Source: Myxococcota bacterium (GTDB lineage: Bacteria > Myxococcota_A > Polyangia > HGW-17). Taken from it: a stretch of DNA of 42,011 bases. Each line of letters starts with the position of its first letter. Position 1 is the first letter of the stretch. The stretch spans positions 1 through 42,011 of the forward strand of contig JAHJMN010000018.1 of NCBI GenBank assembly GCA_018821305.1. Reading direction: 5' to 3'. A program made the position numbers and the translations under genes. Below the pieces are notes generated by a model. That model was not told where the DNA came from. It did not search any database and was given only the letters and a program-made list of their open reading frames with translations. Shown here piece after piece: positions 1-42,011 of the stretch.

Positions 1-14
1 CAAATTTACACATA

Positions 15-409
15 GAGCGAAACGAAGTGAGCGGAATATTTTCGACGCCGCAGGCGTGGGGAGTCCAGAGGGGGCGTGACCCCTCTGTGCCGGTTCAAGG
101 GGGATTGGGGGGAAGTCGGAATCCCCCCAACTGAGAGGTTTAAGGAGAGCTGCGCTCTCCTTGATCAATTTATGAGAAGGTTACTTTTGTAACTTAAAAT
201 GTCTTTCAACGTAAACACTTGCCGATATGAGCGAAACGGAGTGAGCGTTATCTGGGCCGTTTCAAACCTGAAAAAGACCCCAGCGAAACGAAGTGAGTGG
301 AATGTAATGAGCGACATGCTCTGCGTAAATTTCAGCGAAACAAAGTGAGCGACAAATTTGCCCCAATAGAGCGAAACGAAGTGAGCGGAATGTAATGAGC
401 GACAAGCTC
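15..409 (+). repeat. Short direct repeat, five copies
   Basis: Five copies of a unit with core GCGAAACGAAGTGAGCG lie at 15-37, 229-247, 282-304, 334-351 and 369-391. The copies at 282 and 369 continue with AATGTAATGAGCGACA and a GCTC end, so they share about 40 bp. The unit is not itself palindromic. Spacing is irregular, which argues against CRISPR. No gene is seen in this stretch. Confidence 0.8.
66..162. other. Three consecutive hairpins
   Basis: Three perfect stems follow one another: CAGAGGGG with CCCCTCTG (66-73/80-87), GGGGGATT with AATCCCCC (99-106/120-127) and AAGGAGAGC with GCTCTCCTT (142-150/154-162, 3-nt loop). The last could terminate a gene entering from the left, but no long T-run follows. 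The block is more G+C-rich than its surroundings. Confidence 0.55.
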
Positions 410-448
410 AACTAACGTGGGCATCGCTGTAAGAGAGCACCATTGGGT

Positions 449-985
449 CTAATCACAGTATTTGTATTTTTTGCCGAAACTGCAACCTACCGTTGCACAT
501 TCTTCAGGAGATGTTCCCGTTTTATCCCGTTTGATTATTTCCCGAATGTCATCACCATTTCTGAAATACAGGCATGCAGGGGGCTTGTTGTTTTTAAGAC
601 CGCCACAGCAACCGCATCCGCAGGCGGTGTACTCCCGGACAACCTTCACCTTACATTTCAAATCCCATCCTTTTTTGAGTTTCTGCCATTCAGCCCGGCA
701 TTGGTCACATCCATCGGTGATAGCATCACAGCAACTGACCACTTCCAAAGGTTTTGAGCAGTCGAGAGGCGATGATGGTTTTTTGTTATCCGAAACTGGA
801 GTAACTGTTGATTTGTCCTTTTCAGGTGTTTTTTCAGGTGTTTGTTTGTCTTTTTCGATGGGTTTCTCAGGAGACGGTTTTTCTTTTACATTGTTATCCG
901 CCGGTGTTGTCTCGCATTTTCCCTTGCCGGAACAAGCTGAAACTGCAAAAACTACAATCACTATGAAAAAAAATCGGGTTTTCAT
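449..985 (-). CDS. Cysteine-rich lipoprotein, unknown function
   Basis: A 178-residue protein of unknown function. The start at 985 is preferred over an upstream ATG at 1075 because it follows a strong GAGGAG ribosome binding site and begins a signal peptide (MKTRFFFIVIVVFAVSACSG) with lipobox VSAC. Mature residues from about 25 to 80 are a low-complexity linker rich in Pro, Lys, Glu and Thr. The C-terminal half carries more than ten cysteines, including CC and CGCGCC clusters, which suggests a disulfide-stabilised or metal-binding domain outside the cytoplasmic membrane. It is divergent from the desulfurase operon. I recognise no family. Confidence 0.75.
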   Translation of the reverse strand: MKTRFFFIVIVVFAVSACSGKGKCETTPADNNVKEKPSPEKPIEKDKQTPEKTPEKDKSTVTPVSDNKKPSSPLDCSKPLEVVSCCDAITDGCDQCRAEWQKLKKGWDLKCKVKVVREYTACGCGCCGGLKNNKPPACLYFRNGDDIREIIKRDKTGTSPEECATVGCSFGKKYKYCD

Positions 986-1166
986 GACTACTCCTCCTCG
1001 AATGAGTAAAATTTGCTTCTCAAAGTCTATGTCGCTCTCCACACAATGAATGTGAATTTTATTTTCCGCAACCAAAAAACAGGATTACAAAGCCCTTCGT
1101 TTTTAATGACTAACAAATAACCGGAAATATCCTAAAGTTTAAAAGTCAAGCGACGATAATGCTAAT

Positions 1167-2300
1167 ATGCTTTCTGAAAAGACCTTGATTTATCTAAACA
1201 ATGCTGCAGTTGCTTGGCCAATTCCTGAAAAAGTAAGGAATCGTATTAACTCCGTTTTAGCCAAGCCACCTATGATTGAACGGTCAACTGTCAGCGGCGA
1301 GAGTATTTCTTCCGGATGTAGAAAACTTATTTCAAGTATACTGAATTGCCTCCCGGAAGAAGTATCTTTAATACCTGGTGTCACCTATGGACTGAATATG
1401 GCAATCCTGGGACTCGGGCTTACTTCGGGTGATACCGTTGTTACTTCCAGGTGGGAGCATAACAGTGTTCTGAGACCCCTTTTCAAGTTGAAATCGGAAA
1501 AAGCTATTCAAATCGGCTTTATTGAAAGTAACGGAAATTCCATTGACCTTGATAGTTTTAACTATCTAATAAAAAACTTTAAGGTAAGTGCAATAATTCT
1601 TTCTTCGGCCAGCAATGTTACGGGAAGTGCTTCGGGATGGCAGGAAATTTTTAAAACAGCGAGAGAAAATGGAATTGTAACAATTCTTGATGCATCGCAG
1701 ACTTTCGGAATTGAAGTCATTCCATCAGATTGGGAACTAGCTGATATTATTGTAGCGCCTTCTCACAAAGCGGTAAGGTCAATACCCGGCATAGCTTTTA
1801 TCCGGATTAAAAAACTTTTGAAGTTGAATCAGGTATTTACAGGTGGTACGGGAATTTATAGTCAGTTGACGGAACACCCGGTATTCATTCCCCTGAGATA
1901 CGAAGCCGGAACGCAATCATATCTGGCACTTGAAGCATTTGAGGAAGCTCTGCTTCGGGTCATTGATTCCTGTCAGCAAAATATGGAAACAATTCATGGA
2001 TTGCGGTCTTTCTTTTTCAACAGACTAAAAAGATTTGATTTTATTAAATTGTTTAGCCCGGAAAAAAGTCCAACGGGGATTATAAGTTTTAATGTATCAG
2101 GTTTTGAACCTTCTGAAGTGGGCGATATCCTGCGGGAAAACCTTAACCTTGTATGCAGAACCGGCCTGCATTGCGCCCCCCTCGTACACAACACTATTGG
2201 AGCGGGCGATACTGGAACAGTCAGATTGAGCCTGAGTGAATTTAACACGAGGGATGAAATTGAAATAGTACTGTCAGAACTGGAGAAATTCAGGCAATGA
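1167..2300 (+). CDS. Cysteine desulfurase-like aminotransferase, class V
   Basis: A 377-residue PLP enzyme of the NifS/SufS fold. The pattern resembles the cysteine desulfurase family that is separate from housekeeping IscS/SufS. Visible residues are the PLP lysine in PSHKAVRS (K201, with H200), the PLP-pyridine aspartate in LDASQ (D175) and a putative catalytic cysteine in RTGLHCAP (C336), followed by GTVRLS and FNT. Expected reaction: cysteine to alanine plus enzyme-bound persulfide; selenocysteine is an alternative substrate. It leads a five-gene operon and overlaps the next gene by 4 nt (ATGA). No Fe-S scaffold gene is nearby, so sulfur or selenium delivery to a special acceptor is possible, but that is inference. 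The ribosome binding site is weak. Confidence 0.88.
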   Translation: MLSEKTLIYLNNAAVAWPIPEKVRNRINSVLAKPPMIERSTVSGESISSGCRKLISSILNCLPEEVSLIPGVTYGLNMAILGLGLTSGDTVVTSRWEHNSVLRPLFKLKSEKAIQIGFIESNGNSIDLDSFNYLIKNFKVSAIILSSASNVTGSASGWQEIFKTARENGIVTILDASQTFGIEVIPSDWELADIIVAPSHKAVRSIPGIAFIRIKKLLKLNQVFTGGTGIYSQLTEHPVFIPLRYEAGTQSYLALEAFEEALLRVIDSCQQNMETIHGLRSFFFNRLKRFDFIKLFSPEKSPTGIISFNVSGFEPSEVGDILRENLNLVCRTGLHCAPLVHNTIGAGDTGTVRLSLSEFNTRDEIEIVLSELEKFRQ

Positions 2301-2641
2301 ACGTTTTATGGAAAGGCCCCAAAGAGGACTGTTTCGATAAAGAATTTATATGGGAATATATTTTCACCGAGCATTTGACTGAAATACATCTCGTGGAATG
2401 CAAAAAAAACGGAAAAATTGAGATTTTTACTAACTTTCTGAGGCCACTGTTCCGATATACAGGAACAACCGGAATGCAGATTAAAGGAATCCTTGGAAGC
2501 AATCGCATTACCGTGTTTTTTTCCAGCAGGAAAAATGAAGAGATGGCAATTTTAAATAAATTGTTTTCAATAAAAAATACAACAGCGGAACTACCGCAGA
2601 CAGGAGTAACTGATGGGTGCAAAGTTGCAGAAATTATATGA
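2297..2641 (+). CDS. Hypothetical protein in desulfurase/V4R operon
   Basis: A 114-residue soluble protein that I do not recognise. The start overlaps the desulfurase stop (ATGA), implying translational coupling. Cysteines lie in KEDCFD, LVECKK and TDGCKV, and the middle is predicted alpha/beta. It is not the short DUF3343-type protein that accompanies some desulfurases. Its place between a persulfide-forming enzyme and two V4R-like proteins suggests a partner or acceptor role, which is inference only. The 3' end overlaps the next gene by 29 nt in another frame. Confidence 0.7.
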   Translation: MNVLWKGPKEDCFDKEFIWEYIFTEHLTEIHLVECKKNGKIEIFTNFLRPLFRYTGTTGMQIKGILGSNRITVFFSSRKNEEMAILNKLFSIKNTTAELPQTGVTDGCKVAEII

Positions 2642-2804
2642 GTTTGCCTCAGCTAAAGGAGGAATGCAGGAACGCATGAGAATTGCTATGAAATGCGGGT
2701 TTTCAAGTGTAAAAGCTATGGAAACGCCTGATACCCCTGAAAATATTGAAAAACTGAAATCAGCAATAAAAGAAATCTGTGGAATTACACCACCTGCTGT
2801 GTAA
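2613..2804 (+). CDS. Small hypothetical protein, 63 aa
   Basis: The start lies inside the end of the preceding gene, preceded by AGGAG at good distance. The protein is short and probably helical (MGAKLQKLYEFASAKGGMQ...), with two cysteines (MKCGF and KEICG) about 30 residues apart. No family recognised. The next gene begins 18 nt downstream after AAAGGAG. Operon membership and the ribosome binding site support it being real. Confidence 0.65.
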   Translation: MGAKLQKLYEFASAKGGMQERMRIAMKCGFSSVKAMETPDTPENIEKLKSAIKEICGITPPAV

Positions 2805-2822
2805 TTAAAGGAGAGAAAATAA

Positions 2823-3359
2823 ATGACAACTATCAAAAAACTTCAGTATGAAATTAATCATAATTTTGATGAAAAAAATGCCCGGCATTTTGTAAACGGT
2901 TTTGTAAGCGTTCTTCATTGTCATCATTATTCTACTCTTTATGCCCAACTTGCTGATGACGCTGAGCTCCTTGATGGAAAAGCTCTCCTTGTTTCTTCTA
3001 CTCAGGATGTATTTTATTCGGTTCTGAAAAAGTACTTTCAGGATAACGGGATTTCATGTCTTAAACAGAGAATTATTGTTACTGAACAATATTATTCAGC
3101 TTGTGGTCTTGGCAAACTGACAGTCGTTTCAGCAGGGGCTGACAGTGGCGATGTAATTCTCACCAGAAGCCATGTTGACGAAGGTTGGATTAAAAAATGG
3201 GGAAAAAGAGAAAAACCGGTTAACTTTTTGACTCAAGGGTTTATTGCTGCAGCCTTTTCTTCATTTTTCGATTTACCGTCAGGATCTTTTGAAGTTGTAG
3301 AAAATCAGAGCATCGTTGCCGGTGCGGAAAAATCAAAATTCACTGTTATCAGGAAATAA
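2823..3359 (+). CDS. V4R-like domain protein, paralog 1
   Basis: A 178-residue protein resembling the V4R (4-vinyl reductase) fold, a small-molecule or metal binding domain found in BchJ and some hydrocarbon sensors. Seen: CHHYS near residue 33, then a C-terminal pattern GFIAAAFSSFF...SFEVVENQSIVAGAEKSKF. In typical V4R domains the last part reads E-x2-C-x3-G-x3-C-x-F; here both cysteines are serine (ENQS and EKSKF). It is homologous to the next protein: both carry an aromatic-rich stretch followed by K-REKP or K-SEKP and then a Gly/Ala/Phe helix. RBS AAAGGAG. The domain call is by motif only. Confidence 0.68.
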   Translation: MTTIKKLQYEINHNFDEKNARHFVNGFVSVLHCHHYSTLYAQLADDAELLDGKALLVSSTQDVFYSVLKKYFQDNGISCLKQRIIVTEQYYSACGLGKLTVVSAGADSGDVILTRSHVDEGWIKKWGKREKPVNFLTQGFIAAAFSSFFDLPSGSFEVVENQSIVAGAEKSKFTVIRK

Positions 3360-3369
3360 GGAGTTTAAA

Positions 3370-3975
3370 ATGGCAATAAATAGACAGAAAATTATTGAAG
3401 ATATGTCCAAGATTGAAGTTGTTGGCAATGAAGACGGCCTTGTTCCTGCCTTTAATGTTTTTGTAACGCAACTTCCCGGTGCTTTATGGAACACTTTCGC
3501 CGAAAGGCTCACCAGAAAAGTTGGACCCGATTTGCTTGAAGCAGCTGAGTGGTTGCTTGTAAATGCAGCCCATGAATGCGGCTACCATACCGGTTACGGA
3601 ATAATCACAAGCGATGAGTGGAAGGCTGTTGTGGAACCTATGATAGAAAATGTTCCTGAAGACATACTTCACGGAGCATTTGCAGTTTTCACCGCATGGG
3701 GTTGGGCCAAAGCTGAAATAATTGAATTGATCCCCGGTGAAAAAATGGTCGTCAGGGCTTATGACTATTATGAATCAGATGTTGTCGAATATGGAAAATC
3801 TGAAAAACCTTCAGCATATATGATTCGTGGCGTCAGCGCTGCATTCATGGATCTGGCCTATGGAGGCACTTATGATCCTGATGGCAAAATCGGGCTGAGA
3901 ACATTTCAATGTGTTCAAACAAAGGGGATCGAATGCGGTAATGACTATGGTGAATTTGTTATAACAAAAGTCTAA
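3370..3975 (+). CDS. V4R-like domain protein, paralog 2
   Basis: A 201-residue paralog of the preceding protein. The ATG at 3370 is chosen over one at 3316 because it follows TAAGGAG and does not overlap the upstream gene. It has AHECGYHTGYG around residue 75-85, the WGWAKAEIIE strand, YGKSEKP, a GVSAAFMDLAYGG helix and the tail KGIECGNDYGEFVI. The usual two V4R cysteines are replaced by glycine in my alignment (TKGIEC and DYGEF), though other cysteines lie nearby, so a ligand site may be rebuilt. Last gene of the operon; only 5 bp separate it from convergent rsgA. Confidence 0.68.
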   Translation: MAINRQKIIEDMSKIEVVGNEDGLVPAFNVFVTQLPGALWNTFAERLTRKVGPDLLEAAEWLLVNAAHECGYHTGYGIITSDEWKAVVEPMIENVPEDILHGAFAVFTAWGWAKAEIIELIPGEKMVVRAYDYYESDVVEYGKSEKPSAYMIRGVSAAFMDLAYGGTYDPDGKIGLRTFQCVQTKGIECGNDYGEFVITKV

Positions 3976-3980
3976 ATCTG

Positions 3981-5069
3981 CTACTTGTTTTCCTTGCGGC
4001 GGCGGATTTCTCTTCCTTCGCGCACGAGGGTTCCCCACCGTCGGGCTTCTTTTTTTACCGCCCGTTTGTCACTTCGGAGCAGATTGGATCGATTCTCACG
4101 CAAAAGACTGAGCCAGGAATTATATCGGCCCTCACTGAGGTCTCCTGCTTCCACAGCTTTTTTTACGGCACAACCGGGTTCGTGCTCATGGGTGCAGTCC
4201 ACGAATCGACAGTTTTTCCCGAGAGCCTCAATATCGGAAAATACAGCTTCGATGGATTCCTCATCAACCATTAACCCGAACTCACGCATTCCCGGCGTAT
4301 CCATGATAAGTCCACCACCTTCAAGTTCAGTAATAAATCGAGAAGTTGTTGTATGTTTTCCACGATTGTCATGTTTTCGAACGGAATTTGTTTCAAAACG
4401 ATCTTCGCCGATGAGAGCATTCAGAATAGTGGACTTCCCTGCCCCGCTTGACCCTACAAGTGCCGAAGTCTGACCCAAGCGGCGACAATATTTGTCCAGC
4501 AAACTGATGTTGATCCCATAAAGAGCACTGACAACAACTACATCAACTCCGGGGCATGCAAGAGATACGTCCGATTCGGCCTCGGAAGTATCATCCATAA
4601 GATCGCATTTGTTAAGTACAATGATGGGAATCGCTCCGGACGAATACACTCCTGCGGTAAGTCGCTCGATACGCCTTACGTTGTAGTCTCCATCGAGACC
4701 GCAAACGATTAGCACTCTATCTACATTTGATGCAATTATCTGAGTTTCGGAGGTTCTTCCTGCGTTTTTACGATAAAAACAGCTTATTCTGGGCAAAAGT
4801 GCGATTATTCTCCCTGCCATCTGTCCATCGGCGGATTTTCGATATATGACCCAATCGCCAACGGACGGCTTTTCCATTTCTTTAAATTCCAGTGAAGGCT
4901 TTAACCGGATCACCCCCTCTTCACTGAATGCTTCATACTCGCTTCGAAACTCGGCAATAATACGAGCTGGCAAAAGAAGAATACGATCCGGTTCGGGAAA
5001 ATTATTGATTATTAAGTTAAAGTCTTTTTGAAAAAAGGGTGAAAAACCCATTGTTGTAAGATTACTCAT
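3981..5069 (-). CDS. rsgA: Ribosome small subunit-dependent GTPase A
   Basis: RsgA is a circularly permuted GTPase acting in late 30S maturation. The 362-residue form has an N-terminal OB-fold region (about 35-120), then G4 NKCD (153-156), G1 GSSGAGKST (206-214), G3 DTPG (257-260) and a C-terminal zinc knuckle with C287, C292, H294 and C300. The permuted G4-G1-G3 order is diagnostic. An upstream ATG at 5213 would add 48 basic residues without a good RBS; the start at 5069 follows GGAGACAG and gives the usual family length. The gene is monocistronic and convergent with the V4R operon. Confidence 0.95.
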   Translation of the reverse strand: MSNLTTMGFSPFFQKDFNLIINNFPEPDRILLLPARIIAEFRSEYEAFSEEGVIRLKPSLEFKEMEKPSVGDWVIYRKSADGQMAGRIIALLPRISCFYRKNAGRTSETQIIASNVDRVLIVCGLDGDYNVRRIERLTAGVYSSGAIPIIVLNKCDLMDDTSEAESDVSLACPGVDVVVVSALYGINISLLDKYCRRLGQTSALVGSSGAGKSTILNALIGEDRFETNSVRKHDNRGKHTTTSRFITELEGGGLIMDTPGMREFGLMVDEESIEAVFSDIEALGKNCRFVDCTHEHEPGCAVKKAVEAGDLSEGRYNSWLSLLRENRSNLLRSDKRAVKKEARRWGTLVREGREIRRRKENK

Positions 5070-5441
5070 TTCTGTCTCCAAGTCGGTAACCACCGACGCA
5101 AAGCCGAGGAAACCCCGGATAAAAACCCCTGAAAGCAGTCTCCAGTTGGCATATATAGAAGGGATATACCGGAGCCGCTTCAGAGGATTCCTGATTTTAA
5201 TTACCCGATACAAATACAGTGGCTATGCTGCATTATCAAAATAAGAATAAGACAGCAGCGACCAATGATAAATCAGGCAATATCCAGACAGAATAAAGTA
5301 AACATACACACCAATTGAGGCAAAAGCCGAAGAGAAAGAAAGTAATATCCTGTAACTCACTTCGCAAAGGATCTTCAGGATAGGAACTAAACACCGGGAA
5401 ATCCGGATTGAATTAAAAATAGTCCAAAGAAGGGTATTATG
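5070..5441. other. Intergenic region, no gene seen
   Basis: This 372-bp stretch holds the rsgA upstream region and the downstream side of the kinase gene. It is AT-rich and contains one hairpin repeat at 5346-5382. The reading frame extending from rsgA up to 5213 is not supported as coding. Confidence 0.6.
5346..5382 (+). repeat. Diverged hairpin repeat, CCTGTAA type
   Basis: TATCCTG (5346-5352) pairs with CAGGATA (5376-5382) around AACTCACTTCGCAAAGGAT. This is a diverged copy of the element at 40745 and 41883, whose equivalent reads AATTCGCTTCGCGAAGGAT. It sits downstream of the cyclitol operon and may act as its terminator. Confidence 0.55.
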
Positions 5442-6338
5442 TCAAGGTCTGTAAGTATTCAGGGAGGTGAATCTTGAAAAAACATTTTCCTGGATGTTAT
5501 CGAGGCCTTCGGAGCCGAGTTTTTCCACAACGAATGAAGCGGCAGCGGCACCCATATGTGCAGCGGAAAGGGCATCCGCTCCGCAAGCCAGGGCGCAGGT
5601 TGTCGCAGCGGCAAAAGTGTCACCCGCTCCAGTGGGGTCTGCAGTGTTGGTGCGATAAATACCCGAGTACTTTATGGCGGTACCTTCATGAATCCGGCAG
5701 CCTTCTTCGCCCAGTGTCACAAAAACATACTTAGCCCGGGCAATTAGAGCATCAAGCAATCCCGGAGAGCCGAATAACTCGATGTCTTCGGCACTGAGAA
5801 AAAATGCATCAACATGCTGGAAGGAATTGGTAAAATCCAGTGGCTGACCCTTAATTACAACTCTGCGCTCATCCGTATCTCGACGGGCGGTTTTCATAAA
5901 GCCCTGAAGACAAACGGATGTAAAGCGCGTATCAATATCTGTAAACCATGGCTCTGAGGGGTTAATCTCTTCAAAAACCGGAGCGACAAAGAGAGCATCT
6001 GCACTACGCCATGAATCGGGTAAGTGATTAAATCTGATTGGTGGAGATTGGGTTTCCACATGCTGAACTCGAAGCCCACCAACGGGATACGAATTGGTGA
6101 AAACCGTTGTTTTTCCTTCTCTGATGCCTTTAACTTCAAGGTCAGTCAGGGCGTCATCGCATATAAAGTCCTCTCCAACGCTTGTTAAAAGTCGGACTTG
6201 CGCTCCCAGCCCCTGCGCTGCTCGCGCTCCGAAAAATGCACATCCACCGGGACTGATTTGGTCTCCGTAGCGATCGTGGGTCACCTGCCCCACTGCGAGA
6301 AAGTTCAGGTTTCTTATTTTGTCACGCAGGGACATCAT
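5442..6338 (-). CDS. PfkB-family kinase, probable cyclitol kinase
   Basis: A 298-residue ribokinase/PfkB kinase that transfers phosphate from ATP to a hydroxyl of a sugar-like substrate. Visible: N-terminal VGQVTHD, substrate motif GGCAFFGARAAQGLG (31-45), a DF in VGEDF (57-58) and the C-terminal anion-hole/catalytic motif DPTGAGDTF (234-242, base D240). The N-terminus (VG.VTHD, GG.AFF, LG, VGEDF) resembles inositol-type PfkB kinases more than fructokinase. The start at 6338 overlaps the SDR stop by 4 nt, so it is translated with the cyclase and SDR. I infer a cyclitol kinase making the phosphate that the nucleotidyltransferase domain activates. Substrate unproven. Confidence 0.85.
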   Translation of the reverse strand: MMSLRDKIRNLNFLAVGQVTHDRYGDQISPGGCAFFGARAAQGLGAQVRLLTSVGEDFICDDALTDLEVKGIREGKTTVFTNSYPVGGLRVQHVETQSPPIRFNHLPDSWRSADALFVAPVFEEINPSEPWFTDIDTRFTSVCLQGFMKTARRDTDERRVVIKGQPLDFTNSFQHVDAFFLSAEDIELFGSPGLLDALIARAKYVFVTLGEEGCRIHEGTAIKYSGIYRTNTADPTGAGDTFAAATTCALACGADALSAAHMGAAAASFVVEKLGSEGLDNIQENVFSRFTSLNTYRP

Positions 6339-7084
6339 GCGAAAAATTCTCCACAGGAAATATTATAGGCTTGACCAGTAATTGCCCCGGCTTCTTCAGA
6401 AAGCAGGAACCCAATAAGAGCAGCCACTTCATCAGGTTGTACAAACCGGTGAAGAGGAATATTTTCAACAGCTTTTGCATATTCCTGCTCGGGAGTAGTC
6501 CCGTGGATCCCGGCAGTACGAACGAGATCACGCCGGGCCATATCTGTTTCAACCCAGCCTGGACAAACAGCATTGACAGTAATATTTCGCTCTGCCAGCT
6601 CTTTTGAAAAACATTTGGCAAGTCCTAAGACCGCATGTTTTGACGCAGTATAAGCACCATATGCCGGTCGTCCAAGTTTCCCGAGACCACTTGAAACAAT
6701 TACAGCCCGGGCATTATCTGTGAAGCGATCATGCAGGGCCCGGAAAAGATACCAGACACCGTCAACATTCGTTTTCATGACATTGTGCCAAACTTCATCG
6801 GCGTTGTCGTCGTCAAGGGCAGCTTGCAGGCATATTCCCGCATTTGCCACGAGGGCATCAACGGATTTGATATCAGTCAGTGCTCTGCGGATGGAAGCGG
6901 GATCAGAAACATCCATTTGCACAGGGATTATAAGACCATCTACACTCATTTTCGCTGTAACTTCAAGCGGCTCAAGGTTGCGACCTGTCGCATAAACTTT
7001 GTATCCTCTGGACGCGAGGAGTAAAGAAATATCTCGGCCGATACCCGTTCCGCCCCCGGTAACAACGGCAGTTTTTAGTGTCAT
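6335..7084 (-). CDS. Short-chain dehydrogenase/reductase (SDR)
   Basis: A 249-residue classical SDR. Rossmann motif TGGGTGIG (residues 9-16), NAG near 80, catalytic Ser in IVSSGLG, YTASK catalytic Tyr/Lys, and NAVCPGWVETDM after it. The start overlaps the stop of the fusion gene (ATGA at 7081-7084) and a GGAGG site lies inside the end of that gene. In this operon the SDR most likely reduces or oxidises the keto-cyclitol made by the cyclase. An unrelated polyol or 3-oxoacyl substrate cannot be excluded from sequence alone. Confidence 0.9.
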   Translation of the reverse strand: MTLKTAVVTGGGTGIGRDISLLLASRGYKVYATGRNLEPLEVTAKMSVDGLIIPVQMDVSDPASIRRALTDIKSVDALVANAGICLQAALDDDNADEVWHNVMKTNVDGVWYLFRALHDRFTDNARAVIVSSGLGKLGRPAYGAYTASKHAVLGLAKCFSKELAERNITVNAVCPGWVETDMARRDLVRTAGIHGTTPEQEYAKAVENIPLHRFVQPDEVAALIGFLLSEEAGAITGQAYNISCGEFFA

Positions 7085-8958
7085 AAAATTTCCTCCATTG
7101 TTTTTGTTACTGCTTCCACGAGGACATCATTGGTTACGGGAATTACATACTTACCGTTTACAGCCCATGGTTTACCCACATCCTGGAGCAAAGCCATCCG
7201 GGTACCTTCTGTAAGGTAACGCTTATTATATTTAAGAGTTTCAAATATATCCCGGAGTTTTATTCCAGCAGGTATCTTTGTTGGAAGCTTGTACTTGGAA
7301 ATTATTTCATCATGGAGATTAACCAGATCCGTCGTGCAGGCGCCCATAATCCGTGATACACGTGCGGCGACCATCATACCAATTGCAACACTCTCTCCGT
7401 GATATAGACTGTATCCCGAAAGATGTTCTACAGGATGCCCAAGAGTATGGCCGTATTGCAGAACCATTCCTTCCGCAAGTTCTTTGGGATCATTACGGGA
7501 AATTTCACATTTCAAACGTATATTATGCTTCACGACATGCTCGAGAAAATCGATATCATCGACAATTTTTCCGGGATATTTCATCAGATAATCTACATAT
7601 TCCTGTTCCTGACAAAGAGCATGCTTGATAACTTCAGATAAACCGTCATATATCAATCGTTCATCAAGAGTTTTCAACGTATCAACGTCCACTAAAACTG
7701 CCCTGGGACTGTAATATGAACCCACCATATTTTTACCGCTCTGTCCGTTAATCGCTTGTTTGTGGCTTATTGCAGCATCACACTGAGCCATAAGGGACGT
7801 GGGAATGTGGATTAGATTTAGCCCGCGATATACAGTTGATGCGATAAATCCGCAAATGTTGCAAACGACACCACCACCAACGGAGATGAATACAGACTGT
7901 TCATCAACACCTGTGCTTAGAACATGCTCAATTAATTGAGAATAATTGGTAAGACTCTTGGAATTTTCGCCATCGGGCATAACTATAAGGTTGATGTTGT
8001 ACCCCATTTTTTTCATGTCGTCGGCAAGTTTGCGTGCATAAAGTTTATTTACAGTCTCATCCGTAAACATAAACAGCGGAGAAGATGCGCACTCTCTCGG
8101 AATAAGTTCATAACTCATGGGATCGTTAAAGAATCCCCTCATCAAAATCATCTTTGTGGTCACAGGTTCCCCTGCAACAAAATCATAGATTTCATCTGCT
8201 TTCTTGATGTCATCTAAAACTGGGATCACCGCGGCATTATAACGTTTTTTCGCCCGTATTCGCATTTCTGCAGTAACCAGATCCGCTGGGAAATCAATAT
8301 CATTCCAATCACCAAAAGAAATAACTGTAGCTGTGAGTTTTCCGGCCTTTGCGATGAGCTCCATTGCGCTCCAAATGTCTTTTTTTCCGGCTTTTAAGAA
8401 TGATTCTTCAATATTTTTAAAAAATATATCCGGAGAAACAGCAAAAAGACCAGTATCTATTCCATTAAAATCCGAAAGCCCCTCCCCGGTTCGCATTATG
8501 AGGTTTCCTTCATACAAAACCCTCACCGCTGAGGATGGGTAACTATTTACATCCCTCGGATCAACTAGAAGGTTCACGGTCCCCGTTGAAATGTCGCTTT
8601 TTGCCATCATATCAATAAGTGATTGCTCGAAATAGTGGTCTCCCATAGCGAGAATAAAGGGTTCTGAAAGGAATTCCTTCGCTACCAGCGCACTGGATAC
8701 GATCCCCCGTTCCCAATCGTCGTTATCAATAAAATGGATATCAAGTTCAGGAATAAATCGGGTGGATATTTCTTTAATCAGAGTATTGCGCTCATAACCG
8801 GTAACAATAAAAATCTTAGAAATACCTGCCTTAATAAGTGACTCAATGGTATGAAAAATCAGTGGCTTCCCGCCGACTTCCACTAAGGATTTTGGTTTTC
8901 CCTGTCGATCTAGTCTGGACCCGGAGCCAGCTGCAAGTATAAGTGCTTGTTTTATCAT
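7081..8958 (-). CDS. Nucleotidyltransferase / sugar-phosphate cyclase fusion
   Basis: 625 residues, two enzymes in one chain. Residues 1-about 235: sugar-1-phosphate or cyclitol-phosphate nucleotidyltransferase, with LAAGSGSRL (8-16), KPKSLVEVGGKPL (21-33), GDH (106-108) and the WNDIDFPADL end resembling inositol-1-phosphate cytidylyltransferases. Residues about 265-625: AroB-type sugar-phosphate cyclase with NAD motif GGG (361-363), zinc ligands E442, H504 and H520, GKN (408-410) and YRG. The DHQ-synthase motif GGKT is replaced by SHKQA (398-402), closer to the S-x-KQA of 2-deoxy-scyllo-inosose synthases. Expected: ring closure of a sugar phosphate to a cyclitol ketone, and later nucleotide activation. 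RBS GGAGG; first gene of the operon. Confidence 0.87.
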   Translation of the reverse strand: MIKQALILAAGSGSRLDRQGKPKSLVEVGGKPLIFHTIESLIKAGISKIFIVTGYERNTLIKEISTRFIPELDIHFIDNDDWERGIVSSALVAKEFLSEPFILAMGDHYFEQSLIDMMAKSDISTGTVNLLVDPRDVNSYPSSAVRVLYEGNLIMRTGEGLSDFNGIDTGLFAVSPDIFFKNIEESFLKAGKKDIWSAMELIAKAGKLTATVISFGDWNDIDFPADLVTAEMRIRAKKRYNAAVIPVLDDIKKADEIYDFVAGEPVTTKMILMRGFFNDPMSYELIPRECASSPLFMFTDETVNKLYARKLADDMKKMGYNINLIVMPDGENSKSLTNYSQLIEHVLSTGVDEQSVFISVGGGVVCNICGFIASTVYRGLNLIHIPTSLMAQCDAAISHKQAINGQSGKNMVGSYYSPRAVLVDVDTLKTLDERLIYDGLSEVIKHALCQEQEYVDYLMKYPGKIVDDIDFLEHVVKHNIRLKCEISRNDPKELAEGMVLQYGHTLGHPVEHLSGYSLYHGESVAIGMMVAARVSRIMGACTTDLVNLHDEIISKYKLPTKIPAGIKLRDIFETLKYNKRYLTEGTRMALLQDVGKPWAVNGKYVIPVTNDVLVEAVTKTMEEIL

Positions 8959-9025
8959 AAAAAACCTCCAATTTTAAACCGGTAATTCAGGACAGCGAGT
9001 AAATACACGGTTCATAGTTGCCCTG

Positions 9026-9053
9026 ATTCTAATTACATTTAAATTTTGGTAAA
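9026..9053 (-). promoter_or_regulatory. Probable sigma70-type promoter of cyclitol operon
   Basis: On the minus strand TTTACC (9048-9053) and TAGAAT (9026-9031) are 16 bp apart, 4/6 and 5/6 matches to -35 and -10. The leader to the ATG at 8958 would be about 60 nt. Prediction from consensus only. Confidence 0.4.
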
Positions 9054-9144
9054 ACAAAAAATTGAAAAACCACAATTTGAATACGGTATATTTTGTGACC
9101 TGTTTTTTTATCTTGTATAGGCATGCTAGGTTTACAATAAAATT

Positions 9145-9174
9145 CTTCGCGAAGCGAATTACTCGACACGAACT
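9145..9174 (-). repeat. Partial copy of CCTGTAA-type repeat
   Basis: On the minus strand AGTTCGTGTC, two other bases, then GTAATTCGCTTCGCGAAG. This matches 41878-41904 with only the CT/GA difference. The element overlaps the last two bases of the histidine kinase stop codon, so it lies exactly at the gene end. Confidence 0.6.
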
Positions 9175-12100
9175 AACTATCTAACACTTCTCGGACACTG
9201 GTCATCAAATCAGCCATTGAAAACGGTTTTTGAATAAATGATACTCCGTCTTCAAGGACCCCGTGGTGGGCTATAACACTGGCAGTATACCCTGACATGA
9301 ACAATAACCGGATTCCTGGATATGTTGCAGAAATTTTTTCCGCTAAAAATCGCCCGTTCATCTCAGGCATAATAACGTCTGTCATTAGAAGATCAATTTT
9401 ACCTGAATGTTTCTGAGCTTTTTCCAAAGCCTCTCCCGGTGACGCCGCAGTTATCACAGAATACCCTTTTCTTTCAAGCATCGTCCGAGTCATTTTCAGA
9501 ATAGATGGCTCATCTTCTACCACCAGAATGGTCTCGGTTCCCCCGATTTCAGCATTTTTTTGTGGTTCAGGTGTGGTAATATCATCAACACTTATGAATC
9601 TTGGTAAATAGATTTTGAATACGGAACCACTTCCGGGCTCACTGTATACATTGATAAAACCATTATTCTGTTTTACAATACCATACACCGTAGCAAGCCC
9701 GAGGCCAGTGCCTTTTCCTACATCCTTTGTTGTAAAAAAAGGCTCAAAAATGTTATCCTGAGTGTATTTGTCCATGCCACATCCATTGTCACCAACTGCC
9801 AGCAGGACAAAATCCCCTGAGGTAAACCCCACATGGTCACTGCAATATTCTTCATCAAAGGATTTGATCCCGGTTTCTATAGTTAGCTTGCCCACCCCAT
9901 CAATAGCATCTCTGGCGTTAATGCAAAGATTAGCCAGTATCTGGTCTATCTGGGATGGATCCATTTTTACGGACCATATCTGGGAAGCCGGCCGCCATTC
10001 AAGATCAATGTCTTCACCAATGAGCCGGCGCAATATATTGAGCATGCTCTCCACCGTGTCGTTCAGATCAAGTTGCCTTGGAGCGATTGTCTGTTTTCTG
10101 GCAAAAGCCAGTAGTTGTTTTGTAATATCTGCCGACCTTTTCGCTGCTTTCTGAATCTCTTTTAGTTCAATATGAAGATCTTGAGTCTCATCTGCATGCA
10201 GTAAAGCTAGTTCCGTGTGACCCAGGATAACACTCAACATATTGTTGAAATCATGTGCTATACCGCCAGCCAAACGCCCGACGGATTCAATTTTCTGAAT
10301 CTGTGAGAGTTGATTTTCCAGTTTCTTCTTTTCATCAATGTCAATACTTACACCCAAAGCTGAATACATCTTGCCATTCTGATCAAACAGAGGATATGCA
10401 GAGAACATTGCAGTAAATGGCTCGCCACCCTTTCGAAAAAGCGTTGTTTCTCCCGCAAATCCAACTTTGCCGTCGCTCATTTTTTTGTGCATTTCTGGAA
10501 ATTTGGCAACATCGTCCGGTGTATGAAGAATGGACACAGGCTTCCCTAATACTTCTTCTTTTTTATAACCGAATATATTTTCTGCACCAGGGCTGAATTC
10601 GAGTATTAATGGTTCCGGGTACCGGGCCTCCGTTATTATAAAAGAGATATTCTGGGCAGCTTGAAAAATTGCCTGTAGTTTTTCAGTTTTATCAATGAGT
10701 GATTTCTCCTGATTTTTCTCATGTGTTACATCATTGTAGATTGTAACTATCTCTCCAGATGGAATTTTAAAAATGTAGTTTTCATAATAACTACTGAAAA
10801 CCTCGTCCTTGTACATTTTTACGGGGAAGAATGCTGGCATACCTGTTTTCCAGACTTGCCTCATCACGGGGATCAAACCATAATTGTCGATAGTTGGTCT
10901 TAAATCAAGTAGAGTCTTTCCAACCACTTCATGTCTTTGTTTTCCTTCCATTTCCAGACTTTTTTTATTAAATTCAACAACGATGTAATCAGTTCCGTTC
11001 TGCCCATCATTGATTACGTTATAAATTGCCGAACCAGAGGTCATATTATCGTATAGTCCCTTGAAAAGTGCCTGACTTTTTTCCCGGTCCATTTCAATTT
11101 TTTTCTGTTCCGAAATATCGACGTGAGTTCCAACCACCCGGACGGGTTTCCCATGCGTGTCTTTATAAATCCTGGACCTCGACAGAATATGAACCCAATG
11201 GCCTTTCTTGTGTCGCATCTGAAATTCCATATCAAAACGCTCACGCTTCCCCTCAATAACCTGATTTAACATCTGCCAGGATTTTGCCCCATCTTCAGGT
11301 CTTGTAAGCATTTCCCAAACAGAAAAATCATCGGGTAGTTCATCCGGTTTATAACCGAGCATGCGCTTCCATCCGGGTGAATAATATATTTTTCTGGTTT
11401 CCAGATCCCAATCGTAAACGCCGTCTCTGCTTGCATCCATGGCCAGATTATATCGCTCTTCGCTATCCTTCAGGGCTTTTTCCGCTCTTTTACGATCACT
11501 GATATCACGAAGGAAGGTTACAGCTTGTCCACCATCTTCTGAGCGAAACTGAATACTGACTTCTACATCAAAAACAGTGCCATCTTTGCGACGATGCTTT
11601 GTTTCAAATCGATCAAACCCGTTCATAACAACCTGTTGCATGTGCCCGGCTACCATTTCTGATGATTCAATAAATTCCAGCTCGGAAATGGTCATTTTCA
11701 GGAGTTCATCTTCGGTGTAGCCACTCATACGACAATAAGCATCGTTAACCTCAAGTAAATTTCCTTTAGTGTCAGTGAGCCAATATCCGTCCATTGCGGC
11801 TTTTAGAATTGAGCTGTACTTTCGCCCTGTTTCTTCTATCTGTTTTCGATGTTCAATTTCTTTGAGTTTTTTCAAGCCACTTTCGGAAATAACGGTTATC
11901 AAGCCTTTAATGAAAAACAGGTAATTTTCAAGTTGTTCCATGGTCCATACGGGAACCTTTTTGACTGCCTCCATATACTCCTGTTCATCGAACCCGTATT
12001 TCATGGCCTGAGTTCTGAAATAATCCAGATCCGGTTTTTCGAGAAAAAACTGTCCAGTGAAAAAATTACCATAGTGAATTCCGTCAATGACGATGGGGGT

Positions 12101-12379
12101 AGCATTGTCTATGAGACCATGAGGACAGCGATAACTTACAGCAGGTGTTGCTTCATGGATGTGATCTAAAATGTATTGATCGCTTTTAATACACATTTTT
12201 TCAGTGTCTTTATTTATTCTGTGAAACTTTGTACAAATATCCTGCCATGCGGTTGCAGTCAAAATATTTCCGTCGTTATCGATAATAGCTGATGGAAACG
12301 AATAAATTTTATTCAACCTGTCCTGCAGGTTCTGAAAGTGTTCAATATCGATGAGTTCTTGTAGTCTGTATTTCATCAT
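9173..12379 (-). CDS. Hybrid sensor histidine kinase, PocR + 4 PAS + REC
   Basis: 1068 residues, no obvious transmembrane segment, so probably cytoplasmic. Order: PocR sensory domain (about 5-170, with CPHGLIDNATPIVIDGIHYGNF), PAS1 (187-300), PAS2 (305-430, PAC end VVGTHVDISEQKK), PAS3 (435-560), PAS4 (565-685), dimerisation/phosphoacceptor helix GGIAHDFNNML (H709), HATPase_c with N box NARDA (821-825), DNGCGM and GTGLGLATVYG, and a C-terminal receiver with acidic pair E955/D956 and phosphoacceptor D1001 (MTDVIMPEMNG). PocR domains bind small organic molecules in known cases; the ligand here is unknown. No output regulator is adjacent. Start preceded by AGAGGA; a second ATG follows at once. 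Confidence 0.93.
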   Translation of the reverse strand: MMKYRLQELIDIEHFQNLQDRLNKIYSFPSAIIDNDGNILTATAWQDICTKFHRINKDTEKMCIKSDQYILDHIHEATPAVSYRCPHGLIDNATPIVIDGIHYGNFFTGQFFLEKPDLDYFRTQAMKYGFDEQEYMEAVKKVPVWTMEQLENYLFFIKGLITVISESGLKKLKEIEHRKQIEETGRKYSSILKAAMDGYWLTDTKGNLLEVNDAYCRMSGYTEDELLKMTISELEFIESSEMVAGHMQQVVMNGFDRFETKHRRKDGTVFDVEVSIQFRSEDGGQAVTFLRDISDRKRAEKALKDSEERYNLAMDASRDGVYDWDLETRKIYYSPGWKRMLGYKPDELPDDFSVWEMLTRPEDGAKSWQMLNQVIEGKRERFDMEFQMRHKKGHWVHILSRSRIYKDTHGKPVRVVGTHVDISEQKKIEMDREKSQALFKGLYDNMTSGSAIYNVINDGQNGTDYIVVEFNKKSLEMEGKQRHEVVGKTLLDLRPTIDNYGLIPVMRQVWKTGMPAFFPVKMYKDEVFSSYYENYIFKIPSGEIVTIYNDVTHEKNQEKSLIDKTEKLQAIFQAAQNISFIITEARYPEPLILEFSPGAENIFGYKKEEVLGKPVSILHTPDDVAKFPEMHKKMSDGKVGFAGETTLFRKGGEPFTAMFSAYPLFDQNGKMYSALGVSIDIDEKKKLENQLSQIQKIESVGRLAGGIAHDFNNMLSVILGHTELALLHADETQDLHIELKEIQKAAKRSADITKQLLAFARKQTIAPRQLDLNDTVESMLNILRRLIGEDIDLEWRPASQIWSVKMDPSQIDQILANLCINARDAIDGVGKLTIETGIKSFDEEYCSDHVGFTSGDFVLLAVGDNGCGMDKYTQDNIFEPFFTTKDVGKGTGLGLATVYGIVKQNNGFINVYSEPGSGSVFKIYLPRFISVDDITTPEPQKNAEIGGTETILVVEDEPSILKMTRTMLERKGYSVITAASPGEALEKAQKHSGKIDLLMTDVIMPEMNGRFLAEKISATYPGIRLLFMSGYTASVIAHHGVLEDGVSFIQKPFSMADLMTSVREVLDS

Positions 12380-12552
12380 TTATCCTCTAAAGCGAGACGC
12401 CAAAGCGTCTGCACCGTACGGTCACTGTTATGATTTTTTCCATTTTGAACCATAACAGGTTTTGAAAATTACGGTATCCTCAATCAATTTGAAATCGGTC
12501 TGGATCGCTTTAAGTTTAATTCAATCGAATATCATCACCAGTTTCAGGAATC
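12380..12552. other. Region upstream of kinase with two inverted repeats
   Basis: Holds AGACGC-CAAA-GCGTCT (12395-12410), a tight hairpin just upstream of the kinase start, and CTGTTATG (12425-12432) with CATAACAG (12451-12458), an 18-bp-spaced inverted repeat that could be an operator. No gene seen. Confidence 0.45.
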
Positions 12553-12790
12553 AGACCGCTTTATTATTAATACGATAGTGACTCGTTTTAAAGAAATGCT
12601 TCAGGAGAAAGCCCCTGATTTTCCTGTTGCTGCTACTGATTTCCTGAATACCTGAAATTTTTTAACTGGGAATCAGGAGGTCAGATGAACTGGGACAGGA
12701 TCAGGGCGTTAAAAAGAACGTAATTTATAATTTTACATAGATATTAGATGTTTATAACCAGACTCTGTATCCTGAAGCATTTTTTTAGGG
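12553..12790 (+). repeat. Dispersed inverted-repeat element, copy A
   Basis: Begins AGACCGCTT, then AATACGATAGTGACTCG, AAATGCTTCAGGA, and a long imperfect hairpin whose arms are rich in CCTG and CAGG (12614-12654 and 12664-12705) around GAAATTTTTTAA. The tail departs from the other copies and ends in a reverse fragment of the head (CCTGAAGCATTTTTTT, 12771-12786), so this copy appears rearranged. Matches copies at 19844, 33194, 39338 and 40963. Confidence 0.7.
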
Positions 12791-12803
12791 ATTTTTGTGG
12801 ATT

Positions 12804-14012
12804 CTATTGGTGCTGGTAGTCTTCGAGGATATCCGGGAATGGGCTCAGGGCTCTTTCAATAATTCCGTGAAGGAAGGCTATTGTCAGTCCGTAGTTTACG
12901 ACGGGGACTTGCTGTTTTTTGCAGCGCTCAAGGCGGGCGAGAATGGTTTTACGTGTTACCATACAGCCGCCGCACTGAATCACAAGGGAATACGGACTTA
13001 AGTCTTCAGGAAAGTCATGCCCGGCGGCAATGTCGAAAATCAGGTCAAGGCCCGTATACTGGCGCAGCCAGCGGGGAATCTTTACGCGACCAATATCTTC
13101 ACTGACTGGACGATGGGAACAGCTCTCAGCTATAAGAATTTTTGCTCCGTCTTTAAGTTTATCAATAGCTTTCAGTCCAAGAATATACTGACGCAAGTCG
13201 CCTTTTGCCCGGGCAAAAAGCACGGAAAAACCTGTAAGTCTGATTCCCTGTGGCACATCACCGCTTACTTTCAGAAAAACCTGAGAGTCCGTAACCACAA
13301 GGGATGGAGGATTTTTGAGGACATTTGTAAGAACATGGGGGAGTTCTTTCTCCTTGACGATTACGCAACTCACATCGGAGTCCAGGAGTTCACGCATCAC
13401 TTGAACCTGTGGCAGAATAAGGCGTCCTTTGGGGGCTTCCTTGTCGATGGGAATAACTAAAACGACGGTATCCGGTGGATGAACAAGATCAGAAATGAGT
13501 GGAATCTCAACTTCTGATGCGGATACTTTTGAGGCAATTGCAGTCTTAAGTTCGTCAATCCCGAATTTCGTCGCACAACTGATGTATACTATTCCGTCGG
13601 AGGAGCCTGCTTCACAACTTTGGGCTTTTAGATCCCATTTATTACGAACGTGGATCCACGGGGTTTTCATTTCCCTGAAAAGACTTACGAGTTCTGTTTC
13701 CCATTGGGTAGGTTCATCACTGTCCGTTACTAAAAGAGCAATATCCACCTTTTCCAGAACGGATTTAGTCTTTGCTACACGAAGGGTTCCCAGTTTGCCA
13801 TCGTCGTCGATTCCTGCGGTATCGTGAAATACCACTGGGCCGATGGGCTGAAGCTCATATGCTTTACTCACAGCATCTGTGGTGGTGCCTGCAACATCGG
13901 ATACGATGGAATAATCCTGACCCAGGAGTGCATTCATCAGACTGGATTTGCCCGTGTTGCGGCGGCCGAACAGACCGATGTGTTTCCGGTTTGAAGAAGG
14001 AGTATTGTTCAT
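12804..14012 (-). CDS. hydF: [FeFe]-hydrogenase H-cluster maturation GTPase HydF
   Basis: HydF is the GTPase and scaffold that carries the diiron subcluster to apo-hydrogenase. The 402-residue protein has G1 GRRNTGKSS (16-24), switch GTTTD, G3 DTAG (64-67), G4 NKWD (124-127), a dimerisation domain, and the C-terminal cluster motif C298-x-H300 ... C347-GG-C350. The start overlaps the hydE stop by 4 nt. Last gene of hydG-lyase-hydE-hydF. No hydrogenase structural gene is in the window. Confidence 0.95.
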   Translation of the reverse strand: MNNTPSSNRKHIGLFGRRNTGKSSLMNALLGQDYSIVSDVAGTTTDAVSKAYELQPIGPVVFHDTAGIDDDGKLGTLRVAKTKSVLEKVDIALLVTDSDEPTQWETELVSLFREMKTPWIHVRNKWDLKAQSCEAGSSDGIVYISCATKFGIDELKTAIASKVSASEVEIPLISDLVHPPDTVVLVIPIDKEAPKGRLILPQVQVMRELLDSDVSCVIVKEKELPHVLTNVLKNPPSLVVTDSQVFLKVSGDVPQGIRLTGFSVLFARAKGDLRQYILGLKAIDKLKDGAKILIAESCSHRPVSEDIGRVKIPRWLRQYTGLDLIFDIAAGHDFPEDLSPYSLVIQCGGCMVTRKTILARLERCKKQQVPVVNYGLTIAFLHGIIERALSPFPDILEDYQHQ

Positions 14013-15067
14013 TTATCCACCATGAAATTCGGAAAAGTTGTTTTCAGGAGAGAATCACCACGTACAAACGATGGCTCAAGACCACATCTACGGATTCGTG
14101 CTATGGCTTTCTCCATGGAAACGGAGCAGTCCTCATCGATGCCGGGTTTTCCAGGATATAACTGATAATCTGCGCGGTATTTTTGCCGGGTAATGTTGGG
14201 CATATAAACATTTGCGCATGATTTCAGAAGTTCATCCCGCCCTGTAGGTATGAGAACATCAAAAGCTGTAGTTGACGGAATGTGCGAAAGCGGGTTTAAA
14301 ATCCTCAAAATGGCCATCGTGCGGAGAGCAATTTCTGGATCCCACGGAAACGAACGGCCCGCAAGGGGTGTATCATTGTCGGCAATAAATGGCCCACATC
14401 CTATCATATCAAGCGCGAGAGTAGTTGTGAGGGCGATATCTTTTGCGAGGTCATTCAAATCCGGAGAAATCCCAATGAGAAACCCGCTACCAACCTGAAT
14501 TCCGGATTTTTTAATGTTTTCGATACATTCAAGACGAGATTCAAGAGTCTGACCCTCGTGGAGAGCAGCATAAAGACTTGCGTTTGATGTTTCGAATCGC
14601 AGGAGGTAGCGATCGCAACCGGAAGCATGGAATCGTGCATATTCTTGTGGGGCAAACTCGCCGATGGAAAGGGTTACGGCAACGTTGAATCGATTGTGAA
14701 TTTCCGAAAGAATGTCGCATATATCCTTCACACTGTACGTCGGATCCTCACCACTTTGAAGCACAAAAGTAGCATAGCCGGCTTGTTTGCCATCAGCACA
14801 CTGCTCAAGGATTTCCTCCTTTGTCATGCGATAACCAGACTTCCGGCGACCCGCTCCGATTCCACAGTAAGAGCACCGACACCGGCAGAAACTCGAGAAT
14901 TCAATGATTCCACGCAGAAGAATTTTGTTTCCAAAAACTCTGTCTCTGGTTGCTTTTGCAAGAGCATATATCTGATCCGTATCTGATTTAAGATTCAGAA
15001 GTTCAAAGATAATTGGAGTTTTATCGTTTTCGGACGTCAGGGCTCTGAGCAGATTATGGGTATTCAT
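14009..15067 (-). CDS. hydE: [FeFe]-hydrogenase radical SAM maturase HydE
   Basis: HydE is a radical SAM enzyme acting on an organometallic Fe-Cys intermediate from HydG during diiron cluster assembly. 352 residues with CX3CX2C at C61, C65 and C68 (FCRCRCSYCGIG), which binds the 4Fe-4S cluster and SAM, and a GED motif after the second strand (QSGEDPTYSV). BATS-like C-terminal region present. Both ends overlap neighbours by 4 nt, so it is translationally coupled to the lyase and hydF. Confidence 0.94.
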   Translation of the reverse strand: MNTHNLLRALTSENDKTPIIFELLNLKSDTDQIYALAKATRDRVFGNKILLRGIIEFSSFCRCRCSYCGIGAGRRKSGYRMTKEEILEQCADGKQAGYATFVLQSGEDPTYSVKDICDILSEIHNRFNVAVTLSIGEFAPQEYARFHASGCDRYLLRFETSNASLYAALHEGQTLESRLECIENIKKSGIQVGSGFLIGISPDLNDLAKDIALTTTLALDMIGCGPFIADNDTPLAGRSFPWDPEIALRTMAILRILNPLSHIPSTTAFDVLIPTGRDELLKSCANVYMPNITRQKYRADYQLYPGKPGIDEDCSVSMEKAIARIRRCGLEPSFVRGDSLLKTTFPNFMVDK

Positions 15068-16407
15068 TGTTCGACCCTGCTTCCAAGGGCTAAGACTGAC
15101 TTGGGAGAAAGCAAGTTTTCCACTTCCGATACCGAAGAGATTCCCGTTGAATTAACCGCTTCATAAATATCGACATTGTTGACAGTCATGTAGTCCGCAA
15201 CTTTTCGGGCAGTATTGTATCCGTACCGAAAAACAAGAACGGTGGCTGCAGAAGGCGAAAAAAGCAGGTTGCGAAGGCATAAATCAGAGTGAGCGCTGAA
15301 ACCGTTTATGCATTTTGTTTCAAACAAAGATACTGCCTGAATGAGAAGCTCAAGATCCTCAAAAATTGTGTGAGCCGCAAGAGGCAAAAAAGCGTTAAGT
15401 TCCAGTTCCCCAGCACTGAGACAGCGATTTATGAGGGTTTCGGAACTGAGGACTTTTTTCGCAACACTACTCACCATTTCGGGAATTACCGGATTTACTT
15501 TGCCGGGCATAACGGTGGATCCTGTCTGCATGGCAGGAAGGACAATTTCCCCAAGAAGGTGCATCAGTCGCAGATCCGATGCGATTTTCTCCAGATTTAT
15601 TGCAACAACTTTTATCATGGAAAAAGCTTCCGAAAGGTCATCGTGATTCATGGTAGAATCAAAAAGGTTTTCGCTGCGACTCACAGGAAAGCCTGTAATC
15701 TCGCGCAATCGACTGGACACGGTGAGAATATATTGTCTCGGGGCAGATATGCCGGTACCTATAGCTGTTCCACCGAGATTAACCTGTCGAATGCGCTCCG
15801 AAGCCTTGAAAACTCTCCATCGATCCCGTGATAGTGCCTGAGCGTAGGCGCCAAATTCCATACCCAGAGTACATGCAACTGCCGCAGTAAGTTCAGTCCT
15901 GCCGATTTTCACGACATGGGCAAACTCACTTTCTTTTTTTTGAAGACTGCACACAAGGGAGTTGAGAGCATTTTCCAGTTTCGGCAAGTATGAAAGCATT
16001 GCAATTCGCACTGCTGAGGGAAACACATCATTTGTACTTTGATGAAGATTTACATGTTCATAAGGATCGATACCTGCATCCGCTCCAGTTCGCTCCGACG
16101 CAAAAAAAGACGCAATTTCATTTATATTCATATTGACGGATGTTCCCGCACCACCCTGATGAGGATCCGTAACAAAATACTCAAAGTATCTTCCACTGCG
16201 CATTTCTTTAAGGACTGCGTCAAGGGAGTCGAAACGTTCATTGTCAATATAGCCCAGGTCATGATTTACGTGCAAACAGGCAAGTTTAACCGTTGCAAGC
16301 GCCTCATAAAACACCCTGCTCCATCGGGAAAGAGAAACGGGAAAGTTTTCCAGGGCTCTTGCAGTTTCAGAGGAATGGGGGAAAACTTTGTCGAGATCAG
16401 GATTCAT
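15064..16407 (-). CDS. Aspartase/fumarase-superfamily lyase in hyd operon
   Basis: 447 residues of the fumarase/aspartase superfamily. Signature GSTVMPGKVNP (296-306) carries the catalytic loop; HQSTNDVFPSA (122-132) and TSVNMN (89-94) match substrate-binding regions. At the position where fumarase has GRTH and E. coli aspartase GRTQ, this has GRTE (169-172), so it is not a standard fumarase. In this operon an aspartate ammonia-lyase role is plausible, releasing ammonium for the bridging dithiomethylamine ligand; aspartase-like genes are known in some hyd loci. Arginosuccinate or adenylosuccinate lyase is less likely. RBS GGGAG; overlaps hydE by 4 nt. Confidence 0.82.
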   Translation of the reverse strand: MNPDLDKVFPHSSETARALENFPVSLSRWSRVFYEALATVKLACLHVNHDLGYIDNERFDSLDAVLKEMRSGRYFEYFVTDPHQGGAGTSVNMNINEIASFFASERTGADAGIDPYEHVNLHQSTNDVFPSAVRIAMLSYLPKLENALNSLVCSLQKKESEFAHVVKIGRTELTAAVACTLGMEFGAYAQALSRDRWRVFKASERIRQVNLGGTAIGTGISAPRQYILTVSSRLREITGFPVSRSENLFDSTMNHDDLSEAFSMIKVVAINLEKIASDLRLMHLLGEIVLPAMQTGSTVMPGKVNPVIPEMVSSVAKKVLSSETLINRCLSAGELELNAFLPLAAHTIFEDLELLIQAVSLFETKCINGFSAHSDLCLRNLLFSPSAATVLVFRYGYNTARKVADYMTVNNVDIYEAVNSTGISSVSEVENLLSPKSVLALGSRVEQ

Positions 16408-16472
16408 ATTACTAAATCTCCCAGAGGATTTTCAACTTCAGACCGTTTTGGGTTTAACATCAAACAAATACA

Positions 16473-17846
16473 TCACATGAAAACGTCCCGTTCACCGTCT
16501 TTAATCTTATCGAGGATTGTCCGCAATTTTTCACGAAATTCCGGAGGATTTACGGCCTCCAGTTCCCGTCGAATCATTTCACTACCAACCTGCCGGACTC
16601 TTTCCGATGCGTGATCGATGAGGTATTCCGTAAAAGTAAACAATGCGTTTGGATGACACTTTTTCTTAATGTCGCCAGGTTTTGCATACTCCATGAAATC
16701 AAGCCCCGTCCTCCCGAGGCGATAACAACTCGTGCAAAACGAAGGTATAAAACCGTGAGTGACAATATCATAAATTACTTCATCTAAAGAGCGGTGATCG
16801 CCAAGAGAGAATTGTTCGCAGGATTCCGAATCACTGTATCCTCCAGGATTTGTCCTGGATCCGGCACTGATCTGGCTGATTCCGAGTTCGAAACTGGCCC
16901 TTCGCATGGCGGCATTTTCCCGTGTACTGAGAATCAGGCCTGTATAAGGGACGGAAAGGCGAAGTATTGCTATTATATGTTTGAAATCATCGTCACTGAC
17001 TGGGTATGGAGGCGTTTCGGTGATGTCACAACCGGTAGCAGGTTCAAGGCGCGGAACGCTGATTGTATGCGGGCCCATACCAAATTTCGCTTCAAGGTGT
17101 TCAATGTGGTTCATGAGGGCAAGAACTTCATATTTCCAGTCATAAAGTCCGAAAAGAACGCCGATCCCAACATCATCGATCCCTGCCTCAAATGCCCGAT
17201 CAATAGTTTCGAGACGATATGAATAGTCGCGTTTGGGCCCGCGGGTATGAAGTTTGTGGTATGTCTCCTCATGGTAGGTTTCCTGAAACAATTGATAAGT
17301 GCCTATTTCAGCTTCTTTTAATTGTTTGAATTCCTCAATGTCCACTGGTGCTATGTTTACATTAATGCGCCGAATGTTATCTTTACCGTGGCGCACGGAA
17401 TAAACCGTGCGTACGGAATCGAGGATGTAGTCTATTTTTCCACCGGGATATGCTTCTCCGCTTACTAAAAGAGCGCGCTTTTGTCCAGTTTTTAAAAGAT
17501 TAACCGTTTCCTCAGCGATTTCTTCCTGAGTCAGGGCACGTCGTTTTATTCCGCGGTTTGAAACACGAAACCCGCAATAGGAGCAATCATTGTTACACAG
17601 GTTTGAAATATAAAGAGGGGCAAAAATAACAAGTCTGTTTCCATATATGGAATCTTTGAGATCCCTGGCGGCATCGTGAATTTGCTTCCTGAGATCCGGA
17701 TCACTGACATTAGCTAAAACTGCAGTTTCCCTCATGCTGAGGCGAGACAGGGATTTAGATTTTTGCAGAATTTCCATAACTTCTGCTGCATCACCCGAAG
17801 TATCCATCATGCTTCTGATTTGATTGTCGTCGATTACGTGCATCAT
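16473..17846 (-). CDS. hydG: [FeFe]-hydrogenase radical SAM maturase HydG
   Basis: HydG cleaves tyrosine to give CO and cyanide and makes the Fe(CO)2(CN)Cys synthon of the H-cluster. 457 residues. Radical SAM motif C84-NND-C88-SY-C91; C-terminal auxiliary cluster motif CX2CX22C at C371, C374 and C397 separates it from ThiH. First gene of the operon, 65 bp before the lyase. The start at 17846 follows GGAGG; a second ATG follows immediately. The RBS lies inside a palindrome (17854-17867). Confidence 0.95.
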   Translation of the reverse strand: MMHVIDDNQIRSMMDTSGDAAEVMEILQKSKSLSRLSMRETAVLANVSDPDLRKQIHDAARDLKDSIYGNRLVIFAPLYISNLCNNDCSYCGFRVSNRGIKRRALTQEEIAEETVNLLKTGQKRALLVSGEAYPGGKIDYILDSVRTVYSVRHGKDNIRRINVNIAPVDIEEFKQLKEAEIGTYQLFQETYHEETYHKLHTRGPKRDYSYRLETIDRAFEAGIDDVGIGVLFGLYDWKYEVLALMNHIEHLEAKFGMGPHTISVPRLEPATGCDITETPPYPVSDDDFKHIIAILRLSVPYTGLILSTRENAAMRRASFELGISQISAGSRTNPGGYSDSESCEQFSLGDHRSLDEVIYDIVTHGFIPSFCTSCYRLGRTGLDFMEYAKPGDIKKKCHPNALFTFTEYLIDHASERVRQVGSEMIRRELEAVNPPEFREKLRTILDKIKDGERDVFM

Positions 17847-17853
17847 TTCACAA

Positions 17854-17867
17854 ATCCTCCGAAGGAT
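17854..17867 (-). promoter_or_regulatory. Palindrome containing the hydG ribosome binding site
   Basis: ATCCTCCGAAGGAT differs from a perfect 14-bp palindrome by two bases; the minus strand reads ATCCTTCGGAGGAT with the GGAGG Shine-Dalgarno in its right arm. Pairing of the arms would partly mask the site. The stem is short, so the effect may be small. Confidence 0.3.
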
Positions 17868-17902
17868 AAACTAAGCGGAAAAAAATAAAAAAAAAGTGCT
17901 AA

Positions 17903-17944
17903 TTTATAAGTTTCGGATAATTCACTGCAACTTTTCATGAAAAG
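17903..17944 (-). promoter_or_regulatory. Candidate hydG promoter with adjoining palindrome
   Basis: On the minus strand TATAAA (17903-17908) and TTGCAG (17925-17930) are 16 bp apart. A 14-bp perfect palindrome CTTTTCATGAAAAG (17931-17944) abuts the -35 on its upstream side, where an activator would sit. The -35 is a poor consensus match, consistent with activator dependence; this is inference. Confidence 0.35.
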
Positions 17945-18021
17945 TCCGGAATACTGATCGAGATTTGTTTTAATAACGGTATTTGTGCTCCTGAATATGC
18001 TGACATCGGAGGTTTTATCAA

Positions 18022-18276
18022 ATGGGTCCCCTGGACAGATTTTCGACATTTGATTGCAGGAATCCATCACTTCCTGACTACAAATCATTTGAAATTAACA
18101 AGTTACTCGTTTCAGAAGCGGGAGCAGTTATATTTCTTAGACACCATACACGGGGCATAATTAAGCTCACACTGTCTTTAAAGCCGAGGCAATCAATAAC
18201 TGTCTGCGGTGAACAAACTGAGGAAATAAGAGATCTCCTGATTGCTAAACTACCTGCATTCTCGGTCAATCACTGA
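18022..18276 (+). CDS. Small hypothetical protein, 84 aa
   Basis: Supported by GGAGG nine bases before the ATG and by its position in an otherwise empty gap divergent from hydG. The protein has no signal peptide; the middle (FEINKLLVSEAGAVIFLRHHTRG...) alternates hydrophobic strands and ends with a predicted helix. No family recognised. Could be co-regulated with hydG through the shared upstream region. Confidence 0.5.
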   Translation: MGPLDRFSTFDCRNPSLPDYKSFEINKLLVSEAGAVIFLRHHTRGIIKLTLSLKPRQSITVCGEQTEEIRDLLIAKLPAFSVNH

Positions 18277-18317
18277 CAGGTATCCATTGAATACAGTGAA
18301 ATACCTATCGGAGCGGT

Positions 18318-18347
18318 TTGAAATACTCAATTTTCCTGATATATTAT
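18318..18347 (+). promoter_or_regulatory. Probable sigma70-type promoter
   Basis: TTGAAA (18318-18323) and TATTAT (18342-18347) are each 5/6 consensus matches with an 18-bp spacer, 39 bp before the lipoprotein start. Confidence 0.45.
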
Positions 18348-18385
18348 TATGCAAAGTTACAGGGCAGTCCTGAAGTGAGGGCAAA

Positions 18386-19843
18386 ATGAAAACAAAACTT
18401 TTACTTAAAATATGTTTAGCTTCTATTCTCATGTTTTCCTGCGCCGGTGGTGCAACGGATGTAAACAATGGTGGTCCCGAAATATGCGATAACGGCATTG
18501 ACGATGACGGTGACGGCTATTTTGACTGCGATGACGCCGATTGCACAGGAACATCAGCTTGTGCTAATCCCGAAATCTGCAACAACGGCATTGACGATGA
18601 CGGTGACGGCAAAATAGACTGTGCCGATTCGCAATGCCTCGGCCGTGTAGGCCCTGGTGGAATTCTCTGCGAACTTCAGGAATACAACTGCAATGACGGT
18701 GGGGATAACGACGGCGACGGTTTTGTGGACTGTAACGATCCCGATTGTTACTCAAGTATGTTCTGTCAGGGTGCGGAAAACTGTTCCAACGGCATTGATG
18801 ATGATGGGGACGGCCTTATAGACTGTAACGATTCCGACTGTACGGGAAACCCCGCCTGTACTGTGGCAGAAAACTGTTTCAACGGTATAGACGATGATGG
18901 GGACGGATATATTGACTGTGATGATTCTGATTGCAGCTCTGCAGAGGAATGCGAAGGCACTGAAGACTGCACAAACGGCATTGATGACGACGGTGACTGG
19001 CTTGCTGACTGTAACGACCCTGATTGCGATTCTCACCCCAATTGTACGGGCACCGAAATCTGCGATAACGGCATTGACGATGATCAAAACGGCGTAACAG
19101 ACTGTATTGATCCTGCTTGTGCTTCACATCCCGCTTGCCAGCCTACGGAAAACTGCTCAAACGGCAGCGATGACGATGGTGACGGGCTTATTGATTGTGC
19201 TGATTCTGATTGCATCGGTCAGGCCGGAAACGGCGGAACCTGTCAGGCCACTGAAACTTCCTGCACGGATTCCTTCGATAATGATGCCGATGGACAGACG
19301 GATTGCAGCGATCCCGACTGTGCTGCTGATGCTGCCTGCCAGACAGCTTCATGCACAACAATTACCGAAGGTTTTGAAAGCACATGGCTCCCATCCGGCT
19401 GGCTTGTCGACGCATATAACACATCCTATACATGGCAACGTGCGGGAAGTGAATACTCACCCCATGGCGGAAGTTATGTTGCCCGGGTTCCCTGGGATGA
19501 TTCATTTTTGTTTCCCATGGATCAGGATGAACTACTTGCAACTGCCCCGATCACCTGCACCGGTGGAACTTTAAGTTTCTGGTGGGCCGCCTCCTATACT
19601 TATGCTTACAACTATGATATTGAAGTTTATATAATGGTTGGTTCCACTTTCGGCGATGGCGATGAGTACACTCTTTCATATGGATTACTCCTTGAAAAAG
19701 GCACCTTTACTGACTGGACGTGGTACCAGAGCACATTCACAATTCCTGCCCAGTATAATAATATCCCCATTAGAATCGTCTGGCGCTACATTGGATACGA
19801 TGGTGCGGACTTCTACATGGATGACGTCCAATTCTCCAATTAA
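18386..19843 (+). CDS. Lipoprotein with nine MopE-like D-D-G-D-G repeats
   Basis: 485 residues. Signal peptide with lipobox LMFSC, so probably anchored in a membrane and exposed at the surface. Residues about 31-318 hold nine Cys-rich repeats of the form C-NGIDDDGDG--DC-D-DC, typical of MopE-like proteins of myxobacteria and relatives; the D-x-D-x-D-G runs suggest calcium binding and the cysteines disulfides. Repeats 6, 7 and 9 are degenerate (DDDGDW, DDDQNG, DNDADG). The C-terminal ~165 residues (ITEGFESTWLPSGW...FYMDDVQFSN) form a jelly-roll cleaved-adhesin/choice-of-anchor J-type domain. RBS GAGGG. A role in adhesion or carbohydrate binding is inference. Confidence 0.88.
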   Translation: MKTKLLLKICLASILMFSCAGGATDVNNGGPEICDNGIDDDGDGYFDCDDADCTGTSACANPEICNNGIDDDGDGKIDCADSQCLGRVGPGGILCELQEYNCNDGGDNDGDGFVDCNDPDCYSSMFCQGAENCSNGIDDDGDGLIDCNDSDCTGNPACTVAENCFNGIDDDGDGYIDCDDSDCSSAEECEGTEDCTNGIDDDGDWLADCNDPDCDSHPNCTGTEICDNGIDDDQNGVTDCIDPACASHPACQPTENCSNGSDDDGDGLIDCADSDCIGQAGNGGTCQATETSCTDSFDNDADGQTDCSDPDCAADAACQTASCTTITEGFESTWLPSGWLVDAYNTSYTWQRAGSEYSPHGGSYVARVPWDDSFLFPMDQDELLATAPITCTGGTLSFWWAASYTYAYNYDIEVYIMVGSTFGDGDEYTLSYGLLLEKGTFTDWTWYQSTFTIPAQYNNIPIRIVWRYIGYDGADFYMDDVQFSN

Positions 19844-20083
19844 ACCGCTTGCGGAGTAATACGATAGCAACTTAATTCAAAGGAGGATTTCAGGAAAAAG
19901 ACCCTGATTGTCCTGTTCCTGCTACTGATTTCCTGTTGCCGAAATTTTTTAACAGGGATTCAGGTAGTCAGGAAAACAGGTTCAGGATCAGCGGTTAAAC
20001 ATTCAACATCTATGCATAATTACAAAGGGTAGGATGAAAACATTCAATTCAAAATATTGATCCTTTTGTTCACGAAACGGTCC
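19844..20083 (+). repeat. Dispersed inverted-repeat element, copy B
   Basis: Starts ACCGCTT directly after the lipoprotein stop codon and ends AACGGTC, 3 bp before the end of the convergent helicase gene, so it fills the whole gap. Internal features shared with the other copies: AATACGATAG (19858-19867), the CCTG/CAGG hairpin (about 19902-19987, with ACTGATTTCCTG and AACAGGGATTCAGG arms) and the tail AAACATTCAACATC...GGATGAAAACATT. The hairpin is placed where it could terminate both genes. Confidence 0.75.
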
Positions 20084-20086
20084 TTT

Positions 20087-22399
20087 TTACGAGTCTTCCC
20101 AGAAGGATTTCAGTGTATTCCTGAGGGTGTCAGTGTTTCGAACTACTCTATATGATGACCACCATGGCGGGAATAAAGAACGATATGTGGGTTGTGTAAA
20201 CCTTTTGCAGATTAAAAGCACCGCCCCTCTATCCGTCTGCGTTCTGATCACTCGACCACAGGCCTGTAGCACACGGGTAAATCCAGGATACTGATATGCA
20301 AACCGGAAACCGTTCCCTTGTTTTTCCGTGTAATATTGCTCAATAAGTCGTGTTTCCTCATCCATTCGAGGTAAGCCGACACCTACTATGGCAGCACCGA
20401 TGAGCTTGTCTCCCGTGAGATCTATGCCTTCTCCGAATATTCCTCCCATGACAGCAAAACCAACACAATCGTTAGAGCTATTGAAGTTATCAAGGAATTC
20501 CTGCCGGGAAAGTTCAGTCATTTCCGGTTTTTGTACAATAACCTGCTGTGGAAGTGTCGGCAGAATTGAGAGGACATTTCTCATGTATGCATAGGAAGGA
20601 AAGAAAACGAGGTAGTTTCCGGGCTTTGATGAAACGAATTCAGCAATCATTGAAGCCACGGAAGGCATGGTCGTTTCCCGGTCTTCATATTTGGTACTCA
20701 AGGCATCATTAATTATTAAAAGTTGATTTTCCCTTGGAAATGGTGAATCAAGGCTCAGTTCAAGAGCGTTCTCTACCCCGAGTACCGAACGGTAAAATGA
20801 AAATGGGGTTAAAGTTGCGGAAAAGAAAACTACTGCAGGGAAGTTAGAAATGGCTTCTCGAACATAGGAAGCACTGTCAAGGCACATGAGTTTAACAACG
20901 ATGTCGTCATTGTCGTAAAAAACATTGAAAACATGGGTTTTTCCTGCAAGATCCGCAATCTTTCGGAAGCGATTCAGTTCAAACAGGTAATCGCTGATTT
21001 TTCGACGATCCGGGTGTTTTCGGTTCTCCGCAAGCCACTCTTCAATGGATGCTCCGAGGGAATACACTCCTTCAATGAAATCTTCCGGCAAATCCCGTAT
21101 AGTAATGAAATTTTTGCCGGATCCATCCATAAGATGCTTGAGTTCTAAAAACCGCGAGTTCAGCCGCCCCATGGAAGAGTAAATTGAACGCCCGGCAGTT
21201 TTAGCCACCTTCCGCGTTTTGAGGACTTCCTTTTTAGAAAGTGCGGCACTGTGCATGTCACGGGAGCGGGAAACAAGGTTATGAGCTTCATCCACAAGGC
21301 ACAAAAGCCGTGCTGTCGGGTCATCAAACATTCGGCGCAATCGGACGAGGGGATCAAACACATAGTTGTAGTCGCAAATTACCAGATGAACCATCATAGT
21401 AAGCTCAAGGGACATTTCAAAAGGACAAACCATATGTTTTCGAGAAATTCTCAGTATATCTTCATAATCCATGAAATCATTGAGATATATCTCAGCGATT
21501 GCATCATTAATTCTGTCAAAATGCCCCTTTGCCCAGGGACAAACGGCGGGATCACAGTCGACTTCTGTGTGAAGGCAGGATTTTTCTTTCGCGGAAAGCA
21601 CAAGGGTTTTAATTCGCATACCATTTTGCATAAGAACTTTTGCCGCAGATATTGCTGAATGGCGACCCGGGGTCTTTGCTGTAAGGTAAAATACGCGCTC
21701 CGAGGCATAAAGCAGGCTTTTAATCGCCGGATAAAGAACACTCATGGTTTTTCCGATGCCTGTTGGGGCCTGCACCATAATTACATTCCCGGAAAGTATT
21801 GTATCCTGAACGGAATTCATAAGTTCCTGCTGGCCACGTCGAAGTTCTGAGAAGGGAAAATCCAGAGTTTTAATACTTTCTCGCATAGTATCATCTGTTT
21901 TCCGCAAAGTTCGAAGCCAGTCAATATAGCGTTCAAGTACTGAAATAGTAAAATCAAGGAGTTCTTCCAGGGTAAATACATGATAAAACTCTTTCTTCTC
22001 CCTGGTATCCAGATTATAGTAAGTAAGTACCGTTTTAACTACCTGCTCCTCGGTATCCATGGCCCTCATGCAGGCATAGATTTTCAGTTGAGCCATATGA
22101 GACAGGCTCTCGTCCAGAGTCTCCAGTTGAAGATGAGTAGTTTTAATTTCTTCAACTATTTCGACATCGCCTTCAAGTCTCAGAGCATCAATTCTACCTG
22201 TGACTTCGATATCACCACGGGAAAGTTGAAAAAGTCTTTTGACTGGAACTTCTGCCCTTCCCTCCTGAGTGGATTGCAGTTCCCTGTGACCTTCCGCTCC
22301 TTCGGCCAGACGAAATAAACTGAAGGAAGTAAAATCAATGTTACCGGAACGGAAGACGTATTCGACGATTTTTCTAACGCTGGCTTTGAAAACAGACAT
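20087..22399 (-). CDS. PD-(D/E)XK nuclease / XPD-type Fe-S helicase fusion
   Basis: 770 residues. Residues about 1-165 look like a Cas4/RecB-type PD-(D/E)XK nuclease: GRID (D71), VEEIK (E84, K86) and a QLKIYAC helix (Q104). The rest is a superfamily 2 DinG/XPD helicase: Walker A PTGIGKT (212-218), Fe-S cluster cysteines C275, C282, C287 and C325, DEAH (370-373), and helicase C-terminal motifs ending QACGRVIRT. Such enzymes unwind 5' to 3' and act in repair of damaged or structured DNA. Divergent from the FAN1-like nuclease across a 167-bp gap, suggesting joint function. Copy B lies at its 3' end. Confidence 0.9.
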   Translation of the reverse strand: MSVFKASVRKIVEYVFRSGNIDFTSFSLFRLAEGAEGHRELQSTQEGRAEVPVKRLFQLSRGDIEVTGRIDALRLEGDVEIVEEIKTTHLQLETLDESLSHMAQLKIYACMRAMDTEEQVVKTVLTYYNLDTREKKEFYHVFTLEELLDFTISVLERYIDWLRTLRKTDDTMRESIKTLDFPFSELRRGQQELMNSVQDTILSGNVIMVQAPTGIGKTMSVLYPAIKSLLYASERVFYLTAKTPGRHSAISAAKVLMQNGMRIKTLVLSAKEKSCLHTEVDCDPAVCPWAKGHFDRINDAIAEIYLNDFMDYEDILRISRKHMVCPFEMSLELTMMVHLVICDYNYVFDPLVRLRRMFDDPTARLLCLVDEAHNLVSRSRDMHSAALSKKEVLKTRKVAKTAGRSIYSSMGRLNSRFLELKHLMDGSGKNFITIRDLPEDFIEGVYSLGASIEEWLAENRKHPDRRKISDYLFELNRFRKIADLAGKTHVFNVFYDNDDIVVKLMCLDSASYVREAISNFPAVVFFSATLTPFSFYRSVLGVENALELSLDSPFPRENQLLIINDALSTKYEDRETTMPSVASMIAEFVSSKPGNYLVFFPSYAYMRNVLSILPTLPQQVIVQKPEMTELSRQEFLDNFNSSNDCVGFAVMGGIFGEGIDLTGDKLIGAAIVGVGLPRMDEETRLIEQYYTEKQGNGFRFAYQYPGFTRVLQACGRVIRTQTDRGAVLLICKRFTQPTYRSLFPPWWSSYRVVRNTDTLRNTLKSFWEDS

Positions 22400-22481
22400 A
22401 AAAACTGGATAAAATAAAACGCGGCTTTTGGCAAAGGGATAATATAGAATGTGAACATGAGCCTCATATTTATGTATATCT

Positions 22482-22527
22482 ACAATATGTTACAGAATCA
22501 GTTTTTTTCCATAACTAACATATGTTA
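22482..22527. promoter_or_regulatory. Palindromic sites in helicase/FAN1 divergent promoter
   Basis: TAACATATGTTA (22516-22527) is a perfect 12-bp palindrome. A related half-site ACAATATGTTA occurs at 22482-22492, about 35 bp away. Position midway between two divergent repair genes suggests a shared operator. I do not recognise the motif as a known LexA box. Confidence 0.4.
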
Positions 22528-22566
22528 AGGTTTTTTTGGAAAACAGCCTGAGGGAGTTTCTTAATA

Positions 22567-24249
22567 TTGCAGTACTATCTCCGTCACTTTTCAAAATTAC
22601 TCGAATTTGTCCGGAATCGGTATCATGATATTCTGACGGATACCCAGCTGGCTCATCTTAATCAATTTGACAACCTGAGCGAAGAAGCTCAAATGCTCTT
22701 TGTGCGGCTTTCGGGCAGAGTTCCAACGGTTTTTCGCATAAAAAACATTAATTACCCTGAAATTGAGAATCCAACTTCTGCTTTGAAAGAACTTGAAAGT
22801 GCCGGCCTTGTAAGTATTATTGACAACATTGCCAATAAGGCGAACATAATTCGAGATATTGTCACTAAAAAAGAGTTAAAAAACTTCGGATGGACTACAG
22901 GAGTAGATCCTTTTGTTTTTATCAAGAATATCTGTGAGATAACACCTGAAGTATTTCAATTTATTCTTCCCCTCGTATCCGTTGAAATCAAATCTTTTTA
23001 TCAATTGCTCTTGTTTTTATATTTTGCCAATCATCATGACGGCATGGAGGCTTTCGTTCTTAATGAAATAAATAACCCCCCCGTGCCTGAAGTAGTAATT
23101 TCCGAAAGACGGCTTTTTGAATCAAGACAACAACTGGATGATTACCTTTATTCAAGAGATCGCTATCACCAGTTGAGAGACTCTTCTTCGGAAACCACCC
23201 CTGATTCCATCACAGGAATTTTTCTGGAAACTATTCAGACACTTGAAAGCATCGAGTTTGATTTATCTGATGTTTTGTTTCGGTATCGTCGAGAGTATTA
23301 TCTGTATAAAATGCTACTCCTTTGCATTGATATACTTGTAACTAACAAAAAATGGTTGCACGAGTGGACGGTTCGTACGGATTCCCTGGAATACCCTGAC
23401 ATATTCAGTGGTTCCTATATCGAACTAAGACGCCGGATTTATCTGCAGGATCGGCGTAAAGTTGATTTGATGCGGTTTATATCAACTTTTAAAAACGACA
23501 GGATTCTTTCTTCTGATGAAAAAACCATCATCAATTCTCTGGAACGCAGCGTATTCAAACGCCCTCTTCCAGTCACGGTATTTCCTTCAATAGACATTAG
23601 ACTTCCAAAGCCTTCTGGCAGGAAGATAACAAGACTTGAATACCAAATATGCGGTATAGAAATGAACGTGGAACAGGCAGTAATACATGCCCTGAAAAAG
23701 GAGAATTTTCGGGCCTTTCACACGGAGAATCGTTTGATTCCCGCTCTTGGAATCGCCGCTTTTTACAAAGAAATTTACGCTGGTATTCCAGGAGTATTTC
23801 AATCTCCCTTCCAGCAATTTCCTTTGGATTTTCATCGCGATTCATTCTTTTCAAGTCGTCGGGAGCTATTTGAAAAGCGTTTGTTTGACCTGAAAGATGG
23901 ATTTGATTTTCTACCGGTTAATGATCTGGTATTGGGACTTCAGAAAGACCTTCTGGAAAAAGCATGGTCACTTCTCGGAGCAGAAAAAGCTCTCCGATTG
24001 ATTTTTAAATGGCTTGAAAACCCCGGGCAGAAAAGCAAGGGAATGCCTGATATTTTTGCTTTTAATGATGATTTCTGCTTTTTCATGGAAGTAAAATCGC
24101 CTTCTGATAAGCTCCAGAAACATCAAATCCCATGGATTGAGGCAATTATTGATTGTGGTGTATGCGCTTTCATTGGCTCTGTTTTTCACGACCAATCAAT
24201 GGATGCAGAAGCCTCAATAGTGCGGGCAGAGCAACTACGGTCAGTATAA
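22567..24249 (+). CDS. FAN1-like VRR-NUC domain nuclease
   Basis: 560 residues. The C-terminal VRR-NUC fold shows GMPDIF (D495), FMEVKSP (E508, K510), Q520 and W523, the active-site set of FAN1-type structure-specific nucleases that cut near interstrand crosslinks and 5' flaps. The N-terminal ~400 residues are helical, consistent with the SAP/TPR part of bacterial FAN1. The start is TTG at 22567, with AGGGAG ten bases before it; no good ATG lies nearby. The 3' end overlaps the convergent MMPL-type gene by 80 bp. Paired divergently with an Fe-S helicase, an arrangement I associate with bacterial FAN1. Confidence 0.87.
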   Translation: MQYYLRHFSKLLEFVRNRYHDILTDTQLAHLNQFDNLSEEAQMLFVRLSGRVPTVFRIKNINYPEIENPTSALKELESAGLVSIIDNIANKANIIRDIVTKKELKNFGWTTGVDPFVFIKNICEITPEVFQFILPLVSVEIKSFYQLLLFLYFANHHDGMEAFVLNEINNPPVPEVVISERRLFESRQQLDDYLYSRDRYHQLRDSSSETTPDSITGIFLETIQTLESIEFDLSDVLFRYRREYYLYKMLLLCIDILVTNKKWLHEWTVRTDSLEYPDIFSGSYIELRRRIYLQDRRKVDLMRFISTFKNDRILSSDEKTIINSLERSVFKRPLPVTVFPSIDIRLPKPSGRKITRLEYQICGIEMNVEQAVIHALKKENFRAFHTENRLIPALGIAAFYKEIYAGIPGVFQSPFQQFPLDFHRDSFFSSRRELFEKRLFDLKDGFDFLPVNDLVLGLQKDLLEKAWSLLGAEKALRLIFKWLENPGQKSKGMPDIFAFNDDFCFFMEVKSPSDKLQKHQIPWIEAIIDCGVCAFIGSVFHDQSMDAEASIVRAEQLRSV

Positions 24250-26281
24250 AAGAGATCAGCACTGCTGCCGCTGTGAAAATTCCGAGTTTTCGAAGGGGTG
24301 GAAACGAACTCAGAGCAAATGCAGCAAAGCCAGCGGAAATTACAAATGTACTAATCATTACCGGCCTTAGAGTTACCGCAAGGGAACGCTCAACTGAATT
24401 TACCGGATTTAATCCTGATTCATAAAAGTTCATGTAATTTTTCATAAAATGAATAGTAGCATCAATGCTGATTCCCATGGTAATCGCGCTGATCAGGACA
24501 CTTCCGGCATCAAGAGTTGTTTTTGTAAGGCCCATAAGTGAATACATTATGCCTATGCTCAGCACCGATGGAATCATTGAAAGTAAGGCTGCAAATAAAC
24601 TGCGGAACTGAAACAACATCAATATGAAAACAAATAGAACTGCCAGAGCCGTACTTAAAAACAGTGTAAATACAATATTGTGCATAATTTTACCTGTTTC
24701 TACCGAAACGCCCCCTGTTTCTACCCTGATTTTCAGACCACTTTTTTCAAGTCTTTTTTTAAAAACTGTCTCCGCAATTTTCCTGGCATCTTCTATTTTT
24801 CGAAAATCAGAATTTTTCAAACTTATTGTGAATCGGATCGCAGAACCATCAGGGGATACGAAGCGTCTTATGTTTCTGTTTTTACTTAAAAGCCCCCACA
24901 CTGACCACGGTACTTCTTTACTTAGCATCAATTCTTTTAATATGAGAATTGGTGTATGAGGTCCTGCGATTAGGGCCCTTCCGAAAACATCCAGATTATT
25001 ATTAAAAATACGAATATTTTCGGATTTATAAAAAGTGCCTTTACTTCCTCTCAAAACCACTTCTATTGAATTAAGTCCCGTCACATTTTTTTCTATAAAA
25101 AGTGCATCTTTATAAACCTTTGAATCTAAAGGAAGATAGTTGATATTTCGGGTTTCAATCTGCAATTTGAAGGCGTAATAAATAGAAACGATAATTATCA
25201 GGACAATAACTGCAGTTATTGTTTTATCAGAAAAACGGGATTGAATACTGGCTTCTCTGTATCTTTTGCCCAGGGGAAGTTTAATTTTTTCACTCAGAAT
25301 AGGAAAAACATACAGTGTAAAAAAAAGAGTGAACAGGAGTCCGAAAATAACATAAACAGCCATTAACCTCATGGCGCTCATTGGTGAAAACAGAAATGCC
25401 GAAAAACCCGCCATCGTAGTGAGAATTGAAAACACGCATGGATTTTTGATACGTTCCATTCCGGAAGCAATGGGATTCTCAGTATTTTCAACTTTTTCCC
25501 GGATAAACGACGAGGCAGCGTGAATAAGTGTTTCTACACAAACCACAAGTATGACCATTGGAAGAATATTGGAAACAATGGTCAGTTTCCCCCCGGTTAA
25601 AACAACCAGCGCAAGACTGACAGACACTGTTCCAAGCATTGTAATAATTATTAGTACCACTACAGGAAGCGATCTGAAAAGTATAAGCAGTATGGAAATG
25701 GAAAAAATAATGTAAAGGGGTATATAACGACGACCAATAGCATCACCTTGTGACTCAAGGTAATGATTTATAACGCTTTCTCCCGTAATGTAGTATTCGA
25801 TATTTTTTGCATTCAGAAACTTTCGCAGTTTTTCCGGTAGTCTGCCATCCTTTCCTGAGGATGTAATGACAATACTGAGCCAATTCCCATGTGAATAAAG
25901 GGCAGATTCCTCGAAAAACTTACTACTTTTATCGAGGGAATTCAATCCTTTGGCCCCAGTCATAGGGGCCAGACTATCGAGTGCATCAAAGATGGAACTT
26001 ACGTCAGAAACGCCCCTTAATTGCTTTAACTCTCCAGCAATTACTCGAAGGTTTGATTCAAATTCAGATATACTTCCATGAACCGGAAATACGATAAAAA
26101 TATAATTGTCACTTCCGAAAACCCGTTGGAGATTATTCCGAAATTTAATAAGATCCTTACCGGGAGAAGCAAGGGCTCCGATAGAGTTATCAATCTTAAG
26201 ACGTGGAGCAAAAAATATTGAAATAACAACTAAAACAGCAGCGATGATGAGAGATAATTTCTGATTTAAGCGCATTTTCAA
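24170..26281 (-). CDS. RND/MMPL-superfamily exporter
   Basis: 703 residues, about 12 membrane segments in the RND pattern: one near the N-terminus, a large periplasmic loop (about 30-185), a bundle of five (about 185-335), one near 355, a second large loop (about 375-540) and a final bundle of five. Family members of this size and without an adaptor or porin nearby export lipids or hopanoid-like molecules in known cases. The substrate is unknown. Its last 80 bases are antisense to the end of the FAN1-like gene; both proteins need that sequence. Confidence 0.85.
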   Translation of the reverse strand: MKMRLNQKLSLIIAAVLVVISIFFAPRLKIDNSIGALASPGKDLIKFRNNLQRVFGSDNYIFIVFPVHGSISEFESNLRVIAGELKQLRGVSDVSSIFDALDSLAPMTGAKGLNSLDKSSKFFEESALYSHGNWLSIVITSSGKDGRLPEKLRKFLNAKNIEYYITGESVINHYLESQGDAIGRRYIPLYIIFSISILLILFRSLPVVVLIIITMLGTVSVSLALVVLTGGKLTIVSNILPMVILVVCVETLIHAASSFIREKVENTENPIASGMERIKNPCVFSILTTMAGFSAFLFSPMSAMRLMAVYVIFGLLFTLFFTLYVFPILSEKIKLPLGKRYREASIQSRFSDKTITAVIVLIIIVSIYYAFKLQIETRNINYLPLDSKVYKDALFIEKNVTGLNSIEVVLRGSKGTFYKSENIRIFNNNLDVFGRALIAGPHTPILILKELMLSKEVPWSVWGLLSKNRNIRRFVSPDGSAIRFTISLKNSDFRKIEDARKIAETVFKKRLEKSGLKIRVETGGVSVETGKIMHNIVFTLFLSTALAVLFVFILMLFQFRSLFAALLSMIPSVLSIGIMYSLMGLTKTTLDAGSVLISAITMGISIDATIHFMKNYMNFYESGLNPVNSVERSLAVTLRPVMISTFVISAGFAAFALSSFPPLRKLGIFTAAAVLISFILTVVALPALLRLLHPLIGREKQSQ

Positions 26282-26858
26282 TATTCCACTGGAAAGTCAC
26301 AAGCAAATACAGGACACGAACTTTTTCGTAATTCCCGCAAGATATATTAAAGCATTTTGTGAAGAATCGTACTTAAAATCCTGGAAATACAGCGGTTTCC
26401 AGTGTAACGGGAAAATTACCTCGGTAATGTTATTTTTGTAACATACTGTATTTTTTAGTTTAATTGAAGAATGAGTGCACACACAAATTACGCCCACATT
26501 TTATTAATGCACTATTTTTTAATACAAAGGAAAACTTCTTTATTTTTATTGCCTTGTATCTAATTGATATATTTAGAGATTATAGAATGAGAAAAATAAT
26601 TAACTATTTACGAAAAAAAAATCTTGAATCGGAAAAAAATGTGCACTAATTTGCAGAAGTTCTGTACCTGGAATCGAATTTCATATCACAATTTTCCAGT
26701 GTTTTAACCTTCTTTTGTTTTTTCAATATTGTCTTTCCATAATATCCCCAGATTCCAGGACAGATCATTTTTTCTCTCTTCAAGGAAATTTTACAGTCCA
26801 ATTGTATTTGTTATCTGGTTTGTACAGGGGCAGATCTGTGTCACGAATTTCAGTTCAA
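26282..26858. other. AT-rich intergenic region, no convincing gene
   Basis: 577 bp between two minus-strand genes. Two short open frames (26297-26497 minus and 26464-26649 plus) lack RBS and coding character. Seen: hairpin CTGGAAA/TTTCCAG (26381-26387/26396-26402); a nonamer TTTCCAGTG at 26396-26404 and 26696-26704 with its complement at 26287-26295; GTGCAC at 26475 and 26641; and CAGGACACGAACT (26310-26322), a short fragment of the repeat at 41878. Confidence 0.5.
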
Positions 26859-27950
26859 CTATTTGTCTTCCGGAAGTGTAATTGCGCATGAGGATGTTTC
26901 TTCATTGGGGATACCACCAGCATCTGAGCATATTTGAGTCTGGGTTCTTACGGTACTCCAGACTTTCATTTCATCCATGTAGCCAGTAAAATAATGCCCC
27001 TGCTCCGCCTGACCGCCATCAAGGAAGTTGTTAGAAAAGAAAACGCGGCTGTTGTCCGTTGTCAATGTATTAAGGGGCCCATATTCATGAACTTTCTCTG
27101 AATCCAGTTCACCATTTACATAAAGGTTGAGGCTAGAACCATCATAAGTGAAGGCAAGGTGGACCCACTCACCCGTTGTAATAAAAGCAGTTGTATGAGC
27201 AACATCATCCCAGTCGTTTACCCCAACTTCGAATTTAAAGTCAGAGGTCATGCCCATATAGAAGGATAAGCCTGTTGCATCGTATGTAGCCATACTGGAC
27301 ATTATGAAGCTCACATCCATGGGAAAAGCCGATGTCTGAATCCATCCTTCTACGGTAATTTCATCATAGGCATAGTAACCGGGACCACAATCAAGATATC
27401 CGCGCATATCGACGGTGCCGTCAAAATAAATACTTTCTCCGACGACGCCAGGCATTTCCCGGATGAGAGCGCCAGTGGTAAACTCATTGACGACACAGAG
27501 GTTATCATGAGGAGGCGCGCTATTATATTCCTGAGAACTGTTTCCATCGAGTTTGTACCAGCCAGTCATATCGGTTTCTACTTCAGATGTACATTCGCTG
27601 GTGTCGAATCTGCATGTTTCATTGCAGGACAAGGTTCCCCCGGTAAATCCATGGAGTACACATGTGCTTCCCTGAAGATCCGTTGAGTCACAAACCTCAT
27701 TAAATTCAACAATGCCATCACCGCATTCGTACTCCAGAACACAAGCATTGGAACAACCATCACCGTTTATGAAGTTGCCATCATCACATTCTTCGCCCTG
27801 CTCTTTAAGGTTATTTCCGCAAACCGGAGCATTAGTGTTGTTGGAATTATTAGTGTTATTCGTATTGTTACCGTTATTGTTTGATGAATCGTCATCACAT
27901 CCGGCCAATGAGGATAATACAATCGCTGTTAATAAAAAAAGATTTCTCAA
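26859..27950 (-). CDS. LamG-domain lipoprotein with cysteine-rich repeat
   Basis: 363 residues from a TTG start at 27950, chosen because AGGAGG lies six bases upstream and the chain then begins as a clean lipoprotein signal (RNLFLLTAIVLSSLAGC). An Asn-rich linker follows (about 25-40), then the CGN-EQGEECDDGN-INGDGCSNAC repeat (DUF4215-type, about 42-75) common in myxobacterial surface proteins, a second Cys segment, and a LamG/concanavalin-like domain (about 165-340) with VEGWIQT, GEWVHLAFTYDGSSLNLYVNG and YTGYMDEMKVW. Probably surface-exposed glycan or protein binding. Confidence 0.87.
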   Translation of the reverse strand: MRNLFLLTAIVLSSLAGCDDDSSNNNGNNTNNTNNSNNTNAPVCGNNLKEQGEECDDGNFINGDGCSNACVLEYECGDGIVEFNEVCDSTDLQGSTCVLHGFTGGTLSCNETCRFDTSECTSEVETDMTGWYKLDGNSSQEYNSAPPHDNLCVVNEFTTGALIREMPGVVGESIYFDGTVDMRGYLDCGPGYYAYDEITVEGWIQTSAFPMDVSFIMSSMATYDATGLSFYMGMTSDFKFEVGVNDWDDVAHTTAFITTGEWVHLAFTYDGSSLNLYVNGELDSEKVHEYGPLNTLTTDNSRVFFSNNFLDGGQAEQGHYFTGYMDEMKVWSTVRTQTQICSDAGGIPNEETSSCAITLPEDK

Positions 27951-27987
27951 GGGAACCTCCTGTGGGGCCAAACCCCGGGTTGGTTAT

Positions 27988-27993
27988 ATTATA
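27988..27993 (-). promoter_or_regulatory. Candidate -10 element of LamG lipoprotein gene
   Basis: Minus strand TATAAT, exact consensus, 38 nt upstream of the TTG start; no good -35. GGGG and CCCC runs at 27964-27976 could form a small hairpin just before the RBS. Confidence 0.35.
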
Positions 27994-28026
27994 TCCATAT
28001 TTCATTGTTATGCATTACCCAAAAGC

Positions 28027-29412
28027 TCAGGATGTAAAAAAGAGAAAGTTCCCCGGTGGATAAAATGCATGAAATCTTGAAAAAGTCAGTGCGCCAAAAG
28101 TATTTACTATCAACCCCCACGCGGCAAGAGCGTAAAAAACTCTAGTGAACTTAATCCCGGAAAAAGCAATTATCAGTAGTATAAAAACAGTGAAATCAAT
28201 GCTGAATCTGTATCCGTACTGAACAAACCCGCTGTTCTGGTAAGAAAACACTAAAAGGGCCATCACTGCAGAAATAAAAACAAATCCAGGAATAAGGTTT
28301 TTCTTCATATTTGCCCTGAACATATAAAATAAAACCGGCGTGGTAAGCCACAATGCCATTCCATGAGGACTGATTTGAATAAAGGGCCACGAAGTTTTTA
28401 TTCTCGGAAGAAGAGTAAATACTACGGATAAATTTCTTGAAAGATATTCATAATTAAAGAGACCATACTTCTGAATGCGGTATTGCCAGCGCACATCAAG
28501 ATAGTTATGACCGAATTCAAATACATCCTGGAATCTCAGATAATTGTGAGTCATCACTGCAGCGATTGCTAAAATAATTGGAATTGAAAAAATGGACAGG
28601 GTGAATATATCCCCTCGAATATTTTTAAAACCATTTTTGCGCCACAGGTAAAAAGCATAGAAAATCGAAGCGAAAATCATGGGAGTACGGGAAAGAAACG
28701 CTGCACTGAGGGCGAAACCCGCAAGAATTGGATGGTCAGTAAAAACTGCAAGAAGAAAGCAGATTATGAAGAAGACACCAAAAATGTGGGCTGTAAACCA
28801 TACTTCCCCTCGTACTGAAGCCCAAAAAAAAGCGGTTCCAAATGCAAAAATTCCAGTTAGAACAAGGGACTGCAGAAACGTTCGCTTGTGCCAACCGTGT
28901 TGAGCAGTTACTGAAAGTAAAAGCCAGAAAAGCGCCATGGCTGCAGCGGCAAATATCACAGTGATAAGAACGTCATTCGCTCGCAGGCCCCAGAGTTTAA
29001 CAGGCACCAGCATCACAATTGCCGGGGCCGGTGGAAAACTCACATACCACTTACTTTTCCGGGCTCTGATATCAGAGGCATTTAGTGTTAAAAACTTCCC
29101 ATCAAGTGTACGGAAAATGTTCTTTCCTTTTGAGTGATACCATTTTCCCGATACGGATTTGCCGGACCTCAACTCCAGAGTAAGTACCCTCGCCCAGTCA
29201 TTCCCATGAGGCGGTGGCGTTTTCATATGGAGATTTCCGGAAAGCCAGCTTTCTGCTAGATAGGCAAAGTGATTGTTTTTACTTGCTGATGTTATACGTT
29301 TATAGGCGAAAAGAGAATAAACAGTGCCCACAAACAGGAATATACCCAGGGCAGTAACTATCCTTGCCCTGAGTGATAAGTTTGTGATTTTATCAGGAAA
29401 GTTCCTTATCAT
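28027..29412 (-). CDS. GT-C-like polytopic membrane protein
   Basis: 461 residues with about ten hydrophobic segments. N-terminal TM (about 17-36), then an extracytoplasmic loop with YLAESWLSGNLHM and WYVSFPPAPAIVMLVP before the second TM, a pattern I associate with GT-C-type glycosyltransferases that use lipid-linked sugars. No catalytic residue can be assigned with confidence. The start overlaps the end of the RNB gene by 20 nt, so it is probably the last gene of an rplS-RNB-this operon. Confidence 0.7.
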   Translation of the reverse strand: MIRNFPDKITNLSLRARIVTALGIFLFVGTVYSLFAYKRITSASKNNHFAYLAESWLSGNLHMKTPPPHGNDWARVLTLELRSGKSVSGKWYHSKGKNIFRTLDGKFLTLNASDIRARKSKWYVSFPPAPAIVMLVPVKLWGLRANDVLITVIFAAAAMALFWLLLSVTAQHGWHKRTFLQSLVLTGIFAFGTAFFWASVRGEVWFTAHIFGVFFIICFLLAVFTDHPILAGFALSAAFLSRTPMIFASIFYAFYLWRKNGFKNIRGDIFTLSIFSIPIILAIAAVMTHNYLRFQDVFEFGHNYLDVRWQYRIQKYGLFNYEYLSRNLSVVFTLLPRIKTSWPFIQISPHGMALWLTTPVLFYMFRANMKKNLIPGFVFISAVMALLVFSYQNSGFVQYGYRFSIDFTVFILLIIAFSGIKFTRVFYALAAWGLIVNTFGALTFSRFHAFYPPGNFLFFTS

Positions 29413-31393
29413 GGGTCATGTTCATGTATTCTCTGCGGGGATCGCAGGCTTTGACTGTAAACTGAACAACATCACCGGGGGTTACCGATTTTGCAAATGA
29501 AACCGTTTGCCTCATGGCCAGCTTATTAATGTATATAAGACCGCGAGTTCCTTCAGGAAAAACATCCAGCACCGTACATTCGACGGAAAATGGAAGATTG
29601 CGTCTTATATATTCAAACAGCCAGTAATTTTCAGAATTTTTCTCAGTAATCGAAGCTGCACTTACCGCAGCATCAACAGTTCCATGAATTTTTGTAACTT
29701 CCTCAATGGTAAGAAGAGAGCCTCCTGAGAGATGTGTCATTATTTGTCTGTGGGCAAGAAGATCCCCGTATCGACGAAGAGGTGATGATGCCTGAACATA
29801 AACTCCGATTCCCAGACCACAGTGAGGTCCCGGATGAACTGAATATTCCCCGCGACGTATATTTTTAAGAGCAGCAAACTGCTGAGCAATTGTATTAACT
29901 TCTTTAATTGGTGAAGTCGGGGGCCCTTGAACACGATAAATAGCGGGAATTGAATTACGACGACAGTACTCACCGGCAACGTTATTTGCAATTATCATAC
30001 ATTCAGAAACCACAAGGTGCGATGGCGTCTCTTCGTTTTTTAACAAAACAGTTATCTCACCGGATTCTTCAACGTGAATATCAAGTTCCGGAAGATTGAC
30101 ACTGAATGCCCCCTGTTTTTCGCGGTATGATTTTCGCAATAGTGCCATTTTGTGGTAAATGCTGAAAATTTCATCACCTATTTGTTCATCGACTTCTTCG
30201 TAGGTCATACGGCGATCAACAGATACTACGGAACTGAAAATATTGAAATCTTTGATGTTACCTTCATTGTCCACGCGAACTTTAAAAGTCATAGCCCGGC
30301 GTTTTTCCCCTTGAATAAGGGAGCCTACGTATTCACTCAGAATTGAGGGAAGCATATTGATGACCATGTCCGGAAGGTAAACGCTTGTTCCCCTTTTCAT
30401 TGCAATTGAATCAAGGGGAGTACCGGGTTTTACATAAAAACCGGGATCTGCAATATGGATATGGACAATGAATCCGTCGTCATCAGTTGAAATACTAAGG
30501 GCATCATCTATGTCGCGGGTTTTAGCATCATCAATGGTTACCGTGTAAAGATTCGTAAGATCCGTGCAGTCTTCAAACGTCAATTCAGGAAGTTCGAAAA
30601 AGAGATCTTCGGGAAAATCCCTTCGAATGTCATATTTGAGAAGATCAAGGTTTTCATGTTCGTCAAAAGCGCCAATATGACGGAGTAAGGAAAAAGCAAC
30701 CTGATGAGGAAGCCCTTTCAGGCTGCACTTATGAGCTAGCTCATCCATGAAATCAAGAAACTCTTCATTAAAAGATGACGGATCCCTTGCTATTGCAAGT
30801 TGACGTATGCGTGAGTACCAACTGCGGTAAACTTCAGAACTGACCTTGAGCCGAATGTTATCAATATCGACTCCCGGAGCGAAGGAACTCTGAAATAATT
30901 CAGTTAACTCCCTGCGTATTTTGACTTTCTCAAGCATACGAGACCGGGATACGAGCATTTCCTTCACGGCGGATTCATTCCTGACCTCCCAGACATTTTT
31001 CACTCTTTTAAAGTAAACACCATCTCGGAAAAGGCTTAGATAAACGGCATAAATAGCCGAAGCTCTACGATCTTCAGTAATAAGCTCAGTTAGAAAGTCC
31101 GTAGTGCAGGAAGATTGCTCGCCATAAATGAGATCCCAGACCTCTTTGATGTCGATTTCAGGCATCATTGTTTCCGCTTCTGCAATAATATCAGTTGCAC
31201 GGGCACTGAAATCACCTACGGATGGAAATGACCCCGGTAGTTTTTCTTCTATTTTTGATTCGGCTAATTTTGATTCGTTACCGCGCATATCACGAACCGG
31301 AAGAAAACCCTTTTTGTCAGCGGGTCCAATTACCAGGTACAGTGATGGATTTCCTTTTGAATCATTGGAGATTACAACGGCACTATCAGCCAA
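29393..31393 (-). CDS. RNB-domain exoribonuclease (RNase II/R family)
   Basis: 666 residues. The catalytic RNB domain begins near 275 with TIDDAKTRDIDDALS (286-300), the aspartates that bind the catalytic metals, and continues through YLPDMVINMLPS, RRAMTF, CMIIANN and ASSPLRRYGDLLAH. The N-terminal ~200 residues lack a clear cold-shock domain, and the C-terminal S1-like part is short, so it is nearer the RNase II group of short members than RNase R. The start is TTG at 31393, after CAGGAACTCAGG. It follows rplS by 24 nt on the same strand. Confidence 0.88.
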   Translation of the reverse strand: MADSAVVISNDSKGNPSLYLVIGPADKKGFLPVRDMRGNESKLAESKIEEKLPGSFPSVGDFSARATDIIAEAETMMPEIDIKEVWDLIYGEQSSCTTDFLTELITEDRRASAIYAVYLSLFRDGVYFKRVKNVWEVRNESAVKEMLVSRSRMLEKVKIRRELTELFQSSFAPGVDIDNIRLKVSSEVYRSWYSRIRQLAIARDPSSFNEEFLDFMDELAHKCSLKGLPHQVAFSLLRHIGAFDEHENLDLLKYDIRRDFPEDLFFELPELTFEDCTDLTNLYTVTIDDAKTRDIDDALSISTDDDGFIVHIHIADPGFYVKPGTPLDSIAMKRGTSVYLPDMVINMLPSILSEYVGSLIQGEKRRAMTFKVRVDNEGNIKDFNIFSSVVSVDRRMTYEEVDEQIGDEIFSIYHKMALLRKSYREKQGAFSVNLPELDIHVEESGEITVLLKNEETPSHLVVSECMIIANNVAGEYCRRNSIPAIYRVQGPPTSPIKEVNTIAQQFAALKNIRRGEYSVHPGPHCGLGIGVYVQASSPLRRYGDLLAHRQIMTHLSGGSLLTIEEVTKIHGTVDAAVSAASITEKNSENYWLFEYIRRNLPFSVECTVLDVFPEGTRGLIYINKLAMRQTVSFAKSVTPGDVVQFTVKACDPRREYMNMTHDKELS

Positions 31394-31417
31394 TTTTTAC
31401 CTGAGTTCCTGAAGAAA

Positions 31418-31783
31418 TCAGGATTTGATGAAGGTTTTTTCACGGATTCTGGCAGCTCTGCCACGGAGTGAACGCAGATAGTAAAGTTTAGCTCTTCTTA
31501 CGCGACCGCGCATTCCAAGTTCAACCTTTTCGATTACAGGGCTTACTACGGGGAAAATTCTTTCAACGCCAACGCCGTAGCTTACTTTACGGACAGTAAA
31601 TGTAGAGCGGTTGCCACCGTTTCTTTTCCGGATGCAAACGCCTTCGAAAACCTGAACACGATCACGGTTTCCTTCTTTTACTTTTACATGTACGCGAACT
31701 GTATCTCCCACTCTGAATGCAGGATAGTCGGTTCTGAGATATTCTTTTTCAATTTTTTCAACGATCGGATGAGCGTAACTCAT
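31418..31783 (-). CDS. rplS: 50S ribosomal protein L19
   Basis: 121 residues, full length for L19. Diagnostic segments: [54 protein letters not shown] and [12 protein letters not shown]. It contacts 16S rRNA at the subunit interface. RBS AGGAG. The usual partners rpsP, rimM and trmD are absent; here it heads a cluster with the RNB exoribonuclease. Confidence 0.98.
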
Positions 31784-32084
31784 TTTATCAGCTCCTAAAA
31801 AATGTAATAATATTAACGCTTAAACACTACTTGTACTGGTTAAGGAAAGAACCTGTCCCGCGCACAGAGGCATGTATATACCGGAATTGACTCAAATTAC
31901 AACCATTTTTTGTAAAATCGAATTTTTTCTGTCTTCAATCTTGTTTTTTCACCATCACCATGCTCGTAAGATATGGACAAATCTTTTCCTGTTAGGATTT
32001 TTAATGAACTCCTGACAGGACAGAAAACATATAATAATGGTAAAGTAATAATAACAATGTTAGTTTTTAATTGGTTGGATTTAA
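31784..32084. other. Divergent intergenic region of rplS and exported-protein gene
   Basis: 301 bp with no gene. A minus-strand promoter candidate is TTGTAA (31897-31902) and TATATA (31875-31880), 16-bp spacer, giving rplS a leader of about 85 nt. A plus-strand TATAAT at 32030-32035 may serve the gene at 32085, but no -35 is visible at proper distance. Confidence 0.4.
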
Positions 32085-32585
32085 ATGTTTTTACGACTTT
32101 TGGTTTTTCTTTTGTTTTCATTAGTTATTTCGCCAGTTACCGCGAAAAAGCGTGGTTTTGAACCGCCGGATGGAGAGGTTTCTGTGGGTCCCGGTCTTGC
32201 TTTTACCTGGGACAAATCCCCGGGCGTTGCTGTCAGTGCAGATGCAGCATGGCTCGTCAGTCTATTTGCCTTTTCCGGAACAATTAAAATGAACGCAAAG
32301 GAAGATGATCTTATTTTCAGTGGACATGTTGAAGTTACAGCTTATTTCCTGGCAACAATTGGAGCGGGTTCAGGATTCATTAAAGGACATAACTATCAAG
32401 GTTTTGCCTGGCATGGATTCATTGGTATGCCTGTTCCACTGAATATTTCTGAAAAAACTGCTGCTCAATATCTAGGGATCTTTAAAAATATGTTCATCGA
32501 ACCGTATTACCGATTTACCCGTTTTCAGGGACGATTTATACATGAAGCTGGTGTCATGGTTAAAGTCACCACCTGGAAACTATGA
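32085..32585 (+). CDS. Exported hypothetical protein, beta-rich
   Basis: 166 residues. Signal peptide MFLRLLVFLLFSLVISPVTAKK with likely cleavage after TA. The mature part alternates short hydrophobic and polar strands with many Gly, Phe and Tyr and ends in KVTTWKL, resembling a small outer-membrane barrel or beta-rich periplasmic protein. No family recognised. The start has no strong RBS. Confidence 0.6.
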   Translation: MFLRLLVFLLFSLVISPVTAKKRGFEPPDGEVSVGPGLAFTWDKSPGVAVSADAAWLVSLFAFSGTIKMNAKEDDLIFSGHVEVTAYFLATIGAGSGFIKGHNYQGFAWHGFIGMPVPLNISEKTAAQYLGIFKNMFIEPYYRFTRFQGRFIHEAGVMVKVTTWKL

Positions 32586-32746
32586 TCGTTTTCATAACCC
32601 AAATTTGTTTTCCTCTCTTTATGATGACTTGATAGGCATTTCTAAAGTTTCTGTAATCGCTTCAGTTTTAGTATTTGCATTCCCATTATATTAATACAAA
32701 GTTCAAATCTACGAAGGATTTTCCTGATAAAAGATTTGCAGGGAGG

Positions 32747-32774
32747 TTGACATATATCTTTTGGGATATATATC
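32747..32774 (+). promoter_or_regulatory. Probable promoter of the thioredoxin gene
   Basis: An exact TTGACA (32747-32752) is followed after 16 bp by TATATC (32769-32774). A 10-bp palindrome GATATATATC (32765-32774) covers the -10, where a repressor could act. The leader would be about 55 nt. Confidence 0.5.
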
Positions 32775-32834
32775 TTCTGTAGAAACTCCTGGAATCCACC
32801 GGGATGATACTGGAGAATGGAAAGGATATAGAAA

Positions 32835-33179
32835 ATGCTCAGAACAAATTTACCACACCTCGAATCCATTGATGATTTTAAAACTATGCTCGAATCCGGG
32901 AAAAAATTTGCCGTTGTCTGCGGGCGCATGGGCCCCATGTGCATTCCCGTGTATGATGCCATGGAAAATCTGCAACCCAAGTATGAAGATATTAAATTGA
33001 TGGACATGAACTTCGATGGGCCAACGGCAGCTAAAACCATCAGAGCGCTTCCAGAAACGCGAAATTTCAATGGACTTCCCTTTACTGTCTATTTTAATGA
33101 AGGCAAGGTGGTGGCCGCAACAAGCAGCATTCAGACCAAGGCTCAAATAAAAGAGATTCTGAACTCCAAAATGCAGTAA
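32835..33179 (+). CDS. Thioredoxin-fold protein with atypical active site
   Basis: 114 residues with thioredoxin fold features: a strand FAVVCG, the active-site loop RMGPMCIPV, MDMNFD, and the cis-Pro segment NGLPFTVYF (P82) followed by EGKVV. Instead of WCGPC it has GPMC: only C36 aligns with the CXXC pair, in its second position, and the first cysteine is replaced by glycine. Another cysteine, C29, lies seven residues before. It is upstream of a thioredoxin reductase gene of unusual type, so the two probably form a pair. RBS AAGGAT is somewhat distant. Confidence 0.8.
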   Translation: MLRTNLPHLESIDDFKTMLESGKKFAVVCGRMGPMCIPVYDAMENLQPKYEDIKLMDMNFDGPTAAKTIRALPETRNFNGLPFTVYFNEGKVVAATSSIQTKAQIKEILNSKMQ

Positions 33180-33193
33180 TTTATTTATATTAC

Positions 33194-33411
33194 AGACCGC
33201 TTTCAACTTAATTTGTTTTCTATCCTTTTATGTCGAATGCGGCCTGGGCAATCACCAATGTTTATGACCTGACCCTGCTCTCTGTTTTTCTGACTACCTG
33301 AGTCCCTGGTAAAAAAATCAGGAACGCAGGAAATCAGTAGCAGGAACAGGAAAACAGGCTCTTTCCTGAAGCATTTGTTTAAAACGAGTCACAATCGTAT
33401 TGCTCAGGACA
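33194..33411 (-). repeat. Dispersed inverted-repeat element, copy C
   Basis: Reverse orientation. The left end AGACCGCTT (33194-33202) equals the complement of the right end of copy D. Then come a CCTTTTAT segment, ATGTTTATGACCTGA, and the hairpin with arms around GTTTTTCTGACTACCTGAG and AAATCAGTAGCAGGAACAGG, ending in AAACGAGTCACAATCGTATT. The last bases TTGCTCAGGACA (33400-33411) also match the start of the 61-bp inverted repeat at 39195. It lies between trx and trxB. Confidence 0.7.
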
Positions 33412-33437
33412 CGAAATATCTATAAACGCTGAAATGG

Positions 33438-34370
33438 ATGTCTGAAATGGAAAACTTTGATGTTATTGTACTTGGCGCCGGAGCTGCGGGATTAACAGCG
33501 GGCATTTATCTGTCACGTTCCCGCATGAAAACCCTGATTCTGGACACCGGTGTAGTCGGAGGCCAGATAAACCTGACTCATAAAGTGGCAAACTATCCAG
33601 GAACCGGTGAGATATCCGGCAGGGATCTTGCTCTCAATATGAAAGATCAGGCCCGGGAATTCGGTTGCAAAATCATTTCCCAGGCTGACATCATCAAAAT
33701 GGATCTCAATTCGGATATTAAAACATTCGAAGTGGACGATGAGGGTATTTTTTCCTCAAAAGCGGTAATTATTGCGACAGGGGGAAAACCACGGGAACTT
33801 GGCCTTGAATCCGAGAAAAAATTCAAGGGCACAGGTATTTCCTGGTGTGCCACTTGCGACGGTGATTTCTTCACCGGAAAAGATATTGCTGTCATCGGTG
33901 GTGGAAACAGCGCTCTCGAAGAAGCTGTCGAACTCACAAAGTATGCAAACCATGTAACAATTATTCATGAATTCGACCATTTTCAGGCTTACCCCTGGGC
34001 CGTGGAAGAAGCCCGCAATAACAATAAAATCTCATTCCTCATGGAACAAACTGTAACGGGCTTTACCGGTGACGAAAAACTGTCCGGAGTAAGATCAACC
34101 CACAAAATAACCGGCGAAGAGACGGTAACTCCCGTTGAAGGAACATTCATCTTTATCGGTTACATTCCAAATACCGAAGCATTTCATGGTGCATCGTTCC
34201 TTAATGATCGCGGCGAAATAATCACGGATGAATCCATGTCAACGAACGTCCCGGGGCTTTTCGCCGCCGGAGACGTCAGACAGAAGCGTTACAGACAGAT
34301 TACAACAGCAGTTTCCGATGGAACAATTGCCGCTCTGAGTTCAATTAATTACATCCACTCAAAGCACTGA
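33438..34370 (+). CDS. trxB: Thioredoxin reductase-like flavoprotein
   Basis: 310 residues. FAD motif GAGAAG (13-18), redox CATC (C137, C140), pyridine-nucleotide-type motif GGGNSA (154-159) and the C-terminal FAD motif GLFAAGDVR. Standard NADPH-dependent enzymes have HRRxxxR after the second Rossmann strand; here it is HEFDHFQA (177-184), so the 2'-phosphate binding arginines are absent. NADH, ferredoxin or another donor is therefore likely, by comparison with known non-NADPH TrxR types. The likely partner is the thioredoxin at 32835, with a repeat element between. The 3' end overlaps the convergent ligase-like gene by 12 bp. Confidence 0.9.
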   Translation: MSEMENFDVIVLGAGAAGLTAGIYLSRSRMKTLILDTGVVGGQINLTHKVANYPGTGEISGRDLALNMKDQAREFGCKIISQADIIKMDLNSDIKTFEVDDEGIFSSKAVIIATGGKPRELGLESEKKFKGTGISWCATCDGDFFTGKDIAVIGGGNSALEEAVELTKYANHVTIIHEFDHFQAYPWAVEEARNNNKISFLMEQTVTGFTGDEKLSGVRSTHKITGEETVTPVEGTFIFIGYIPNTEAFHGASFLNDRGEIITDESMSTNVPGLFAAGDVRQKRYRQITTAVSDGTIAALSSINYIHSKH

Positions 34371-35747
34371 CCTCTCACTTTTTATAATCACCCCCGCAAG
34401 AATTCCAAAAGCAAACCATGTAACTGGAAGAAATAAAAACTCGGCATTGATGCCGTACACAACAATTCCCCCAAATAGACCAAGGGGAGCAGCGGAAAAA
34501 ATGTTGAAATTTTGAGTGTTTTTAATCTGCTTGAAGATACATATACCAACCACAGTTAAAAAGATTAGAAAAGCAGAAATACCCAGGAATCCCGCCCCTG
34601 CCGCCATATTCAGATATTCACAATGTGGTCTGCGATAAAAGTTCCCGTGTCCAAATGCTGCGGAACGTCGGAAAATCTGAGCCATCTCACGAGTGAGATT
34701 CTCAATGCCTGTTCCCTTAAGGGGGTTATTCTTGAATATTTCCCATGCACTTTGCTTTGCCAGAATGTATGTAGAAACTGATTTTCCCTTTCGGAGAAGC
34801 GGATAACAGAATTTACTTTCGTGAGATTTAAGGGAAACGACAATATGACCGGTATCAAAGGTACTGCAGAGAAGACCTTTTTCAGGAACTGCACCAACCT
34901 TTTTGCTCTCATGCATTTTCCAGATTACCGTAAAAAGCAACAATCCAGATATCAAAATTACTGCAACTTTACCCGCAACCCGGATGTTTTTATTAAAAAT
35001 AATAATTATTGCAGCTAAAACCGCAGGTAAAACAATTGCATAACTGAATGTCAATATGATCGAAACGCAGAATATGAGTCCAGTTCCCGACAAAAACCAA
35101 CTCAGTTTCCTTGAACGGTCCCACCCAATTTCCCTGAAAAGCAGGAAAAGTGCACCTAGTCCGATAAACGCTGTATATCCGGCTTCAGAAGCGGAAGAAC
35201 TGAAGCCCGTTAATCTTAAAATATGCCCGAAAAATGGAACAAATCCTTTAAAGATAAAAGGATTCATACCATTAGTAGCGGAGTCAGTATAAATATAATA
35301 TATATAGGCACCAATGGAGATGGCTTGTCCGAGGACGCATGATGCGATTAAAACCTTCAGCAGAAAAACCCGCTTTGTTTCTTGAGTGCAAACAATAGAC
35401 AGAACGGAAACGTATCCAGTGATTATAATAGTCCGGATTATTACACCTTTTTCCAGGAGAAGATGTCCGGAAAGAAGCGATGCCACGGCAATTGAAAATG
35501 CCAGAAATCCAAGGGACAGGAAAAATAAATTGTTTTTTACAATTTCACGATTTTTCCATAATATTAATGGACTTATCAGAGCAACAAAGGTAGGGATTAT
35601 TTCAGAATACCCGAGGCCACCGGGTAAATTCAGTCGTAAAGTACCGATTGCGACAAACGGAAGAAACGCAACTGATAACCCTAAAATTGCAAATAAAAAA
35701 TTATCTGAAAAAACATTGGGCTTTGCCTCAGAATGCATATATTTCAT
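34359..35747 (-). CDS. O-antigen ligase/polymerase-like membrane protein
   Basis: 462 residues, about twelve hydrophobic segments and a large loop at about 265-395 with NNPLKGTGIENL and RPHCEYLNMAAGAGFLG. The H-x-EYL-x3-G pattern is typical of the Wzy_C/WaaL family, which polymerises or ligates O-antigen or similar glycans at the periplasmic face. Isolated from other polysaccharide genes here, so substrate and exact role are open. Confidence 0.82.
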   Translation of the reverse strand: MKYMHSEAKPNVFSDNFLFAILGLSVAFLPFVAIGTLRLNLPGGLGYSEIIPTFVALISPLILWKNREIVKNNLFFLSLGFLAFSIAVASLLSGHLLLEKGVIIRTIIITGYVSVLSIVCTQETKRVFLLKVLIASCVLGQAISIGAYIYYIYTDSATNGMNPFIFKGFVPFFGHILRLTGFSSSASEAGYTAFIGLGALFLLFREIGWDRSRKLSWFLSGTGLIFCVSIILTFSYAIVLPAVLAAIIIIFNKNIRVAGKVAVILISGLLLFTVIWKMHESKKVGAVPEKGLLCSTFDTGHIVVSLKSHESKFCYPLLRKGKSVSTYILAKQSAWEIFKNNPLKGTGIENLTREMAQIFRRSAAFGHGNFYRRPHCEYLNMAAGAGFLGISAFLIFLTVVGICIFKQIKNTQNFNIFSAAPLGLFGGIVVYGINAEFLFLPVTWFAFGILAGVIIKSERSVL

Positions 35748-35775
35748 CCTGTAGTACTAAGCCAGTATTCATGGG

Positions 35776-36375
35776 TCAGTCTTCCTTTACTATGTCTATC
35801 CAGGGGAGTAGACGGGGGCGGGTCCACAAAATATAATAAGCAAGTTTTCCGTTTACTTTGTTTATATCAAATGCTTCCGGGTCGTATTTATAGCCAAGCC
35901 ACTCCATTTTTTCGCGATACTGTTGACTCCGGGGTTTTTTAAGTGCTTCACAAAATTCGTTATACCCCCATATCCCGCCCACATCTTCCGGAGGACAGGC
36001 ACGGCTTCCACTCAGCGCCATTATTGATTGTCCATGATATTCTTTAATATTCATATCGAGAACCTTCAATTCATGCCACCAGTCGTCGCCAAAGTCGTAG
36101 TTATATATAAAAACCGTACCTCGTCTTTTGACTAGTTCCGAAAGACGCACTTCACCCGCATGTAAGTGGTCCGAAGAATCATCTTCAAAGGGCTCTGAAT
36201 ACACCTGACCATTTTTAAACTCAAAAGCATACAAATGTCTGCCTTCCCAACCCATAATAATTTGAAGAACATCATGGAGGCGATCAAGGGTAATGAAATC
36301 GGGAACAACAAATGTTCTTGTAATTTCCGGTTGAATATCGAGTAATTTAATAGATAGCTCTATGTATTTCGTCAT
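35776..36375 (-). CDS. Plasmid pRiA4b ORF-3 family protein
   Basis: 199 residues from the ATG at 36375, preferred over one at 36420, which would overlap the neighbour, because AAAGG lies seven bases before it. Family features: ELSIKLLDIQPEITRTFVVP near the start, LHDVLQIIMGWEGRHLYAF, YNYDFGDDWWHEL and CPPEDVGGIWGYNEF. This family is also found as a passenger in IS1096-type elements; no element boundaries are seen here. Function is unknown. Confidence 0.88.
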   Translation of the reverse strand: MTKYIELSIKLLDIQPEITRTFVVPDFITLDRLHDVLQIIMGWEGRHLYAFEFKNGQVYSEPFEDDSSDHLHAGEVRLSELVKRRGTVFIYNYDFGDDWWHELKVLDMNIKEYHGQSIMALSGSRACPPEDVGGIWGYNEFCEALKKPRSQQYREKMEWLGYKYDPEAFDINKVNGKLAYYILWTRPRLLPWIDIVKED

Positions 36376-36385
36376 GAAAAACCTT

Positions 36386-37282
36386 TCAGAACCCCATGTT
36401 GAATGTGAGTGCGGCACCACCTTTTAAAGGAACTACCGCCATGGGTTTCGGGGATTCAGAGAGTATTGCAAAAATCAAGGTGACTATTGAAGCTCCAATA
36501 AGCAAATCCGTTGAAGCCGCATAAAACAGCGCTTTTTTAGAATCAGAATCAGTAGTTTGATTGTTTTTTACACTATCTTTATAATCGTTATTATATTTTA
36601 CAGCCCAAATACCTGTTGATATTCCCCCTGCAAGAAGAATTCCGGACACTGTGAATAAAACAGTGCGACGATTGAAAAAAGTGTCCGCGGCAGGGCTGGA
36701 GGTTTTTACCGGGGCAATTGCAACGGCGGGAACTTTCTTTGATTTCTTAAACATAACAACATTAAGCGTAAAAAGAATGCCGGGTTTTATTGTTATTACT
36801 TCATTAAACTCTTCATAACCAGTTGCTACAATTCGGATAGGAATTTTGATTCCCGGCCTCATCGATAGCGGCTCTGATAGTGGAAGATTTCCGGAAAAGA
36901 TGCCGTTAACGAAAACTTTCCCTTCGGGAGGCCCCCCGGTAATTCGAAGTTTTGTGTCTTTAATGAGTTTGTACAGGGTAATCAACTTGTTGTTTACAAA
37001 ATTCTTTTCCGTCGGAAAGGCTTTTCGGTGCTTTTTGTAATAATGAATTGCATTTTCAATGTCCCCAGTTTCTTCATAACAAACCGCAATATTGAAAAAC
37101 AATTCAGGACGCCCACTGAATTCAAAAGCTTTCAGAAACATCTGAAGAGCTTTGGGATAGTTTTTGTTCGTAAAGTGAAATTTCCCGATTTTATAATAAT
37201 TTTTTGCTGGAGATACTTTCTGCTGCCCATGGGCATTGGACTGAAAACAGAAAATAATTGATATAATTAGAAGTAATCTCAA
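36386..37282 (-). CDS. Exported TPR and PEGA-domain protein
   Basis: 298 residues. Signal peptide (MRLLLIISIIFCFQSNAHG). TPR-like helices at about 25-105 (YYKIGKFHFTNKNYPKALQMF, PELFFNIAVCYEETGDIENAIHYYKKH), a PEGA domain at about 112-175 (GKVFVNGIFSGNLPL), then two hydrophobic segments at about 208-228 and 255-275. A cell-envelope scaffold role is plausible; PEGA domains are common in surface proteins of myxobacteria and relatives. Confidence 0.8.
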   Translation of the reverse strand: MRLLLIISIIFCFQSNAHGQQKVSPAKNYYKIGKFHFTNKNYPKALQMFLKAFEFSGRPELFFNIAVCYEETGDIENAIHYYKKHRKAFPTEKNFVNNKLITLYKLIKDTKLRITGGPPEGKVFVNGIFSGNLPLSEPLSMRPGIKIPIRIVATGYEEFNEVITIKPGILFTLNVVMFKKSKKVPAVAIAPVKTSSPAADTFFNRRTVLFTVSGILLAGGISTGIWAVKYNNDYKDSVKNNQTTDSDSKKALFYAASTDLLIGASIVTLIFAILSESPKPMAVVPLKGGAALTFNMGF

Positions 37283-37385
37283 GTAACACCCAATAACAGC
37301 CCGTGAACTGTAAAAAATAAATTTCCCGTATGTTTACAGATTCTATTTTGAAATTCAAGCGTTTTTGTCACTGGAGTAAAGAAAA

Positions 37386-38093
37386 TCAACGTCGTCGACG
37401 GCCAAAGGGTCCTCGGAATTGATCCCTCATTTCAGTGTACTTTTTATAAGCATCACCATCGAGTATATCTTTAACCTGAGTATCGGTTTTAGCCCTGAGT
37501 TCATTCAGTTTCTTGAACATATCAGCTGGTTCTATTTTACCGTCCCGAAATTGCCGCCTCAGGTCTCGCGCCTCAGACATTTCATCCTTCAGAAAATTAT
37601 CAACTTTGTCAGTATTTTCTTTTGATATCCCAGCATCTTCCGCAAGTCTGTCCAAAGCATCCCGCCGCATATAATCGAAAAGTTTTTTGTTTCTTTCACG
37701 TCTTTCTTCCCGGGCTTTCTCCCTGGTCTTTTTAAGGATTTCCTGAAGGCGGTTTTGTCCTTCTTCCGTATTGAGTGCTTCATCCGTGAGAACTGCATCC
37801 ACATCCGTCCGCAAACGCTTAAGCTCGGTATTAATATCGCCAGCAGGGGAAGCAGGAGCATTTTTGTTATTATTATTTGCCCTGATTGAAGCAAGAGTCA
37901 CAATGTGGCGCTCCAATCCTGCAATTCTTTTCATAAGTCTGGCAATTTTTTCCGAGTAATCGTCCCCGGCATTTTCTTTTCTCTCTTTTAAAAGTTTCTC
38001 CATCCTGGAAATTTTGCGACTCTGAGACCATGAAAAAGTGACAGCAGAAAGGCCCAGAATAACCGAAATAATAGTAATAATCTTAAATTGCAT
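37386..38093 (-). CDS. Membrane-anchored coiled-coil protein, Spy/CpxP-like
   Basis: 235 residues. One N-terminal membrane segment or uncleaved signal (5-25), a coiled coil (about 28-65) and a charged helical region with EEGQNRLQEIL, LDRLAEDAGISKENTDKVDNFL, KLNELRAKTDTQVKDIL and a basic tail GPFGRRRR. The helical hairpin pattern resembles periplasmic Spy/CpxP or zinc-resistance chaperone-like proteins, but the LTxxQ motif itself is not clear. RBS AGGAGG. Identification is tentative. Confidence 0.62.
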   Translation of the reverse strand: MQFKIITIISVILGLSAVTFSWSQSRKISRMEKLLKERKENAGDDYSEKIARLMKRIAGLERHIVTLASIRANNNNKNAPASPAGDINTELKRLRTDVDAVLTDEALNTEEGQNRLQEILKKTREKAREERRERNKKLFDYMRRDALDRLAEDAGISKENTDKVDNFLKDEMSEARDLRRQFRDGKIEPADMFKKLNELRAKTDTQVKDILDGDAYKKYTEMRDQFRGPFGRRRR

Positions 38094-38263
38094 TGTTAAA
38101 CCTCCTGAAGTCTACAAGCGAATAGTAGATGAAAAAGTATAAGTTTTGAATAAAAACCGTAGAATTGGACCGTGGCGAATAAGGATTTCGTTTCAATTTT
38201 TATTTTCTTCTGGCAGGAAAACCCAATTCCCGGTAAAAATGTATATCCAGAAAGGTAATTTTC

Positions 38264-39169
38264 ATGATTAAAAAACTGATAATTTTCATGTCTCTGTCAA
38301 TGCTTGTGGCCTGTAACGGAAAACAAAAAACAACTCCCGATAAAGACGCTACTGACAATCCCCCACCCCTTGACCCGGTGTCAGATTCTTCCGGTGATTA
38401 TTCCCGACTTCTTGTCCAGGGCAAGTTTAAAGAAATAATTGATAAAACACAGAAGGAACTCGGAACATCAAAAGATCCTGCCAAACTTCATTACTACGCA
38501 GGGTTTGCATGGTTTCGCCTGAAAGACAATCAGAAAGCCAGAGATTCATTTGAGAAGGCCCTTGCGGCAGGGGGAAACTTTGCTGACCTCTATGTTAACT
38601 ATTCCGAAGTTCTCTTCTATCTGAAGGATTACGCCAAAGCTAAAGAAATCATTACAAAAGCCATGGGGTTGTTTCCCAAAGAACCAGGATTGTGGTACAA
38701 CATGGGTGGCATTTTGTTTGAAGAAAATAATCCTGAAGAGGCAATAAAGTACTACAATGAAGCTCTTTTGCGCAAGGATTCCTATGTCCCTGCCCTCATC
38801 AGTCTGGGAGGCTACTGGCTCAAAAAAGACCCATCCAAAGCGCTCCCGTATTTTGAAAAACTGCAAACAATCAAAGGCTTTGAGTTTGAGGCTCTCATGC
38901 GCAGCGCCTTTATCCATTTCAAATTAAGAAACTGGGATAAAGCCCTTGATGCCGTAACCAAAGCTGAAAAGATTAACAACACAGACACCCGTATTGCCAA
39001 GTTCCGCAAAAATATTGAAATCTTCAAAAAATCCGAACAAATCATGACTCTGGCAAAACAAAAAAAGTGCCCCGCCGCAAAAACCGAATTAAAAACCCTT
39101 AAAGAAAAATACCCCGATTTCACAAGCCTGAAATCAGTAGAATCCTTCACAAAACGTTTCTGCCCCTGA
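38264..39169 (+). CDS. TPR-repeat lipoprotein
   Basis: 301 residues. Signal with lipobox LVAC (C17), a Pro/Asp-rich linker (about 20-45), then several TPR units: DPAKLHYYAGFAWFRLKDNQKARDSFEKAL, ADLYVNYSEVLFYLKDYAKAKEIITKAM, PGLWYNMGGILFEENNPEEAIKYYNEAL and more to about 245. Two cysteines in the C-terminal domain (KKCPAAK, RFCP) may form a disulfide. Probably an assembly factor at the outer or inner membrane. Last gene before the repeat-bounded array. Confidence 0.85.
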   Translation: MIKKLIIFMSLSMLVACNGKQKTTPDKDATDNPPPLDPVSDSSGDYSRLLVQGKFKEIIDKTQKELGTSKDPAKLHYYAGFAWFRLKDNQKARDSFEKALAAGGNFADLYVNYSEVLFYLKDYAKAKEIITKAMGLFPKEPGLWYNMGGILFEENNPEEAIKYYNEALLRKDSYVPALISLGGYWLKKDPSKALPYFEKLQTIKGFEFEALMRSAFIHFKLRNWDKALDAVTKAEKINNTDTRIAKFRKNIEIFKKSEQIMTLAKQKKCPAAKTELKTLKEKYPDFTSLKSVESFTKRFCP

Positions 39170-39194
39170 ATCCCTGGAGCATTTTAACAATTTA

Positions 39195-39255
39195 GTTACT
39201 GTCCTGAGCAAAAATCGGCGAAAAAATTTGATTTTCGGTATTTCAGGACAGTAAC
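39195..39255. repeat. 61-bp inverted repeat, copy 1
   Basis: GTTACTGTCCTGA (39195-39207) pairs perfectly with TCAGGACAGTAAC (39243-39255), and inside it CGAAAA with TTTTCG. Identical to 40820-40880 and, with one inserted and one deleted base, to the window-end copy at 41957. Marks the left edge of unit 1 of the array. Confidence 0.85.
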
Positions 39256-39589
39256 TACATAATTGAACATACTCTCTTTTTGTTTTATACATTGGAAATA
39301 TAAAAAATCAACCCGCGTGGGGGATTTGGGGTGGCTGATTTACCATTCCTGTTCCTGCTACTGTTTACCTGTGTTGCTGATTTTTTTTAACAGGTAATCA
39401 GGGATACAGGTAAACAGGATCAGGATCAGGTCATAAACATTCAACATCAAAGCATAATTACAAATGAAAGGATGAAAACATTTACTTTTCCCGTTTCGAT
39501 CCTTTTATTCCGCAAGCGGTCTATAGGTCATTTCTCAAGACAAAAATCATTAAAACCCTACCCAGACCACAGAAATTCAATATAAAAAA
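39256..39589 (+). repeat. Inverted-repeat element, copy D, with flanking array repeats
   Basis: No gene here. 39195-39418 is nearly identical to 40820-41043 (three mismatches seen). The core hairpin (CCTGTTCCTGCTACTG...CAGGTAATCAGGGATACAGG, about 39347-39418) and tail (AAACATTCAACATC to AAGCGGTCT, 39437-39522) match the dispersed element of copies A-C. Then GGTCATTTCTCAAGACAAAA (39527-39546), shared with 41192-41211, leads to the boundary motif at 39579. Confidence 0.8.
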
Positions 39590-40027
39590 TCAACCCGGGT
39601 GGGTGATTTCTTCGCTTTCCAACAACTCATAGTAATTATCATCAATTTTATGCGGATTTAACATAACGAGTTCCACTTTATTATTACCAGGAACAGCGCA
39701 CCACATAGCGAATGGGTTAAAACTATCATCCGAAATAATGCATTTTGTTTGAAACCGATCAGCAAGTAAGGTCAAAATTTCGAATTCGGAAGAAAAATTT
39801 AGTTCAAGATTGCAAGAAATCTGGAGTAGTTCTAAAAAATCACCGTAAACTGGTGAATACAAACATACTATATCAGGATTCTGATTATCATCAAGTAAAA
39901 TTGACAAATCACTAATAATAGAAATGCGCTCTTTTGAAATCGAGAATAAATTGGAAAAGATTTGAATTAAAGTTTCTTCATCGACAAGACGTCCAATAAT
40001 TATGTCAAAACCAGTAAATTTTATCAT
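39590..40027 (-). CDS. Putative immunity-like protein 1
   Basis: 145 residues from the ATG at 40027 (an in-frame ATG at 40042 is possible). The start overlaps the stop of the fragment upstream by ATGA, and GGAG lies at the right distance. Small, acidic, soluble; no signal peptide. No family recognised. It ends in EEITHPG, the last residues and stop being encoded by the boundary repeat. Coupled position behind a toxin-like tail suggests an immunity protein, which is inference. Confidence 0.65.
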   Translation of the reverse strand: MIKFTGFDIIIGRLVDEETLIQIFSNLFSISKERISIISDLSILLDDNQNPDIVCLYSPVYGDFLELLQISCNLELNFSSEFEILTLLADRFQTKCIISDDSFNPFAMWCAVPGNNKVELVMLNPHKIDDNYYELLESEEITHPG

Positions 40028-40203
40028 TTTAATAATCTCCAAACACTTCGAGCTGTATTTATATTATCAATGGTTACGTACTTAATCTTGCAAAGAACGT
40101 CACCAAATTTAGGTTGATGTTTAGGATCACAACTACCCGGATGGTGAAGTCCATTGCTCCACTCTAATTCATTATAAGAAATCAACCCTGGTTGGAGATT
40201 TTC
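40024..40203 (-). pseudogene. Fragment resembling the tail of a displaced toxin
   Basis: An open frame of 59 codons without a convincing start ends in TGA overlapping the next ATG. Its sequence includes SYNELEWSNGLHHPGSCDP and KFGDVLCKIKYVTIDNINTA. The frame is closed upstream by TAG inside the neighbouring gene. The HH and Cys residues and the coupling to a small acidic gene fit the C-terminus of a polymorphic toxin, but no family is recognised. Confidence 0.45.
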
Positions 40204-40703
40204 CTAAATGTTGATTTAAGAGCAACTTCAATATCTTCAACAATCAAAGATTTTTTAATCTTAACAGTTTCTAAAAAGGATATGCTTTTAAAGCAGTTAA
40301 GTGATAAAATAGAATTTATCACCGGATCTATTTCATTTAAATTAACCAATGTGTTAGGTGCTTCTACCATTTTGTAGGGGCAACCGAAGCTATCAGAATC
40401 AAAAATAAAAACTCCTTTATTTACTAGTGAAAAAGGATTTTTTAAATATGATGAGTCCAACTTATATTCTATATAGGCATTATTTACTATTGGAAGCTTA
40501 CTTAGATATTCTAAAACAAGTTCAAAAATTTTAAAATTTTTAATATATGTAATGGGAGCATATCCCCCACCCGCAGTAACAAAAACAGCAATATTTCCAA
40601 GTTTATCGCACGCTGGCCATACATGCTCTGTCCCCTTCAAATCCTTTATTGAAGTCAAATTGTCATATTCAACTTCTTCTTTTCGCTTTATTTTTCTTTG
40701 CAT
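40182..40703 (-). CDS. Putative immunity-like protein 2
   Basis: 173 residues, soluble, no signal peptide, RBS AGGA. The segment HVWPACDKLGNIAVFVTAGGGYAP (around 28-51) looks like that of small cytoplasmic immunity-type proteins, but I cannot name a family. The stop codon and the last residues (ISNQG) lie in the boundary motif. Codons are AT-rich compared with the metabolic genes to the left. Role by context only. Confidence 0.65.
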   Translation of the reverse strand: MQRKIKRKEEVEYDNLTSIKDLKGTEHVWPACDKLGNIAVFVTAGGGYAPITYIKNFKIFELVLEYLSKLPIVNNAYIEYKLDSSYLKNPFSLVNKGVFIFDSDSFGCPYKMVEAPNTLVNLNEIDPVINSILSLNCFKSISFLETVKIKKSLIVEDIEVALKSTFRKISNQG

Positions 40704-40744
40704 ACAAAATTCCTGTTACCAATTTTTCTAAATAAATAGTTAAT

Positions 40745-40796
40745 GTCCTGTAATTCGCTTCGCGAAGGATTTTATTAAAAATCCTAACAGGCCACT
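40745..40796 (+). repeat. CCTGTAA-type hairpin repeat, copy in unit 1
   Basis: CCTGT (40747-40751) pairs with ACAGG (40787-40791); inside are the palindrome CTTCGCGAAG (40759-40768) and the hairpin AGGATTTT-AAAATCCT. Followed by AAATTCAACACCTTGCG and the 61-bp repeat. Near-identical to 41883-41935; partial copies at 5346 and 9145. Confidence 0.8.
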
Positions 40797-40819
40797 ACTA
40801 GTAAATTCAACACCTTGCG

Positions 40820-40880
40820 GTTACTGTCCTGAGCAAAAATCGGCGAAAAAATTTGATTTTCGGTATTTCAGGACAGTAAC
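40820..40880. repeat. 61-bp inverted repeat, copy 2
   Basis: Identical to 39195-39255. It begins unit 2 of the array, 1,625 bp after copy 1. Confidence 0.85.
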
Positions 40881-41300
40881 TACATAATTGAACATACTCT
40901 CTTTTTGTTTTATACATTGGAAATATAAAAAATCAACCCGCGTGTGGGATTTGGGGTGGCTGATCTACCATTCCTGTTCCTGCTACTGTTTACCTGTGTT
41001 GCTGATTTTTTTTAACAGGTAATCAGGGATACAGGAAAACAGGCACACAATTTCGCGCAGCGGAATGCAAGTAGACAGGAGCAGGTCATAAACATCCAAT
41101 ATCAAGTTAAAATTACAAAGGCTGGAAATATTCTCTTTTTAGATTTCGCTCCGTTTACTCATGAAGCGGTCCCCCGAATCAGAGGATTAGAGGTCATTTC
41201 TCAAGACAAAAATCCTGAAACCCCAAAACCTGACCACGGCGATTCAATATAAAAAACCAACCCGCCTGGGGATTTCAAACGAAGCCTTCCTTGCCCGTTT
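40881..41300 (+). repeat. Inverted-repeat element, copy E, with array repeats
   Basis: Same order as in unit 1: TACATAATTGAACATACTCT, boundary motif (40922), hairpin (40972-41043), tail, AAGCGGTC end (41164-41171), GGTCATTTCTCAAGAC and boundary motif (41246). A segment around 41044-41077 (CACACAATTTCGCGCAGCGG onward) is absent from copy D. No gene is supported here. Confidence 0.78.
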
Positions 41301-41801
41301 TTACCAGTCAGGGTTTGTAGTAAGTTTTTCTGAGCAACTCTTTTTAAAAACAATTTTTCTGGATTTATCTGTATAAAATCTACTTTGCGTAAGTATAATA
41401 TTGTCACCAGTAATTTTGTAAAACTCATAAAAATAGTCCACTTTATAGCCGGTACGACCAAAAAATTCTGTCAAAATAGTATTACCATTTAATATAACGT
41501 AATAACCTGGGTTAGAGAGAAAAAAACTGTTTGCATGTCTGAAATAATTCTTAACATCCCCAAATCCTTGCATAACCCTACCATTCTTCCAGAATCGCAA
41601 AAATGAATTAGAATTGTATTTCTTATCTATATTTATATAAATACAATTTACATCAATTATTTTTAAAGAATTATTTAAATATCCTTTTAAACGCCATTTA
41701 GGGTTTTTAGGCATTCGTCTTAAAGTGGATGAATCTAAAACTGAAGGTTCACCACAAGAAATTGTAGCCATCAATAAATATAAAAAAATATATTTAAGCA
41801 T
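41301..41801 (-). CDS. Putative lipoprotein in repeat-bounded unit 2
   Basis: 166 residues with a lipoprotein signal (MLKYIFLYLLMATISCGEPS, Cys at 16). The mature part is rich in Asn, Lys, Tyr and Phe (NGRVMQGFGDVKNYFRHANS, YYVILNGNTILTEFFG), with alternating strands that suggest a beta-sheet domain of the lipocalin-like or META type. AT-rich codons. Unlike its neighbours in unit 1 it is exported, so it might protect at the envelope. No family recognised. Confidence 0.7.
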   Translation of the reverse strand: MLKYIFLYLLMATISCGEPSVLDSSTLRRMPKNPKWRLKGYLNNSLKIIDVNCIYINIDKKYNSNSFLRFWKNGRVMQGFGDVKNYFRHANSFFLSNPGYYVILNGNTILTEFFGRTGYKVDYFYEFYKITGDNIILTQSRFYTDKSRKIVFKKSCSEKLTTNPDW

Positions 41802-41882
41802 TTATTTTATTTTCCTAATTTTCTCCAGGACTCTTGGGCTCCATATACCATGGAGCATTTGTATCAATGTTAAATAGTTCGT
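41802..41882. other. Short upstream region of unit 2 lipoprotein gene
   Basis: Holds the AGGAAAA ribosome binding region and an AT-rich presumed promoter, and ends in AGTTCGTGTCCTG, which also occurs inverted at 26310 and partly at 9165. Confidence 0.4.
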
Positions 41883-41935
41883 GTCCTGTAATTCGCTTCG
41901 CGAAGGATTTTATTAAAAATCCTAACAGGCCACTA
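41883..41935 (+). repeat. CCTGTAA-type hairpin repeat, copy in unit 2
   Basis: Near-identical to 40745-40796 and followed by the same AAATTCAACACCTTGCG before the next 61-bp repeat. Confidence 0.8.
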
Positions 41936-41956
41936 CAATAAATTCAACACCTTGCG

Positions 41957-42011
41957 GTTACTGTCCTGAGCAAAAATCGGGCGAAAAATTTGATTTTCGG
42001 TATTTCAGGAC
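41957..42011. repeat. 61-bp inverted repeat, copy 3, cut by window end
   Basis: GTTACTGTCCTGA at 41957-41969, then the same inner sequence with an extra G and one A less, ending at TCAGGAC at the last base. It shows that the array continues to the right. Confidence 0.8.

Follow-up and report, generated by a model that had tools for sequence, protein, structure and literature searches.

The pathways for acarbose and validamycin employ a cyclase, a reductase, a kinase and a nucleotidyltransferase, and in thermophiles relatives of CTP:inositol-1-phosphate cytidylyltransferase (IPCT) and of inositol kinase serve or accompany the di-myo-inositol phosphate (DIP) pathway. The acarbose pathway is described in PMC9200736, and the DIP pathway of thermophiles is described in PMC12275187. 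A literature search found no paper on cyclitols of Myxococcota, on 2-deoxy-scyllo-inosose (DOI) with vibo-quercitol, or on bacterial lipids containing quercitol. The operon analyzed in the current study lies in a 42,011-nucleotide stretch of DNA (the window) from a Myxococcota bacterium, and appears to form a branch of inositol metabolism not described before, which may serve membrane lipids.

The operon and the proposed pathway

The three genes (window 5442-8958, minus strand) encode a nucleotidyltransferase (NTase)-cyclase fusion, then an SDR oxidoreductase, then a PfkB-family kinase (table 1). Both junctions are ATGA overlaps, upstream of each of which lies a GGAGG/TGGAG-type RBS, and TTGGAGG precedes the ATG of the fusion gene. 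Open reading frames, Pfam matches and junction sequences agree with the first-pass annotation, which had described NTase and cyclase in one chain followed by SDR and PfkB with ATGA-type overlaps. It had also reported no adjacent transferase for the product, and indeed the window neighbors are RsgA and a hybrid histidine kinase, with no transferase gene adjoining the operon within the window. Promoter and terminator scans of the operon stayed at chance level, and a promoter-like match upstream (9053-9026) was no better than expected by chance.

Table 1. Features of the operon and its surroundings in the window.
Feature	Position	Strand	Length	Basis
NTase-cyclase fusion gene	7081..8958	-	625 aa	ORF and full-length orthologues
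NTP-transferase domain (fusion residues 1-241)	8236..8958	-		Pfam NTP_transf_3, best solved structures, invariant residues
Sugar-phosphate cyclase domain (fusion residues 255-623)	7090..8196	-		Pfam DHQ_synthase/DHQS_C, tree, motif/column tables, fold
Classical SDR oxidoreductase, proposed cyclitol-ketone reductase	6335..7084	-	249 aa	Pfam adh_short, motifs, ATGA overlap
PfkB-family kinase, myo-inositol-kinase-like, proposed cyclitol kinase	5442..6338	-	298 aa	Pfam PfkB, profile matches, inositol contacts
RBS region (TTGGAGG) of fusion gene	8959..8970	-		Sequence
Upstream region proper to operon	8959-9172
Neighbor RsgA	3981-5213
Neighbor hybrid histidine kinase	9173-12379

On the fusion chain, Pfam placed NTP_transf_3 at residues 5-120 and DHQ_synthase with DHQS_C at 325-580. 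By fold comparison of an AlphaFold2 model (mean pLDDT 88), residues 1-241 matched nucleotidyltransferases and residues 255-623 matched cyclases of the DHQ synthase (DHQS) fold. Orthologues of equal length (46-64% identity) were present in 8 of 59 relatives, so the fusion is no assembly artefact. The full-length fusion was found at about 28 loci in named MAGs, all of them of Myxococcota or 'Deltaproteobacteria' type, and a sample of 379 Myxococcota genomes contained about 23 with it, a count that excludes two ordinary DHQS matches and two unfused matches; the cassette occurs in at least nine families of this phylum. SDR and PfkB genes follow the fusion wherever the contig is long enough, with the order cyclase-SDR-PfkB constant, and two related loci carry this order without the fused NTase.

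The enzyme classes of the three genes are well supported; gene structure, conservation, clade, active-site residues and separation from the shikimate pathway are shown by the analysis, and we infer the reaction order, the exact substrate, CTP as the nucleotide, and the final product with its fate. In the proposed pathway the cyclase domain, NAD- and zinc-dependent as in its relatives, would convert a non-carboxylate sugar phosphate (glucose-6-phosphate or a close isomer) to a carbocyclic ketone with a six-membered ring, releasing phosphate. The SDR would reduce this deoxyinosose-type ketone to a cyclitol, the PfkB kinase would phosphorylate a ring hydroxyl, and the N-terminal domain of the fusion would form CDP-cyclitol from the cyclitol phosphate and CTP. 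Such a route would parallel that from myo-inositol-1-phosphate to CDP-inositol, the ring coming from a cyclase of the 2-deoxy-scyllo-inosose synthase (DOIS) type and not from myo-inositol-1-phosphate synthase (MIPS). On balance, we consider it rather likely that the operon makes a nucleotide-activated, deoxyinositol-type cyclitol in this way. The sink is probably an inositol-type lipid or a phosphodiester: the activated cyclitol would become a phospholipid or sphingolipid head group, or part of a phosphodiester solute, by a transferase encoded elsewhere.

Activating enzymes and possible fate of the product

The best solved-structure matches of the NTase domain were 2XME and 4MND (CTP:inositol-1-phosphate cytidylyltransferase) and 4JD0, and its best NCBIfam sugar-nucleotidyltransferase model was IPCT/DIPPS. 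Against the two-domain model NF041135 the fusion scored 112 bits (cut-off 580), and the CDP-alcohol transferase domain is absent. The GxGxRL motif, the Lys and the metal Asp residues of IPCT are present, in a domain whose tree is weakly supported at its base. Loss of key NTase residues, which the first-pass annotation had named as evidence against its proposal, was not seen, G11, G13, R15, K23, D107, D220 and D222 being invariant in 23 fusions. As judged from sequence the domain is inositol-phosphate-cytidylyltransferase-like, with CTP the predicted nucleotide. Unfused relatives of the domain in Myxococcota adjoin MIPS (G300 L139, G036 L145), lie next to a CDP-alcohol transferase gene (G028) or are fused to one (G353).

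The SDR (Pfam adh_short, 152 bits) is of the classical type, with TGxxxGIG and SS/YxxxK (Ser-Tyr-Lys) motifs kept in 21 orthologues. A profile of the kinase (21 orthologues) aligned end to end with two myo-inositol kinases, TK2285 (3W4S/4XF7) and TM0415 (1VK4/5YSP), its best full-length relatives of solved structure. TK2285 contacts inositol through D12, G26, Q136, R140 and D219 (PMC5931981), with which D22, G32, Q145, K149 and D240 of the operon kinase align; all five are invariant in the 21 orthologues, and four of the contacts are kept while the fifth is changed from Arg to Lys (K149). By these comparisons the kinase resembles myo-inositol kinases, and activity on a cyclitol, probably a deoxyinositol, is predicted. 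An unverified sequence of a plant myo-inositol kinase also matched the profile and was not counted as evidence.

Cyclase, reductase, kinase and nucleotidyltransferase together are the enzyme set of acarbose and validamycin, and the base specificity of the NTase is not readable from sequence. The activated cyclitol might accordingly be a pseudo-sugar donor (UDP-, GDP- or ADP-linked), from which a pseudo-glycosyltransferase builds a polysaccharide, natural product or antibiotic-like molecule and not a lipid. This seems unlikely, given that the closest relatives of the NTase are CTP enzymes, that the cyclase does not belong to the EEVS type, that the cassettes examined had no glycosyltransferase, aminotransferase or transporter beside them, and that the housekeeping surroundings across at least nine families are unlike a natural-product cluster.

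A search for the fusion near CDP-alcohol phosphatidyltransferases or glycosyltransferases had been suggested beforehand; the first was found beside cassettes of two related genera, the second beside none of the cassettes examined. In these genera (G160/L123 and G265/L120), the cassette has as divergent neighbors genes for MIPS and for a CDP-alcohol phosphatidyltransferase, in a block with GtrA and MMPL that suggests a connection with membranes. Linkage of the cassette to MIPS is limited to one family, and most cassettes are surrounded by unrelated housekeeping genes. When the ORFs of 29 loci were clustered, nothing was conserved beyond the cassette's own three genes and antisense shadows of these, and Pfam identified ten co-directional neighbors as a lyase, hydrolase, CstA, peptidases, DNA ligase, acetate kinase and similar proteins. 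A CDP-alcohol transferase near L049 was rejected as a partner: close orthologues occur in G028 and G036, which have the fusion, and in G044, where no fusion was found, and they are missing from most fusion genomes, so that this gene does not track the cassette. No cassette-specific CDP-alcohol transferase subfamily was apparent by eye among the PF01066 members counted.

A soluble phosphodiester compatible solute analogous to DIP, and not a lipid, would agree with the IPCT and inositol kinase relatives of the DIP pathway and with the IPCT-CDP-alcohol transferase fusion in G353. It is nevertheless improbable as the product, as the hosts are not evident thermophiles, a DIPPS-like gene is not beside the fusion, and the L120/L123 block speaks for membranes. 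A lipid head group is possibly the product on the positional evidence of the MIPS and CDP-alcohol phosphatidyltransferase neighborhood in one family. Tentatively, the operon may represent a new branch in which a cyclase clade with its own substrate or product, fused to a cytidylyltransferase, leads through CDP-deoxyinositol to an undescribed membrane-lipid head group of Myxococcota. MIPS was not detected in some cassette-bearing genomes (e.g. G028, G156, G164 and G172), where the cassette would, if this is true, be the only source of an inositol-like head group.

The cyclase domain, DOIS and DHQ synthase

In the phylogenetic tree, 27 members of the cyclase family formed one clade (support 100/99), separate from DHQS, aminoDHQS, EEVS and DDGS, and sister to DOIS, here sampled by five sequences including BtrC (support of the union 100/99). 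The first-pass placement of the cyclase nearer to DOIS than to DHQ synthase was thus upheld. BtrC and AcbC served as baits; the BtrC bait differed from its PDB record at a single position, and the PDB sequence was the one adopted.

In all fusions with data, the carboxylate-binding Arg264 of DHQS (A. nidulans numbering) is replaced by Gly or Ala, Asn268 by Gln, and GGKT by [SG]HKQ (KT to KQ). An Asp present in 33/33 DHQS-type sequences is Asn in 26/26 members of the cyclase family and 5/5 DOIS. The SHKQA motif noted earlier in place of GGKT is present in the window's cyclase, and the zinc ligands, likewise described as retained, are invariant in 23 fusions (E442, H504 and H520), as are the phosphate-site residues K400, K409 and N410. 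The Glu/His/His zinc ligands, the phosphate-site Lys/Asn and the DHQS fold (Z 42-48, a comparison that cannot separate DHQS from DOIS, the Z of closed-form DHQS exceeding that of DOIS) are those of the sugar phosphate cyclase superfamily. The Pro/Asp signature after the zinc His is absent (QYGHTxGH, not DYGHxFSP).

Asn108 and Gln142 (BtrC numbering) are also common to DOIS and the fusion cyclases, and with the fully supported sister relation and the shared loss of the DHQS Arg they would fit a true DOIS, forming DOI from glucose-6-phosphate in aminoglycoside-type metabolism. This is distinctly improbable: the two are sister clades (each 100/99), the fusions not lying within DOIS, and in 26/26 members of the cyclase family Gln replaces Glu243 and Lys replaces Asn321 of DOIS, this Lys being retained in the family and lost in DOIS. 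Moreover, the cassette has no aminotransferase or glycosyltransferase partner, whereas DOIS loci of Sodalis and Streptomyces have glycosyltransferase, radical SAM or aminotransferase neighbors. Given the Gln and Lys at these positions, glucose-6-phosphate may not be what the enzyme acts on.

A diverged shikimate-pathway DHQ synthase can hardly be credited, for although Pfam reports DHQ_synthase, TIGR01357 (aroB equivalog) gives 287 bits, near but below the cut-off of 305, and DHQS are the best pairwise PDB matches, the fusion falls outside DHQS in the tree, lacks R264, N268 and GGKT, shares its genome with a separate DHQS gene that lies 3.5 kb from chorismate synthase, and is kept in genomes without chorismate synthase. 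A cyclase inside true DHQ synthases and the only AroB, which would have spoken against the original proposal, is therefore not what the tree and the separate gene reveal. Of the genomes tested, 13 have chorismate synthase, and each of these encodes a separate DHQS besides the fusion. Three others lack both chorismate synthase and any further DHQS: G006 and G035, in which the fusion is confirmed, and G102, which has a frame of fusion length. The fusion cyclase is thus distinct from the DHQ synthase of the shikimate pathway and independent of that pathway. Membership in TIGR04425 ('AroB-related putative phospholyase') was rejected on the low score (201 vs 400 bits) and the separate tree position of a true member (L054).

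Comparison with known systems

DHQ synthase signatures (Pfam, NCBIfam) on genes of this clade would mask a cyclitol pathway in at least nine families of Myxococcota. Should the proposed reading be correct, an activated inositol-like head group can be made by a second route, bypassing MIPS, and a DOIS-type reaction is in use outside antibiotics. The fusion clade offers a testable sister group for the origin of DOIS chemistry, and the operon is a candidate source of unassigned lipids in myxobacteria-like organisms.

DOIS (BtrC, 2D2X/2GRU; homologues in Sodalis and Streptomyces) is the nearest clade, sharing the KQAxN motif, the zinc ligands, Asn for the DHQS Asp and the missing Arg, but the fusion cyclase differs at Glu243 and Asn321, forms its own clade, is joined to an NTase and has no aminoglycoside genes around it. 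EboD of the ebo cluster is likewise a DHQS-annotated protein found to be a new sugar phosphate cyclase clade in a cyclitol operon (PMC5133447), yet it lies near the sedoheptulose-7-phosphate (EEVS/DDGS) side and has UbiA-type partners.

IPCT (2XME, 4MND, 4JD0) is the closest solved relative of the NTase, with catalytic residues kept and same-phylum unfused relatives beside MIPS or CDP-alcohol transferases; unlike it, the NTase, a clade of its own whose substrate is predicted, is fused to a cyclase and not to a CDP-alcohol phosphotransferase. TK2285 (MI3K_TK) and TM0415, of the ribokinase family, are the best full-length structural matches of the kinase, which keeps the Asp, Gly, Gln and Asp contacts but is only distantly similar, has Lys for Arg, and probably accepts a deoxyinositol.

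The CDP-inositol/inositol-lipid pathway of gut Bacteroidetes (PMC9246714) and the CpgD/CDP-glycerate sphingolipid pathway (PMC12275187) also use a cytidylyltransferase to make a CDP-head group for a lipid, but the former takes its ring from MIPS, the latter has a glycerate head, and neither has an SPC-family cyclase, SDR or PfkB kinase. PntC-AEPT (6PD1/6PD2) belongs to a phosphonate pathway and has a transaminase as the partner domain, but like the operon fusion it combines a cytidylyltransferase with a second enzyme from the pathway that makes the head group.

Organization and distribution of the cassette

The first-pass annotation had described an operon for a nucleotide-activated cyclitol, and its genes were borne out: a fusion of nucleotidyltransferase (NTase) and sugar phosphate cyclase is followed by SDR and PfkB genes, with an ATGA overlap and a preceding ribosome-binding site at both junctions. 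The fusion gene has its own ribosome-binding site. Pfam identified an NTP-transferase domain and an entire DHQ-synthase-type cyclase in the one chain, and in the AlphaFold2 model (pLDDT 88) residues 1-241 matched nucleotidyltransferases and residues 255-623 DHQS-fold cyclases. The base composition of the cassette resembles that of the flanking DNA; a hybrid histidine kinase gene lies 214 bp upstream, and an RsgA gene downstream.

Cassette genes and other features observed in the window
Feature	Position	Strand	Remarks
Fusion gene, NTase + cyclase (625 aa)	7081-8958	-	Single open frame
SDR gene	6335-7084	-	Next after fusion
PfkB kinase gene	5442-6338	-	Next after SDR
[FeFe]-hydrogenase maturation operon	12804-17846	-	HydF, HydE, aspartate-ammonia-lyase-like gene (aspA/fumC family) and further radical-SAM gene (HydG/ThiH-like by eye), close together or overlapping
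Two small overlapping genes	2823-3359, 3316-3975	+	No Pfam match at E 0.01
Cysteine-desulfurase-family gene	1167-2300		Near the small gene pair
Repeat protein	18386-19843	+	Many CxNGIDDDGDGxxDCxDxDC-type repeats; probably secreted, calcium-binding

Full-length orthologues of the fusion were found in 8 of 59 related genomes (46–64% identity). A scan of GTDB-species contigs gave 30 loci, and the 28 that fell in the fusion clade all came from Myxococcota or 'Deltaproteobacteria'-type MAGs. Among 379 evenly sampled Myxococcota genomes there were 27 matches, about 23 of them with the fusion after removal of two ordinary 3-dehydroquinate synthases (DHQS) recognized by motif (G153, G369) and two unfused cases (G300, G353). 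With the 59 relatives counted in, the fusion spans at least nine families, and three carriers are single-contig genomes. The SDR and PfkB genes directly follow the cyclase gene at every locus of sufficient length.

In the tree, the unfused cyclase of locus L049 branched as sister of the whole set of fused ones, and locus L117 holds cyclase, SDR and PfkB without NTase, suggesting that the three-gene core preceded the fusion to the NTase. Alternatively, the NTase may have been lost from loci of these types.

Kinase, nucleotidyltransferase and fate of the product

A kinase profile built from 21 orthologues was searched against the PDB. The top-scoring match was MJ0406, but its alignment lies chiefly in the C-terminal half. 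Of the matches along the full length, the best included two myo-inositol kinases, TK2285 (3W4S/4XF7) and TM0415 (1VK4/5YSP). The inositol contacts of TK2285 (D12, G26, Q136, R140 and D219; PMC5931981) align with D22, G32, Q145, K149 and D240 of the window kinase, which are invariant in all 21 orthologues, indicating that the acceptor is likely to be an inositol-like ring.

The solved structures nearest to the fused NTase are CTP:inositol-1-phosphate cytidylyltransferases (IPCT), and the top NCBIfam nucleotidyltransferase model was the bifunctional IPCT/DIPPS enzyme, with a score far below the two-domain cut-off. In the domain tree the fused NTases grouped together among IPCT-like ones, with weak basal support. 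CTP is the probable nucleotide.

The nearest unfused NTase relatives in the phylum are divergent from an adjoining myo-inositol-1-phosphate synthase (MIPS) gene in G300 (L139, 6464-8932) and G036 (L145, 6299-8439), and these IPCT-like pairs represent a candidate CDP-inositol pathway in Myxococcota, apart from the fusion. In G028 the nearest relative adjoins a CDP-alcohol phosphatidyltransferase gene, and in G353 it is fused to one: a single 573-aa frame (L142, contig C386, 2950-4668) resembles an IPCT-DIPPS fusion, combining a CDP-alcohol transferase motif with an IPCT-like NTase, and this genome also has an unfused cassette.

Unrelated genes flank most cassettes. At L120 and L123 (the latter on a contig shared with L031), in two genera of one family (fusions 72% identical), genes for MIPS, a GtrA-like protein and a CDP-alcohol phosphatidyltransferase are the divergent neighbours, and L120 was confirmed to have an MMPL transporter as well. 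Pathways through CDP-head groups have been described for inositol lipids and sphingolipids of bacteria (PMC9246714; PMC12275187), and M. xanthus makes ceramide phosphoinositol (as cited in PMC9246714). Based on these neighbours and routes, a lipid is a reasonable, though not proven, sink of the cassette product. Two genes from the unfused cyclase of L049 are a nucleotidyltransferase and a further CDP-alcohol transferase, the latter rejected as a cassette partner because its presence does not track the cassette. MIPS was absent from searches of four cassette-bearing genomes (G028, G156, G164 and G172; 96–99% complete), and therefore the cassette does not need it.

Relationship of the cyclase to known enzymes

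The second DHQS of the source genome lies on contig C94, 3.5 kb from chorismate synthase. A separate DHQS was present in 13 of 13 tested genomes having chorismate synthase and, over the cut-off, in none of nine lacking it, an exact correlation across 22 genomes. The fusion is carried by G006 and G035 without chorismate synthase, and also by G102, judged by frame length (all three MAGs, completeness 86–95%). A shikimate function of the fusion is contradicted by the separate DHQS near chorismate synthase and by the fusion in genomes lacking both. The nine genomes with neither enzyme over the cut-off (G004, G006, G007, G009, G011, G027, G035, G057 and G102), several of them 93–95% complete, are possible aromatic auxotrophs.

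The proposed affinity of the cyclase to 2-deoxy-scyllo-inosose synthases (DOIS) was confirmed. In a maximum-likelihood tree (68 rows, several reference rows long) all 27 cassette cyclases formed a single clade outside DHQS and EEVS, sister to the five DOIS sampled (BtrC, Sodalis and three Streptomyces), and the union had 100/99 support against DHQS, aminoDHQS, EEVS and DDGS. Two other cyclases were observed: L054 (G060 C148:12425-13468) is a true TIGR04425 member (421 bits), representing a further clade of uncharacterised sugar-phosphate cyclases within the class, and L077 (4854-6005), a DOIS-like cyclase on a Streptomyces plasmid annotated 'hypothetical protein', adjoins an aminotransferase, a 'streptomycin biosynthesis protein' and an inosamine-phosphate amidinotransferase.

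Every cassette enzyme is from a known superfamily, and the pathway logic originally claimed was judged right. No description of the cyclase clade, the fusion or the pathway was found in the papers searched.

The Asp after GGG, present in 33 of 33 DHQS-type sequences, is Asn in both cassette cyclases (26/26) and DOIS (5/5), which also share KQ in place of the DHQS KT and Gly or Ala at the position of DHQS Arg264. Unlike DOIS, the cassette cyclases have Gln501 where BtrC has Glu243 (Asn in DHQS), and Lys579, as in DHQS, where DOIS have Asn. From this column pattern, the pocket, like that of DOIS, should accept a sugar phosphate that lacks a carboxylate; since two positions differ, however, glucose-6-phosphate itself is not assured as the substrate.
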